Both the position numbers and the translations under genes were made by a program. Below, one piece after another: positions 1 to 64,000 of a stretch of DNA of 64,000 bases. Positions within the stretch are counted from its first letter, which is position 1; every line of letters begins with the position of its first letter. Below the pieces are notes generated by a model. That model did no database searches, had not been told where the DNA came from, and worked only from the letters and a program-made list of their open reading frames with translations. This DNA comes from Polytrichum commune (Eukaryota; Streptophyta; Polytrichopsida; Polytrichales; Polytrichaceae), in the NCBI GenBank assembly GCA_950295325.1, contig OX485806.1, positions 29,018,001 through 29,082,000 of the forward strand. Direction: 5' to 3'.

Positions 1-1080
1 TTCATTGTAAACTGATGTGGTGTAATGTCAAACATTAGGATAACATTATTCAATCAATAACACATGTTCACGAACTCAAGTTCGTAGGACATTATTCAGC
101 TCCAAACTGTGTGGGGTTACGTTTTCCTTACGAGAACAATTATAAGAGGAAGATTAAATTGGAACACATTTTATAATTTGCGTACGGGGTTCACTAGCAG
201 TCTCTAGTAGAAGTTCCCATAATCAACATTGAATCTTTTGGACTCCCCAATGCCATGTTTCCAAGCACAATGCAATCAAGATTCGAGGGCCCACAAAACA
301 CCCTTGAGGTTTATGTAATGATATGGACGCATCGAGATTCATGAAAACGAATGTGTTGGGATGATGAATCTTGGCAAAAATCCACCTAGTAAGTAACGAA
401 ATCAAACAAAGATTGCTTGTCGAGTATTGTTCCGGACTTTAATTCGACAAAAGACAAATTGGTGTGGAAAGTGAGAACAAATTGTATGTGGTGTGAGTTA
501 AAGTGAAAGCATGATTTAGCATAATCTAAGTTCCTTTATCTAGGCTAAGAAGAAGAATATTTGGCAAGTGGTGTTGGCAAGTTTGACTGCACTAAATAAA
601 GTAATTAGTGTCATATGGTATTTTATGTCATTGTGGTAGATTTTTCTAATGACACTTCTTATGAATAAGTTCGCACTCATTTTCATCCCACTTTACTTAT
701 AGTTCATCCACTTTTGACATATTTTGCATCCTAACACTTATGTGACAAATTACAGTCATGGATGTTTGAAATTTGGATGAGAAATCACTCAGTAAGCGAC
801 ATGAATTGCAATATTGTTGATCTATCATGCCCGATTTTTTTTACAAGGAACGGGAAATAGTGGTAGGTTTACATTTAGTGTTGGTGACACTACACATGCG
901 GTTTACAATTAGTATTGAGCAAGACAAATAGAATCGGTGACACTAAGTAAATATTTAGTGTAGTTACCTACCTAGTAAGTGAAAGCTTCCCATAGTTTTG
1001 GCAAATATGTTCGACGATTGTCTCTTACTTAATTATATCATAGAAAAAGTTTGACCTTAAAGCCCAAGGTTTCAAAGATC
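1..1080. other. No gene seen; AT-rich intergenic DNA
   Basis: Only short open frames without domain character occur on either strand. I see no splice-consistent exon series, RNA gene or clear transposon end here. Confidence 0.6.
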
Positions 1081-1448
1081 CTTGTAACTAAGTTACCTTG
1101 TGACATGTTAGACTAAAAACCCCTAGACCATAGAGCCATGGAGGATGCTTTCCATCCACCATATAGATGAGGTTACAAAGTCGGGCAAAAGCCCTAGCCC
1201 CGAGGCCATTGACACCCCCCTCCTCAATCACATAGAGACATTAAAGTACACCTATCTAGTAATTGGTTGGTGTTGATTTCATAACAACCAATACTTGTCC
1301 CATAATCATGCTTTGTAAACCCGTTTTGTGTTCACATATAGCATGTGGCTATGATTAAGAGTAAATATCCCCTGTTCATTCCAAGCTTGATAGACTTTGC
1401 CTCTCTCTCATACCAATTGCATTGCGCTAGAGTACTTATCATCTTTAA

Positions 1449-1449
<1 letters not shown>

Positions 1450-1481
<32 letters not shown>
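1450..1481. repeat. (AC)n microsatellite
   Basis: An uninterrupted AC dinucleotide tract of about 15 units within AT-rich DNA. Confidence 0.9.
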
Positions 1482-1486
<5 letters not shown>

Positions 1487-2438
1487 ATAAAACAATTGAT
1501 AGAATCTAAAATAATTTGATGTATTTCTCAACTTTCAAATGGATGAGGTTACAAAGTGCAAAGAAAAGGAACCAAAATACAACCACCATGGGAGAACCAG
1601 TGCAGCCCGAGTCGAAATCCAAAAATAATGCACATTTGAGGTCTAAATTCCAAGTGGCAACTAAGTTGCTCCAAGTCACAATAAGGCCTTTGACCCCCCC
1701 AGGTTGAACTAAATTCGTTCATAACACCTTGGTAGGCAACATCCGGGGCCTTTTCCAAATCCAAGAGAGTTTGTTCCCACTCAATCCTACCATAATCATG
1801 CAAGGCGCCCCGAATGACTTGAGAGAAGCTTCAACCTTGAAGGTACCATGTGATATGATGCAATGTGCCTCCCAACATCCCATCACAAATAGATGGGGGC
1901 TCAAGTGGCTCGTTTTCTTTTTTTGGCCCCTATATATGATTGGTATGTGGTTCGGGGAGGATCAAGAAGCAGACATGTTTAAACATCATAATGGCACATG
2001 TTTAAAAGAGATTGGATTACATCTTTAATATAGATTACTACTCTACACTCAATAGTGAACACAATTAAGAGGGTTTGTGTATCCAACAAAAGAATCACAC
2101 AAGCATGCACTTCCAACAACCATAACTAATTCAAGGGAGGTCCAATTTTCAATCCCATTTTTGCATGTGTTTCATCGTAGATTTGCGGATACAACCCAAG
2201 TCTTATTATGTAAATCCAATTGATGAAAATTGTAGAACATGAAGGAGGAACCGAATAGCATCCACGTACCTTCAAGACGCATCGAAGAACAACCGTCTAG
2301 CAAGGATTGACTCTAAGGAATTCGGTAACTAAATTGTAGGTCTTCGACGTTGTTTCCCACGTCCATGATCCAACGAGAAAGAAGAGAATGAAAAAACATC
2401 TCCCACATCATATCCATATTCACGACTTTTGGCACCTT

Positions 2439-2958
2439 CACGGGTAGATCACTCTAAGGCATTTTTGTGCATCACGTGCCGCTGGGGGTTTTTTTGTTTT
2501 GGGGCTATTTACCTTCAAGGGTTGAATTAAAGCCTCCCTATAATTACTTAAATTTCAAAAATGGCCCATTTGTTTGCACCCTTCCATTACTTATATTGTC
2601 CAAGTCACTGCAATTTTTTGTACTCTATATTCCTTTTAACGACGGTGCGTTCCTTTTTCATCCATTTTTGGAGAGACGGAAATCCCAATTATCATCCATC
2701 CCCGTGAGTCCTAAACCCATTTACATACCATACTAAGCATACCTTCTAGGATCCTTATCTTCAGCCCCTATATTAATTTTACAAAAAAAGAATGGCCCAC
2801 GTTTTATGTTCATCTAACTTACTTGTAATGGGATTGTCTACATTTAATGGCCCCTTCATTATTTGGAATTTCTTTATAATTTTGATTTCAACTAATTTTA
2901 ATCCTCTCTATATTATGCCGCACATCGTTTTTAAAATGCACTAAGTGATCTACCCGTG
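2439..2958. mobile_element. hAT-type MITE with 8-bp target duplication
   Basis: The ends are inverted. The left end begins CACGGGTAGATCACT and the right end is its exact reverse complement over 15 bp; similarity continues imperfectly inward over a GCATTTT block. The element is flanked on both sides by the 8-bp direct repeat GGCACCTT (2431-2438 and 2959-2966), the duplication size of hAT transposons. The 520-bp interior has no transposase, so it is a non-autonomous element. The family assignment rests on TSD length and the CA terminal bases. Confidence 0.75.
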
Positions 2959-4164
2959 GGCACCTTCCAAATAACTGGAGTTGAAAAGTCGTGCCGGGGG
3001 GGGGGGCTCTAACCCCAAGAGCATTTGATATGACGGTAATGTGACCTCACACCATCATCGTTCCGTGTATTATGACCTCACAACCCAACACATGGAGACA
3101 CCAACAAACACTTATCTACCCTAGGTGAAATGCAGCTAGACGGATTATGGGCAAATTATAGGCATGTGATGTCGTTTCCACCCGTTTTATATACCAAGGA
3201 GGAAATAAACAACGTCGATAACACATAACAAATAAATGGAGTTATAAAGTGTAGGGACGATCCCCTTGCTAAAAAGGGACCGGAGTTTCTATCTTCTATC
3301 TGTAGGGACGACTCTAGACTAGTTCCGATAGCATTAAGAATGTGATACAACACAACATGACCTCCAAGCCCTCATCACAAAACTCAATACATAGAGACAA
3401 TTGAAAAACATGCTTACTCAACTAGTGGTTTATGTTGATTTCACGAAACAACTACTAGATTGCCGATGTTGGTTTTAGAGTCCAATTGACTAAGACAAAA
3501 CAAACTACAAATTCCAATATATAAACCAATTCACAAGCCTTTTTCACCTTCCAAATGTTGAGACTCGGATGAGGTTATAAAAGGTCGGCGAGGGCATTAT
3601 GTGATACAATGCTAAGTGATTCTCAACTCTACACCGTCACAAAATTTTCAAAATGAACACAAAGGGACACTTAAAAACCACCTATCTAGCAAGTGGTTAA
3701 TCACAAAACCATATTGGAATTGAATCTCACTACACAAATTATATTTGATGGTTTATAAAAACAACTTTTTGACCATAAATAAATTAACCACTTTTTTCAC
3801 CTTTCCAATGGACGAGGCTACAAAGTTAGGTTGAAAACTCTTTAGCTTTGAGGGGTAATGCGAAACGGTGCATTATTATCCTCCCACGTAGAGATTTTGA
3901 AGAGCACTTATCCAACACTTATGGATTCACACCAAGTAGATGGCAATAGACATTTTACACACCATCAATTAAGTCTCAACCTTTTCCACCTTCTCAATGG
4001 GCGATGTTGCGAAGTCGGGCCAAAACTCTAGCTTCAAGGAGTCAACCTCACCACCAATTTGACATTTTAAATGAATGAAATTACAAACTCATGTTGAAAC
4101 TCTACTTCAAGGAGTAACATAATACGATGGCGACACATAACCCAAAACTCAACACATACAAACG

Positions 4165-4756
4165 CGGAGGCATGGTTTACACTATGGACCATGAAGTCGG
4201 ACCATGGAAGATGGCCTTTTCCATGGTCCAACTTCATGGTCCAACTTCCGTGGTGTGAACCCTTAAAAAATAAAATTGTAAAGTCTTTGGGCATCTCACT
4301 AGGTGTAAACTGAATATGGAACAAGAGGAATGAGCATGCACCAAAAAAATGAACATGCTTATATTTTTTTAAATATGTCCAAAAAGGGTAGTTTTGAAAA
4401 ACTTCAAGTGCGAACATTTGTGTGTCTTCTCTTGTCTTCATCTCCTCTTCCCCCGCCCCCCCCCCCAAAAAAAAAACTCACTAAAATTTTATTACAAAAA
4501 TATTCACCATGGGCCCCTGCCTTTTTCTACAAGAGCATTAATTTTACCTCTCCCACCGCAAACCCCATTGGACCATGTCACCATATAATGTAGGCTTCAA
4601 AATATGTCTTTTGGGGACCTCGAACTCCATGGTCACACTGACATTTTTTCCCTTGATGTAAACCGAAGTGGTCTCGGGACGAGTTCAACAACCAATCACA
4701 TATTTTACAAGGTCTTGGGACGACTTCATGGTCCACGGTATAACACAACCCCTAAA
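4165..4756. mobile_element. Older relative of the adjacent Harbinger MITE
   Basis: Near 4170 the sequence reads GGTTTACACTATGGACCATG; around 4715-4752 its diverged inverse GACGACTTCATGGTCCACGG is followed by a decayed end. These match the terminal repeats of the intact MITE immediately to the right. The ends are too decayed to define a target duplication, and several internal copies of the CATGGTCC motif suggest internal rearrangement. Confidence 0.45.
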
Positions 4757-4765
4757 GAACACTTA

Positions 4766-5261
4766 GGGGCGGTTTACACTATGGACCATGAAGTCGTCCC
4801 ACGGCCGTCTAAGCGATGTGATTGGACGTTGAAGTCGTCCCAGGACGACTTGGGTTTACACCAAGAAAAAAATGGCAGAGTGACCACGGAGGTTGAGGTC
4901 CACAAATTTGTTTTTTTAAGCCTACTCTATCCACTACCATGGTCCAACGGGTTTTCCGTTGGGACAAGCAAAAGAGGTGGTCTAGGAAAAATAGCAAGGG
5001 CCCATGTCAGAAAAATGCCATTTTAATGATTTTTTTGGATTTTTTTAATGATTTTTTTTCCAACTTAGTTAATGACTCCACTTTTTGGTGCATGGTCATT
5101 CTTCATGGTCCACATTCGGTTTACACCTTGTGAAGGGCCCACGAACCATGAAAACTAATATTTTAGTAACTCGGACCATGGAAGTCGTCCCATGAAGTCG
5201 TCCCACGCAAAATAGGCCTCTTACGTGGGACGACTTCATGGTCCATAGTGTAAACCGCCCC
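4766..5261. mobile_element. PIF/Harbinger-type MITE with perfect 38-bp inverted ends
   Basis: The left end starts GGGGCGGTTTACACTATGG and continues for 38 bp that are exactly repeated in inverse at 5224-5261. A 3-bp TTA lies immediately outside each end (4763-4765 and 5262-5264). A TTA duplication with G-rich ends is the hallmark of PIF/Harbinger (Tourist-like) elements. The 496-bp length and lack of coding sequence make it non-autonomous. Perfect ends suggest fairly recent movement. Confidence 0.82.
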
Positions 5262-6180
5262 TTAGATACGCAGCGTAGGGGCAAAACATACCTATGTGAA
5301 ATTACCTACTTAATGCAAGTGGGGATGAATAAGTAGATGATGTCGGTAACATGTCCCACCGAAACCCAACATGTAGAGACACCGAAAGAAACACCTATCT
5401 AAGAAGTGGTTTCTCGTGAATTCATACGAATCGGATTACACTAAACCAATCAAAATTCTTGAGTGTTGTTTTATAAGTATATCATAAATGTGAATATGTT
5501 CATGACCTTCTAGTTTCATAACGGACAAAGCTACAAAGACGCGCTTAAAACTCTAGATTTCAAGAGTAACGTGGCGACACAACAATGCTCCCAACCCACC
5601 CACCATCACACAAAACCCAACACACACAAATACCAAAGAACTCCTAGATATCTAGGGGGGGAAATATATTAACAAAACACACACACACACAACACATGGA
5701 CGAATCTACCTGCATAATGTGGAATATAGGGTAGTCTATAATGTCGGTAACATGCCCAACTTGAACCCAACACAGAAGTAGACCATGCACTTAGTTATCA
5801 CGTATTCAACGAGTCGTTTATCTTGTATTCATTAAAAGTAGACCGCGTTGGACAAGTATAAATTCTAATTTTTTCATATAACCTTCTAAAGCATAAATCA
5901 ATTGACCCGCCGTTATGCACCTTCTTGGATAAGTTACAAAGTCAATATGAACCTCTAACTTTCAAGGAATATTGTGACGTGATGTAACGTTACTTCCAAC
6001 CCCACCCACCATTACAAAACCCAAAAAACCGACACATACAAACACCGAAGAACGCCTAGGTTCGTATGGTAGACAAAGGCTTATTCAACGACTTGTTTTA
6101 TTCTCACACCTACATATTAAGTGGTATGTGGTTAGGCGTGGTTTCAAGAACAAATATTTCGCAAACTCCGTAATATCAAC

Positions 6181-6500
6181 CTCCTTAATGTCTCTCCTTT
6201 TCTTGTGTCTTGAAACCCTAGGGAACGGATGTTCTTAGTTTAAATCTCACTCTTTATTGTCACATTTCCTTCCCATGTATCACAGGGTTTGACAATAAAT
6301 ACACCACTGAAGACTTCAAACCACATGCTCGCACGTTGTCATCATTGTAATTATCATCATTGTTATAGTGTTAAATTTGTGGTGTTTCATAATGTCACAA
6401 ACTACACTAATTGTCTTTTATCACACCTCCATGTTAACATTGCATACCTCCTTAATATCCCATTCACTTTGGTTGCCACAAGCGTGATATTACGGAGTTT
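6181..6500. repeat. Dispersed repeat shared with 28.0-28.3 kb
   Basis: The stretch from the block around GAAACCCTAGGGAACGGATG to the CTCCATGTTAACATTGC block matches 28000-28260 (AGAACCCTAGGGAATGGATG ... ATCCACGTTAACACTACG) over about 260 bp with many substitutions. No coding content is evident. It is an old interspersed repeat of unknown class. Confidence 0.5.
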
Positions 6501-7138
6501 TGAGTGTACTAGAAAAATATGTGTTTCAAATGCATTGGACTACGTGGGAAAGTAGTGAAGGTGATACCAAATTTCTTTAATTTACAAATTCACACTATTT
6601 TGTCTAATTGGTGTGGGTTATCAATAGGAGTTACATGTTGATAAAACTTTTTACTAACATTATCAATTTTTACCAACTCAATTATATCATATTCTTCGGT
6701 GTGCATGATGACTCATGTTATTTGGACAAAGAAGCGATACTTTCGGTAGAGAGTTGTAGTAACACATAACTCCAAATGGGAACCCACACTAATTAGACAT
6801 AATAATGTAGTGCCACTAGAAGACTTAGGTGTTGGGAGCCCAAAGTGTCAGAATGTCGGAAAATGTTAGTTCAAGGTCTTTTTAGTTTTCTTCATATTAA
6901 GAAATGCCTCAGATGTGAGTGGCACCGATTGAAAAGAATAAAAGGAAGTTTCTTCAAGCTCACCAAATCAGTTTATGCACTCTACAAACTCCATAATGCA
7001 CACACTAATGTTCCTAAAATGTTTAGTGAGCATGTATTCATGAATTCAATATCACTCTTAGAAAAACATTAGCCCTCATTAATTTTGAGATTTGGCAAAA
7101 CAATGCGTGTTTCATGGATTAGTACCACATGCACACTA

Positions 7139-8215
7139 AAAGGCATAATCAATATAATTGGGGAGACCTATACTTTAGTCAATCCATACGAACAGTTAAT
7201 GAGCACATGAATCTTCACTTTGATAATGACTGAAACATTCATATGAGCTCCAAAAGTTATGGGGAAAGTGGGTATGGCCTCCATTTGGCTTTGCTAGCCA
7301 TCTTGTGAGTTAGTACTAATCACGTGTTTTATGTACTAGGAGAGTGGGCTAGCTAGAAAATGATAACCAAATAAGACCTATCTACCTTACAAAAATTTAC
7401 CCACCCCCAAAATGCCAACTAAAGTGAAAATGCTCAAAATATGAGAACTAATCTAGACTCAACCATCCATATAATTGGAAGAACCTATATAATGGCTACG
7501 TGACCATTCAACGAGCACAAGATTTTTCATTTTGGTATTGAATAAGATATTCATATGAGCTCCAAAAATTATGAGGAAAGTGGCTGTGGCCTTGATTTGA
7601 AATCGCTAATTATCTTGTACTAATCGTGTGTTTAATGTCCTATAAGAAGTTGGTTGGTTGGAAAAACTAGCCATTTAAGACCCATCTAGGGTAAACGACC
7701 CTTATTTGAGTGGTATGCGGTGTGGTGTGTTGCTAAGTACAAATGCCCCCAAACATGTGTTACAAGAGATTGGAGTGTGTGCTCAAAAATTTGAAAAGCA
7801 TTCAAGGCTCAATAGTCAACATGACTGAGGGGGGGGGGGGACTATACGACCATTTAGTAACGAGGACGAGAGAATCTTCCCTTTGACAATGACTAAGTTA
7901 TTCATGTGAACTCCAAAAACCACGAGAAAATTAACTACGTCATTGAGTTGGATTTGCTAGCCATCTCTTACTAATCGCATGCTTCATATTCTACGAGAAG
8001 TGGGCTGGTTGTAAAAATCAACCATTTGAGAGTCATATACCTTATAAACACCTAAGGTATATGAGCTTAAATGGTCATCTTTCCAACAAACCCACTTCTC
8101 CTAGGATATTGAACACCTGATTGTTAGCAAATCCAAATCAAGGCCATAGCCACTTTCCTCATAATTTCATTGACAACCTACACTTGGAGATGGGTTTGCC
8201 TTTTGTGACAAACTT
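7139..8215. repeat. Three direct copies plus one inverted copy of a dispersed repeat
   Basis: A unit containing ATATTCATATGAGCTCCAAA, then a GGCTATGGCCTCGATTTGGA-like block and a GAGAAGTGGGCTGGTTG-like block, recurs at about 7141-7392, 7447-7693 and 7810-8050. An inverted partial copy follows at 8050-8170, making a palindromic end. Related copies lie at 24960-25100, 25155-25460 and 46190-46700. No coding function is seen. Confidence 0.6.
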
Positions 8216-9930
8216 TAAAGTGCTCAACTCTTAAAGTTTCAACTAACAATTTTGGGCACGTACATGTATGATGCAAAATTGGGATTTCTACACTAGGTTT
8301 GAACTGAGATGTTCTTCATATTTGTAGTAGTTGTGATGGAATAGGTGGAGGTGCATGAATAGAAAGAGGAAGAGACAAATGCTTGCTTGGACGTGGTTTG
8401 GCATGAGAAATACTAAAGGTTTGCAAGGCAATATATATTACCCATCTTTGAATCCAACTCAAGGGGTTGGATCAATTAGTATATTTCTAGGTGCAATCAA
8501 ATGTTTGTAAGAATATTCGATGAAAAACAACGACAATGTTGCTAGTTCCAAAAGTATGGATGTAGTTTGAAATCGACCTTGTACAACATTCTTTTATATG
8601 TTCACTCCAAAGCAAGCATTCCAGCTAATTTACATTTTACGAGACATCTTTGATTTGACTTGGAACTATAACCCTTTCAAACAATTGTTTCATCCCTAAA
8701 TTGTTTCATTTGAATTTGAGTTCATATAGGGTATTATCACGAAAGACGGTGGTATTAATTTTAATATTAATATCAAAACGATTCTTCAAAGTGAACTTGT
8801 GGGTGGTTTGAGTAGACCCTAAACTACTGGACGATGGTGGAGAGGTACCCAAAATTGAATCAAGGAGTTGGCAGTTCGGTTCATGGCCGTGAAATCTTCT
8901 ATCTACTTGATGGAAAGACTAGCCAAGTGGCCACATGCCTCTTGTGTCGAAATTTATCAACACACACACACACACTTACACTTGTGGGGAACAATTTTCA
9001 TTGGCCCCTAATGGTACATGCTAATATTGAAATAAAACTTATAAACATTCTCAATATCCAAAATTTAAATAATACATGTATTTAAGAAGAAGAAAAAAAA
9101 CCAATATTACAAGTTTTTGTTTTTTTGCTATCTACATCATAGATTGTTGTCAATAGTTGGGGTGGACCATCACAAAGCCTTTAATTTGGGAGCTCGTATG
9201 AATGATATTCATTATCAAAGTGAATATGATTCTCGTGCTCAATAAATGGTCCTATAAGTCCCACCAATTGTCTCAAGTACTAAGCCTATAATGATGATCA
9301 TATTTTGAGCATGCAAACCAACTTGTTTTCAACACGTGCGGATGTTTTTGTATGTCCATTCTTGGAGCCACACAAAACGACATACCACTCAAATATACAT
9401 GTCTTACTTAAGATAAGTAACCGAATTAGGCATGTCTACCTTAGCACCCAAATCCCTGCCTACCCAAGCCATGGTTCATACCCATGGGTATCTTATCTTA
9501 ACATCGTGGTTATTTATGCATTCCCACATGCATGCTATTAACTTACCTCGTACATTAAGTTACCACGCCTAGGTTAAGTTACTGCGCATATAAAATCTAA
9601 CAATGTTTTTAGCGCCTAACCTGGATGGTAACTTACCATATGTGTACTAGGATGTTGAGCTAAATTCAAAGACCTTTGATTTGTAGTGATTAGTGAGTAG
9701 ATAGCATGTTGGAGTGATGACACATGGCAACCAAGGTAAGTGTAATGATGTCCATGTGTGAATAGAAGTAATGATCCACTCTAGATAGGTGGTGTCTTTG
9801 GTAACGTTGCCTACAAGTGTGATTGCATTGACAATTAGGTAAAGTTAGAGTTAAGTTCAATTACAAAGGATTGGTAAGATTAGCAATCACAACTTGGAGT
9901 TGCCTATAGGTGTGAACCATCCCTAAGTTA
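8216..9930. other. No gene seen
   Basis: AT-rich sequence with a short AC run near 8960 and scattered short open frames. No splice-supported coding region or clear terminal repeats were recognised. Confidence 0.5.
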
Positions 9931-10731
9931 GGGCCAATTCGCACATGAGATTGAAGGCATGTGACCATGGGATTCTAGGATCACTCATTGGTCAAAAAGG
10001 TCGAGACCATCCAAATTCACTTCACAGTAGAAGGTGAAGGCTTGAGGGCCCAAAGAAATCATCATGGATGGAAAGTCCACATGGATCCCTACATGGCGGC
10101 CTATGGACAATGTTTCATGGTATGCCATAATTTGCATTAGGCCCACCTCCAAGAGGTAGGCTTGACGCAAGTTCCGGTAGTCCATGTCAGTTAAACATTG
10201 CAAATTGATGGCAACTCGTGGTATGGCCTTCAAATGGGAAAAAAGGCCCTTTGCAATTAACATAGAAAAATGGTGAATGATCACTATTGGTGCACTGGTC
10301 TAGCACTAGAATGATTATTGTGTAGTTGTAAAAGAAGTGGCCCGCAAAGGATGCAGTGATAGGCCGGATGCAGCGATTGCCCGGGTAGGTCATGCTTCAC
10401 ATCATTTGGGATCATTTTTGGGTGCCATTGAGTTAACCGTTTTGTGTGCATTCCATATGCAGAGTAGGATATTTTCATGCTCAAATTAGGGAGACTCTAC
10501 TATACAAGTAGGGGGTTTGACTTATTTGCCTCTTTGAGAAAATTGCAACTAATTTTGTAAAGAATATAATTATGAAACAACTTGCATTCCTCATCGTTTC
10601 CTCTACTGCATATTTGAAAAATATTGCTCAAATTTCAAACCACTCTTTTTGGCTGAATGAACTTATTTTCATCGTTTTCCATTTTTCTACCTTACACGGT
10701 CACAACCCTTGGCTCGCGTGTGAAGTGGCCC
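9931..10731. mobile_element. Harbinger-like MITE or mosaic, family with GGGCCACTTCACACACGAG ends
   Basis: The left end GGGCCAATTCGCACATGAG follows TTA; the right end is the inverse, ...CTCGCGTGTGAAGTGGCCC, followed by TTG. The ends belong to the same family as elements at 11081, 26816 and 41973. The TTA/TTG flanks are not identical, so either the duplication has mutated or the element is a composite. No transposase is present. Confidence 0.55.
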
Positions 10732-11760
10732 TTGTATGAATGAATTTACCCAACCCCCTCCAAAATGCCAACTAAGATGAAAAGGTAGATATCTTCAGTC
10801 CCACTAACACATCACATCAATCACATCACTCACATTACATCACAACATGCAAAGAGACCCAACCCCCCCTCCCTCTTTCATTCCTTATGATACTTTCTTT
10901 CTTTATTTTCCCTCTCTTCTCTCTTCTCTTCCAAGAAATCGGCCTAACACAAATTCCGGCATACCATGTCAATTAAATAGCTCTAATTTCATAGCAACTT
11001 TTGGTACGACCTTTGGATGGGAATCATGGGCCGTCCCAATTACACACACGGTCATGGCCCTCGACTTGTGGGTGAAGTAAGGGGCACTTCACACACAAGA
11101 CCAAGAGCCCGTGACCATTACACTTCAAGCATTCTCATTGGTGGAAAAAAGGAGCCGGTCCAAGTTCGCTTCACACTACGCTTGAGTAACCAACATAGTA
11201 TATGAATCCAAGACGGATGTAGAGTCTACATGGATTCCTACATGGCATCAAATGGATCACGTTTCATGGTCACTTGGACTATTCTCTTGGAGATAGGCCT
11301 AACACAAAACCATAAGACCATGGCACTCCGAACGCTCACAACCGTTGGTTTAATCTATTTTATCATGCGTGAGGACCCAACATGAATAGAAATTCATTGA
11401 AATAGCATTCAGTCGAGGGCCCGACCACATGTGACCACACACTACACTGGAGGGTCCGTGACCACACTACATGATTTGGGAGGTGTGTTGGGAGGGCCTT
11501 GGGACACTCTTTGTTTGGGCTCTCACAATTTCATGGTCACGGCTCTTGGCTGGTGTGTGAAGTGGCCCTTGGCATGAATGAATTTACCCAGCACCCCAAG
11601 CGCCAGCTAAGATGAAAGGGTAGATACCGTCGGTAACTGGCCCCACCAACACATCCCCATTCCAGGTGGACGAAAGAAAGAGAGACCCAGCCTCCCCGCC
11701 CTTCTCCTTCCTTCCTTCCTTACGCTGTTTTCCCTTCCTTCCTTTCCCCCTCTCTGCTGT
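10690..11760. repeat. Duplicated upstream segment of the RIN4-like gene, offset about 837 bp
   Basis: The segment beginning GTGTGAAGTGGCCCTTG then ATGAATGAATTTACCCA, continuing through an AACTAAGATGAAAAGGTAGA-like block, an AGAGACCCA block and a pyrimidine-rich tail, occurs at about 10715-10930 and again at about 11555-11760. The second copy lies directly before the RIN4-like transcription unit and retains a longer CT-rich tract; the first is more AT-rich. Confidence 0.65.
11081..11568. mobile_element. Harbinger-like MITE upstream of the RIN4-like gene
   Basis: It starts GGGGCACTTCACACACAAG and ends ...GGTGTGTGAAGTGGCCC. The interior (for example a GCATTCTCATTGGTGGAAAA block and a CTTGGAGATAGGCCTAACAC block) matches, in opposite orientation, the element at 41973-42477. 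Flanking triplets differ (TAA left, TTG right), so the insertion is not cleanly bounded. Confidence 0.55.
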
Positions 11761-11763
11761 GTG

Positions 11764-11809
<46 letters not shown>

Positions 11810-13122
11810 CTGCTGGCCCTGGGATGGCCATAGCTGGCTCCCAACTTCCCTCCCCGCTTGCTCTTGCTCCGGCTCCCCTGTGCTCTCTTCGTCCCCTCCC
11901 TCGCTAGGGTATCTGTTCTCCCCATTCCTCTCTCTTCTCTCCTGTCTTCTCTCCTCCTCCCCTCTGTGTCCCATTCCCCCTAGATCTGGACTAGTACAGA
12001 ACACAAGCTTCCCCCAAACGCTTCCCAAGACAGTGCCACACGCTTCGCAACCCAGGGTGCAGAATTCGAGACACGCAGCAAACAAGCACGCGATTTGGTG
12101 GCCAGGAGGGGAGGGGAGGGGGGGAGGAGAGGAGTGGAGTGGAGTGGAGTGGAGTGGAGGGGGGCTGTGACTTACTTGGAGGTTTGTAGTTTGGGTTTTT
12201 TTTTTTTTGGTTTGTTTGGCGCGGTTACTGGGGTTTTGCGGGGTCTTGTGGTGATGGTGGTGGTGGATCTTGTGGTGGGCTGGAGCATTCGATCTAGGAA
12301 GTGGTAGGGGCAGGGGATGGGGTTTTGTGAGGCTTGGATCTCGGGGTTAAGGGGGAGAAGAATCACATTGGGTGATGCGGCATTGGGTGGGGCTAAAAGT
12401 GGTTGTTTTGGCTACGTGTGGGTTGAGATCCTAGTATGGTTTGGGTTGGGTTAGGTGGGGTGAGAAATGGGGGGTTAAGAGGACGCGTGAGTGGGTAGGA
12501 GTGCGGGGGAGTGGGGGTTTTGTGGAGGTGGGAGAGAGAAAGGTGTTGGAAGGTGCAGGAAATGGGGGTTATCATGTTGTTTGTTTGCTTGTTTGTTTAA
12601 CATTGACCTTGTTTAGATCTGTGTTTGGGAGTGGAGAACTTTGTATAATCATCGGCAGTAGTGTATAAGCAACCAGACAATCTTATCCTGCAAGAAACTA
12701 GAGGCAGTGCCTCTTTTCTGTGGCATGCATCTAAACGTTTCTAGCCACTGGCAACGGATCAAGAACTAGTTTCTAAGAGTACAAAATCTCGAAGGAAACT
12801 AGGGTTGGGTGGATGTCTTGGGAAATGATTTTGGAAGAATATTATACTAGTTTCAGCATTATCCGCAATGGCGGGGGAGCCAGCGTTACTGCAGTAGCTA
12901 GTCAAGCAGTGGAGAAAATGGATAGAGCCCGGGATTTGGTCGAGACAATGCCTAGTAAATCAGTGCAACATTTTGTCCAATTTGAAGATGATCACTTACA
13001 TATGATAAGAATGGCTTGGGCGAGGGAAACTTTTTGTGTTTTAAGATGTGCTTTGCTTGCTGGTGCAGGGAAGGAGAGGGTGAAAGGACTTCAGTAAAGG
13101 CTTGGACTGAAGAGTTTTGTCA
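11569..13122 (+). promoter_or_regulatory. Probable promoter and 5' untranslated region of the RIN4-like gene
   Basis: The region is strongly pyrimidine-rich on the + strand from 11690 to 11960, including a pure (CT)n tract at 11766-11806, a pattern typical of plant TATA-less core promoters and 5' leaders. A 3' splice site (gctggtgcag, ending 13068) precedes the coding start by about 55 bp, so a 5'UTR intron is likely. An open frame at 12813-13097 has no recognisable homology and probably lies in this leader intron. The exact start of transcription cannot be read. Confidence 0.5.
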
Positions 13123-15900
13123 ATGGCGGTGAGATTCTTAGTTGTTTTGCTTGTGCATTAGCAGTGTCATTTGTCAGAGGCAGTTAGTAATTGCAGTAAC
13201 AGGAATGTCATTGCCATCCTGTTAAGCTCTTAATTAACCGCTGACATCTCTTTTGACGGAGGTAGTCCCATGTTAATAAGCGCTGGAATACTGCGTAGGT
13301 TAAATTTCCCGAGGTGACTCAAAGAATTGCAGGTCATTAAAGAGGTTGCTCCAAGTAGCCCATCCGTGGTGCCTAGCTTGAACTTTCAAGAACATGTGTA
13401 CTGCTAAATTTCAAATCGTCATTGCTTTTCACACAATGGTGGATTGTTGATGCAGCGACCCCATGTTCCAAAATTTGGAACCTGGGATGCAAATGCCAAT
13501 GGCCCAGCATATACTGCAGTGTTTGATCATGCTCGAACTGGTAAGGGTGGAAAGCCATTTAACCCAAATGACCCAGCTGAGAATGAAGCACTAGGAGGCA
13601 TGATGGGTGGACCTCCCCAACGCCCTCCAGCTCGTGGAAGAATGGCTGCTAGTAACAATGACCAAGGTAAGTTACAAAACTCCACTTCTCTCCAGTTTAT
13701 GCTGTGCTGTTCATTCAGATGTAGAAGCCTGTCTTTGGTGCGAAGTTTCAGATGTGTTGCGTATATTGCCTCACTTGCAGCTCCTCGAATGTGCGGATCA
13801 CCTACTAATGGTGGTACAATTGTTGGGATTTTAGATGAAGTTCCAAGTGCCCGTCCCCGACATGAGAGGCGCTCGAGCCGCGAGGATTTGGATGTACGCA
13901 AATCAAGCGATCCACCTGGTCGACAACCTCCTGCTCACGATCAGCCGCCTGCTCGGAGACCTCCTGGTGGAGTGGGTGGTGAGGGTTCTGCTCCTTGTTG
14001 TGGAGGTTCAGTTTGCTTTGTCTGCAACCAATTTAAGGCTATATGAACCGAAATTGTTGGAATCGATGTCCATTTTGATTTCATCAATGAGAGCGTTGTA
14101 ATTGTTTGGATACTTACTTCACCTCAGAATTCTTGCCAGTTATTGGTATCTGATTGGTCTGAACCATTGTTGGAATTTTATCATTCTTTATAGTACCTCT
14201 GTGATATATGTAATGGGGATTTTACATTTTGGGGAAATAGTAGGGTATTAGTATTTGAGGCTGTAATTGATTCTGATACCATTTGGTTCTATTTACCAAG
14301 TAATGGCTCGGTTATCCAAAAGATTCTTTTATCTTTGTGATGCCCGCCAAGCCTCAATATTCGATTGGTATTACAAGTTTGTTGCCAGTTGGGTAGGTTT
14401 TATGCCATGCAGCCAACATTGGTCTGAAATCCAGATGTTGAGTGCACGTTTTGTGATTCCTGCCTATAACCCAGTGCCTGCTTCTCATTCTTACTGTTAG
14501 ATTTCTATCATTAGAACGATCAGTAGCGTGTACCATCCAACATTGAAGATTCATTCTCTGCTTGCAGGTCGGGGAGCGGCAGAACCTCCACCTAGACGGG
14601 TGGCAGGAGATAGAGATGGAAGTCATCATGCTGATCGTGGACGTAACGAGGGTTCTGGTCATAATAATCCTGAGCGCTCACCAGGTCATCCACATGCTCA
14701 AAGAGTTGGAGCCCGAGAGTCCTCTAACCGAGGGAACGGCTCCCCTGCCTGGGATCGGAGAGCACGCCAACCATCAGGGGATGAAGGCTCTGTATTTGCC
14801 GGCCAGGGTGCAGCCAAGAATAACTCTCGGCTTAGACCTCAACCTCCAAGGGCTGAAGAGCAGGTTAGGATGTTTGCCTGACACTATTTTATCTATCCTT
14901 GGTATGTAGAGTACAATATGTTAGCAACATTTCTAAATATGCACTTCTTGCTTATGTTTAGCAACTATTTCACCCATCTTTAGAATTAAGAATGAGTGTA
15001 TATAGTTATCCCACGCCCATATCACATCGTGTCGCACCCTTTCTATTCTTACATGTGAATTTTGTAGACCATTATAACAGAAATGTGTGTTTGCATCCAT
15101 TTATGACTATTTAGCCATATTGGGTTGTGACTAAGTTTCTACTTTATATAAGGGTTTGAAACAGTAGAGGCTGTACAGAGATGCAGGAGTTCTCAGGATG
15201 TCAGGGGCGAGATTCAGAATAATTGCGTTTGGATGTAACATATGTAGCGTCCTAAATAAATTTGAATAAAACAATGGCTAGACTAGTGAGAACGATTGTA
15301 ACTTAAATAGCTGAGTGGATTTTATGGGTATACTGTTATCTGAACGACTTCCACATGCTATGTTTGTGCAACTACTAAATTGTTATTTAAATGTGATGGG
15401 GTCCACCTCTTAATGGGTTGACATATACGAATTGAAATTGTTTGTTGATATGTTGGTGAAATTTCTGGATTGACAGCCAGCCAAAGGTGGTGCATTGCCG
15501 AAGTTTGGAGCATGGGATGTGAAAGACCCCAGTGCTGGTGAAGGCTTCACAATGATCTTTCAAAAATTGTCAAATGAAAGAAAAGAGGGTGGACCTGTGC
15601 ACATCCCAAGGTTGAACACAGACTCGCCAGCACGCAATGATGACAATTATCATAAACAGAATCAGGGAAATTCAGGAAGGAACAACCAGACAAATAACCC
15701 AGTAAGTACATTCTGCCACTTGACTTAATAAGTTCTGAGGACTAACTAGGTTTTATTTGTAAGCACTGAAATCTTGAGTGGATCCTATCTCTTCTGAAGG
15801 CGTCTTGTCGTTGATATATACATATTCTACCAAGGTGTTGGTTTGGTGTTTATATGAGCATTTTTGACTGTGGCAGGGCTGTGGTTGCACCATTTTGTAA
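13123..15900 (+). CDS. RIN4/NOI-domain immune regulator, six coding exons
   Basis: The proposed exons are 13123-13128, 13456-13666, 13835-13978, 14568-14863, 15477-15701 and 15877-15900. All have GT-AG borders and compatible phases, giving 301 residues. The protein starts MARPHVPKFGTWD, the canonical RIN4 N-terminus, with the first NOI motif followed by NPNDPAEN. The second NOI motif is LPKFGAWD (residues 226-233). Both fit the PxFGxW consensus cleaved by the bacterial effector protease AvrRpt2 in Arabidopsis RIN4. The middle is basic, Pro/Arg/Gly-rich and disordered, with a SPAWDRR block typical of the family. A threonine in EGFTMIF (residue 244) corresponds to the phosphorylated threonine of the second NOI in Arabidopsis. 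The C-terminus GCGCTIL has two cysteines and reads as a CaaX-like box. RIN4 is a plasma-membrane-anchored hub of pattern and effector immunity. The third exon could instead begin at 13781, in the same frame, adding 18 residues; the last exon is the least certain (alternative: a Cys-containing exon at about 16120). Confidence 0.88.
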
Positions 15901-18900
15901 TCGGACAACAGCAACCTGCGTCTTTTAATGTAAGACTTGTATCATACTGGCTACTAGAAGTTAAACGTTCTGTTGGTTTTTGTTCTCGTGGATAATGCTA
16001 ATTTCTTAATAATCCTTGGTAGTTTGCATTTTAGTACTGTAAATATTGTAGTTGGGGCTTGTTTTGGAAGGAGATTGCTTGCTGGGTAATACACTGTTTC
16101 TGGTATTTATCGTTTCAGGACTATTGTTTTGGTTGCCCTATTGTGAGGCCTATGCCTAGGTTACACTGACGACTTTAGTGTAACCACATGACACTTGGCA
16201 TTAATGTGCTCATTAATGTCTTGAAAATAGTATGGTTAATGATATCATAAGGCCCATGTCTAGGTTACACAGTGGTCAACAAGTTACCATTAATTTAAAC
16301 ACATGACACTTGGCATCAGTTTGCTCTTCCTCTTGCATACTAATGCGCAGTACTATCATCTCAAGTACTCAAATGTGGTGTGCTAAATGTCATAAGAGTT
16401 GACTTATATTGACAAATATGGACATTTCTAGGCCTCTAGGCAATGTAGTGCAACCTTTAGCAAATAGGGTATGTGACAGTACAGCTGTTGTAAGAGATAC
16501 AAGTGGTCATTAGCTCATTTGGAGCCCGCAACATTGTAACTCCTGTATTTGAATTGTTGTGCAGTGGGTGTGTTCCTCTTTAATGGTTCAAAAGAGGAGT
16601 GTGACTGGAGGAGCTGCAAAGAATACAGAGTGGTGACAGGAAGATTGAGCCTCCCTCATTGCTTTCGGGGTACTTCATTTACTTGTGGGCTTTTCATCTT
16701 CTCTGCAGTCACTGTAGTTGTTTCTACCTTGGAAAGGTTCGGTCTCTTTTCTTGTGCTACAAAGTGTTGAGTACCTTAGAATGCGGCAGTGGTTGAGTTG
16801 TCTAATTGTGTTTCAATTTGGCAGTTCAATTCCAACCTCTGTACTGCTCAAAAAGCCTTCAACGTTGGGTCTCAAAAATGAGGCATGGTCTAGTGATGTG
16901 TGAATATACCCTGGTACTTGTACTAGCTAGGCTTGGGGGACGAGAATTGTGTCACTTCCAAAATATTTTCCTTTCCAGCGTTTGTTCCTCTATTTGAACC
17001 GTCCTTCCAGGTGAAGAAGCAAAATCTGCTTCTGATGTAGCAAACTCTACTCCAAGATGACATTAGGAAAGAGGAGGTCTCCAAGCATCGCCATGCATAC
17101 CTAGTCTGATTTTAGAGCAACATTAGTGTGTGTACCGACTTTAAACAGGTGCACAGGAAACTGTTGATTTCAATCAGGCAGAGACCTTGTCACATTCATT
17201 CTCTTGTGAGTTTCTTTTGTAGCATGAATTATGCAATAGAGGAATTATATTGTTTAAATTGCAAACCTTGACTATCATGGACCATTCTCACCTGGCTCGT
17301 GTTTATTTTACTTACATTGTTGGGGTATTTTGGAGATGTTCCCAAGATGTGGGCATTGGATCTTCCGACTGGAGTATAGTTCCTGAATAGCTCAGTGTGG
17401 AGTTCTTCAATATCAGCTTCAAATCTATTTGCAGTCATTCCTGTCTTCGTAGTTCACATGGATGTCATTATTAGTGTCTTGTCTAGTGTGGACGTGTGAA
17501 TACTCTGATAAGACATTGCATTGCCGTATTATGTTAGGGCTTGTTGGATAAATTTGGAAGGGAGTTCTAAACCGTCTATGGTATTTAGTGTCACGTATAC
17601 TAGATGCCTGGAGGTTTCAAAAGTGTCACGCTCAGTAATTGCCAACATGATTCCATTTGTCAATACAAGCAACGTCTTTATCTAAAAAAGTATTTACAGA
17701 CATTTTGAGTAGTAAATTGGGATACTTTAGATGGTATTCTTGCGTTTGAGTGTCAAATGTATACATTTTAGTATGCAAGAGGAGGATCTTCTTGAACATA
17801 TTAATGGCGAGTGCCATTTGTGTACACTTTAGCCAAATTGTAGACCATTGTATGCTCCTCATAGTTATATCAAACATATCAATGTCAAGATATTAAAAAG
17901 CGTACTTGAACACCAAGTATCACAAGTTGATACTTAAGGTAAAGTTATTAATCATCAGTGTAACCTAGTATAAGCCTCAAAATCGGGTAAGTGACTATTA
18001 TGCATGTGACACTAAATGCCATAAATGGTGTAGTTCGAATTGTTGTGTCAGAAGTGATTGTAAAAACTAGGTAGGAATGTGTAAGTGCAGGTGTGTAAGT
18101 GCAGGTGTGAGGACAATGTACCTGAATCACTAAGACCTTTTCTGTAGTTTTCATTATCATATATCCTGCACCTGTGTAAAATTGATGGATTCAATATACC
18201 AATTGATTTAAGTAGTGCACTGTAAGGGTGGTTGTGTCTGCAAGCGCGTGTAAATTCAAAGTGTCAGATTGGGATTGGGATGTCACTTTGCATGTGTCAT
18301 TAATAATTGGAAAAACCTTGGATGGACACCATATGGAATTCATTGACCTCAGATTTATTCTATTGAATGACTCATAAATCTATTAGAATCAGGTTGGAAA
18401 TTAGCCTGTGCAAATTTGCAGCTCATGTCACTTCATTGCAATTCATTTTCATATTTATATTAGATAACATAGGGCAGGAGCATATGAAGTGCAAAATAAT
18501 GCACATTGAGGTGATGTGAACAGTAAATGCGGGAGAATTGCTAGTTGCGCTCTTCATTCATAAATTGATCTCTGGTGGTACTCAGTTGATTGCTGCACTT
18601 GGCTTTCTACTTTAGCATAATTTGCCTAGGATTATCACAGTGGTCAGGCCAAGCGATTTTGATGACATGTATATTCCTGATTAGATATGAGGCACATTAT
18701 CACCGGTACTTGATGACCTTGCCATAGCATCAGCACTCCATCCAGTAATGGAAACATGTCGATCAGGTGTAGGAAGCACCCATTACTTGGTAAGTGGGGA
18801 GCCTACTACAGCCTGTGGCAAGCTCGTGACCTAGTTCATAAAAGCTTGTGTGCTATGACACTTAAAATTACTTGTCCCTATTTGAATTGCATGCATTAGG

Positions 18901-19063
18901 ATTGTTTATTGTCTAGGAAAGCAGTAGATTCATAACATCAGCCACAATATATATCTGTAACACATGTGAAGAGTGTCTTTTTGGTTGATGCCTCAGAAGT
19001 GCAAAATGAGAAAAATGCCTATAGCAAAGACTTTTGATTTCAGACAGACACGGAAACAACATC
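15901..19063. other. Intergenic space between two convergent genes
   Basis: It holds the RIN4-like 3' untranslated region and then the 3' flank of the p24 gene. A motif pair (CTAGGTTACAC ... ACACATGACACTTGGCAT) is repeated twice about 115 bp apart at 16150-16310. No further coding region was recognised. Confidence 0.5.
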
Positions 19064-22000
19064 CTAAACTCGTGATTGACCGAGTTTTTTCTCAAACAGT
19101 CGCCTCAACAACACAACCTGAGCAACACTGCATCCTATGAGTGCCAAAGCTTCCAGAGCTGCCTTGTAGAAAACTCGCCTGCTCATTGCTTGATTAACTG
19201 TCATCAATAATTCCACACTGTCAGACGATCTGTTCAAAAGACATGTAGATATGGAGACATGAAAGACATTGTCATATTTGATAGTAGCCTGCAGATGACA
19301 CTACTCATGACACTGTCACTTTAGCAAGGGGGCAAGAAGGCAAAGTACCAATAGCTTGACGGTCAGTCTGTGCCAGAAGCCAATGTTGTTCAAACTGCAC
19401 GGAGTAAAGAGCCTCCTCCAGCTTCTCAATCTGCAACATCACTGGCTCAATGTGCTCTGCAATCAAACAGTCCATTCCCAAAACTCCATGAATTCGCAGC
19501 TAAACCTTGTACAAGATCTTCTGGCCTACTTGAAACTATTTTGAAGAGGAAATAGTCCGTGAGTTTCTAGGAAAGGAATTATAACGTGCTCACGAATTCT
19601 GGTCTGTCCATCATTGCCAAGATGACATCATAATACAGTTGAAGTACACATGTATGTATACTTTCCACTCTTTACTGATGGTCAAAAACTCAACATACCC
19701 CACCAGTACTCAACATCCATAACAGTAAATAAAATGCAAAGAACACATCAATGCCTCAATGTTCTCTGTGATCAAATAGTCCGTTCCTAGAACTCAATGA
19801 TTTATGTAAGATCCATGAATTAGCAGCTAAACCTAGTTTTAGAAGATCTTCCAGTCTTCTAAAACTAATTTGAAGAAAAAGTAGTAAGTGAAATTCTAGG
19901 ATAGGAAGTACAACGTGCTCATAAATTCTGTTCTCTTTGAACGTGGAGAATCCATCATTGCCAAGATAAGAAATTATGATCCAGTTCAAGTGCACATGTA
20001 TGCATCTCTTCCAATACTTAATAATGGGTGAGAATTACAAGATAAAATAAATGCAAACAAGAAATGTTGTTTATTTAGAGATGAGTGATGTGGAATTATA
20101 AGAACTTACCGTCTGTCAAATGTTGGTCTTCAGGATTTACAAAATGGTGTCCTCCAACAAGCACATCAAAGTCGACCGTCTCGTGCATAGAATTCCGATT
20201 GAAGAAACAGAACTTGTACAGGCCTCTGCGCAAAGCGACAAACTCAAACTTGTCCTCGACTTTCTGCCTGGAGCTGTGCACCTGGTGGCCAGCGGGTGCC
20301 TCCACCTGCAGAAAAATCCTCAAATTCAAAACACACACACTAAAGTCCTCACTAATAAACCTGGTTTCAGTGTAGCAGCCGTTTTCAGTTTATACTATTT
20401 TCCCAAGGTCTTCATAACTGGAATTTACACCCGTTTCAAATGACAGGAGTTGCCCACAACCCACAGACTTACTGTGTCTTCAGGACTTATACCAGTGGCT
20501 TAAACCAAGGCCTTAATCTGGATCCCATGGGAACTCTGAGGTTCAGCTGCCTGAGGTTAATCCGGAATAGTGCTTGGATAGGTGACCTTCCTAACACTTA
20601 ATAACTGGTGCACCCTACTCTTATGGTCCTCCCAATCATAGTTAATTATCAGAGTGAGCCAGATATTTTCAATCAACCATGTGGGAACCTATGGGCCTGC
20701 CCTTGCGGAGAATTAGGTGCAGGTGGGCTTGTACGCGCCTGCTCACGGTTTTCATCTATTAAAAAAGACAATCTTCTTCTAGGTCCCTCTAAATCTCATG
20801 ATGTCCATTTCGAAATTACACTAACTACAAGATGAAGCAACACCATAATCCACGCCGGTGGCACCAGCAACATCGGAGTCATCTCTCTCTCTCTCTCTTC
20901 CCCTCCCTCTCCCTCTCCGTCCCTTTAATGGATCAGATTTGAGATCAATGAACAACGCACGTTATTAACTCCTCGCTAGACCAATTCTCACTAATCCACT
21001 GCATTAGTTCCTTCCCGTTTGGAACTAATGCACATAAGCTTATTCTCGTCCTCACACCTTGCACTTTCCACATGCCAGCCAGGTCCTCAACCATCTCTCT
21101 GAAGCTAGATTTTTGCAAATACATAACCAATCAACACACAAGAGGCAGGCAGGAACTAAACTCCTCACTCTACTAATTGCCTATGCTGAACTAATGCATT
21201 CCTTTCCCATTTGAAACTGATGCGCACAAGCTAGTACTTCTCTTCACACCTTACACCTTCCGCATATCAGCCATCCTCTCAACTGAATACCCAAAGCTAG
21301 GTTTTGGCGAATACACAGCCAATCAATATACAAGAGGAAGCAAGCAGGTACTAAACTCCTCACTCCACCAATTCCCACTAATTTACTGCATTAGTTCCTT
21401 CCCATTTGGAACTAATCCATATAAGCTAATTCTCCTCCTCCCACCTTGCATCTTCAGGATGCCAACCAGCTCCTCACCTGAGTGCCCCAGCCTAGGGCTT
21501 TGAAAATACATGGCCAATCAACACACAAAAGGAGGCAGGCACTGACATCCTCACTCTACATTAATTCCTACTAATGAACTAATGCATTCCTTCCCATTTG
21601 GAACTAATGGACATGAGCTAATTGTCCTACTCACACCTTACACCTTCCGCATGCTAGCCAGCTCCTCACCCCAGTCCCCGAAGCTGGGTTTTTGCCAATA
21701 CTAGGCAATCAACATAGAAGAGGACGCAGGCAGCCAGCCAGCCACTGAACTCCTCACTCTGCCAGTTCCCACTAATGCATTCCTTCCCCGTTTAGAACTA
21801 ATGCACATAAGCTAATTCTTCTGCTCACATCTTGCGCCTTCAGCATGCCAGCCAGCTCTTCACCCAAGTCCCCAAGTCCGCGAAGCTAAGCTTTAGTGAA
21901 CGCACGGCCAATCGACACATAAGAGGCAGACAGGCACTGAAATCCTCGCTCTACAAATTCGAATTTATAAACTTATGCATCCCTTCCCCATTTGGAACTA

Positions 22001-23016
22001 ATGCTTATAAGTTAATTCTTCACGCATAATCTGTATCTTCAGTATGCCAGCCAGCTCCTCATCTGAGTCCCAGCTAGGCTTTCGCAAATACACGGCCAAT
22101 CAACACAAGAGGTAGCAGGCATTCACTGCACTCCTCACTCTGCAAATTCCAACTAATAAACTGATGGATTCCTTCCCCATTTTGTACTACTGCACATCAG
22201 CTAATCCTTCACAAAACTTCCCAGTTCAGCATACCAGCCAGCTCCTCGCCGGAGTCCCCAAAGCTAGGTTTTCGCACAATCACGGCCAATCAACACACAA
22301 GAGGAGGCAAGCAGGCACTATGAACTCCTCGATGTACCAATTCTCACCAATGAATTAATGCATTCCTAGCTCTACAAACTCTCACTAATGAAATTATGCA
22401 TTCCTTCCCCGTTGTGAAACTAATTCACATAAGCTTCTTCTCCTCCTAAAACCTTGCGCCTTCCACATGCCAGCCAGCTCCTCAACCAAGTCCCCGAAGC
22501 TATACTATCGCAAATACACGCCAATCAACACACGAGAGCGTGCAGGCAGGCAGTGAACTCCTTGCTCTACCAATTTCCACTGATGAACTAATGCACCCCT
22601 TTCCCATTTGGAACTGATGCACATGAACTGATTCTTCTCCTCCGCATGCCAGTCAGCTCCTCAAATCCCCGAAGCTAGGTTTCGCGAATGGAAGGCCAAT
22701 CAACATATCAACACACAAGAGGAGGCAGGGGAGGAGACAGGAGAGGAGAGAAGGAAGAGAACGCACTTACAACTAAGTCTAGACCAACGGCGGTGTGGTC
22801 GAAGTTCCAGGCGCTCTCCGACTTGATGACAACGTAGGAGACGTGCACGGTGTCGCCGTCATAGGGCACATCATGCGACCAGCATTCCTTCTTATCGATC
22901 ACGAATCGGATGGCCTCCGCCCGCCTCGCCTCCATCCACACCACCGCACACGCCACCAGCACCAGCTGCTGCAGCCACCAGCACAGGCTCCTTTTTCTCG
23001 CCATCGCCATAGACAT
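19064..23016 (-). CDS. p24-beta family (EMP24/GOLD) cargo receptor, four coding exons
   Basis: Exons on the minus strand are 23016-22771, 20305-20110, 19456-19349 and 19197-19064. Splice sites and phases all agree, giving 227 residues. Residues 1 to about 35 are a signal peptide ending near AEA|IRFVIDKKEC. The GOLD domain follows, with the two family cysteines (KKECWSHDV and the KFCFFN region) and the typical beta blocks DGDTVHVSYVVI and DKFEFVA. A coiled-coil stretch (QIEKLEEALYSVQFEQHWL, then DRQAI) precedes a membrane segment (about ALALIGCSVAQVVLL) and a short cytosolic tail, RRLFEKKLGQSRV, with the KK-type COPI-binding residues of the family. p24 proteins cycle between ER and Golgi in COPI/COPII vesicles. 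Intron 1 (about 2.5 kb) is filled with tandem repeats and a 5S-like segment. Start choice: the first in-frame ATG before the signal peptide. Confidence 0.92.
20483..20600 (+). repeat. 5S-rRNA-derived segment in intron 1 of the p24 gene
   Basis: The stretch GGATCCCATGGGAACTC (20520 onward), then GTTCAGC-TGC and AATAGTGCTTGGATAGGTGACC, aligns in order with the plant 5S rRNA body, including the C box of its internal promoter, with a few small indels and substitutions. It is not a functional 5S gene. It could be a decayed 5S pseudogene, a 5S-type SINE or the 5S-bearing LTR of a Cassandra-like element. Confidence 0.68.
20945..22710. repeat. Tandem repeat of about 190 bp, nine copies, in p24 intron 1
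   Basis: Each unit contains ATGCCAGCCAGCTCCTCA, then a CCCCGAAGCTAGG-like block, a GGCCAATCAACACACAAGAGG block and a CATTCCTTCCCCATTTGGAA block. The first block lies near 21073, 21265, 21457, 21654, 21843, 22044, 22229, 22467 and 22647, so the period is 180-201 bp with one longer step of 238. Copies are moderately diverged. The array fills most of the intron. Confidence 0.85.
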
Positions 23017-23570
23017 AACTTTACAAACCAATCTTCCCCTCCCTTCCTTCACTCCTCACCTCACTCACTCTCTCTCCCCCGAAACCTCGATTTTGAGCAC
23101 CAAAATCGTCTAAAACTTGGACCTAACAAGTTGACGGATTACACTACTGCATCCTGACTTCGGTCTGGTATCGATGCTTTCGACGCACCGATGCCTAGCG
23201 CTGGAATTCTGCGAGTGACGAGCTTTAGACCATGCATCGAGAGAGAGAGAGACGCCGTGCCGGGTCTTCACAGCAACCTCCCTTCGAGGTCGCCGCGACG
23301 GACACGGACGGAGGACGAAAACGAAGGTGGACGACAGCGTGACGTACGGTGACGGGGAACTCTACACCGTGCAGGAGAAGTGGAGACCCTTGCCGAGTCT
23401 TCGCAGCGACCTAAATTCGCGGCCTTCGCGACAGAGAGGACGACAGAGGAAACGAAGGTGGGATAAATCGTGACATCAGGTGACGGAGGGGTACAACGAA
23501 GGTGGACGAAAATCCGACGTCCGTCGACGGACTTCTGACAGGGAGGTCCGTACAGAATGTCTTGAGGGAG
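23017..23570. promoter_or_regulatory. Upstream region of the p24 gene, GC-rich
   Basis: Directly upstream of the p24 start codon (minus strand) the sequence includes a purine-rich leader and then a CpG-rich block, 23160-23560. Two related sub-blocks (GTCTTCACAGCAACCTCCC.. and GTCTTCGCAGCGACCTAAA..) each end in a CGAAGGTGG-like motif. It is probably promoter or first untranslated exon; no TATA box was identified. Confidence 0.4.
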
Positions 23571-23884
23571 GAGGGAGTTGGCCCGGGCTTCGTGGCGTCT
23601 ACTTAGGTAAAGTCGTCATCATCCACAGTAGATGAAGGGTAAGATCGTCATCCATTGTGGATGAAGGGGCTCTAATGGCCTCTCCCCATGCTCAACTCGA
23701 CTTGCTTTCTAGAGTGGGTGATATGGCAGTCACACTGGAGTCCAATCAGTCTGGCCGGTGTGGGGTCCCTCGGTGTTGATGTCGCCCATCCAAGGTACTA
23801 GGGATGCGTTCTAAAGGACCCTGGTTGGCTGGATGCAAGGGTCTTGACCGGGCTGGATGAGCCCTGGTTGGACCCCTTGGTGTG

Positions 23885-24140
23885 GTTACCATGTCATGAG
23901 GAGAGCCCCCATGGGCAATGAACAGGGAGATCCGACTGCTAGTTACAGATGATATGGTCGAGTTTGGAAATGACCGGTTGAAGTTCAAGGGTTTCACGAA
24001 AATTACTGATCATTTCAGAGGAATTTAGAGAATGTACTTGAATTAATAAAGAGAAACCGAAAGATGTCAATATGTAACCGGTTGGATTTGGAAACACTAG
24101 GATCTCAACCGATTATGTTTAAATCTCCCCAGACATTGCC
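23885..24140. repeat. Dispersed repeat with AACCGGTT motifs
   Basis: The blocks AACCGGTTGGATTTGGAAACACTAG and GAAACCGAAAGATGTCAATA (each seen in part) match inverted sequence at 27300-27470 and direct sequence at 41220-41395. Three copies occur in this window; that at 27.3 kb lies inside a Harbinger-like element. Class unknown. Confidence 0.55.
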
Positions 24141-25478
24141 CATGTGTCAACATTGGCACCTACACCCACTTTTGGAGGTATTGAAACCTTGTCTCTAATG
24201 AAGGATCTTAAAATGTTCCCTTTGACCTTGAACTAAGAGTGGATTACTCGTTCTCTTTATAATAATCGCCCTTGTTACTCTTAACACATGTGGGAGGGTT
24301 TAAAGGGAGGTTGACTCATGACGAGTGTAATCAACGCAATATATGCATACTTCGTAACTAAATCTTTTGCTTTACTTAATCTTTATTTTTTCGTGTTCAC
24401 ATGTTCTCTTTGTCATTTTCAAGTAGAATGAAAAAAGACATTAAATGTTTCATAAAAATAATATATTTGACTCGCTATTGAGATAAGCTATGAAGTTAGT
24501 TTTGCTTCAATCCTTACAAGAGATGTTGGTTTTAGTTATCATATCAAAACTTGAATCCTTATTACTAATACAATCCTTCTTCCATGTAGAAAAATATATA
24601 GCAAAAAGAGAAAAGAGGAAAGAAAGGGCAAGCGTTTCACAACATGAATGACAAAAGTGAAACATTTGTTGGTAGTAGCTTTGCAATTGCAATATATTTG
24701 CACACAAGAAGTCATTTGTAAGAATGTGGCAGTCTTATATGTGTGCACACAACCGCCTTATGTTTCTCGTATCTTGGTGTTGCGGTTGGTAACATACTTT
24801 GGGAGTCATTTTCTTCAAGGCTGCATGCAATCACCCACATGAAAGTTCAAGTTCGCTTAGAGATTGCATTCGAAAGAATTGGACATCTATGTGCTAAAAC
24901 GTCAATAACTATTATTGCCAACAATATTAGAGCAACCTATGTGACGGTTTTAAGTTCAAAGAGGTTTTTCTTTGTTATCAAATAAGATATTCATACGAGC
25001 TCCAAAATTTGTGACGAAAATGACTATGGCCTCGTTTTGGATTTCCTAGTCACCTTGTACTATTCACATGGTTGATATCCTACTAAGAGATGATGTGGGT
25101 GCAAACTAAAATAGACATTCCTGATTCCAACATAACAATATTTTGAACACTTAAATTTGAGTGGTACGTGGTTATGTGTGAACACAAAAGGATGTGTGCT
25201 TAGAAGAGATCAGATTACATGCTCAATACTGTAATTGAAGTGGATGGGGAACCTCTATGACCATTGAATGAACACAAAAATCTTCACAAAAATCTTTCAT
25301 AATAAATAAGATATTCATAAAAACTCCAAAACCTATGAGAAAGTTGGCTATGGCGGCCTCAATGTGACATAAATCTTGTCTTAATTGCATGTTTCATATT
25401 GTAGGAGAAGTGGGCTAGTTGGAAAAAGTAACCATTCAATACCAACCTACCTTATTAGTCCCACTTGCCTTGGGCATA
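24141..25478. other. No gene seen; contains copies of the 7-8 kb dispersed repeat
   Basis: The parts at 24960-25100 and 25155-25460 match the repeat cluster at 7139-8215 (for example GATATTCATACGAGCTCCAAAA and GAGAAGTGGGCTAGTTGGAAAA in part). The remainder is AT-rich without recognisable coding sequence. Confidence 0.5.
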
Positions 25479-26454
25479 CACCCTAACCTTGATAATGTCA
25501 CACCCTCCGTTTCACCAAAAAGTGTGATATAAACAAGGTGTGACATAATTGATAATGTCACATTTTGTGCATAATGTGATATTATCAAAAAATATGTAGA
25601 AAATCAAAATAAAATTATAATGTAAAAAAAGAGAACAAATACGATACTTCAATGTTTTTGAATGTAAAATCTAATTCAAAATTGTGAATAACAACAAGAG
25701 CACATCATAATGTGTCATTGAGATCAGGTAAAGACCCTTCACTAGAGACAAAGAAGCTTCTAATGTCACATTGGTTTGTTGATGTTAAATGTGCAACACC
25801 AATGCTAATGAGTTTGTCATGGGATTTTTTCCATTCCTAACAACTCTAGAGTGTTGAAAATCTGAGAACCTTGGCTAGCTATAAAATTCAAAACATCTTC
25901 AGCATATTTTTGTGCATCACTTAGCTTCACTACTTTAGACTCATCATCACTGCTATCAACAATCAATGGGTCTACTTCCATGGAATCAAGTACATGTTCG
26001 CCATCTTGCACTAATTGCACAAGCTCCTCAATAGAATATTCCACCTCAAAATCATCTGCACCTTCCATGTTTAACATGAACCATCCCATGAACCATGCCC
26101 ACCCATGAACAAGAATATCGCACCCATGCCCACCCAAAACCCATTGGCATGGGTATGGGCACCCAATGTAGGGCTCTACAAAGAAGCTCCTACAAAGAAG
26201 TCACATTGTTTTGCCCAAAGGTAGGTGGAGATGCCGATGTCATCCATATAATTTGTTCTCCATCCGGCATTTTCATCCATATTACTTGTTATTATCACAC
26301 TTACACTCCAAATTTTGGGAAAAAATAGTTACATTATCAAGGGTGATAGTGATAAGAACGAGGGAGTTTTACACTATGAAAATCGGTTTCAAACTTTTAG
26401 GTGACAATATCAAGGTGTTCTATTACCAAGTGTAACATTATCAAGGTTAGGGTG
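25479..26454 (-). mobile_element. Tc1/mariner-superfamily (pogo-like) element, internally deleted
   Basis: The ends are inverted: CACCCTAACCTTGATAATG at 25479 and its reverse complement ending at 26454, matching over 25 bp with one mismatch. TA flanks both sides (25477-25478 and 26455-26456), the duplication of this superfamily. The 976-bp interior holds a minus-strand open frame, 25817-26137 (106 codons). Its acidic middle and SDAQKYAEDVLNFIASQG segment resemble the C-terminal tail of pogo/Tigger transposases. The DDE core is missing, so the copy is non-autonomous. The family call beyond TIR and TA is an inference. Confidence 0.7.
25817..26080 (-). pseudogene. Transposase C-terminal remnant
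   Basis: It reads from about MEGADDFEVEYSIEELVQL to NTLELLGMEKIP then stop. The cluster of acidic residues (VDSSDDESK) and the amphipathic helix after it are like the tails of CENP-B/Tigger transposases in plants. There is no DNA-binding or DDE domain upstream before the element's terminal repeat. It lies wholly inside the TA-flanked element at 25479-26454. Confidence 0.45.
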
Positions 26455-26815
26455 TATATATTTCAATCAAGCCGTTCAAACACTTGAAATTGATTTGCCG
26501 AAGCTTTCACAATCTCCTAAGCGTGCCTTGACTTATACACATTCAAGTCCGAGAAAACACAGTCTCCCTAGCTAAATATAGACACATCCGGAGAGGGAAT
26601 CCCACTTGGAAGTTGGGTCGATTTCCTTTGATTTTTTTTAAAGAGAGGTTTGTCTCAACCTATCCAACTTGAATACGTACCTAGCTACCGCCTGGTCGGT
26701 GGAGTTGACTATCTCATTTTAATTTGTTTTCTCATAGATTGAATTTGGAGATCGGAAGGTGTTGACATTTGTGCTATTAATGCCAGTTGGACCTTCACAT
26801 GGCCTATGGAAATTA

Positions 26816-27220
26816 GGGCCACTTCACACACAAGGCTGAAGGCCCTTGACCATGGCAATGTAAGAGCTCTCATTGGTCGAAAAGGCGGAGACCGTCCAAG
26901 TTCACTTCACATTAGGAGGTGAAGGTCTAAAGGCCCAAAGAAAAGTTCGTGGATGACAAGACAGAAAAACACCACCAAGTAATTATCTTAAATTGATAAA
27001 CTTGGAGACATATTATATTAAACCAAATCCTCCCCTCTTTTTCCGCCAACAAAATATGCTATGGTCCCGCAACATGGTTCATTCTCACTTCACACTATGC
27101 TTGAGGGCCCAAGACTACATAAAAGGGCTTTCCCAACACCCATGGTACGGCTTTTGGATGAGAGTCAAGGGTCCTCACCATTACAAGGTCACGGCTCTTG
27201 GCTCATGTGTGAAGTGGCCC
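26816..27220. mobile_element. Harbinger-like MITE, TTA target duplication
   Basis: The left end GGGCCACTTCACACACAAGG follows TTA (26813-26815). The right end ...GCTCATGTGTGAAGTGGCCC is followed by TTA (27221-27223). The ends are inverted and of the same family as those at 9931, 11081 and 41973. The 405-bp interior is non-coding. Confidence 0.72.
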
Positions 27221-27246
27221 TTAGGGTGAATTCCCTAACATCTTTA

Positions 27247-27979
27247 GGGCCGCTTCACACTATGGCCATCCAAGTCGAGAGCAGTGATGGGGGAGATTTT
27301 TGGGCATAATCGGTTGAGATCCTAGTGTTTGCAAGTCCAACCGGTTGCATGTTGACATCCTTCGGTTTTTCTATATTAATTTGAGGTATATTCCATAAAT
27401 TCCTCTACAGTGATCGGTAATCCTCTTGAAGTCTTGAACTTCAACCGGTTATTTCTCAAACTCAATTGGTTCATCTGTAATTAACTATCGGTTCTTCACG
27501 ATCATTGGTTGAGAGGTTGTGGGATTGAATGGCCAAACTTTGTTGAGAATTCAAATAAATGGGTTGAAAAATAGCCAATAAAATATAGGAATTGGAGCCT
27601 TTGGCCAGGCACAATGTGAAGCTTCCAAAAACCAAGCCCAAAGTTCAAAGGAAGAAGGAGCATCCCATTTCATTTTCTGTCCAAAATAGCCCCTCCAATC
27701 TAACGGCCAAGATCTTGTCTATTTTTCATTTTTATTTTTTTAATGAAAAAAATCGACAGCCTCTCGACCATAGTTTGGGTTTCCATTCTTGTCCAACCCA
27801 AACTTCCTTCAAGAGTCCGTTGCCTTGGTCAAAAAGTCTTGCCATGTAGGTATTTTGGAGAGCTCATTGGACTTTGGCCTCTAGTGTGAAGGGTCAAGAG
27901 GCTGAATTATTGGATTCTTGCAATCTGATTGATGGAAATTGATGGCCTCTCGACCTTCGGCCATAGTGTGAAGCGGCCT
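27247..27979. mobile_element. Second Harbinger-like MITE type, TTA target duplication
   Basis: The left end GGGCCGCTTCACACTATGGCC is inverted at the right as GGCCATAGTGTGAAGCGGCCT. TTA lies outside both ends (27244-27246 and 27980-27982). The end sequence resembles both the 4766 MITE (CACTATGG) and the GGGCCACTTC family, so the two are probably related. A copy of the AACCGGTT repeat sits inside. Confidence 0.68.
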
Positions 27980-29782
27980 TTAGTGTCACCCTCTGTAATG
28001 TCACTCCCTCTCTTATACCCTAGAACCCTAGGGAATGGATGTGCTCTACTAAAATTTCCCTCCTTGTTGTCACATTCCCCTCATGTATATTACATGTTTT
28101 GACATTAAATGAATCCACCAAAGAATTCAAAGCACACGCTCCCATGCATCATGTTTTCATCATTATCATTATTGGGATGTTGAAGTTACGTTATTCCGTA
28201 ATGTCATATGCTACATCAATTCTTTATTATCATGCATCCACGTTAACACTACGTAGTGTTAACGTGCTTCTTGATAAGGAAGAGTCTTCTAATTTGTATC
28301 TTCTATTCTTAATGTCGCAATGCTTGCCGTTGAGTTTTGCATTGATTCTTGAAATGGTTGATTGAGTTTAGATGTAATGACTCATCTAGACTCAATCAAC
28401 AAGGCTGTCTGATTGATGAGTACACTCCTCATGCCGCCGGAGTAGGCAGTTTCAAAAGATTTGACGCTGTTGTAGGTCGCTCTAGACATTCTTCTTATTC
28501 TTGCGCGTCCATCAGTGGTCATATTATGCGCATTTTTTTCTGGTTTCTTTCAAGGACAATTGATCTGTGAGGAGGTTTCGATTTCTGCTTTTTGAAGTGT
28601 TCGTGTGATCCCGTTGCAGTGTCGTACGTCGCATAAGACTGCGGATACTAAAATACGTTTGAAGTGAAAGAGTAAATTCTACGAACTTCCTCGCTCAAGC
28701 CAAAAGAGTACTCTGCCGAAACTACTGTAGCTTCGTGCTGATCAAGTTCTTGCCGCGGGAAAGGAGAAGCTAAATCGACAGGCTCTCTCAGAACTCTCTT
28801 GCGGCCGGAGTCGGCAGTCGGGAAATATTGTCGCCGTTGTAGGTTGCTCTTAACATTCTTTCTTTTCTTGCGCCGCCATTACTTATGTACTGCTCATTTT
28901 GAATCTGGTTTCTGAGAATGCTTTTAAGATCGAATAGCGAAGGACATAAATATCGGTGGCGCTGCAAATCGAGCAGGAATTACTCGGGCACATTCGAAAA
29001 GAGCCCTGGCATCAGGGAGACTCGCCGAATACTAGGTATGTCCAAATCATTTTGTATGCTTACCGTTTTACAATCAAGTGTGTTCTCTTAAAATTTTCGA
29101 TCGTTAAGCAGAAACATCAATATCAATTGAACTCCAATTTCCTTCTGCATTGAATCAACAAATCGTATTATAAGCATGCTTACCATGGAGCCCGTATGTT
29201 TGCAAGTATGTGAAAATTTACTTGCAAACATATTATCGAAGGAGGGTTTATAAACTCTGTGAGGGTGCATTTGAATATTGTGTAAACGCAGATCATCATT
29301 GCAGCTGCGTCTACCATGCGACTCCATTCCAAAGGAGATTGGAATGATCTTCAATCTTGATAAGCTGTGAGTGTCCTTCATCTTCCCTCTCTGCCCATAT
29401 AAATAGGCCAATGAAATCACCAGGTGTCATTTTGTCATTCTATGGCAATTCATCCACCATGACCTCCTTCAGAAATGATATTGTAGTGTTCCAGTCATTG
29501 ATTATGTCATCAGGCGTACTATCAATGAAGGAGGACTCACTTCACTCTGAATGTAAAGTAAACCTTGTTTACGGCTATTTCAGTGTGCTTCTGCTTTGAC
29601 CCATGTCACTCGATTGTTGTCATCCAAATTTTAGTATTGACCTATGAATCGGGAAGGTGAATAGGGTTAGCATATTTGAACCTCTACATATCAGTGTCTA
29701 TGACAATAAGGTGAGTGATGAAGCATTTACTTGTTGCATTGAACGTGGTTTGCTAAAGAACTGAGATCGTTGTCCTGTGCAG
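27980..29782. other. No complete gene; dispersed repeat and a short local duplication
   Basis: 28000-28260 matches 6181-6500. The blocks GCCGGAGT-GGCAG, CGCTGTTGTAGGTCGCTCT and TTCTTGCGC occur at 28435-28510 and again at 28803-28890, a diverged duplication offset by about 365 bp. The area could be leader sequence of the LRR fragment downstream, but no coding exon was recognised. Confidence 0.4.
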
Positions 29783-29854
29783 AGATTTGTCCTACAACAA
29801 CTTGACTGGCTCTATTCCGCACTCCATCGGCAGCCTTGAGCACCTGCTGACTCT
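29783..29854 (+). pseudogene. Orphan LRR exon of an ERECTA-like receptor kinase
   Basis: A 72-nt exon between a CAG acceptor and a GTAAGC donor, phase 2 at both ends, encodes one leucine-rich repeat: DLSYNNLTGSIPHSIG followed by SLEHLLTL. It aligns with an ectodomain LRR near the C-terminal end of the ERECTA LRR array (DLSxNNxxGSIP ... LEHLL). ERECTA-family genes are built of 72-nt single-LRR exons. No neighbouring upstream LRR exon, transmembrane or kinase exon was found, so this looks like a gene fragment. Confidence 0.72.
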
Positions 29855-30738
29855 GTAAGCTATGAATTCCCATGCATTCTGCACCAGAAAAAAAAGAAAT
29901 TATAGAGACTTCTGTCGACGCTTGTGAGCGCACTGCAAATAGGTGCTTATGAAGATCATAGATGTTTGAAACAATCTGGCTAATCTGACTCAAATATTCT
30001 AGTTTTCATATTCTAGCTGTTAACATAATAACATACCCATTTGACCTCTTATTCAAAGAAGTGAAACCCCTGAATTATGATAAATGCACAATTAGGTCCA
30101 AATCTTGATTAGTATTAGCACACCCTTGCGCACTATTTAGCAAGCTGATGATTTCTCTTTCATCATTAGACATTTCTCATGCTGGAGTGGTCATAGTTGC
30201 AATAGAAAGAGTGCGGGGGGAAGGGTATTGAAGTATTGAGTGTTCTCTTCCCTTAGATAGAGTGTACAATATTTGGAGTAGAAGTCAATCTGTAAACTGA
30301 CTGTTTCTTGGGGTAATGTGTGGAGCTTTGTTTTTTAGGAGGTGGTCTCTCGCAAAGTTATAGAAGATGATGTAGATAGGCAATTAGTCGAGCAAGAAGA
30401 AGCAGCAAGTTGGAGGTTTTTGTGGTTCTCAAGGACTTTGAATGTCTGTTGTAGTGGATCAGAATCGACAAGCACACTCAGTAAGCCCATGATCAAACCT
30501 TTTTCCCAGCTGATTGAATATACTTGTCCTTCTGTGGATGTGCTTGGGAATGTGTAATGCAAGCTTGCAAAGTCACCTTTGCTTCGGGTTGATGTGTTCA
30601 GCATATTTTTGTGTATATCCAGCTGAATCATAGTTGCAATAGAAAGAGTGCGGGGAGAAGAAAAAAAAGAAATTGTATATATCGAATATCATTCATTAGT
30701 GCCTCTGGTTCTAACATTGGAACTTGGGTTATTACCAG
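29855..30738. other. Intervening sequence between the two LRR exons
   Basis: The ERECTA repeat normally found between the two preserved exons is not visible on the + strand here. Frames at 30335-30631 (both strands) show no LRR pattern. The absence supports a broken gene. Confidence 0.45.
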
Positions 30739-30810
30739 GGATCTGTCGCACAACACAATTGGTGGAGGGATACCTCCTGAGCTAGGCGAGCTCGTAGAAC
30801 TGAACTCCTT
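30739..30810 (+). pseudogene. Second orphan ERECTA-like LRR exon
   Basis: A 72-nt, phase-2 exon with a CAG acceptor and GTAAGC donor encodes DLSHNTIGGGIPPELG followed by ELVELNSL. It matches the ERECTA repeat DVSxNxxxGxIPxELGxLxxxxSL, normally two repeats after the one encoded at 29783. The L1 LINE is inserted in the intron 50 bp downstream. No continuing LRR or kinase exon appears beyond the LINE. Confidence 0.72.
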
Positions 30811-31075
30811 GTAAGCCTTTTTCCATTTGGATGGACCCTCTGGCTTAAATTTTCATTTTTAGTAGTTAGCCACAATTTTAATTTTTTTGAGACAGAAGGC
30901 CAAACGGCCAACGCCAAAATGGATACCACAAAAGAAAAAACACGCGCCCTCACAGAGGGGAGGCGGGCCCCTCGGGCGCGTGAACACCGCCACGTAAAAG
31001 AGAACTAACCGACCCCAACCAAGGACAACCCCCTACCCACCAAGACCCCAGGGACCCAAACGAAGGGTCGCCTCC

Positions 31076-34000
31076 CTACCTACGCTGTCTCTTCCAATTC
31101 CAGTTCATGTGTAAATCCTGTCGTTGACAAAGAACTCCCCGCGCGCCCCACGTCTTGTCAAAGCCGCGCACCAAGGCCTCTTTGGAGAAGCTGCTAATCT
31201 TAATGTGTTCCAACACCCTCTTCCAAGCCATCTTAGCATAGATGATCAAAGCATCCCAAGTTCGTTGCTTAACCTTAGATTCATGCCATTGTGTCTGGTT
31301 AAACACTTTGTCATTCCGTTCAATCCAAATGGTCCAAAGGGTAATGCCCCTAAGAAGGTGCCAGATTTTAACCACTTTCCCGTATCTTTTGGGAATTCTT
31401 TCCCCGAACACCACTTGCTTCCAGTTGAAGCAATCATAATTACCGGACCTAACCCCACACATTTCGTGCATGATGTAAGTTGCCCATCTCCATGCCCGTC
31501 TAGCTTGGATGCAGTCCTAGAATTTATGCTTAACCGATTCACTAGTGTTAGGTAAGCAAAACACACATTGATTGGAGATAGAAACAGGAGCAATGCGTGC
31601 CCTCCACTCATTAACTGCCACCGCCTTATGCCAAATTGACCAAATGAATGCGGCTTCCTTACCCGAGCGCATTGGATCCCATACTTGTGACCAGTAAAAC
31701 TTGTAGTTCCCTGGGAGATAACCTTGCCATTTATCCGCCGCCCGCGTGGTGCCCGGGTTCCTACTAAGGATGTTGTCACGGCCATCCTTAGTAGTATAGT
31801 CAAGGAAGTGGCTCCCATCGATCCATCTCCACCTATCCGGGTCTCACCCAAGGGTGGCAAGTTTGCCGTAGAAGAAGATAACTTCCTCCCTTTTCCCTTC
31901 TCTCTTAGGCCCCCTGTTCGTGTGAATAATCTTAACTTTGTGAAAGAAACCTTCAAGTTCTCCCTGGGGGTTTTCCCATTCTCTAAGGCATCTCGAGTGC
32001 GTGCCAACCTTAAAGCATTGCACCGGTAGAGGTAGGGTTAAAGTTTTCCGTTGAAAGCACTCGGGGGAGAATTTCTCACCGCATCTGATCACAATGGCCG
32101 GGTCCTCTTCCATGTCAACATAAAAGCCTATCCATTGTCCAGGGTACGTGGTGTCTTCTTCGGAATCCAAGAGGTGGCACCAATATTGGGAGATTTCACC
32201 TATCACCTCCTCCCAATCGGCTTGTTTCAAATATGTGAGATTAAATTTACCTTGGGCTCTCTCCCATGTGAGGAATTCTTGCTACGTGCTATCTCACACA
32301 TCTTCTACGCATCTAATTCCTTTGCGATAGAGGTGAATGCCTTTAAAGTAGTCGATACCTTTATTCAAGAGGTCGACCCCCTCCGACCACCAAATATTGG
32401 AATGTAGAAGTTCCATTTTAGTGCGAGGGGGAAGTTGGTAAGTCCCATTAACCATGACCTTCCATGCCTTGCTAATGTGCCCCCATATCTTAGATCCCGG
32501 AAATCTTTGATGTTGTTGGATGGTAAACCACTCCATACTTACCCCCCACCTTCGACCCCTTTGCGGATTAAATCTTGCCATTCTATATCTAAGCATGAGC
32601 TAGAGATTGGAGTCCCCGGGTTCAATTGCTTTAACTATCCATTTGTAAAACAGATTGATTTTAGCCATCTCCGGGTCCACCAGTCCTAATCCTCCGTGCT
32701 TATTTTTCAAGCAGCATTCACTCCAACTGACTCTCGTCCGTGTGAGTTGTTCCTTACCTGACCAAAGGTAGTTGCGAATGGCTCCCCTTATCTTAGTTAA
32801 GATTTTGTTAGAACCCCCCCACACTGTGATAAAAAACCATAGTGTGGACAAAAACACATGATTACATATGACTATTCTACCTCCCAGGGATAATTTCATA
32901 ATGCTCCAGTAATCTAGTTTTTTTGAGATTTTCTTATAAAGAAAATCATCTACATCCGGGGTGTTGAGGTTGAGACCGAATTGCGTGCCCAAAAGTTTGG
33001 ATAAATCTCCTTCCTCAGCCCATTTCCAGTTGTACCCTGCAAGCCATTCTGGTTTATGCGTATATTTGTCAAACCACGTGGCGTAGGATTTCTCCCAGTT
33101 AATCTCCATTCCCGAAGCCTCATTGAACGTCTTGAGAAGTCTAACCAACTCGTCTACATCCCTCTTTTCTCCTTTAACCATAAATGATGAATCATCCGCG
33201 TACTGAGAAATATACTGTTGTTTCTTTCCCCCCGGTAAAACCACCCCTTTTAGTCTACCTGTAACCACTGCCTTTTTAATGATGTGGGTTAGGACCTCTC
33301 CAACTATCAGAAAAATGTATGGGGCTAGGGGGCAACCTTGCCTAACTCCCCTCTCCACTTTGAAGCTGCGTCCAAGGCTACCATTGATGTTTACTGCCGT
33401 AGTCACGTTCCCAAAGAGAAGTTTTACCCATCTAATATACTGTTCATGGATACCCATCTTATGCATAGCGTGAAATAAGAATCTCCATGAGACCTTGTCG
33501 TACGTTTTGGAGAATTCTAGTTTTAGAAATACTGTAGGTTGCCTAGATGTTTTCGCCCAATATAGAGTTTCATGTGTTAACATAATGTTGTCTAGAATAA
33601 ACCTTAGTGGTAGAAACGCAGTTTGCTCCGGGCTAATCACATCTCTCAGCATAGGTTGAAGTCTAAGCTGGAGGATTTTGGCGAAGATTTTATAAATTAC
33701 CGTGAGCAAGGTTATTGGCCGCCAGTAATTTAAGTCCTTGGAGTCACATTCTTTGGGTATTAGGCTAATTAGTCATTTCGTAACCCCTTTATGCAGAACC
33801 CCTTCCTCAATACTCCTTAGTAACATCTGGTGAAAGTCTTGGCCTATGGTTGACCATAACCGTTGAAAGAATTTTGTGGGGATTCCGTCATGTCCTGGTG
33901 CTTTCCCTTTGGCCATGTCCCTTACTACTGCTCCTAATTCTCTTTCCGTAATTTCCTTCGTAAGTGATGTGTTCATCTCCTTCGTGAATGTGGCTTGATA

Positions 34001-35370
34001 GCCTTAAAATACTTCCCTAATTGCCCTTTCTGATACCTCTTTATGTACATATAGGTGTTTATAGAAGTCATAGCATATAGTGTCCAAGTCTTCTTTCCTA
34101 GTGAAGCATCGACTGTGCTTATCCCTTAACTCTGGTAAAATTGTTTGAGAGTGTTTTTGTCGCACTGATTTAAAAAACTCCGCGGAACATTTGTCCCCTA
34201 CATGTTGCCAATTACTCTAGCTCTTATGGTAGCCCCTCTTGCCTTTCGCGCCTCAATCTCCTCTAGGATGTTATTAAGTCGGCTCACCTCCCTTTGTTTA
34301 TCCGTGTTGTATATGTCCTCATGTTACTTGGCTATGGCTATTTCTAAGTTGGCCCTCGCGTCAAGTTCATCTTTTCTAAATTCTTTAGCCTTGAGCTTGC
34401 TTAGTTGCCTATATTGCCTAGTAACATTCCGTAATTTGTGAAAGAATGAGCTTTCTCCGAGAAGGTTAGACCATCTATCTTTAAGGGTTGCAATTGTCTC
34501 TCCTTTAAGATGTGAGATATTCCATTTGAAGGTGGACTTCCTAGTTCCTTCCTCACCCATGTATATCTCCAATTGCACGGGGGAGTGGTCCGACCCCACC
34601 GAATATCCATGAATGAAGTAGGATGTGTGCTTCATACCTATCCTACTAAATGTTGGTATATAGAACCTATCAAGGCATGCAAATCGTCGGGCGCGGCCTT
34701 TTTGTCCATTATGCCATGAGAATTTGGGTCCACCTTGATGAATGAATGTATCTTGTACTTGGAAAGCATTTAACAAATCATTCCATGTGAGTTTCTCTAG
34801 GTCACTAATTGCCTTCCCACAGTCATTAGACTTATCTTGTATCATTTCCGTCATATTGAAATCTCCACCTATTATCCATTTACAATCCTTAGGTAAGGAG
34901 TCAACCATAATATGCCAAAGATGCCGTCTCTCCGTTGGGATATTGGGAGCATACACACATGCGAGTCCTAGATTCCCTCCTTCAATCCCTTCGAGTTTAA
35001 TCCATACAACCCTGTTGTCATACAATGCTCCATGTGCCGTTACCAATTTCGCATACTTGTGTGCTAGGATTATGCCTACTCCCCCTTTCCCTGCAGCATT
35101 GGGGTTAAGCCAACTCCTTTCCCCTGGTACTGCTTCTAAAATCCAACTTGCACCTCCGGGCATGAGTCTAGATCCTAGGTTTTCCAATGTCCTGCCTCTT
35201 AGTTTGTGTTCTTGTATCATAACTACATCTATCTTAGGTGTTAAGAAGTTGAGAAAACACCTTTCCTTGGTAATACTTTCCGGGTCATTTAACCCCCGGA
35301 TGTTATGTGTGATGATGTTCCACTTCATCTTCATTTCTTTTGATGTCACCCAACCTACCCTACTTCCCAA
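31076..35370 (-). pseudogene. L1 LINE ORF2: APE endonuclease, reverse transcriptase, zf-RVT tail (broken)
   Basis: The APE endonuclease spans 35370-34324, with NIIxHNIRGLN, MIQEHKL, GGDFNM and GSDHSPV motifs. Stops interrupt at about 34324 and 33773. The RT begins at 33976 (KGKAPGHDGIPTKFF) and continues at 33709-32600 with the motif GVRQGCPLAP and an intact YADD box at residues 170-173 of that frame. Motif A reads FLKLEFSKTYDKVSW; the catalytic Asp of the usual KLDF is replaced by Glu. The C-terminal region, 32596-31076 (IWHLLRGITLWTIWIERND), is the typical plant LINE tail, split over several frames. The multiple lesions make it a pseudogene. Confidence 0.9.
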
Positions 35371-36481
35371 GTGGGGATTTATTTCTTGATTCCCACACTC
35401 TACCTTGGCGTGGAGTTAGCTCATGTTTTCCTAAAGCCATAAGACTAGTTGCAGTATTACGAATAGGTGTGTTGGTCCCGGGTGCCATATGTCTGTGTTT
35501 TGACTCGCTGCCTACCTCTGCTCTATTAGCCCCTTGTGAGGGGGTGGGACTATCTAGTCCTATGCTTGCTAGTATTGTCTTATACACCTTGCTATTGCCA
35601 TTTAATTGGTTTAGTTGAGTCTCAGGAATTACCTCCGTAGGCGTTGGGTCAGCTATATGGGGTATCGTGCCTATAAGTCTGCACTCTTCGATATCCATCA
35701 CTACATGAATTTGCTCCTCATTGTATTCGTAAATTCGCCGAACCTTTCCGCCCCTTACAATCTTCTCTCCTTGAATAATCCCTTGGCCCTGGGGAGAATT
35801 ACTCCTACCTGGGTAGTCCCGGGTCTCCCTTCCTCCTCCGGGCCGTTGACCTTGTTGGCCCCCGCCCCGAGGCTGGGGCGGTTGCCTGGCTGACGTGCCA
35901 GCTCCTCCCCCTTCATTTGCTGGCGCCGGGCCCCAACTAGTTCCCTCAGTGTCCGTTGTGCCCCAGCCCTCTCTTTCCCGCCCTTTTGGCGACTTCCACT
36001 CTGCCTCCTTGTCCCACTGAGCCCCATTCTTCACCCGCTCTTCTTCATTAGAGGGCCGCGGGCTTCTGATTTCTCCCTCTTCGCTTTCACTCGCAGAGTT
36101 TTCCTTCTCCTCATCTGTATCTATTGCTGCAAGGCTTCGTTTTTGTCCAGTTTTCTTTGTGGGGGACCAATGCATAGTGGTCTCCAAAACTGAGAGGTCT
36201 TCTTCCCCACTGATTCCTTTGCTTGTACCATGCGTCCTTTGCTCTGAAGCTCGCGGATTCCTCTGTGTTTCCGTATTGACTGTAATCAGGTTGGGTAGTA
36301 TTCCTCCTCCTCTAACTTCTTCACCTTCTTGTCTCTCCCCCAGGGGGTTTGCTCCTTCCCCGTAGGTCTCCTTCATCCCGAACTTCTTCTGTATGTCTTT
36401 GCGGCTAGTTTCCTCCTGTTGAGGCTCCCCTGTTGTCTCGCGGTTTGCCTTGCTGCCTCCTTCTTCCTCCTCTACTGTCAC
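35360..36481 (-). pseudogene. Frame-shifted continuation of LINE ORF1 (acidic, Gly/Glu-rich)
   Basis: A 373-codon open frame, rich in Glu, Gly, Ser and Arg, lies between the zinc-knuckle ORF and the endonuclease. It has no recognisable domain. Its frame differs from the upstream ORF, and it overlaps the first codons of ORF2 by about 10 bp. It is best read as the C-terminal tail of ORF1 separated by an indel near 36480-36640. Confidence 0.55.
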
Positions 36482-36635
36482 GGGCGACCTCTCTGGGATC
36501 GCCCCTTCATCTCCTTGTACTGTCTGCTATGAAGGGGGCATGATCATCTCCGGTTCTCCATTTTGTCGGCCTTCACTCGTCTTCTCTCTGTTGTCATCAA
36601 TTTACTCCTCAGCTGGTTGGGAGCCAGCTACTTTC

Positions 36636-37880
36636 TCAGCGATTCTTAATTTTTTCCCTCCTACAATGTGGATCTGTTCTCCTTTTTCCTTCGTTCTGAT
36701 CGTCATGTTCTTCTTGTGCTGCGGCGGTAGCCATAGCTCCATGTGTCTGCAGGTGCTTGCTTGGTGACCCAATCCAATCCTTTTCCTGTCTCATGTCTTG
36801 ATTGTTTTCAAATATGTTTTGTCGCTCATTTTTCCGTCTCCTAACCTGCTGGAATCCTTCTTGATCTATTATAACGTTTTTACCTTTTTCTTGATGAGTT
36901 GATTGATAGGGTTGTGATGTTTTCTCTCTTCCCCTATATGGCCTCCTTTGTGACTCTTTGCAATCATTTGCTTTATGTTTCCAGTTGAGACACACTCTGC
37001 ACCTAATTGGAAGTTTATCGTAGTCAATCATGACTGTTTGGGGTGGCAAGATCCCTCCCTCCGTTACTAGCTCAATGCTTGTGGCCCATCCTTTGCTGAT
37101 ATCTAGGTTGATGCAAAACCTAGGATCTTTTGCATTTTCATTGGCGGTATCCATTCCGATGACTTCCCCTATTGACTCAGCTATTCCGATTGCTTGGTCT
37201 TGATGCTCATGGGGTAAGTTTCTCAGACTAACCCAGGTTGGGAAGGCTAAGTTACTGGGGTTGTCCGGATTGAATCCTGGTACCCAACTTTGGAGCATAC
37301 AAGTGCCCCATTTGGATCTAAACGGGGAAACCATTAATGCATTGTTCAAAGTGTCTTTGTCATCACCACTGAGAATGAAGAAGCCTTTCCATAAATTCCT
37401 ACACAATGATAATGCATCTCCTCTTATCTCTTGGTTTAAGGCTTGAATCCATAGTTTCATTGCTTGTAATGGAGGTTTGGGTCCTACAAACTTTCCGATC
37501 AAGAGTTGATCCTTCAAGACATTGATTCTTGCAAGTAACTTTTCAGTGTTGACTTTGAACTGAATGGCCTCTTTCTTCACTAAGAATCCGCTAAAGCTTC
37601 TCTCCAGATTTGATGGAAGTATCTCACCATTATGTCCTTTGAAAGGATTAAGATCTCCTCCCGGGCTTTGGTGACTTGCTTCTGCCAGACCTTCAATCAC
37701 CGCATCCTCCATTTGAATGTCTTGCCGCGTTCCTTCTCCAACGATCCATCTGCCTCTCTCTTCCATCATTGGGTCAAAACGAGGTGCACCCCCGAATCGC
37801 ACTTTAGCTGCAAATGATTCCATTTCTCCAAGATTGGCCTTCGGCCGTGTTGCTCCCTCGATCATTTGCATATTCGCCAT
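36636..37880 (-). CDS. L1 LINE ORF1: DUF4283 and CCHC zinc knuckle
   Basis: The frame is open from before 37922 to 36636; the first ATG is at 37880, and upstream in-frame sequence lacks an ATG. A DUF4283-type nucleic-acid-binding domain spans roughly residues 120-305 (GDALSLCRNLWKGFFILSG, then WVSLRNLP). A CX2CX4HX4C knuckle (C-RV-C-LNWK-H-KAND-C, about residues 308-321 counted from 37922) follows. The C-terminal region is basic and Gln-rich. It coats element RNA in plant LINEs. The downstream low-complexity acidic frame (36481-35360) is offset by one base and probably continued this ORF before a frameshift. Confidence 0.85.
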   Translation of the reverse strand: MANMQMIEGATRPKANLGEMESFAAKVRFGGAPRFDPMMEERGRWIVGEGTRQDIQMEDAVIEGLAEASHQSPGGDLNPFKGHNGEILPSNLERSFSGFLVKKEAIQFKVNTEKLLARINVLKDQLLIGKFVGPKPPLQAMKLWIQALNQEIRGDALSLCRNLWKGFFILSGDDKDTLNNALMVSPFRSKWGTCMLQSWVPGFNPDNPSNLAFPTWVSLRNLPHEHQDQAIGIAESIGEVIGMDTANENAKDPRFCINLDISKGWATSIELVTEGGILPPQTVMIDYDKLPIRCRVCLNWKHKANDCKESQRRPYRGREKTSQPYQSTHQEKGKNVIIDQEGFQQVRRRKNERQNIFENNQDMRQEKDWIGSPSKHLQTHGAMATAAAQEEHDDQNEGKRRTDPHCRREKIKNR

Positions 37881-38456
37881 TCCTTTCTGATCTTTTCCGT
37901 TCTGATCTATCAAAACCCACAACTCCTCCCCTGGATCAAACGGTATTAATATGAGATCTAATTAGATCTTATTTCAAATTTCAAAAACTTTGTTATGCCC
38001 AACTGCCTTTTGCCCCAAGCAGATCTGCGCTAATCTCAAGTCTTTACGCCCCCTATTTTCCTTGACGTTTGCTAATCCCTTCTCTAATCCTACTTACTGG
38101 CCTTGTCAAGGCTCACATCTCGATGCATTCACTCAGCGCATCCGCCTCCTCTTCCGTGAGCGAGCCATCTCGTCCAAACACAATTTGCACCCTTAAACTA
38201 GAGGTTTCAATATCAAGAGAATGAGATCTCGATACATGGCTTATCAAGATAATGAAGGCCCCGGCCCTCAGAGCTTCCAGTAGTTAGCCACAATTAAAAG
38301 TTGTATCTAACTAGTGCTAGTCACCTCAAATCATGATGGTTGTCTATGCTGTTTTTTGCCTGCTTTTGATAACTTCGAAATTGCTTCTGCTTCACCAAAA
38401 CACAATAATTCTATTAATGTAACTAACTCAACATTTCACGTTTTGCAACAGTTTCG

Positions 38457-39587
38457 ATGGTGACAGGGGATAATTGTCAAAGGTGTTTAGAGCCTTTTGG
38501 CCTCTCACAAGCAAGGTTTTGTGCTTTCTGTGGATGTCCTCGGAAGTTTAAGACATGTCCAGAGCAAACAATGAAAGATTATGAACATCAGAGGAATCTA
38601 AATATACAGAGGAACAATGCAATGATGAAATTTCTCGGCTTAAAAACGAGAACAAGTCCTAAGCATAAGGGAAATCGCAAACAGGAGAAGCAGCATGTAG
38701 CAGTGAATATGCCACCAAGTTTGAGGTCCAGGAAACAAGTCATTGAGATTTCAGAGTAGTCAACATGTTTTATTTTAATACTTAATCTCTATGAATGCAT
38801 TTGTGCAATTATTTTCTTCCAAGTGAACAATCTACATTTATTATCCACTAATTTCACTATTTTTTTATGATACATGGCAAGATCTGAAAAACAAGATGTC
38901 ACCAAGAAGGAAGTTGTCATCAATACTGCTTCTAATTCGGCAAAGGTAAGAGTGAAAACCTCATACATCAGTGATGAAATTTAGCTACATTGAACCTTGA
39001 TAATAATGAAACCACATTAAAATAAAGCAAACATTGTATGCTCCATAGGATTGCCAGTCCATGATTTCGGTTTACATATTATAGGGATTACCTCTGGGGA
39101 GTCATAATGGTTTAAATGATTTGAGCAGAATTCCAATGGGGAGCCCCAAGCTCTTGGTCCAAGGCACATGCAGGTCCAAGGGTCAGATTTTCAAGTCAAT
39201 GGACCAAGCATTTCTAATCGCCAACTTTCATACGAGAGAGTCTTTCACCCTCGCCCACAACGCATGGCTGATAACAAACAACTGTGGGGTAAGCAATTCT
39301 TGAAGAAATACTATCCAAGGCAACATGAGAAACTGAATCTCATTCATGGAGATGTGAGACACTGGTTCTCAAATACAAAAAATCCTTTGGTTGATGCATT
39401 TTTCAAGCATCCCTCCATTAAACACGATGGTCCATTTATGAAGAGGCTCTTAGAGTTTGTCAAGGCAAGAGAACCAGAACTAGCTACTCTTGTGTTCATT
39501 GAGGAGAGTATAACCATGCGATGGAAGGTTGAGGATATCTTGAAGTACGCTTTTGAAATCAAGCATTACAAGAGGAAACGAAGTTGA
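38457..39587 (+). CDS. Unrecognised three-exon gene, CxxC...CxxC zinc-ribbon-like N-terminus
   Basis: The proposed exons are 38457-38725, 38882-38945 and 39129-39587 (GT-AG, phases 2 and 0), giving 263 residues. An AG acceptor at 38450-38451 just before the ATG suggests a 5'UTR intron or further upstream exons. The N-terminus has C7-x2-C10 and C22-x2-C25 with extra Cys at 27 and 34, a possible zinc ribbon. The middle is Lys/Arg-rich. The C-terminal 100 residues are a predicted helical, well-structured domain (from LWGKQFLKKYYPRQHEKLN to RWKVEDILKYAFEIKHY) ending in KRKRS, a possible nuclear signal. I do not recognise the family. Codon use and exact splice phasing argue for a real gene. A GTCCAG donor for intron 1 and an AAG acceptor are weaker than average. 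Confidence 0.65.
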
Positions 39588-39809
39588 ACAATGACATGGA
39601 ACGTCCGGCAGGCGCCATGCAAGCTTGTGTAGAGAGATAAAGGGATGTGTAGTGCAAGATTCCTTGGACATATAACATTTTCCAAAACTGTATCTAGGTC
39701 CCTCGAGGGACGATTGAACTGAAGCCTTAGTTCACATTACCAATTAGATTTGGAATGTTATAACAGTTAATGTAATGTGCTTGTGGTTGATCACACTGTT
39801 TTCCATGCA

Positions 39810-39968
39810 CATTTCCCTTCATTGATTTGTACTAAGTTTCTCTTCACTGTTTTGCACTAAGTTTCCCCTCATTGTTTTCTATTAAGTTTCCCTTCATCGT
39901 TTTCTATTAATTTTCCCTTCATTGTATTACACTGAATTTTCCTTCATTGCTTTGTATAAAATTTCCCT
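39810..39968. repeat. Tandem repeat, about 26 bp x 6
   Basis: The unit is TTTCCCTTCATTGTTTTGTA followed by CTAAG, repeated six times with substitutions. It lies about 220 bp downstream of the stop codon of the three-exon gene, so possibly in its 3' flank. Confidence 0.8.
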
Positions 39969-40125
39969 GTGTGTTGATTGTTCCCGTGTGTCCTAGTTTT
40001 TCCATGTCTCACCTTTCCCTGTGACAATGAATTTCCCTGTGTAGTACAAAAAGAAGCCGTTCTCGAAGGAAATTTATATACATATTGCTTGTAGGGAATC
40101 TGCAAAATGTTCTTTGTGTACATGC

Positions 40126-40178
40126 CTCCTTAATATCACGTGCACTTTGGTTGTCCCTTGCGTGATATTAGGGAGGGT
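40126..40178. repeat. Short inverted repeat (hairpin)
   Basis: CCTCCTTAATATCACG is followed after about 20 bp by its near-complete inverse CGTGATATTAGGGAGG. A similar arrangement lies at 6448-6495, so this is probably a tiny MITE relic. Confidence 0.6.
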
Positions 40179-41219
40179 ATAGTGCAGGGGATTAGAGGTG
40201 TTCACATGTAGATAAGCACAAACTGTTAATCAACCACAATCATGTGCCCTACTAGGATGTGGAGGGCCATGGACAAGGGTTGCTAGACTTCCATGCATCC
40301 ACTAAAACACCTATTAACCTATAAGTGTCAGTCATTGGAGGATTTAAGACCGGTTTTAGGAGGAGGAGGAGGTTAGTAGGTGGGCCCGGATTTTAGAAGA
40401 TGAGAGTAGTTGGTTGGCACATACAAACCCTACCCCATCATATTCCATCTACATTTGGACGGTTCGGTCCTTATTCCCACTAGAATATGGTGGTGAGCAG
40501 TCTACATGGAAACTCACCCCATGGCCACTCCAAGACATAATCTGTTATAATTTTAAATTTGTACAAGGTTTGTAGCAAGGGACAGGGAGAGCCAACTACT
40601 AAGAAGAAGAACTCTGGTTTCCATGGGAGGTGAGAGTGAATGGAGTGCTTGTTCGTAGTACATTCTTGGCCACGTCATAAGGGATGATGACGTTAGATGT
40701 CAAACTACTTCATCCTTTGTGGGGAGTATACATTGTTTTAGTAATCGACACTTATTAACAAAAACCAATAGCATGTAACTATGTCTATTGGATGTTGTTT
40801 GAGAATATAATATCTTTCAAAGGTATGATATAAGGATACGTTTCCGGTAATGAGTGGGCACCAGGTCATTAGCTTCATGTTGGTTGGGAGTGAGTGTGAA
40901 TTCCATATTTTATTATATGGTCTCATGTTTGATCCTTGTGGAGCTCATTTGAGTGGTTACGAATGACATGATGTTGCTACGTGAGTACATGCATGAAATG
41001 TAGTTTCAACCAACAACCTAGCCCCAGGCAATTGTTCGTTGAGATAAAACAATAGTTTATGTCACTGCCAACTCTTGATTGTGTTTTTTTTTAATAACTA
41101 ATGGGAGGTTTGGAAGGTTTGTGATAGGTTGTTTGTTTGCAAAATGTAATTTGGTCTAATAATAAAGGTACCAACCTCTACAAATAAACCAATTATAGCA
41201 ACAATAAACCAAGTGAGTT

Positions 41220-41395
41220 TGAAAAACAACCGGATAAAGTTAAAGACTTCGGGAAAATTACCGATTATTTTAGAGGAATCTAGGGAATATATCCTATACT
41301 AATAAAGAAGAACCGACATATCACAACATGCAACCGGTTCGACTTGGGAACACTAGGATCCTGACCAATTGTGCCCAAAAATCTCTCCAAACATT
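41220..41395. repeat. Copy of the AACCGGTT dispersed repeat
   Basis: The blocks ACCGATTATTTTAGAGGAATC, AATAAAGAAGAACCGACAT and GCAACCGGTTCGACTTGGGA (each seen in part) match 23940-24140 in the same orientation. Confidence 0.55.
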
Positions 41396-41972
41396 TGTTC
41401 GTAGGTCCTAAACGTAGGTCCACAATTTACCGCTTCAATAGACCACAAACTGTTGCTGCAAAAGAAGGACTCCATAGAGCTTTGACATTCATCCACTCTT
41501 ATCCAGAATCTAGTGGGTGAGTAGCCTACGTGGAACTCGCCCTAAATCCCCTCAATTATGTTGACTATTAATCCTAAAATGGTTATCATATTTTTATCAT
41601 GAAGTCCAATCTCTCTTTAACACACATTTTTTCAATGTCCATTCTTGGAGTCACACCAAAAACCACATACCACTCAAATATAGGTGTCTAAAACTAAACC
41701 TTAACCAAATAAGGGTTGTCTAGGTATCTTAGAGCAGATTGAACCTCTTTGAACTAGAGAGAACATGGTTATATTGTGATGAAAATTGAGATATATTTGT
41801 ACTTGCAATGTCACAATAGCCGTAACCCATTAAACTTGAGGTGTCCCATTAACATGCCCACCTATCTTGGACAAACTACTGGCAACTAATTGAGTGAATG
41901 TAAAGTTGAGCTGCAATGGCAAGGTGATTCTCACATGCTTTTCTACGGCATTGCTCTTTCATTGTCTAATTA

Positions 41973-42477
41973 GAGCCACTTAATTCACACACGAGCCAAG
42001 AGCCGTGACCATGAAATTGTGAGAGCCCAAAAGAAGAGTGTCCAAAGGCCGTCCCAACACACCTCCAACATCATGTAGTGTGGTCACGGACCCTGACGTG
42101 TAGTGTGAAGTCATATGTGACTTGGCCCTCAACCAAATGCTAATTCAATGAATTTCTATTCATGCGGATCCTCACACATGATAAAATAGAATAAATCAAG
42201 GGTTGTGAGCGTTGGGAGTGCCATGGTCTTCCGGTTTTGTGTTAGGCCTACCTCCAAGAGGTGGTTTTTGAAAATAGTCCAAGTGACCATGACACATGAT
42301 TCATTTGATGCCATGTAGGAATCCATGTAGACTTCACATCCATCGTGCATTCACTTACTCCGGTGGTGCCCCCGAGCGTAGTGTGAAGCAAACTTGGACC
42401 GGCTGCGCCTTTTCCACCAATGAGAGTGCTTGAAGTGCAATGGTCACGGGCTCTCAGTCTCGTGTGTGAAGTGGCCC
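41973..42477. mobile_element. Harbinger-like MITE, TTA target duplication
   Basis: The left end GAGCCACTTAATTCACACACGAG follows TTA (41970-41972). The right end ...CTCGTGTGTGAAGTGGCCC is followed by TTA (42478-42480). The interior matches the 11081-11568 element in reverse orientation. Non-coding. Confidence 0.68.
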
Positions 42478-45279
42478 TTACACTCCAATAAAATAGCGTA
42501 CTAGATACGGGCCCAGTCAATTTAATTAATTAAAATGTGATTGAGATTTGACAACTATCTGGGAAAGTCAGGCTAAGGTTGAGCTCCCTTGTTGGCAACT
42601 TCAAATTTGGGATTCAAAGCCTTCAAAGCTTTCACCAAACTCTTGGATTTCTGCAGGTGTAGTTGGTAACTCTCTTCATGAAAGTTGGCTTAACCCTTAA
42701 TTTCCTGGAGCATATTGTGGTTTCTTTATGTCATCTAAAAAGAAAGGTAACTAGAGATCAACTTTTATTATACCTAAAAGAAAAGTTGTTGCTAGTGGTT
42801 TCAAGATCACATCAATGACATCTATATTTAGTACATTACGTGATTTTTTAATAATTGATTTAGAATCATTAAAATTTAAGACATTGTGATAAATATATGC
42901 AATAAGATGTTATAGTCTGAAACTTTCATTGATTATATCAAGAATAATATGAAGCTACCATATAGTAGTAGTGTATCAACAAAGAGAAAAGCTAGTTCAT
43001 TCTTGACTTTAAAGATTTCTTGTGAACACGCTTGTGAACAACCCATCATCGCCATTGACAAGAAAATTTCATGAGGAACACAATGATACCTACAGTGACT
43101 TTTCTAGCACATTCCTTTCGGATGAATTTGCCTTCAGGATTCATTTACAAGCCCAAAATGGGCCTCTTTGAAGTTAAGGGTTAATGGAAGTCTCTCTTGC
43201 TGATTGAAATCACTTTGTATATGATTTAGTGCGGTCTTAAGAACTATGTGCCATGTTAAGTAGAGTAGCATATTTCATGACTACTCATGTAACAGCAAAT
43301 GTCCCATGCTACATTTTCTCATTGCCACCAAGTGATTGCAAAATCATATCACATGGGCCGATGGTGAATTACGTGAAGCACATTAAATTGAATGTATGTT
43401 GTAGTTGACATGTAGGGTGTATAGAATATGTTATAAAAGTTCCAAGGTGCAAGTGGGGGACATCAAGCATGGAGAACTGATGAGCTACCTATGCACACAC
43501 CCAGGGGGAGGGAGGGAAGATGTTTTTGATGTATAGGATAGGTAAATGAAGCATGTCCACCCATGATATATATGTCATGTGAAAGTGAGCCTAAAGAGTT
43601 GTAGAATTTTAGTCTTTAAAGCCAAGAAGAAAACCGGATCACTACATTTAGTTCATTGCATCCAAAAACTACTTACAGGTCTTTGCTGCATTATCCCCTC
43701 CATACACAACCCCACATGAGTGCCCCGGACATATGATTTAGCTATTGAGCTCAGGTTCAGCTTTAATTTTAACATGATACTTCAACGCTTTCATGTGACA
43801 CTCTTATAGAGACATCTATGTTTTAAAATCAGACCACATAACTCTTTGGTTTCAAGTCACACAACCTTCCTGCAACCTAAAAATTAAATTAAGAAAGAAC
43901 AAAGAAAAACTTATGACCCTCAATAATCCCACCACGCTAATGCTAAACAAACGATGCCTAGAGAGCCACCAAATCTACATCCTCCTATGTTTAATATTAC
44001 ACCCAGAAAGAGAGACGACTTTGATGTTGCCATGAACGTGAATTTTGGCGTTGCTTCATCTTCAGGTTGCTCTAAATCTATATGTTATCCCAAAATAGGC
44101 ATTATGAAAATTAAGGAGGCCTCCTTCAATGATGAAAATCTTGAGTGAGCGCATACAAGCTGGCCAACAACTACCTGCCAGAGGAAAAACCGGTAGGTTC
44201 CCACATGGTTGGTTAAAATACCGTCTAGGTCACCCATATACCCCATATACCCCCACTACCATCTAAGATTTGCCCTAGGATTATAGGAAGTGCACAATAA
44301 GAACAGCTATAAATGTCCAGGAAGTCATAAGAAGCTCCAATTTATCAGTTTGATGCAATTTACCGTGTGTAGCTCACTACTTAATGTGCATATCAGAAAT
44401 AAGAGGAGAGGATCTCGATGCAAATTGATGGGGCCAACTGTACTAATCAAGCAAACCATCCTAGATGTTGCATGCTTGAAATTGCTTGCGCCACTGTGAT
44501 TATCATATCTGTAATGCAAATTCTTTGTACCGGCCTCATTGGATTCACCACTCAAATATGCAGTACTCCATTGCCGTATGTGAAATGTCTCTGCTTGATG
44601 ATTACATATTCTAAAAACAAAAATTGAGACAATGAGGCAAAATGTAAACAGTTTCTGCGTTCTGGAAACTTACCATAACAATACCACAAACATTTAGCAT
44701 CATCATGAGCCATGCCATTCACAACGTACTTCGTTTGCTCGTTTCGGAAATTAGGGCATCTTATTCAAACCTATGACATCCTTGACGGCAATCAACATGA
44801 CATACGCATAATGGCACACATGCACAAACAAGTGGATGCACAGGAGAACATTTCATTCCAGTTCAAAATCGGATTGAACTTACAGAAAGTTTTGAAACCT
44901 GAGCCTCCTATGTGTTTTATGAACCACAAAAACAGACAGCTGCGGATGTGCAGGTGTCAATAATGAATCCGCATCATGCCGTATCCACCATGGCCATGGC
45001 AAAAATGGCAAGGCCTGGTATGGGCTTTCCAATAAAATGGATACATCTGATTGTCACATGATTTAGAAGCTTCATCGTAACGAAACCTGGGCTGTTGATA
45101 TGATTCCATTGGCCATCCTTGAAATAGCGCAACCAGCGACATCTCTGCAATCTTCGTCCACTCATGCGACTGCAAAATTCTCGGGGGGGAGGGGGGGTTG
45201 CCATGTCAATCCTAGAACAAGAGATTACTTGTCTGCAAGCTCCTACAAACAGCAACAACCAGTACACCATTGTTCGTAA
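42478..45279. other. Gene-free stretch; part may be 3' untranslated sequence of the 45.3-kb gene
   Basis: A small + strand frame at 43954-44148 (64 codons, ATG start) has no recognisable homology. A minus-strand stretch near 42580-42690 reads like a short Lys-rich helix but has an in-frame stop just upstream and no partner exons. The 44960-45279 segment could be the 3'UTR of the minus-strand gene at 45280. Confidence 0.4.
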
Positions 45280-45591
45280 TCAACGTTCCGAAGGCGCCTT
45301 CGCTGTGGCGGGGTGCTTCGAGTCCAAGGCTTGGTTGGTTTTCCCGGGAATGCTTTGCACGTTGAGAGACCTGTAGTATGTGAATGTGCCAATCGCAACC
45401 ACAACGGCAACTCCCGCCAGAACAACCGGGTAACGTCCCGCCCTGCTCAAACCCACGCCTCCTTGTTGGTGAAGCACGCCTCCAGGGCTAGAGCCGGGTG
45501 GCCTTCTCGCTTCCTCTAGGTTGAGCGACTTCAGCTCCTCCGGCGACATCTTGGTAGTGTCGAACTTCTTCTTAAATTGCTGGTCTGCCAT
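45280..45591 (-). CDS. Small single-pass membrane protein, plant type
   Basis: Single open frame of 103 codons starting with ATG. The N-terminal third is charged (KKKFDTTKMSPEELKSLNLE), followed by a conserved-looking RRPPGSSPGGVLHQ block. One hydrophobic segment (VVLAGVAVVVAIGTFTYY, about residues 56-73) is followed by a short polar tail. The EELKxLNxEEAxRxPGxxPGGVLHQ pattern resembles a family of small uncharacterised plant membrane proteins I know only by sequence pattern. Function unknown. No signal peptide; the topology is probably tail-anchored-like with a long N-terminal cytosolic part. Confidence 0.72.
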   Translation of the reverse strand: MADQQFKKKFDTTKMSPEELKSLNLEEARRPPGSSPGGVLHQQGGVGLSRAGRYPVVLAGVAVVVAIGTFTYYRSLNVQSIPGKTNQALDSKHPATAKAPSER

Positions 45592-46911
45592 TGTGGCTAC
45601 ACTCTAATGAAACCCTTGCACTCTGATTCAGGCTCTTTCAACAAAGTGGTGTAAAGTTTACCAAAAACTGCAGGGAATGGCTTTCACCAATCCTCAAAAA
45701 ATGCGTAGACAAATTTATGAATTTAGTAGACACAACTGTTGCAAAGCAGGAAGATAATCGGCAATGGTCAGTACGAGTATGGATCCGTAGGAAAACCTAA
45801 GTCAGCTTACAGCGATGGAGACATAGAGGTGGTAGCCAAGGGTTTCATTCTTGTAAGCTCGGAGGTCGTCACCCCTGGAGGCGAGCGAGAGCCGTTGGAT
45901 GCGCTCGTGGGACGATCGTGGACGTCCGATTTCCTCAGATGCGTTCTGCGGGTGCCAAGTGGCGGCCGCATGGGGACGGACAAGTGGACGGGCACAGTTG
46001 CATGGGGGCTGCACCATCTTGCGACACGTGTAATGTTGCCCTAGCACATCCCTTCCTTTCTGGGGCTTTGGAGCTCATCCGTCCCCATCCACCCCTTGGA
46101 TTGTGGGTTTCCATTCATCCAAGGTGTGTTGAGTGCTCATGACCCTTGCTCTATGGTAGGTGTAGCTTATTGGGTGACTTCTTAAATGGACACCTATAAG
46201 TGGTATGTGGTTAGTTGTGGCTTCAAGAATAATATAAAAAAGACATCAATTTATAAGAGATTGGACGACGTGTTCAAAACATGATAAGTATTCTAGGTTT
46301 ATTACAGTGTGTTTTAGTATTCAGAGTTACGCAATGCAATAACGTCTTACTCAGCAGTTCAATGTTCACTAACAAAAGTTCAATAAGTTGTTTGGACATT
46401 ATAGAACATAAATGACTTTGCTTGGTAACATACTATAGTCTTATTAAATAGCTATAGCACTACGTAAATCTCAATAGCAGCACGCACTATTTGGGATAAT
46501 CAATGTAGTCGACATAATTAAGAGGACCTATGTGACCATTTAGTGGGCCCAACAAATCTTCACTTTGGCAATGGATATTCATACGAACTTAGAAAAAATA
46601 GGAGGAAATTGGCTATGGCCTCAATATGGATTAGCTACCCTTGTCATACTATTTGCGTGTAAGGGAAAAGTATCCATTTAAGACCCACCTACCTTATAAT
46701 GGATGGTTATGTTGTGACCCAATTTTTTCCATGAAATGACTTTTATATCAAGATCTAGAATCCAATTCCCAAGCCTAGGTCTTGTTTTTGAACATGATCT
46801 CGAGTTCCCAACATTGTTAACTCGATCTCAATGGTCATTGCTCACCACATGAGCACTTGGTCCCTTGTTGTGGCACGTGCATGGATGGATAAAGTCTTTA
46901 GCAATTGGGAG
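45592..46911. other. Probable promoter of the small membrane protein, then dispersed repeat
   Basis: 45840-46050 is CpG-rich and probably regulatory. 46190-46700 is another copy of the 7-8 kb dispersed repeat (AGTGGTATGTGGTTAG, CAACAAATCTTCACTTTGGC and the GGCTATGGCCTCAATATGGA block). No further gene was seen. Confidence 0.45.
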
Positions 46912-46913
46912 TA

Positions 46914-47065
46914 CAGTCTAACCTCGTTAGTACGACACTCGTTAAGACGACACCCTCGATATTACGACACATTTTTGCGCGACCAAACTTCTTAGTTCAA
47001 AACTCCTTCTTTTAGACGACTATGACACTCGATAATACGACACTTAGAGCGTGCATTTTGTCATA
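46914..47065. mobile_element. Orphan Tigger/pogo-type terminal repeat
   Basis: After TA (46912-46913) the sequence starts CAGTCTAACCTCGTTAGTAC. It carries three adjacent copies of a CTCGTTANNACGACA-like motif and a fourth near 47028. This is the typical terminal structure of Tigger elements. The matching opposite end and transposase were not found, so this is a truncated copy. Confidence 0.65.
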
Positions 47066-47469
47066 TTAAAGAGGGAATAAATGCTAAAATTCCTTTCATC
47101 CATGATATGTACATCTAGAATACATCCATTTTCACTTGGGAACTACTTGAGAACTTCACTTATCATTGGGAACTTAATGATAATTAGGGTTACAAGTGTA
47201 GAATGGACTTGGTTTAGGGTTAGAGGGGCCTCCTCCCTAGTATGTTGCCTCTTGTGCACTCTCTTGCATTCTTGCAGTTTCCAATTCAATCTTCTACAAT
47301 CTCCAATTCAATCTTGCAGTACTCCAGACTAGTCTCGCAGAATCTTGCTTCTTGATCTGTGTGGCAAATGTTCCATCTCCTAAGCATAGCCTGATATTTT
47401 TTTTGTTTGGTGGCCGGCCTAATCTGTAAGCATTTCAATCTTCTACCGAGTTCAATCAACTCTGATCAC

Positions 47470-48490
47470 TGTATTCATAGTTTCTCTTCTGCTTACATCA
47501 GAAATGGATAGGTTTGTGCTGCTAAACCCTACCTCTAATCACATCGACATTCCTTAACCTTGTGCAGAGATCTCTTGAGCTAATCAATGTGTGAGCAGTT
47601 CTTGGTTTTCTTGAAGCAGTACCTGGCATTGTGGCTCTATATTTAATGCAGGCAGAAGTTCTTCAACATCCTTGTTGTGGTATTGGAGTTCTGAATGCAG
47701 CTTGGATCCGATGCGCTATTCCATCCGACTATCAATGTTGTAGAGCATGAATTTGTAAGTAAGTTCATTTGCTAACTGTTCTATTGAAGCTTGATGTAAC
47801 GAACTGATGTAGCTTGAATTGTTCTTCATCTGCAAGTTGATGCTAGGGTTGAATTTTTTGGTAAATTGTCTGTAATTCTTGAAATTGATGTGCTGGAATC
47901 ATTTTTTTCTAGGATTTATCACATCCGGCCAAATTTGCTTGAGGCACTTTAAAGTCTGAATGCCTCTCAGTACCTGCCATTGTGGTTATCGTAGTTTCAC
48001 TTCTGCTTACATCGGAAATGAATAGGATCTGTGTTGCTAAACCTTATCTCTAATCACATCGACATTCCTCAACCCTGTGCAAAGATTTCTTGAGCTTATC
48101 AATGTGTGGGCGATTCATGGTTTTCTTGAAGCAGTACCCGACATTGTGGTGTTATCTTTCATGCAGGCAGAAGTTCTTGGACATCCTTGTTGTGGTATTG
48201 GAGTTTTGGATGTAACTTGGATCCGATGCGCTATTTCATCCGATTGTCAATGTTGTAGAGCCTGAGTTTGTAAGTAAGCTTGTATGCTAACCATTCTATT
48301 GAAGCTTGATGTAGCGAACTGATGTAGTTTGAATTGTTTTTCATCTGCAAGTTGGTGTCAAGGTTGAAAGTTTTAGTAAATCATCTGTAATTTTTGAAAT
48401 TGACGTGTTGGAATCATCTTTTTCCAACAATTATCACATCCGGCCAAATTTGATTGAAGCACTTTTAAGTCTAAGTGTCTGTCGTGGTTG
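47470..48490. repeat. Tandem duplication of about 513 bp
   Basis: The segment with CTTCTGCTTACATC, CTAATCACATCGACATTCCT, CAGGCAGAAGTTCTT and TATCACATCCGGCCAAATTT occurs at about 47470-47982 and again at about 47983-48490 with roughly 10 percent difference. An open frame at 48077-48265 in the second copy is not convincing as a gene. The right copy abuts the presumed 5' end of the 2A-bearing LINE. Confidence 0.8.
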
Positions 48491-48890
48491 TGAGGGAGAC
48501 ATTGGAGTATGGGTTGGTGATCGAGGGAGTCGGGCCGCGATGGTGAGCGGCGGAGCCCCGGGCACACAGACACCCACGCTTCGCGAAGACAGATCGTCAC
48601 CAACAAGCGCAAGACCAAGCAGAACATCAACAGCAAACACAAGGAGGACTCTTAGCAAGTCAGATCCAAGCGCCGCACCCAAGACAACGAGCACAGAAAC
48701 CTTTGCACGGCGAAAGCAAGCAAATCTTAGATCTAAGGCGAACGAGAAAAACTCTCAGATCCAAACACGGCAGATCCAAGCACGGCGAAATCAAGCAACC
48801 TTCAGATCCAAGGAGAGACATGCAAGCAAGCACAAGAAACTGTGAGAAAGAAGATCTCAAAGCCACCGCCTCTCAACTTTATTAGATCCA

Positions 48891-49701
48891 GTGTATTACA
48901 CACTACTCTGCTACACCCTAATCACAGCAGCAGCACTACACGGGCGCTACCCTACACAGCGGCCAAAGCTCCCCTCTCTGCACTCGACACAGGATGCGCT
49001 CCTCCCACCGAGCTCGCCAGCCACCTCATGGACGCTCCGAGCATACTCCAAGGACAATGGCAGCGACAACACACACGGGAGACTCCCACGCAGATGGTCA
49101 CAGCAACACCCACCTCGCATCACCACACACATCACCAACAACGCACATCAGTCAACAACTCCCCCGCACAGCCACAGGTACTCCAAACTCCTACCACCTG
49201 CCACCCTAAACCCTACAAAACTACACTGCTCTACCACACTCCAATCCACACAACAGTCCACACCACTTCGCCTCCATACGACATTCACACAAAGATTACA
49301 CGCACCCCATATCACACAAAGCTCTCCACACATACACACTACAAAAAATCACAACCCAGCCACACTTACCCCATCCGACCGACTGCCGACCACCCTCCGT
49401 CTCCACTTCAGATCGCGGCCCCCGGAACATGGCGCCCACACACATACGCTCCTCCTCCAGATTGACACCGGCCCACATACCCCAACGCCAGCACACCAAC
49501 AACAGAACACACAACCCCCCGCACAACATGACACACAACAACCCAACACTGAACACCAACCACACATCGAAATACACACGCATATACATACCCCCCCTCT
49601 CCCCCAACGAACACACAGCTGGGGGACCTTCCCACAACAACACACACACAAACTTGCACAAAGAACTCACACACAAGCAAACTCACCTAACCTAACCTGT
49701 A
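48891..49701 (+). pseudogene. N-terminal part of LINE ORF1, interrupted by the nested insertion
   Basis: An open frame rich in Thr, His, Pro and Ser runs from before 48891 (no ATG at its start) through the insertion point at 49701. When the insertion and one CTGTA copy are ignored, the phase continues exactly into the frame at 58611-60085. The A/C-rich composition makes stop codons rare in several frames, so coding status is not certain. Confidence 0.45.
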
Positions 49702-50130
49702 TGTGAGCCCAAAAGGGTGCCCACATTTAGTCTTAGACCCTTGAAACGTTAGTTGATGCACTTTGAAGTAGCATGTTACTTCACAAAAATATAAAAAGAG
49801 TGAAATGTTAGTCTTAGAAGTACCATGTTGTAAGAGGCTAGGATGTGAGTTGTTATTGTGTTTTTACCTTCGGAAGGATTTGAGTGAATGAGGATAGGTA
49901 AGGAGAACTTGGATTGAGTAGTTAGTGAGTAGGCTAGTACAAATGGATGGAGACAACCAAAGTGACTCAAGAGGCAAGTGCATTCGAATTGGGATGAATG
50001 GAGGATCACATGGAGCGCACAAGTGGACCACCTCATCATGGCCACTTAATGGGGAAGGCCCAAGGAAGAATGCAAGGTGGAGGATAAGCAAATTCTCAAA
50101 GTACCAATCAAATCACGAGTTAAGCATCGT

Positions 50131-51103
50131 TGTCGCAACCCTTGCTAGGTCCCTTAATAATCTTGCCAATTTTCAATTCTAGCAAAGGTTACGAGTCGCT
50201 AACCCTTCGCATTCCGCCATGCTAATGGTTAGCTCCTCTTACCCCGGACCAATAGTTCATAGGAGGGAACCAACCCTCCTACTTTGCTTTCGGGACTCAC
50301 CCCTTAATCGGTAACCCATTTCCCCAATGTGGACTTCCATCCATGGAAGTCCAATCCTATGTTGATCATCGCGTTGCCGGAGCAACACTACAACAACCCG
50401 AACCATACTAGGCAACTATGGCCTCACAATAGGCCAAAGCCCATGGAGGCCTTGCCGTTCGGCCTCGGGTGGGTGAGGCCACACCACCTCACCCATATAA
50501 GCCTCTAGGACTTCACGCGGGGCCCCTACCCCACCGTCAACCAACCTCTTGTCTCTCTACCAAGAGTTGGGGCCAAGTGGACATTTTCCTTTAGCTGCTG
50601 GGCCTAGAACCCACTAGCAGCTTCAGACCATCATAACTTCCTTGTATGATGTCTGATTCCAGCAACCAACCACTTCATCTTCATCTACGCTTCACGTAGA
50701 TGCCGATGGACTCCTCACTTGCCCCATTCGGACAAGTATTGAGGACGTTATGCCTGTTTGAACCTTGGCAGTCCCGGGAATCACTCCCAGGCACTGCTGT
50801 ACCAGGGCGCTGTCCCGGGACAGCGCCCCACTCAAATGGCCATAACTCCTAGCTCACACCTCCGATTGAGGTGTTCTTGAGCTTTCTAGAATCACCACGC
50901 CATGAGCTACGCATAGCTCATGGCCTTACCCTTGTGCCTCCTAGTCTTCGTGGGTGGGAGGCGTTCCCAACGCCCGGGGCCCTCACCCACACTAGGATCA
51001 CTTGGGCCCTCTCACCAACGGCGCCACAAGTCCCGGGTGTCACTCCGGGGTCCCCCTTGTGCCCATGGTGTTTCGGGCACTCCTCATGGAGAGGTGCGCG
51101 ACA
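50131..51103 (-). repeat. 3' LTR of the Ty3/gypsy element (left copy)
   Basis: 973 bp, TG...CA ends. It is the downstream LTR because the coding remnants and PBS are on the minus strand. Confidence 0.95.
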
Positions 51104-51119
51104 CTCACCCCCACCAAAC
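51104..51119 (-). other. Polypurine tract
   Basis: On the minus strand, GTTTGGTGGGGGTGAG lies directly before the 3' LTR, where second-strand priming occurs. Confidence 0.75.
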
Positions 51120-52524
51120 GGAGTCGATGCCCTCATCGACTATACTCCTAGTCGGCACACCAATTCTCAAGTTGCCATCCTCTATGGTGCGGCATTGTGT
51201 TTACCTTAGGGCGCGACCCCCACAATGCATCTTCAAATTTGGCATAGTCCCAAAGGTGTCGTTCCTAGGTGGTCCGTTAGCGACCTTGGATCTCTCATCC
51301 AAGGACCTAACCTACAATAGACCCACCTACTTTGGGACTCACTTGGGTTGCCCCTCCTTTGGGGCCTCCCCCGTTAGGCTCCACTAGCCTAACGTGACAC
51401 ATCTAGGCGAGACCTCAACGCTTCCACTAAGTTGTCTCGGTTGCAACTCCGAGATGGCTTTCCATTGTTAAGCCACGCCTCGATCGCACGGGGGTGATGC
51501 CAAGTCCCGCCCGACTCGGTTCCCACTTTGCTCTTTCGAGACATGGGTTCATGACTCCCATGCGCCAACTTTCGTTAGCTCGCGGGTAGCACTTTTATGA
51601 GCACGCGCCATCACCTTGCCCCCGCCCGGACAAGCCCACAACTAAGAAGTTTCTTGGTTTTATCCAAGGCCCCTCCAAGCCATGGCCCCCAATTACTCGG
51701 CTTACCCAACCTAGTTTGGCATATCTATTCCCCCTCTTCCATTAACCAAGCACAAGTACAAGACTAGGACCTCATCTCATACTTTTCTCTTTGCACCACT
51801 AAAGTTTGGACTTTATTCCCTCAAGCCAAAGAACAAGTTCATGTTGTGGAGTAATTAGCCTTGAAGCTAAGTGTGCTACTAGGGTCTCTCCCGCACTAAA
51901 GGAGATTGATGTCCTCATCAATGCCTACGCTTCATTTTATTGGAATGTCTAGCCTTACTTTCTTCAAAGTGCTTCACCAATTCCTTGGCGTTCATCATGT
52001 CTCTTGCCGCTACCCAAACGGCTTCATTCTATCCTCACCATTTCACCAAGTAGTCCTTTGTACATTTTCTTTCATTTTTACTTGGGCTTCCTACACTTGA
52101 GGATGCCCTCCTACCTCATGTTCCAAATGACGTCCACAAGGTGGGGAGGTGGCCTAATCACTTGCTTGTGATCGGGCCACAAGGTGTCGTCCTAAAATGA
52201 CTTTCGTAATGAGACATGAAATGTCGGATGCACTTTGATCTCCGGCGGTAATTCCAACTTATATATGTCCTTGACCACTTGTTCCACAATGGGAAACGGA
52301 GCTCCAATTTTGGACATGAACTTTGGAGTGAGGCCTTCCGGCTAGGTGAAGTTGTTCACATTCAACAACACCTTTTGGCCCACCTCATTCTCCACTTCGC
52401 GTCTTCCGGCATTGACTTGCACTCCGTAGCACCTTCGGGCTTTCTCCACCAACAACTTGGTCATCTCCAAGACTTGTTTACGATCCTTGGCCAAGTCCTC
52501 ACCATCTTGGTTAAACTCTAGTGT

Positions 52525-53328
52525 TCAATGTGCCCCTCCGAGAGCTAGGTTAATAGGTTGGAGCGCATCCACTCCATAAGCCACCACGAAAGACCACCCC
52601 TTGGTAGCCAAGTGTGTGGCTACCTTGCAATTACACTCCGCTCGACCCACATAGTCCGCCCAATCTCCTTGGTCCGCCCCCACCAAGTTCCTCAAGTATT
52701 GCTTCAAGACTCCATTCACACGCTCCGTTTTCCCATCCATTTGGGAATGCAAGGCCGTGCCAAACCTTAGTTTCATTCCGACCTCCTTAGAGAAATGCAT
52801 TGAAAATGCACTTGTGAACTTTGGATCTTGATCCCACACAATCACTCTTGGCAACCCGTGGTGCCTCAACCATCCTTTGAGAAAAGGCTATGAGGTCTCC
52901 AACGCGGCGGCGGTTCCCACAATCGGCACCATGTGTGCCAACTTGGCAAACCGCTCTACCATCAACAAGATGGTATCATACCCATGTGACTCCGGCAAAC
53001 TTGTGATCAAATATATGCACATAGTATGCCATGGTGCCGACGGGATAGGGAACGGTTGCAAGAAACCGCCTTGCTTTTGGTAAGAGGCTCGGTTCACTTG
53101 GCACCTTGTTCACGCCTTCACAAAGTGGGTTATATTCTCTTTTATGCACCGCCAATGGTACCTCTTTGACACCATTCTATGGCGGCTTTTTCTTTCTCCT
53201 CTATGGCCGGCAATAAGACTATCATATTCCTCCTTCAAAACCGATAGCCTCAACTTGCCTTGTGTCACATACACCCAACTTTGCTTGCACTTGAACAATC
53301 CGTCCACCAACTTAACCTCTTTGAGCAC
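52525..53328 (-). pseudogene. Ty3/gypsy integrase remnant
   Basis: The zinc-binding H-H part is at 53328-53110 (IAGHRGERKSRH and HWRCIKENITHF). The core follows at 53097-52525 in broken frames: LITSLPESHGYDTILLMVER, IVWDQDPKFTSAF with the second catalytic Asp, and HSQMDGKTERVNGVLK with the catalytic Glu. The first catalytic Asp, expected in a MDFITSLP context, reads CIYLITSLP here, so it is lost. A degenerate chromodomain-like tail lies at about 52400-52080. Confidence 0.82.
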
Positions 53329-53590
53329 CTTGCTCTTGCGAAACTCACCTAAAAGTTTTTGTGCTTTGGGGTAGTTAATTTACCCCTCCCGTATCTTGCA
53401 TCACAAGTTTCCTTCGCCGGCACACATTAGCCACAAGGTTTGGATGGTTCTCATTGCTTGGAACTCTTCCGGTTTACTTCGCGCATCCGGCACCACATTT
53501 CCGCGGTCCGGTTTGTGGATCAAATCCACCTTTATAAGCGCCAAACTATCATGTCACCACAATGACTTGGCGCTCACTTGCGCTTGTATG

Positions 53591-54560
53591 TCAAAATTCT
53601 TTTAGGACACATTGTCCATGTAGACCTTTGCTTTGTGCGACCCCAAATAGCGTCGCCACCTCTTCAAGCAATGCACTATGGCAAAGAAGTTCTTTATCAT
53701 GAGTTGGTTGTCTTCTTTGACAACCATCGAGCTTCATGCTCCCATATGCAATGGCCATCCATCTTACACATAATCCAGCATTGGCAAAGTCACTCACCCC
53801 CATATGCACCTCAAGAGGTTTGTCAAACTCCGCGAACTTGAGCACGGGCGGCGAAGAGAACTTGGTCTTAAGCTCCCCAAAGACTTGGTGAAAAGGCTCA
53901 TCCCACTATTGGGATAGCCATTTCTTTCACAAATTTCACAAGGTCGGACAACCATCGAGCTTCATGCTCCCATACGCAATGGCCACCCATCTTGCATCAT
54001 CAACATCCGCCAATAGTAAAGTCACTCGCCCCCATATGTACCTCAAAAGGATTGTCAAGCTCTGGGAACTTGACCACGGGCGGCGAAGAGAACGTCGTCA
54101 TAAGCTCCTTCAAAGACTTGGTGAAAAGGCTCATCCCACTCTTGGGTTAGCCATTTCTTTCACAAGTCGCACAAGGTTCGACAACCATTAAGCTTAATAC
54201 TCCCATATGCAATGGGCATCCATCTTGGATCAACATCCACCAATGGTAAAATCACTCGCCCCCGTATGCATCTCAAAAGATTTGTCAAGCTCCGCGAACT
54301 TGATCACGGGCGGCGAAGAGAACTTCGTCTTAAGCTCCCCAAAAGAATTGGTGAAAAGGCTCATCCCACTCTTGGGATAGCCATTTTTTTTTTCAACAAA
54401 TTGACTAAGGTCCTAGCAACCTTAGAAAAACCTTGAATGAAATGGTGGTAGCAGTTGGCTAGGCTAACAAATGACCTAACTTAGCCGTTTTTTTGAATCA
54501 AAGACCAATTCTCCTCTTGGATTGCCTTGACATTTTTCATGTTCTTCCACCAACTTCCTT
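53591..54560 (-). pseudogene. Ty3/gypsy RT connection and RNase H remnant with internal triplication
   Basis: Around 54540-54410 the minus strand reads like the RT thumb/connection (DIEFFRYVVTKE, then SLANCYHHFIQGFSKVA). RNase H follows at 53845-53591 (FDKPLEVHMGVSDF, then THDKELLCHSALLEEV). Between them a 230-bp block spanning the RT-RNase H junction is present three times. The RT palm with its YxDD box is not found upstream. No intact frame remains. Confidence 0.8.
53719..54410. repeat. Three tandem copies of a 230-bp pol segment
   Basis: GACAACCATCGAGCTTCATG-type starts lie at 53719, 53947 and 54180. Each copy runs through an ACTTGACCACGGGCGGCGAAG-like block and a TGAAAAGGCTCATCCCACT block. 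Copies are about 85-90 percent alike. Confidence 0.88.
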
Positions 54561-56143
54561 TGTCACCACATACCTAAAAAACTCAATATCTTGTTGAGCA
54601 AAGTTATTTTTTACTCCTTGGCAGTAACTTTTTGGGCAACACATTGGTGAATTCATCCTTGTATCTCACCAACATCCCACCAAACGGTTTAGGGGAGGCC
54701 CATCTTTCCTAGCCTCCCCATAAGTTCTTTGGAGTTGCTCCAATTGAACTCCAACCATTATGTTTTCCATTTTGCATTTGGTCCATTAAGACCAAATTCA
54801 ACTTGGATCCTCCTACCATAGGACTCCTTGTCAATTTGAACTTCATCTCCTTGTCATTATGACACATCATAATGCACCGCAAGCACACCGGCTTCGGCCT
54901 CACATCTATCATGTGAGTTTCAAAGAAGGTGACCTTTACAATGACATGCACCTTATTAATTTCACATGGTGTGAAATTTTGACAAAATTCAATGTCCCAC
55001 ATTGAAAGGTTACATGCATCGCGGCTTCCTTTGCTTCATGCGGTTCGCCCTTTGCAAACCGCACCTTGGTGGGCTTGCCCGCTCTATGCGTCGACAAGTC
55101 CCAACCCCCTTATGAGCTTTGGGCTCATGAAAGAGTCCATTGCCTCTTTGTCAACTCATGAGACATATCTCCGATTACTTGAGCCTCAAGGTATAAAAGA
55201 CTTGGCCTTGGCTTAAGGCTATTAGCCTTGGCCACAAAGCCATAGTCTAACATTCGGTCCACGGCAACAATATGTTTTGGCTTGGTCCGCAAAGCCAACT
55301 TTTAACATCCCGTCCGCGGCACAAATATGTTCTAGCTTGGTACCACCAATTCACATTGTAACATTCCGTCCGCGGCCCAAACATTATATGGATTAGTAGC
55401 ATAAAACCAACTTCTAACATTCCGCATACGGCACAAATATGATTTGGCTTGGTACCACAAAGCCACCTTCCACATTGTGTCCGCGAAACGAGCATGATTT
55501 GCCTTGGTATAACGGCCACACTACTTATGCCCATTTCCTTGAGACCTCTTTCGGCTAAACCCACTTCATGGTGGTACGCCGTCGAATTTCTTTTTAGGAC
55601 CATCGACTTCAATGTTCTTCAAATCTTAAAGATTCCCGATACGTCCTCAAGAAGCTTTGGGGACTCGGACATGGAATTCACCACCCGCTTTTGAATTCCC
55701 ACCTAAAACGATGCATGTCTCACAAGGTCGTCCATTTTAGGTGTATCCTTCACTTGTGCGTTTGAATAGCGCACATAGGCCTTAAGAGGCCCCGGGTGCC
55801 TCATTTGCACCAATTCCAACATCACCACCTTTTAAGCATTTCAAATTGGAATTTCAATCCAAAATTAATACCCTCCAAGGTTTAAGGTGCATTCGGTATT
55901 CTAGGCCCCAAATACTTTTGGAGGTTTGTGGGAGCCCTTTTCAAAGCACTCCTTCATTTTCCTTACCGAATCCACCTTAGTGCCCACCATTGTCATTAGA
56001 ACCAATGGTATGGTCAAACTCCACTTGCACATGATCCTTGTTCCAATTTAAGCCTCACAACCTTTTGGAAACCACGGGCTCACCATCACAACCCGCATTT
56101 TTTGATAGCCATGTTTCCCTCAAAGTGCGAGCTCAAAATTTGG
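54561..56143 (-). pseudogene. Degenerate gag and protease region of the Ty3/gypsy element
   Basis: This interval lies between the primer-binding site and the RT remnant, where gag and protease are expected. Only fragments of open frame without a clear capsid or DSG motif are present, besides the Cys-rich tandem repeat at 55222-55510. Confidence 0.45.
55222..55510. repeat. Tandem repeat of about 60 bp in the gag region
   Basis: TTGGTACCACAAAGCC, then AACATTCCGTCCGCGGCACA and AATATG, repeats four to five times. On the minus strand the copies encode Cys-rich stretches (for example RTQCGRWLCGTKPNHICAVC), loosely like duplicated zinc knuckles, but with stops. Confidence 0.7.
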
Positions 56144-56161
56144 AACCCTGCTCTGATACCA
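56144..56161 (-). other. Primer-binding site, initiator tRNA-Met
   Basis: TGGTATCAGAGCAGGGTT on the minus strand, two bases inside the 5' LTR, complements the 3' end of plant initiator tRNA-Met, the usual primer of plant Ty3 and Ty1 elements. Confidence 0.9.
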
Positions 56162-56163
56162 AG

Positions 56164-57136
56164 TGTCGCAACCCTTGCTAGGTCCCTTAATAATCTTGCC
56201 AATTTTCAATTCTAGCAAAGGTTACGAGTCGCTAACCCTTCGCATTCCGCCATGCTAATGGTTAGCTCCTCTTACCCCGGACCAATAGTTCATAGGAGGG
56301 AACCAACCCTCCTACTTTGCTTTCGGGACTCACCCCTTAATCGGTAACCCATTTCCCCAATGTGGACTTCCATCCATGGAAGTCCAATCCTATGTTGATC
56401 ATCGCGTTGCCGGAGCAACACTACAACAACCCGAACCATACTAGGCAACTATGGCCTCACAATAGGCCAAAGCCCATGGAGGCCTTGCCGTTCGGCCTCG
56501 GGTGGGTGAGGCCACACCACCTCACCCATATAAGCCTCTAGGACTTCACGCGGGGCCCCTACCCCACCGTCAACCAACCTCTTGTCTCTCTACCAAGAGT
56601 TGGGGCCAAGTGGACATTTTCCTTTAGCTGCTGGGCCTAGAACCCACTAGCAGCTTCAGACCATCATAACTTCCTTGTATGATGTCTGATTCCAGCAACC
56701 AACCACTTCATCTTCATCTACGCTTCACGTAGATGCCGATGGACTCCTCACTTGCCCCATTCGGACAAGTATTGAGGACGTTATGCCTGTTTGAACCTTG
56801 GCAGTCCCGGGAATCACTCCCAGGCACTGCTGTACCAGGGCGCTGTCCCGGGACAGCGCCCCACTCAAATGGCCATAACTCCTAGCTCACACCTCCGATT
56901 GAGGTGTTCTTGAGCTTTCTAGAATCACCACGCCATGAGCTACGCATAGCTCATGGCCTTACCCTTGTGCCTCCTAGTCTTCGTGGGTGGGAGGCGTTCC
57001 CAACGCCCGGGGCCCTCACCCACACTAGGATCACTTGGGCCCTCTCACCAACGGCGCCACAAGTCCCAGGTGTCACTCCGGGGTCCCCCTTGTGCCCATG
57101 GTGTTTCGGGCACTCCTCATGGAGAGGTGCGCGACA
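56164..57136 (-). repeat. 5' LTR of the Ty3/gypsy element (right copy)
   Basis: 973 bp, identical to the left LTR by eye except for G to A at offset 904 (57068). It lies next to the primer-binding site. Confidence 0.95.
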
Positions 57137-57409
57137 ATCGTGGTTTGAATTAAGTGGTGAGCGACGATTTGGGAAAGTAAGGGGAGAAAGTTATGGCGGC
57201 GGAAAGCGAAGGAGGCTAAGTTTGGGTTGAAGCATCCCAAGTTTGGTAAAGTGTGGTAGGTAGAAAGCCAAGGCTAGTTAAATGTTCGAATTAGGATCCT
57301 TGTTGATCATTTGAGGGAGGAAGGCTTAGAAGATAGGATTGGCGCCTACTAAGTAGGAGGAAATCTCAAGGGCTTATCGTGAGCCTTGAGGGTGCTCACC
57401 CCCTCAAGC

Positions 57410-57450
57410 TTACTATATAATCCCTCATTCTTCCCTCACTCATCCTCTCT
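57410..57450 (+). promoter_or_regulatory. TATA-like promoter in the solo LTR
   Basis: CTATATAATCC is followed about 25 bp on by CT-rich sequence (CTCATCCTCTCTTTCC). This is the expected position and form of an LTR U3/R promoter. Inferred from motif only. Confidence 0.4.
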
Positions 57451-57928
57451 TTCCTTTGTGCTCCAAGGCACCCCACGAGTTATAAGTGTGGGTGTGGGAA
57501 GCCATATTGGAGCACATGTGTGTGCTTAGTTTTTAGTTTGAGAGCCAAGGCTTGTTAGCCTTGAAGAGGGCTTGACCTCTTGGTAGAATTAGTGTTGACG
57601 TGAAGGATTTTAAAGTTAATTCATGATTCCAATTTGTGGTACTTTAAGTTCATGTTTTGAATACACGTGGTTGAAAGTTCCATGTTTAAGAGTTGAGCAC
57701 TTGATGTTGTGATGAGTGCAAAAATATACTTGTGTGGATTAGTTAGTCTTAGTGAAGTTAGGAAATTCTCTCTCCCCCTCTCCTCTCTAGGATTTTAGGA
57801 TTTTAGGATTAGAGAAGAATTGTGTGATTAGAAAGGGGTTGTTAGTAGAATTAGGGAAATTAGGTAGGAAGATTAGTTAAGGGCTTGAATAATTAGTGAG
57901 GTAGTTGGGGATTACAACTACAAAGTTG

Positions 57929-58250
57929 TGGGTTCATGAAGGAGCTGGGTTTATGAAGGAGCTGGGTTTGTTTAGTTAGAAAGTAAAGAGCTGGGTTTAT
58001 GAAGGAGCTGGGTTTGTTTAGTTAGAAGCTAAGGAACTGGGTTCATGAAGGAGCTGGGTTTATGAAGGAGCTGGGTTTGTTTAGTTAGAAGCTAAGGAGC
58101 TGGGTTCATGAAGGAGCTGGGTTTATGAAGGAGCTGGGTTTGTTTAGTTAGAAGCTAAGAAGCTAGGTTTATGAAGGAGCTGGGTTTATGAAGGAGCTAG
58201 GTTTATGTAATTAGAAAGTAAAGAGATGGGTTCATGAAGGAGCTTAGTAG
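57929..58250. repeat. Tandem repeat, nested 18-bp and about 60-bp units
   Basis: GGGTTTATGAAGGAGCT repeats head to tail, grouped with TTTGTTTAGTTAGAAGCTAA into higher-order units of about 60 bp, five or so copies. It lies inside the solo LTR. Confidence 0.9.
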
Positions 58251-58610
58251 ATAGCCTACCTAATTAGCTCATAGACAAGTAGTTAGTTACATTATGCTAG
58301 TTAGTGTTATGTGTGGCTTTCACAAGTAAATGTATTTGAGATTGACTATAGAGAATAGTGTTTTTTTTAACACTTGCATCCTCTCTTTAAAAATAAACCA
58401 CGTGCACAACTTAATGGAGAATGTGGAGCACTCTCGCGATGGCAAGACAAAGGAAGCAAAGACCAAAGTTAAATCCAAGACCACTTGAAGGGTGAACCTT
58501 GCACTATGGACTCATCCAAGTCCAAATCCAATACCGCGGAGGAATGTGAGCCCAAACCCACTACTCGGACTACGGACGCTTAAGGGTGGGGGGTTTGGCC
58601 TCACACTGTA

Positions 58611-61600
58611 CCTATCAACAAAACACACAAAAATTACATACCTTCGACAACCATCCCAAAGCAACTCTCCACTGCCGCCCACGGGCAGCCTACGATCGCC
58701 GCTCCAACACCGTCCGAATCCGCGCTGCACCCACACCACCGCCTACCAGCACCCTAACCAACAACGGCAGACTCCAACCTACGCCGAAACAACACGACAT
58801 ACAGGCACACGTCGACCAGAAGCCCCAACCCATACACGCCCCACCCAGCATACACACAATCACACTACCTACAATTAAAATCACGCATACACACGATCTC
58901 CAACGAACCTACCACACAAAACCTAATCCTACACAACCTACCAATCTGCCAGCAACATGCACAAACCGCCATCAGACATCCAGCCCAACACACCCGAGCA
59001 ATTACCAAAACACCCTTGAAAAAGAAACCTGCACAAATTCCTACAATAGCCACCAAACACCCCTACATAATGCATCCACACTCGACTCACACCTCACCCA
59101 TCCACTCTCTCTCACACACACGCCTGCACACAATCACTCCCACCGAATCACCTCACCCCTCGCTCCACTCCCCTCCTCCCTCACTCCCCCAGCACCCCCC
59201 ACCACAGATAGCCTACGACCTCTCGTCCATCCCTCAACCCTCTCCCAGTTGCTAGCACCCAGCGACCAAGAGCGGAGGCACCACCCGACAGTGAAGTACC
59301 ACCCCGATACAGCCACAACGCCGAAGTACTCGAACCCGCCACCCCAACAGTCGACGGCACCCAGCGACCACGAGCGCACACAACATCCAGCAGCCCGGAA
59401 TCAACAATCACCCGAGGCAACTCTACCAAGACACCCCGCCAGACCCCACCAAACAGGAGCACCGAAGACGTCTCGCGGCCACCACCAACCAGCGCGGCAC
59501 CAATTCGACACCATCCTAACCCAGGTACACATTCTCGCACACTCACCATATCACATTCCCCTCTCCCTTAGACACCACCCCACACCTCAACTCCACACAG
59601 ATACCACCCCACAACCTTCACACAGTGGAATCTCCTTGCAGAGTCACTCGAACGCACAGCTCCTGGAACCGCCGAAACTGCAGCAAGCCGACAACACCTC
59701 ACCACAACGCCCCCCTGCAACCACAACACACAGGATCAGCCCCGCTACCAGTCTCGCTTGCTGCACCAAACACCACCCACGACACAGCCCCGCCCCCGCC
59801 CGCCCACAACAATCCGACCTCCAGCAAAGCACACCTCCCAGATTCCACCCGACATTCCACCAAGCAACCCCACACCAAGACACAACAACAAAGAACAGAG
59901 GCCCAACACAGACACCAGAATTCGAAATCAGGGAAAACCACAGACACTGGAGCTGGAAGGAACCTGTAACGGCTACACCCACAAATAGTGCACCGGCAGC
60001 TGACAAGACCCACTACACTCGACTCCTAATGGCCCAGCTCAGTCACCATCTAGGTACTCCACCTCCCACCACTATTGATAATTAGTACTCTGAATTCCGC
60101 CTACAGGTACAAGCCCAGCCGCCATCCGCCCACAACTCACAGCCTTCACTTCCACCACCCATACCACATGCCACACTCGCCCAAGATGACTTGGACATGG
60201 ACGCCCAGTTAGAGAATGTCTCCCCGGAACGAGGGGGTAGCTCTCTCCAATTTTCTTACGAGCGAAACTCCCCACTTGCCGCATCCCACAAATCCGCACG
60301 CATCACCGAAAGCACTCCGCCAACATTACTATACCGTAACCCAAGGATCGAGGACGCATCGGAGAGCCAAACCACTAAACGGAGGAAGGCCGATGACTAC
60401 ACCGCCACGTCAACTCCCGAGGTACCAAACAAGACTACACCACCACCACACACAAGATCACAACGAGTCGCCACCTTCGGCATAGACATGAGTGGACAAC
60501 TATGGCTAGGTTTTCAAATGCACGAAGCACTCTCCATTCAACGGGGGAAGAAGGAGTTGAAGGAGAAGCGTACCAACGAGGAATTCACCAATACCGGCAC
60601 TCCTATCACCGAAATTCAAGAATTCCGCTCCCTCCGACGTGCCTTCCCAAGGACCAAGCAAACTCTCTACCCATCCGAAAGACCGGATGCGGCGCCCGGA
60701 CAACATCTCCACCTAACGCAAATTCCCATGTACGAGAAAACCTCTCAAGACACGGGACTTACCGACGGTTTCCACGTCACCATACGATTTGACGGTGCTT
60801 ACAAGACGCTCAACCGGAGGGAGGTAAAAACCGCATGCATGGAAAGGTTGAGGATCATGAACATACCGCTAGGTTCCGCATACTCCAATCCCATTGACAT
60901 AGGCATCAATACGGTAACTCGCAATTGGGCCGGATTCATAAAGCTTCACCTCCAAAACCCAAAACAAGACGGATTGGCCCTACTTCGAGGAGAGCGAGCG
61001 TTCGTCATGGCTATGGGAGATGGCGAACGGATCATAGGCAAAGTGGAGAAAGGCTTTGAGCTCATCACAAAAGCCAAACATATGAGGTTACACCTCAAAG
61101 GTGAGTCCATCCGAAATAACTCGGCCGTAGACATACTTAAGACTCTCATGAGAGAATTTTACTATGACGGACGCGAGGTAGAGATACTTTCACTCACCAA
61201 ATCCGACATAGATAAAGATTTTGCATTTATTACCCTCACCACCGAGGGGTCTAGAGATGACATTCTTAGCAATGGACTTACTTACCAATCCGAACGCCTC
61301 AAGGTTAGCATAACTAAGGACAAGGACACGGGGAATCTATCAGAGCTTAGGATTAGCACTACATTAGTTGCTAATAACCTACCCCAAAGAGAATCCCAAT
61401 CGGCCATCATCAAAGCCCTCAAGTGACTATTCGGAGAAGAGAATATCACTGGCATTACATTCGGTCACGTACCCCAAGGAGATGACCGCCAAGCCGGATG
61501 GTGCCATGTACAATGTTTGAATGCGGCCGTTTACACGGAATGGGCAAGAAAATCAACGTACATCCTCGGGAGACGCGTCGATTTCATCCCCCACAAAGGT

Positions 61601-62131
61601 AGCATCAATGGCTCCGAACCCAACCAAACGGCTATACGGCTCGCACACGCACCGGTCCGCGAGGTCATCGCCCAAAAGGCTCAAGCCATGAGCAACACCG
61701 CCGCCTCTTCACCCCTAGTGTCGGAGAAACTCTTCACCAAAACAATGAAAGAGCTGGTCAACACGGTGGATGAGAAACTTACCACGCTAACGAACAACAT
61801 CAACCTCAACACGGATATGCGCATTGAGGCCTCTACGGACACACTCAAAGCTCATGCCACAAACATTCACAACATCATGAGTGCCATGGCTATTGAGTTC
61901 CAACACTCAAACAACCGAATGCACAACATCATGCAAACCTTGGCCGCCACCACACCGGAGCCTCCCCACCAAAACATCGGACGGCTTCCACATGCGCCTA
62001 GCACATCCATGACCAACGCCTATGCGGGAGACACCACGGCTCACCACTTAGCACCACCGGGCTTCCTCGGCAAGCACATCCGTAGCCCCTCACCAAGCCT
62101 CCACAAAGACCTCCAACATCTACATGATTAG
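58611..62131 (+). pseudogene. LINE ORF1: low-complexity arm, RRM-like domains and coiled coil, with two nonsense codons
   Basis: One frame is open to 62131 except for a TAG at 60083-60085 and a TGA at 61424-61426. To 60085 it is Pro/Thr/His/Ser-rich and disordered. From 60191 it becomes structured. One RRM-like fold starts at GFHVTIRFDG, a second around ILKTLMREFYYDGREVEIL to FAFITLTTEG, and a third spans the TGA (VANNLPQRESQSAIIKAL, then LFGEENITGITFG and GWCHVQCLN). A heptad-like coiled coil follows (LFTKTMKELVNTVDEKLTTL). ORF1 proteins of this layout bind element RNA. The two stops may reflect C-to-T decay. Confidence 0.75.
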
Positions 62132-62876
62132 CACACCTAAAGCAAGTCCAACAAAGACTCGCACACAAATGACATGTATTTCTTTTTTTCATATAAATAA
62201 AGGGTCCACTGTTGCACAATATATCATTAATATATGGATGGTTTGTTTGCTATACACAACTCTACACACGAACACCAATCATAATGGCCACCCTACCCAA
62301 AACCTCCCAACCAACGACCACCACCAAAATAGACAAACCCGTACCACCCACACACAAACTACAACACACGACACATATTACAAAGGCCAATACACACATA
62401 AACCACCCGCTCCCAACCCCCAACATAACCTCACAATAAACAGAAATACACTTGACATACACACAACAATAAGCCTACTTAGCCTAACATCACTACTTAC
62501 CCACAACTTACATACACTCCAACACAATATATACCAAGGCCAACCATACCAACCTACACTAGCTACATTTACCCTAACATACCAAAACTCTTCACACCAA
62601 ACAACTCACAACACTCTCACCCCCCCACCACACCATAACCTCTACCATCCTCATAACACACAAAACTTCCACCCTAGCCTAATATTAAACCACCAACCTA
62701 ATCACAAAACTACAATCACCTCCCAATACTATAACCACATACATGACAAACAACACCTCACCCACACACATGCTCCGAACAAACGCACCCCCTTTTATCC
62801 CTCCCATCCATCTTACATCACACATTGGCAACATCCTCTACATCACACACACACACCTAAAAACTCCCAAAGCTAA
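62124..62876 (+). other. Possible start of LINE ORF2, overlapping the ORF1 stop
   Basis: An ATG at 62124 overlaps the ORF1 stop in ATGATTAG. The frame runs 250 codons but is a Thr/His/Asn/Pro-rich low-complexity product. It may be a genuine ORF2 start followed by a frame break before the 2A region, or a chance open frame in A/C-rich DNA. Confidence 0.35.
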
Positions 62877-63597
62877 GCTCATAAAATATTATATATGGAA
62901 GAACACCACACTCATAATTCTCAGTGGAGACATTGAAACCAACCCGGGCCCCTCCACACATATCCTACATAACCTCCCCATAGAATTCACCCAACGACAT
63001 AAGCAATACTTCATGCATAACACAATTACACTCAAACACCAATATGCCCACCTTCAAGAATTATTTGGACAATACCTAAACCAACCCACTCACCAATCCC
63101 AAAGGGATGACCTAACCCATCTACGAAAACATAGTTCTCTCCTCTCTCAATACCCAACCAACCACCAAATATACGCATTCATAATAGCCTATAGCCCAAT
63201 TCCTAGCATATGTAACCAACAAATGACCAACAACCTAAACCCAAATTGCCTCACCATTCTTCGAAGATTACATAACCAACCCCCTCTCACGCATTCCAAG
63301 TCACAACACATCACATCCACCCCCACCACCCAAACCACCACCATATCGCACGCCTACACTTACATCAACGATAACATAGCCCAAAATCACTCCATAACCA
63401 CACAAAACTTGCAAAACAAATTCCCTCACATCCCCCAAAAAATCCTGGCAGAACTAATCAAATGCACACAACCTATAAGGGGATACCACCCCAATACACG
63501 ACAGGAGAACCCCGCCCCCACACCATCGGCGGTCACACACACACAACCACCACTCCACCACATTAACCATAGTCACTTGGAACATGGGCTGCATTAG
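62743..63597 (+). CDS. LINE ORF2 N-terminal region with 2A-like ribosome-skipping motif
   Basis: The frame is open from 62689; the first ATG is 62743. Residues 57-70 read LIILSGDIETNPGP, matching the 2A consensus D(V/I)ExNPG|P with the preceding hydrophobic stretch required for skipping. Skipping would release a 69-residue peptide from this ATG and begin the downstream product with Pro70 (codon 62950-62952). About 210 residues of unrecognised, His/Gln/Thr-rich sequence follow. The frame ends at 63597, while the APE endonuclease continues in the +1 frame, so either this copy carries an indel in the 63479-63597 overlap or a frameshift is programmed. Confidence 0.75.
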   Translation: MTNNTSPTHMLRTNAPPFIPPIHLTSHIGNILYITHTHLKTPKAKLIKYYIWKNTTLIILSGDIETNPGPSTHILHNLPIEFTQRHKQYFMHNTITLKHQYAHLQELFGQYLNQPTHQSQRDDLTHLRKHSSLLSQYPTNHQIYAFIIAYSPIPSICNQQMTNNLNPNCLTILRRLHNQPPLTHSKSQHITSTPTTQTTTISHAYTYINDNIAQNHSITTQNLQNKFPHIPQKILAELIKCTQPIRGYHPNTRQENPAPTPSAVTHTQPPLHHINHSHLEHGLH

Positions 63598-64000
63598 TTC
63601 TAGCCTACCAGGCATCCAAGAGCTCACACATACACTACACAAAAACCCACACATTATACTCATCCAAGAAACCAAACTACAACAACATAAATCCACAACA
63701 TACATAGACAGGAAATTCCAAAACTATAAAATCATATACAACAACTCCAACAACACAACTTACAAACACAACCGCTACGCCGGACCTACCATGGCCAGAG
63801 GGGGTATACTAGCCCTAATTTCCAAGACCATATACACAAATGAAAATATCAACAAAATTCCCATCCCAAGCCCAATATCACCATACTTACAAGCCATACT
63901 CATTACAAACAAACCTATCAAGCCAATACTAATATTAAATATGTACATGCCTACACACCCCCAAGATATACACCTCACAAGAGACATACAATCCCAAATC
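63563..64000 (+). CDS. LINE ORF2: APE endonuclease, N-terminal part (cut by window edge)
   Basis: The frame is open from 63479. TIVTWNMGCIS, then HIILIQETKL, then ARGGILALISK and ILNMYMPTH are APE/EEP endonuclease motifs I-IV of non-LTR retrotransposons: the catalytic Asn after the first strand and the Glu of QETK are present. The product continues past the window end, where the remaining DFN and SDH motifs and the reverse transcriptase are expected. Confidence 0.82.

Follow-up and report, generated by a model that had tools for sequence, protein, structure and literature searches.

That LINEs can carry 2A motifs is already known; Odon et al. (2013) reportedly found them in APE-type non-LTR elements. 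The points of interest of the locus described here are the plant host, the non-L1 lineage, the architecture of the leader, and the variation at position 14 of the motif (p14). According to the accessible part of PMC4981915, StopGo works in plant cells, and the available text of a 2026 survey records no natural use of StopGo by plant viruses (PMC12846837). Our literature search returned no report of a 2A in a plant LINE, as far as the accessible texts go; one may stand in Odon 2013, Rao 2025, Luke 2014, or Heras 2006. A review describes the LINEs of flowering plants, in the portion available, as almost only L1 with some RTE (PMC3747384). Excerpts of another source count CR1, L2, and R1 among the superfamilies present in all groups surveyed, land plants included (PMC4438587), which argues against plants holding strictly L1 and RTE.

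We analyzed a 64-kb stretch of DNA (the window) in which an initial annotation had placed a canonical 2A motif within ORF2 of a LINE. By analogy to established 2A biology, we consider it likely that a non-L1 LINE family of the APE type would use StopGo to split a leader off its APE-RT protein.

The 2A core and the copy that carries it

The motif reads SGDIETNPGP, follows the hydrophobic residues LIIL, and conforms to D(V/I)ExNPGP (Table 1). Translation of the window in six frames revealed no second match to this consensus, and the assignment as a canonical 2A with hydrophobic lead-in is upheld. From residue frequencies we estimated 9e-5 chance matches per window (six frames), and none occurred in any of 200 order-3 Markov copies of the window. 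For NPGP alone, the expectation per window is 0.5 (Markov) to 1 (frequencies). Therefore, the full core, not NPGP, carries the weight.

Table 1. Positions of annotated features in the 64-kb window.
Feature	Position	Strand	Remarks
RIN4/NOI-type AvrRpt cleavage motif, open frame	13408-14043	+	PF05627, E = 1.2e-5
Plant L1 LINE	32603-37961	-	Range containing the Pfam matches; DUF4283 ORF1, APE, and RT in separate open frames
L1 RT	32603-33772	-	Pfam match
L1 APE	34327-35415	-	Pfam match
L1 DUF4283	36639-37961	-	E = 3e-8
ORF1 of the 2A element	60086-62128	+	Frame open from 60086; in-frame TGA at 61424-61426; stop codon TAG at 62129-62131
ATGATTAG	62124-62131	+	Start codon of ORF2 (probable), in overlap with the stop codon of ORF1
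Probable leader part of ORF2	62124-62760	+	End approximate; frame 0, frame uncertain
Extended 2A module, 44 residues	62821-62952	+	Frame 1; context HIGNILYITHTHLKTPKAKLIKYYIWKNTTLIIL plus core SGDIETNPGP; from 18-sequence alignment and anchored column statistics
2A core SGDIETNPG/P	62923-62952	+	Skipping predicted after Gly (62947-62949) and before Pro (62950-62952)
Post-2A domain	62950-63540	+	Frame 1; predicted all-helical
APE endonuclease, N-terminal part	63566-64000	+	Frame 2; cut by window end

ORF1 of this element gave no Pfam match at the curated cut-off and no match to DUF4283. Its C-terminal 40 residues align to positions 1-41 of the relative P0025 (score 84 versus 48 for the best of 500 shuffles), and that protein runs on past these ORF1-like residues into an ORF2 leader. 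Judging from the overlap ATGATTAG, the start of ORF2 probably falls within the final ORF1 codons, and ORF2 would be translated by termination-reinitiation. The coding strand of the ORF2 region (62124-64000) contains only 6.5-8.7% G, versus 20.5% in ORF1.

The frame of the leader is less sure. Segment 62694-62813 aligns in frame 0 with the leader of P0005 (score 90, with 300 shuffles reaching at most 71), ties with the shuffle maximum for the P0001 leader, and falls below it for five others tried. With the low-complexity filter off, tblastn matches of relatives in the leader region occur in frames 0 and 1. These mixed matches indicate weak conservation of the leader between its two ends and make frame 0 probable, not sure, for the window.

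The 2A core lies in frame 1 (open at 62689-63594) and APE in frame 2 (open at 63479-64000), where its start matches PF03372 with E = 3e-4 and 21 bits, below the curated cut-off of 24.5. The initial annotation had put the motif upstream of an APE in ORF2; the APE start is indeed found downstream, but in a different frame, and ORF2 of the window copy is not intact. Hence this copy is unable to make a joined 2A-APE product. From NPGP to APE it holds 631 nt or 210 1/3 codons (211.33 if counted from the next codon), as compared with 209-222 whole residues between the same end points in 17 relatives. Because of the stop codon in ORF1 and the frame change between 2A and APE, we regard the copy as broken. 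Together with a leader that is probably in frame 0, these defects make it very probable that the window copy is a plain fossil, which inherited its 2A from an active ancestor and does nothing now. We found no counter-evidence to this reading, which says nothing on the family and is compatible with StopGo in active members. Since the window ends inside APE, the RT, the 3' end, and the target-site duplication are out of view.

Conservation and variation of the site in relatives

Protein searches identified 42 distinct relatives (P0001-P0042) from ENA, JGI, and a third source, and none in the viral, phage, and prokaryote collections scanned. Among them, P0001 is most similar to the 2A frame, with 72% identity and E = 3e-109. 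By tblastn, 38 of the 42 match the window in frame 1 at about 62200-63640, covering the 2A and the following domain, and in part the leader, and 29 match the window APE in frame 2 with 38-84% identity. NPGP and the APE start occur in one protein in 17 relatives, with the near-constant spacing given above. The 1131-residue P0030 contains 2A, APE (PF03372, PF14529), and RT (PF00078) all in one frame.

To locate the site without use of the motif, we built an anchor profile solely from the 90 residues that follow the 2A. With this profile, the post-2A domain was found in the window and in 34 of the 42 relatives; the other eight include P0009 despite its two NPGP sites. A site was counted as readable if the sequence contains the domain start and at least 8 residues before it, which is true of 31 relatives (P0021, P0022, and P0023 have the domain but not its start). 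At this anchored position, 25 of the 31 have NPGP; copies without NPGP, or with the motif out of frame, were what the initial annotation had named as refuting its proposal. The remaining six read NLGP (P0003, P0042), NSWP (P0006), NPDP (P0015), HKPGP (P0002), and TPGP (P0019); such losses are expected because the set of relatives includes decayed copies. The conservation is one across copies and not across assigned species.

A tree of the post-2A domain was calculated from the 27 rows in which a 2A-like match is followed by 90 residues or more (long branches lead to P0009, P0004, and P0006). The window, which has E at p14, groups with P0001 and P0003, both H14 (three rows, support 95/87), and seven of the eight Q14 rows fall into one group of 12 (support 99/96). 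A distant subgroup of P0024, P0038, P0040, and P0042 (support 100/100, branch of 1.42 changes per site) keeps the site, as NPGP in P0038 and P0040 and as NLGP in P0042.

The conserved stretch is longer than the core. An alignment of 18 selected sequences shows about 45 conserved residues including the core, roughly YIGxIxYITHLHLKTPKxKxIxYYTWNNSxIILLxGDIxxNPGP, in which P60, G80, D81, N85, and P88 are invariant (window-frame numbering). The alignment comprises the window plus 17 relatives, picked by eye from the 28 then known because their 2A region could be read. Imperfect motifs were accepted in P0003 and P0015, P0002, P0006, P0019, P0024, and P0025 were left out, and P0021, P0022, P0023, P0026, P0027, and P0028 were left out because the region is missing. 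A review gives 30 residues, in the text available, as the shortest reported length from which StopGo is independent of its flanks (PMC12371167); the 44-residue module of the window exceeds this length.

A pattern search over the relatives and the window returned 39 sites, among which 34 contain NPGP and only nine the full D(V/I)ExNPGP. Position 14 is H in 14 sites, Q in 12, E in 12, and K in one; counting only sites with NPGP, H14 occurs in 11 and Q14 in 12. Columns that the search pattern left free are near-constant (P 35, G 34, and P 37 of 37 sites, with P0040 and P0042 left out). The accessible passages of PMC12846837 report that H at p14 is more than 95% active in reticulocyte lysate, and that E14Q was only 56% or 26% active in earlier tests. 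In view of these weak E14Q activities, members with Q may skip less well, or the longer module may compensate.

The variation between E, H, and Q at p14 would also suit a motif that is kept as a folded or ligand-binding stretch of an uncut ORF2 protein, without any skipping. Conservation that spans about 35 residues before the core and continues into the helical domain, as it does in ordinary domains, points in the same direction. Yet the core equals the known skipping motif residue for residue, H14 is a functional variant as far as the passages of PMC12846837 go, and the core is kept in the second site of P0038 and in P0040, where the upstream context differs. For these reasons we judge an uncut protein to be unlikely.

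Seven of the 42 relatives contain more than one 2A-like site (P0004, P0005, P0008, P0009, P0011, P0024, and P0038). P0005, P0008, P0024, and P0038 have a site of the common type and then one of a second type, which is followed as NPGPMPxLL; these four carry two or three 2A-like sites serially in one frame, the second type being last. In P0038, both site types and then an endonuclease match (PF14529) lie in one frame of 985 residues. Such relatives may be LINE polyproteins with several StopGo sites, or chimeras of nested insertions.

Leader, predicted products, and lineage

Twelve relatives have full leaders, which start with MN(R/S), MIS, or MDS and are 152-431 residues long (152-279 in nine; 307 in P0042, 361 in P0035, and 431 in P0014). 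Judged from the proteins, all these starts can be encoded as ATGnnTAGn, which could put the ORF1 stop in ORF2 codons 2-3, as in the window. An NK pair at residue 25 is shared by the window and nine of the 12. The most hydrophobic 15 of the first 30 leader residues are matched by fewer than 5% of each leader's own shuffles in 10 of the 12, although P0004 is borderline (49 of 1000); P0009 (93 of 1000) and P0042 (120 of 1000) are above 5%. The leader may thus have a membrane role.

The motif, the conserved module, the common frame, and the near-constant spacing are features that the relatives share. What is known of 2A sequences elsewhere lets us infer the skipping step and its two products: in this LINE family, a single reading frame probably yields two separate proteins. 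In intact members, ORF1 would end a few bases past the ORF2 start codon, and the ribosome would reinitiate on ORF2. It would then build the leader, mostly 150-280 residues with the hydrophobic stretch first. Once the 2A module (about 45 residues) has been synthesized and occupies the exit tunnel, Gly and Pro would not be joined and the leader would be released. The same ribosome would go on to make the second protein from Pro, consisting of a helical domain of about 200 residues, APE, and RT. The initial annotation had suggested that skipping separates ORF2 products or adds an independent N-terminal peptide; from the sequences, the site would more exactly separate a leader of 152-431 residues from the helical domain and APE-RT. 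Counting for StopGo are the canonical core and NPGP at 25 of 31 anchored sites, including the deep second group (P0038, P0040). Counting against it are the six of 31 sites without NPGP, Q14 in 12 of 39, and the full core in only nine of 39.

A more elaborate scheme strikes us as possible but doubtful. It would combine two recoding steps, namely reinitiation at the overlapping ORF2 start and then StopGo between a membrane-targeted leader and APE-RT, so that the skipping rate would set the balance of free versus membrane-tethered replicase. The long module would make Q14 and H14 equal to E14, the second subgroup would be a true polyprotein with at least two 2A sites, and the LINE lineage would be one undescribed in land plants.

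AlphaFold2 predicted the post-2A domain as all-helical, with a mean pLDDT of 70.2 alone and 71.4 together with APE, and a structure search with the predicted domain gave no confident structural match. The RT was compared with L1 and R2 references only. Best scores were 114.6 bits (R2) versus 76.0 (L1) for P0039, and 112.1 versus 60.9 for P0041; as a control, the plant L1 of the window scored 109.5 with L1 versus 63.2 with R2. Three R2 sequences, at 101-115 bits, outscore L1 for both relatives, and the R2-type 8gh6 (67.0) and 8ibw (63.0) are below L1 for P0039 and above it for P0041. By this measure, the 2A family is therefore not L1. This result, and a 2A site that is conserved in the APE-type family and lies in a land-plant-like sequence, partly support the proposal of a lineage unusual for land plants. 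Elements of the R2 clade have a restriction-like endonuclease at the C-terminus and no APE. ORF2 of P0030 has APE ahead of RT (of these two, the window includes just the beginning of APE), and the presence of APE speaks against an ordinary R2. All RT-bearing relatives stop short of an intact C-terminus, with APE present in P0030. RandI/Dualen elements of green algae combine APE and a restriction-like endonuclease in one protein; RandI/Dualen or another APE clade are candidates for the 2A family.

The surroundings of the element bear on the question of its host. Two direct repeats of 976 nt (50131-51106 and 56164-57139) are 99.8% identical and are the long terminal repeats of a probably recent insertion. 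Beside the right repeat, TGATACCA resembles a minus-strand primer site for initiator tRNA. The two frames of this insertion that were searched, 50917-51384 (overlapping the first repeat) and 52528-52887, gave no Pfam match. Elsewhere in the window, a satellite-like tandem array (20967-22727) consists of units of about 192-195 nt, with copies about 70% alike. The DUF4283 L1 and the RIN4-type NOI motif are hallmarks of land plants, and with them the window looks like land-plant DNA. A LINE foreign to the plant, present by contamination or by a recent horizontal transfer with an animal or protist as donor, would fit with the unassigned hosts of the 42 relatives. Moreover, the accessible passages of PMC4981915 and PMC11512398 describe 2A-bearing LINEs from trypanosomes, sea urchin, and others. 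Against such an origin, the same 64 kb holds the DUF4283 L1, the NOI motif, and the LTR element that adjoins the LINE, and the three sources of the relatives, with nothing in the viral, phage, and prokaryote collections, also disagree with it; we find it improbable. A mere chance match as source of the motif can be dismissed as practically negligible, given its minute expectation, NPGP at the anchored site of most readable relatives, and the near-constant columns.

Comparison with known systems

A family-wide 2A in a land-plant LINE, if true, would mean that StopGo has a native use on the plant side. Natural variants such as E, H, or Q at p14 in one scaffold, the long module, and tandem sites would probe what is needed of a nascent chain, and the family would allow one to ask for what reason a LINE discards a leader before its replicase is made.

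The order ORF1, APE, RT is the same as in the plant L1-clade LINE of the window. Unlike that element, the 2A family has an RT that scores nearer to most of the solved R2 proteins than to L1, and an ORF1 without DUF4283. With viral StopGo sequences of the FMDV type, the window shares the D(V/I)ExNPGP core, and H14 of the relatives is a verified functional variant in the available text of PMC12846837. In contrast to the viral sequences, Q14, which is below the threshold in that text, is common among the LINE relatives. The 2A signals of sea urchin NLR proteins likewise combine a hydrophobic start with a 2A, where skipping could decide between membrane and cytosol, as described in the accessible part of PMC4981915. 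In those proteins the 2A and the 26-residue N-terminal sequence are one and the same (same source), whereas over 100 residues separate the hydrophobic start from the 2A in the 12 full leaders of the LINE relatives. Like L1Tc and animal APE-type elements, the family has a 2A-like motif in frame with a LINE APE-RT protein. It differs from the trypanosome and animal elements in its land-plant-like window, in a 2A placed behind a leader of 152-431 residues, at the end of a conserved module about 45 residues long, in H or Q at p14 as often as E, and in the two or three sites of seven relatives.
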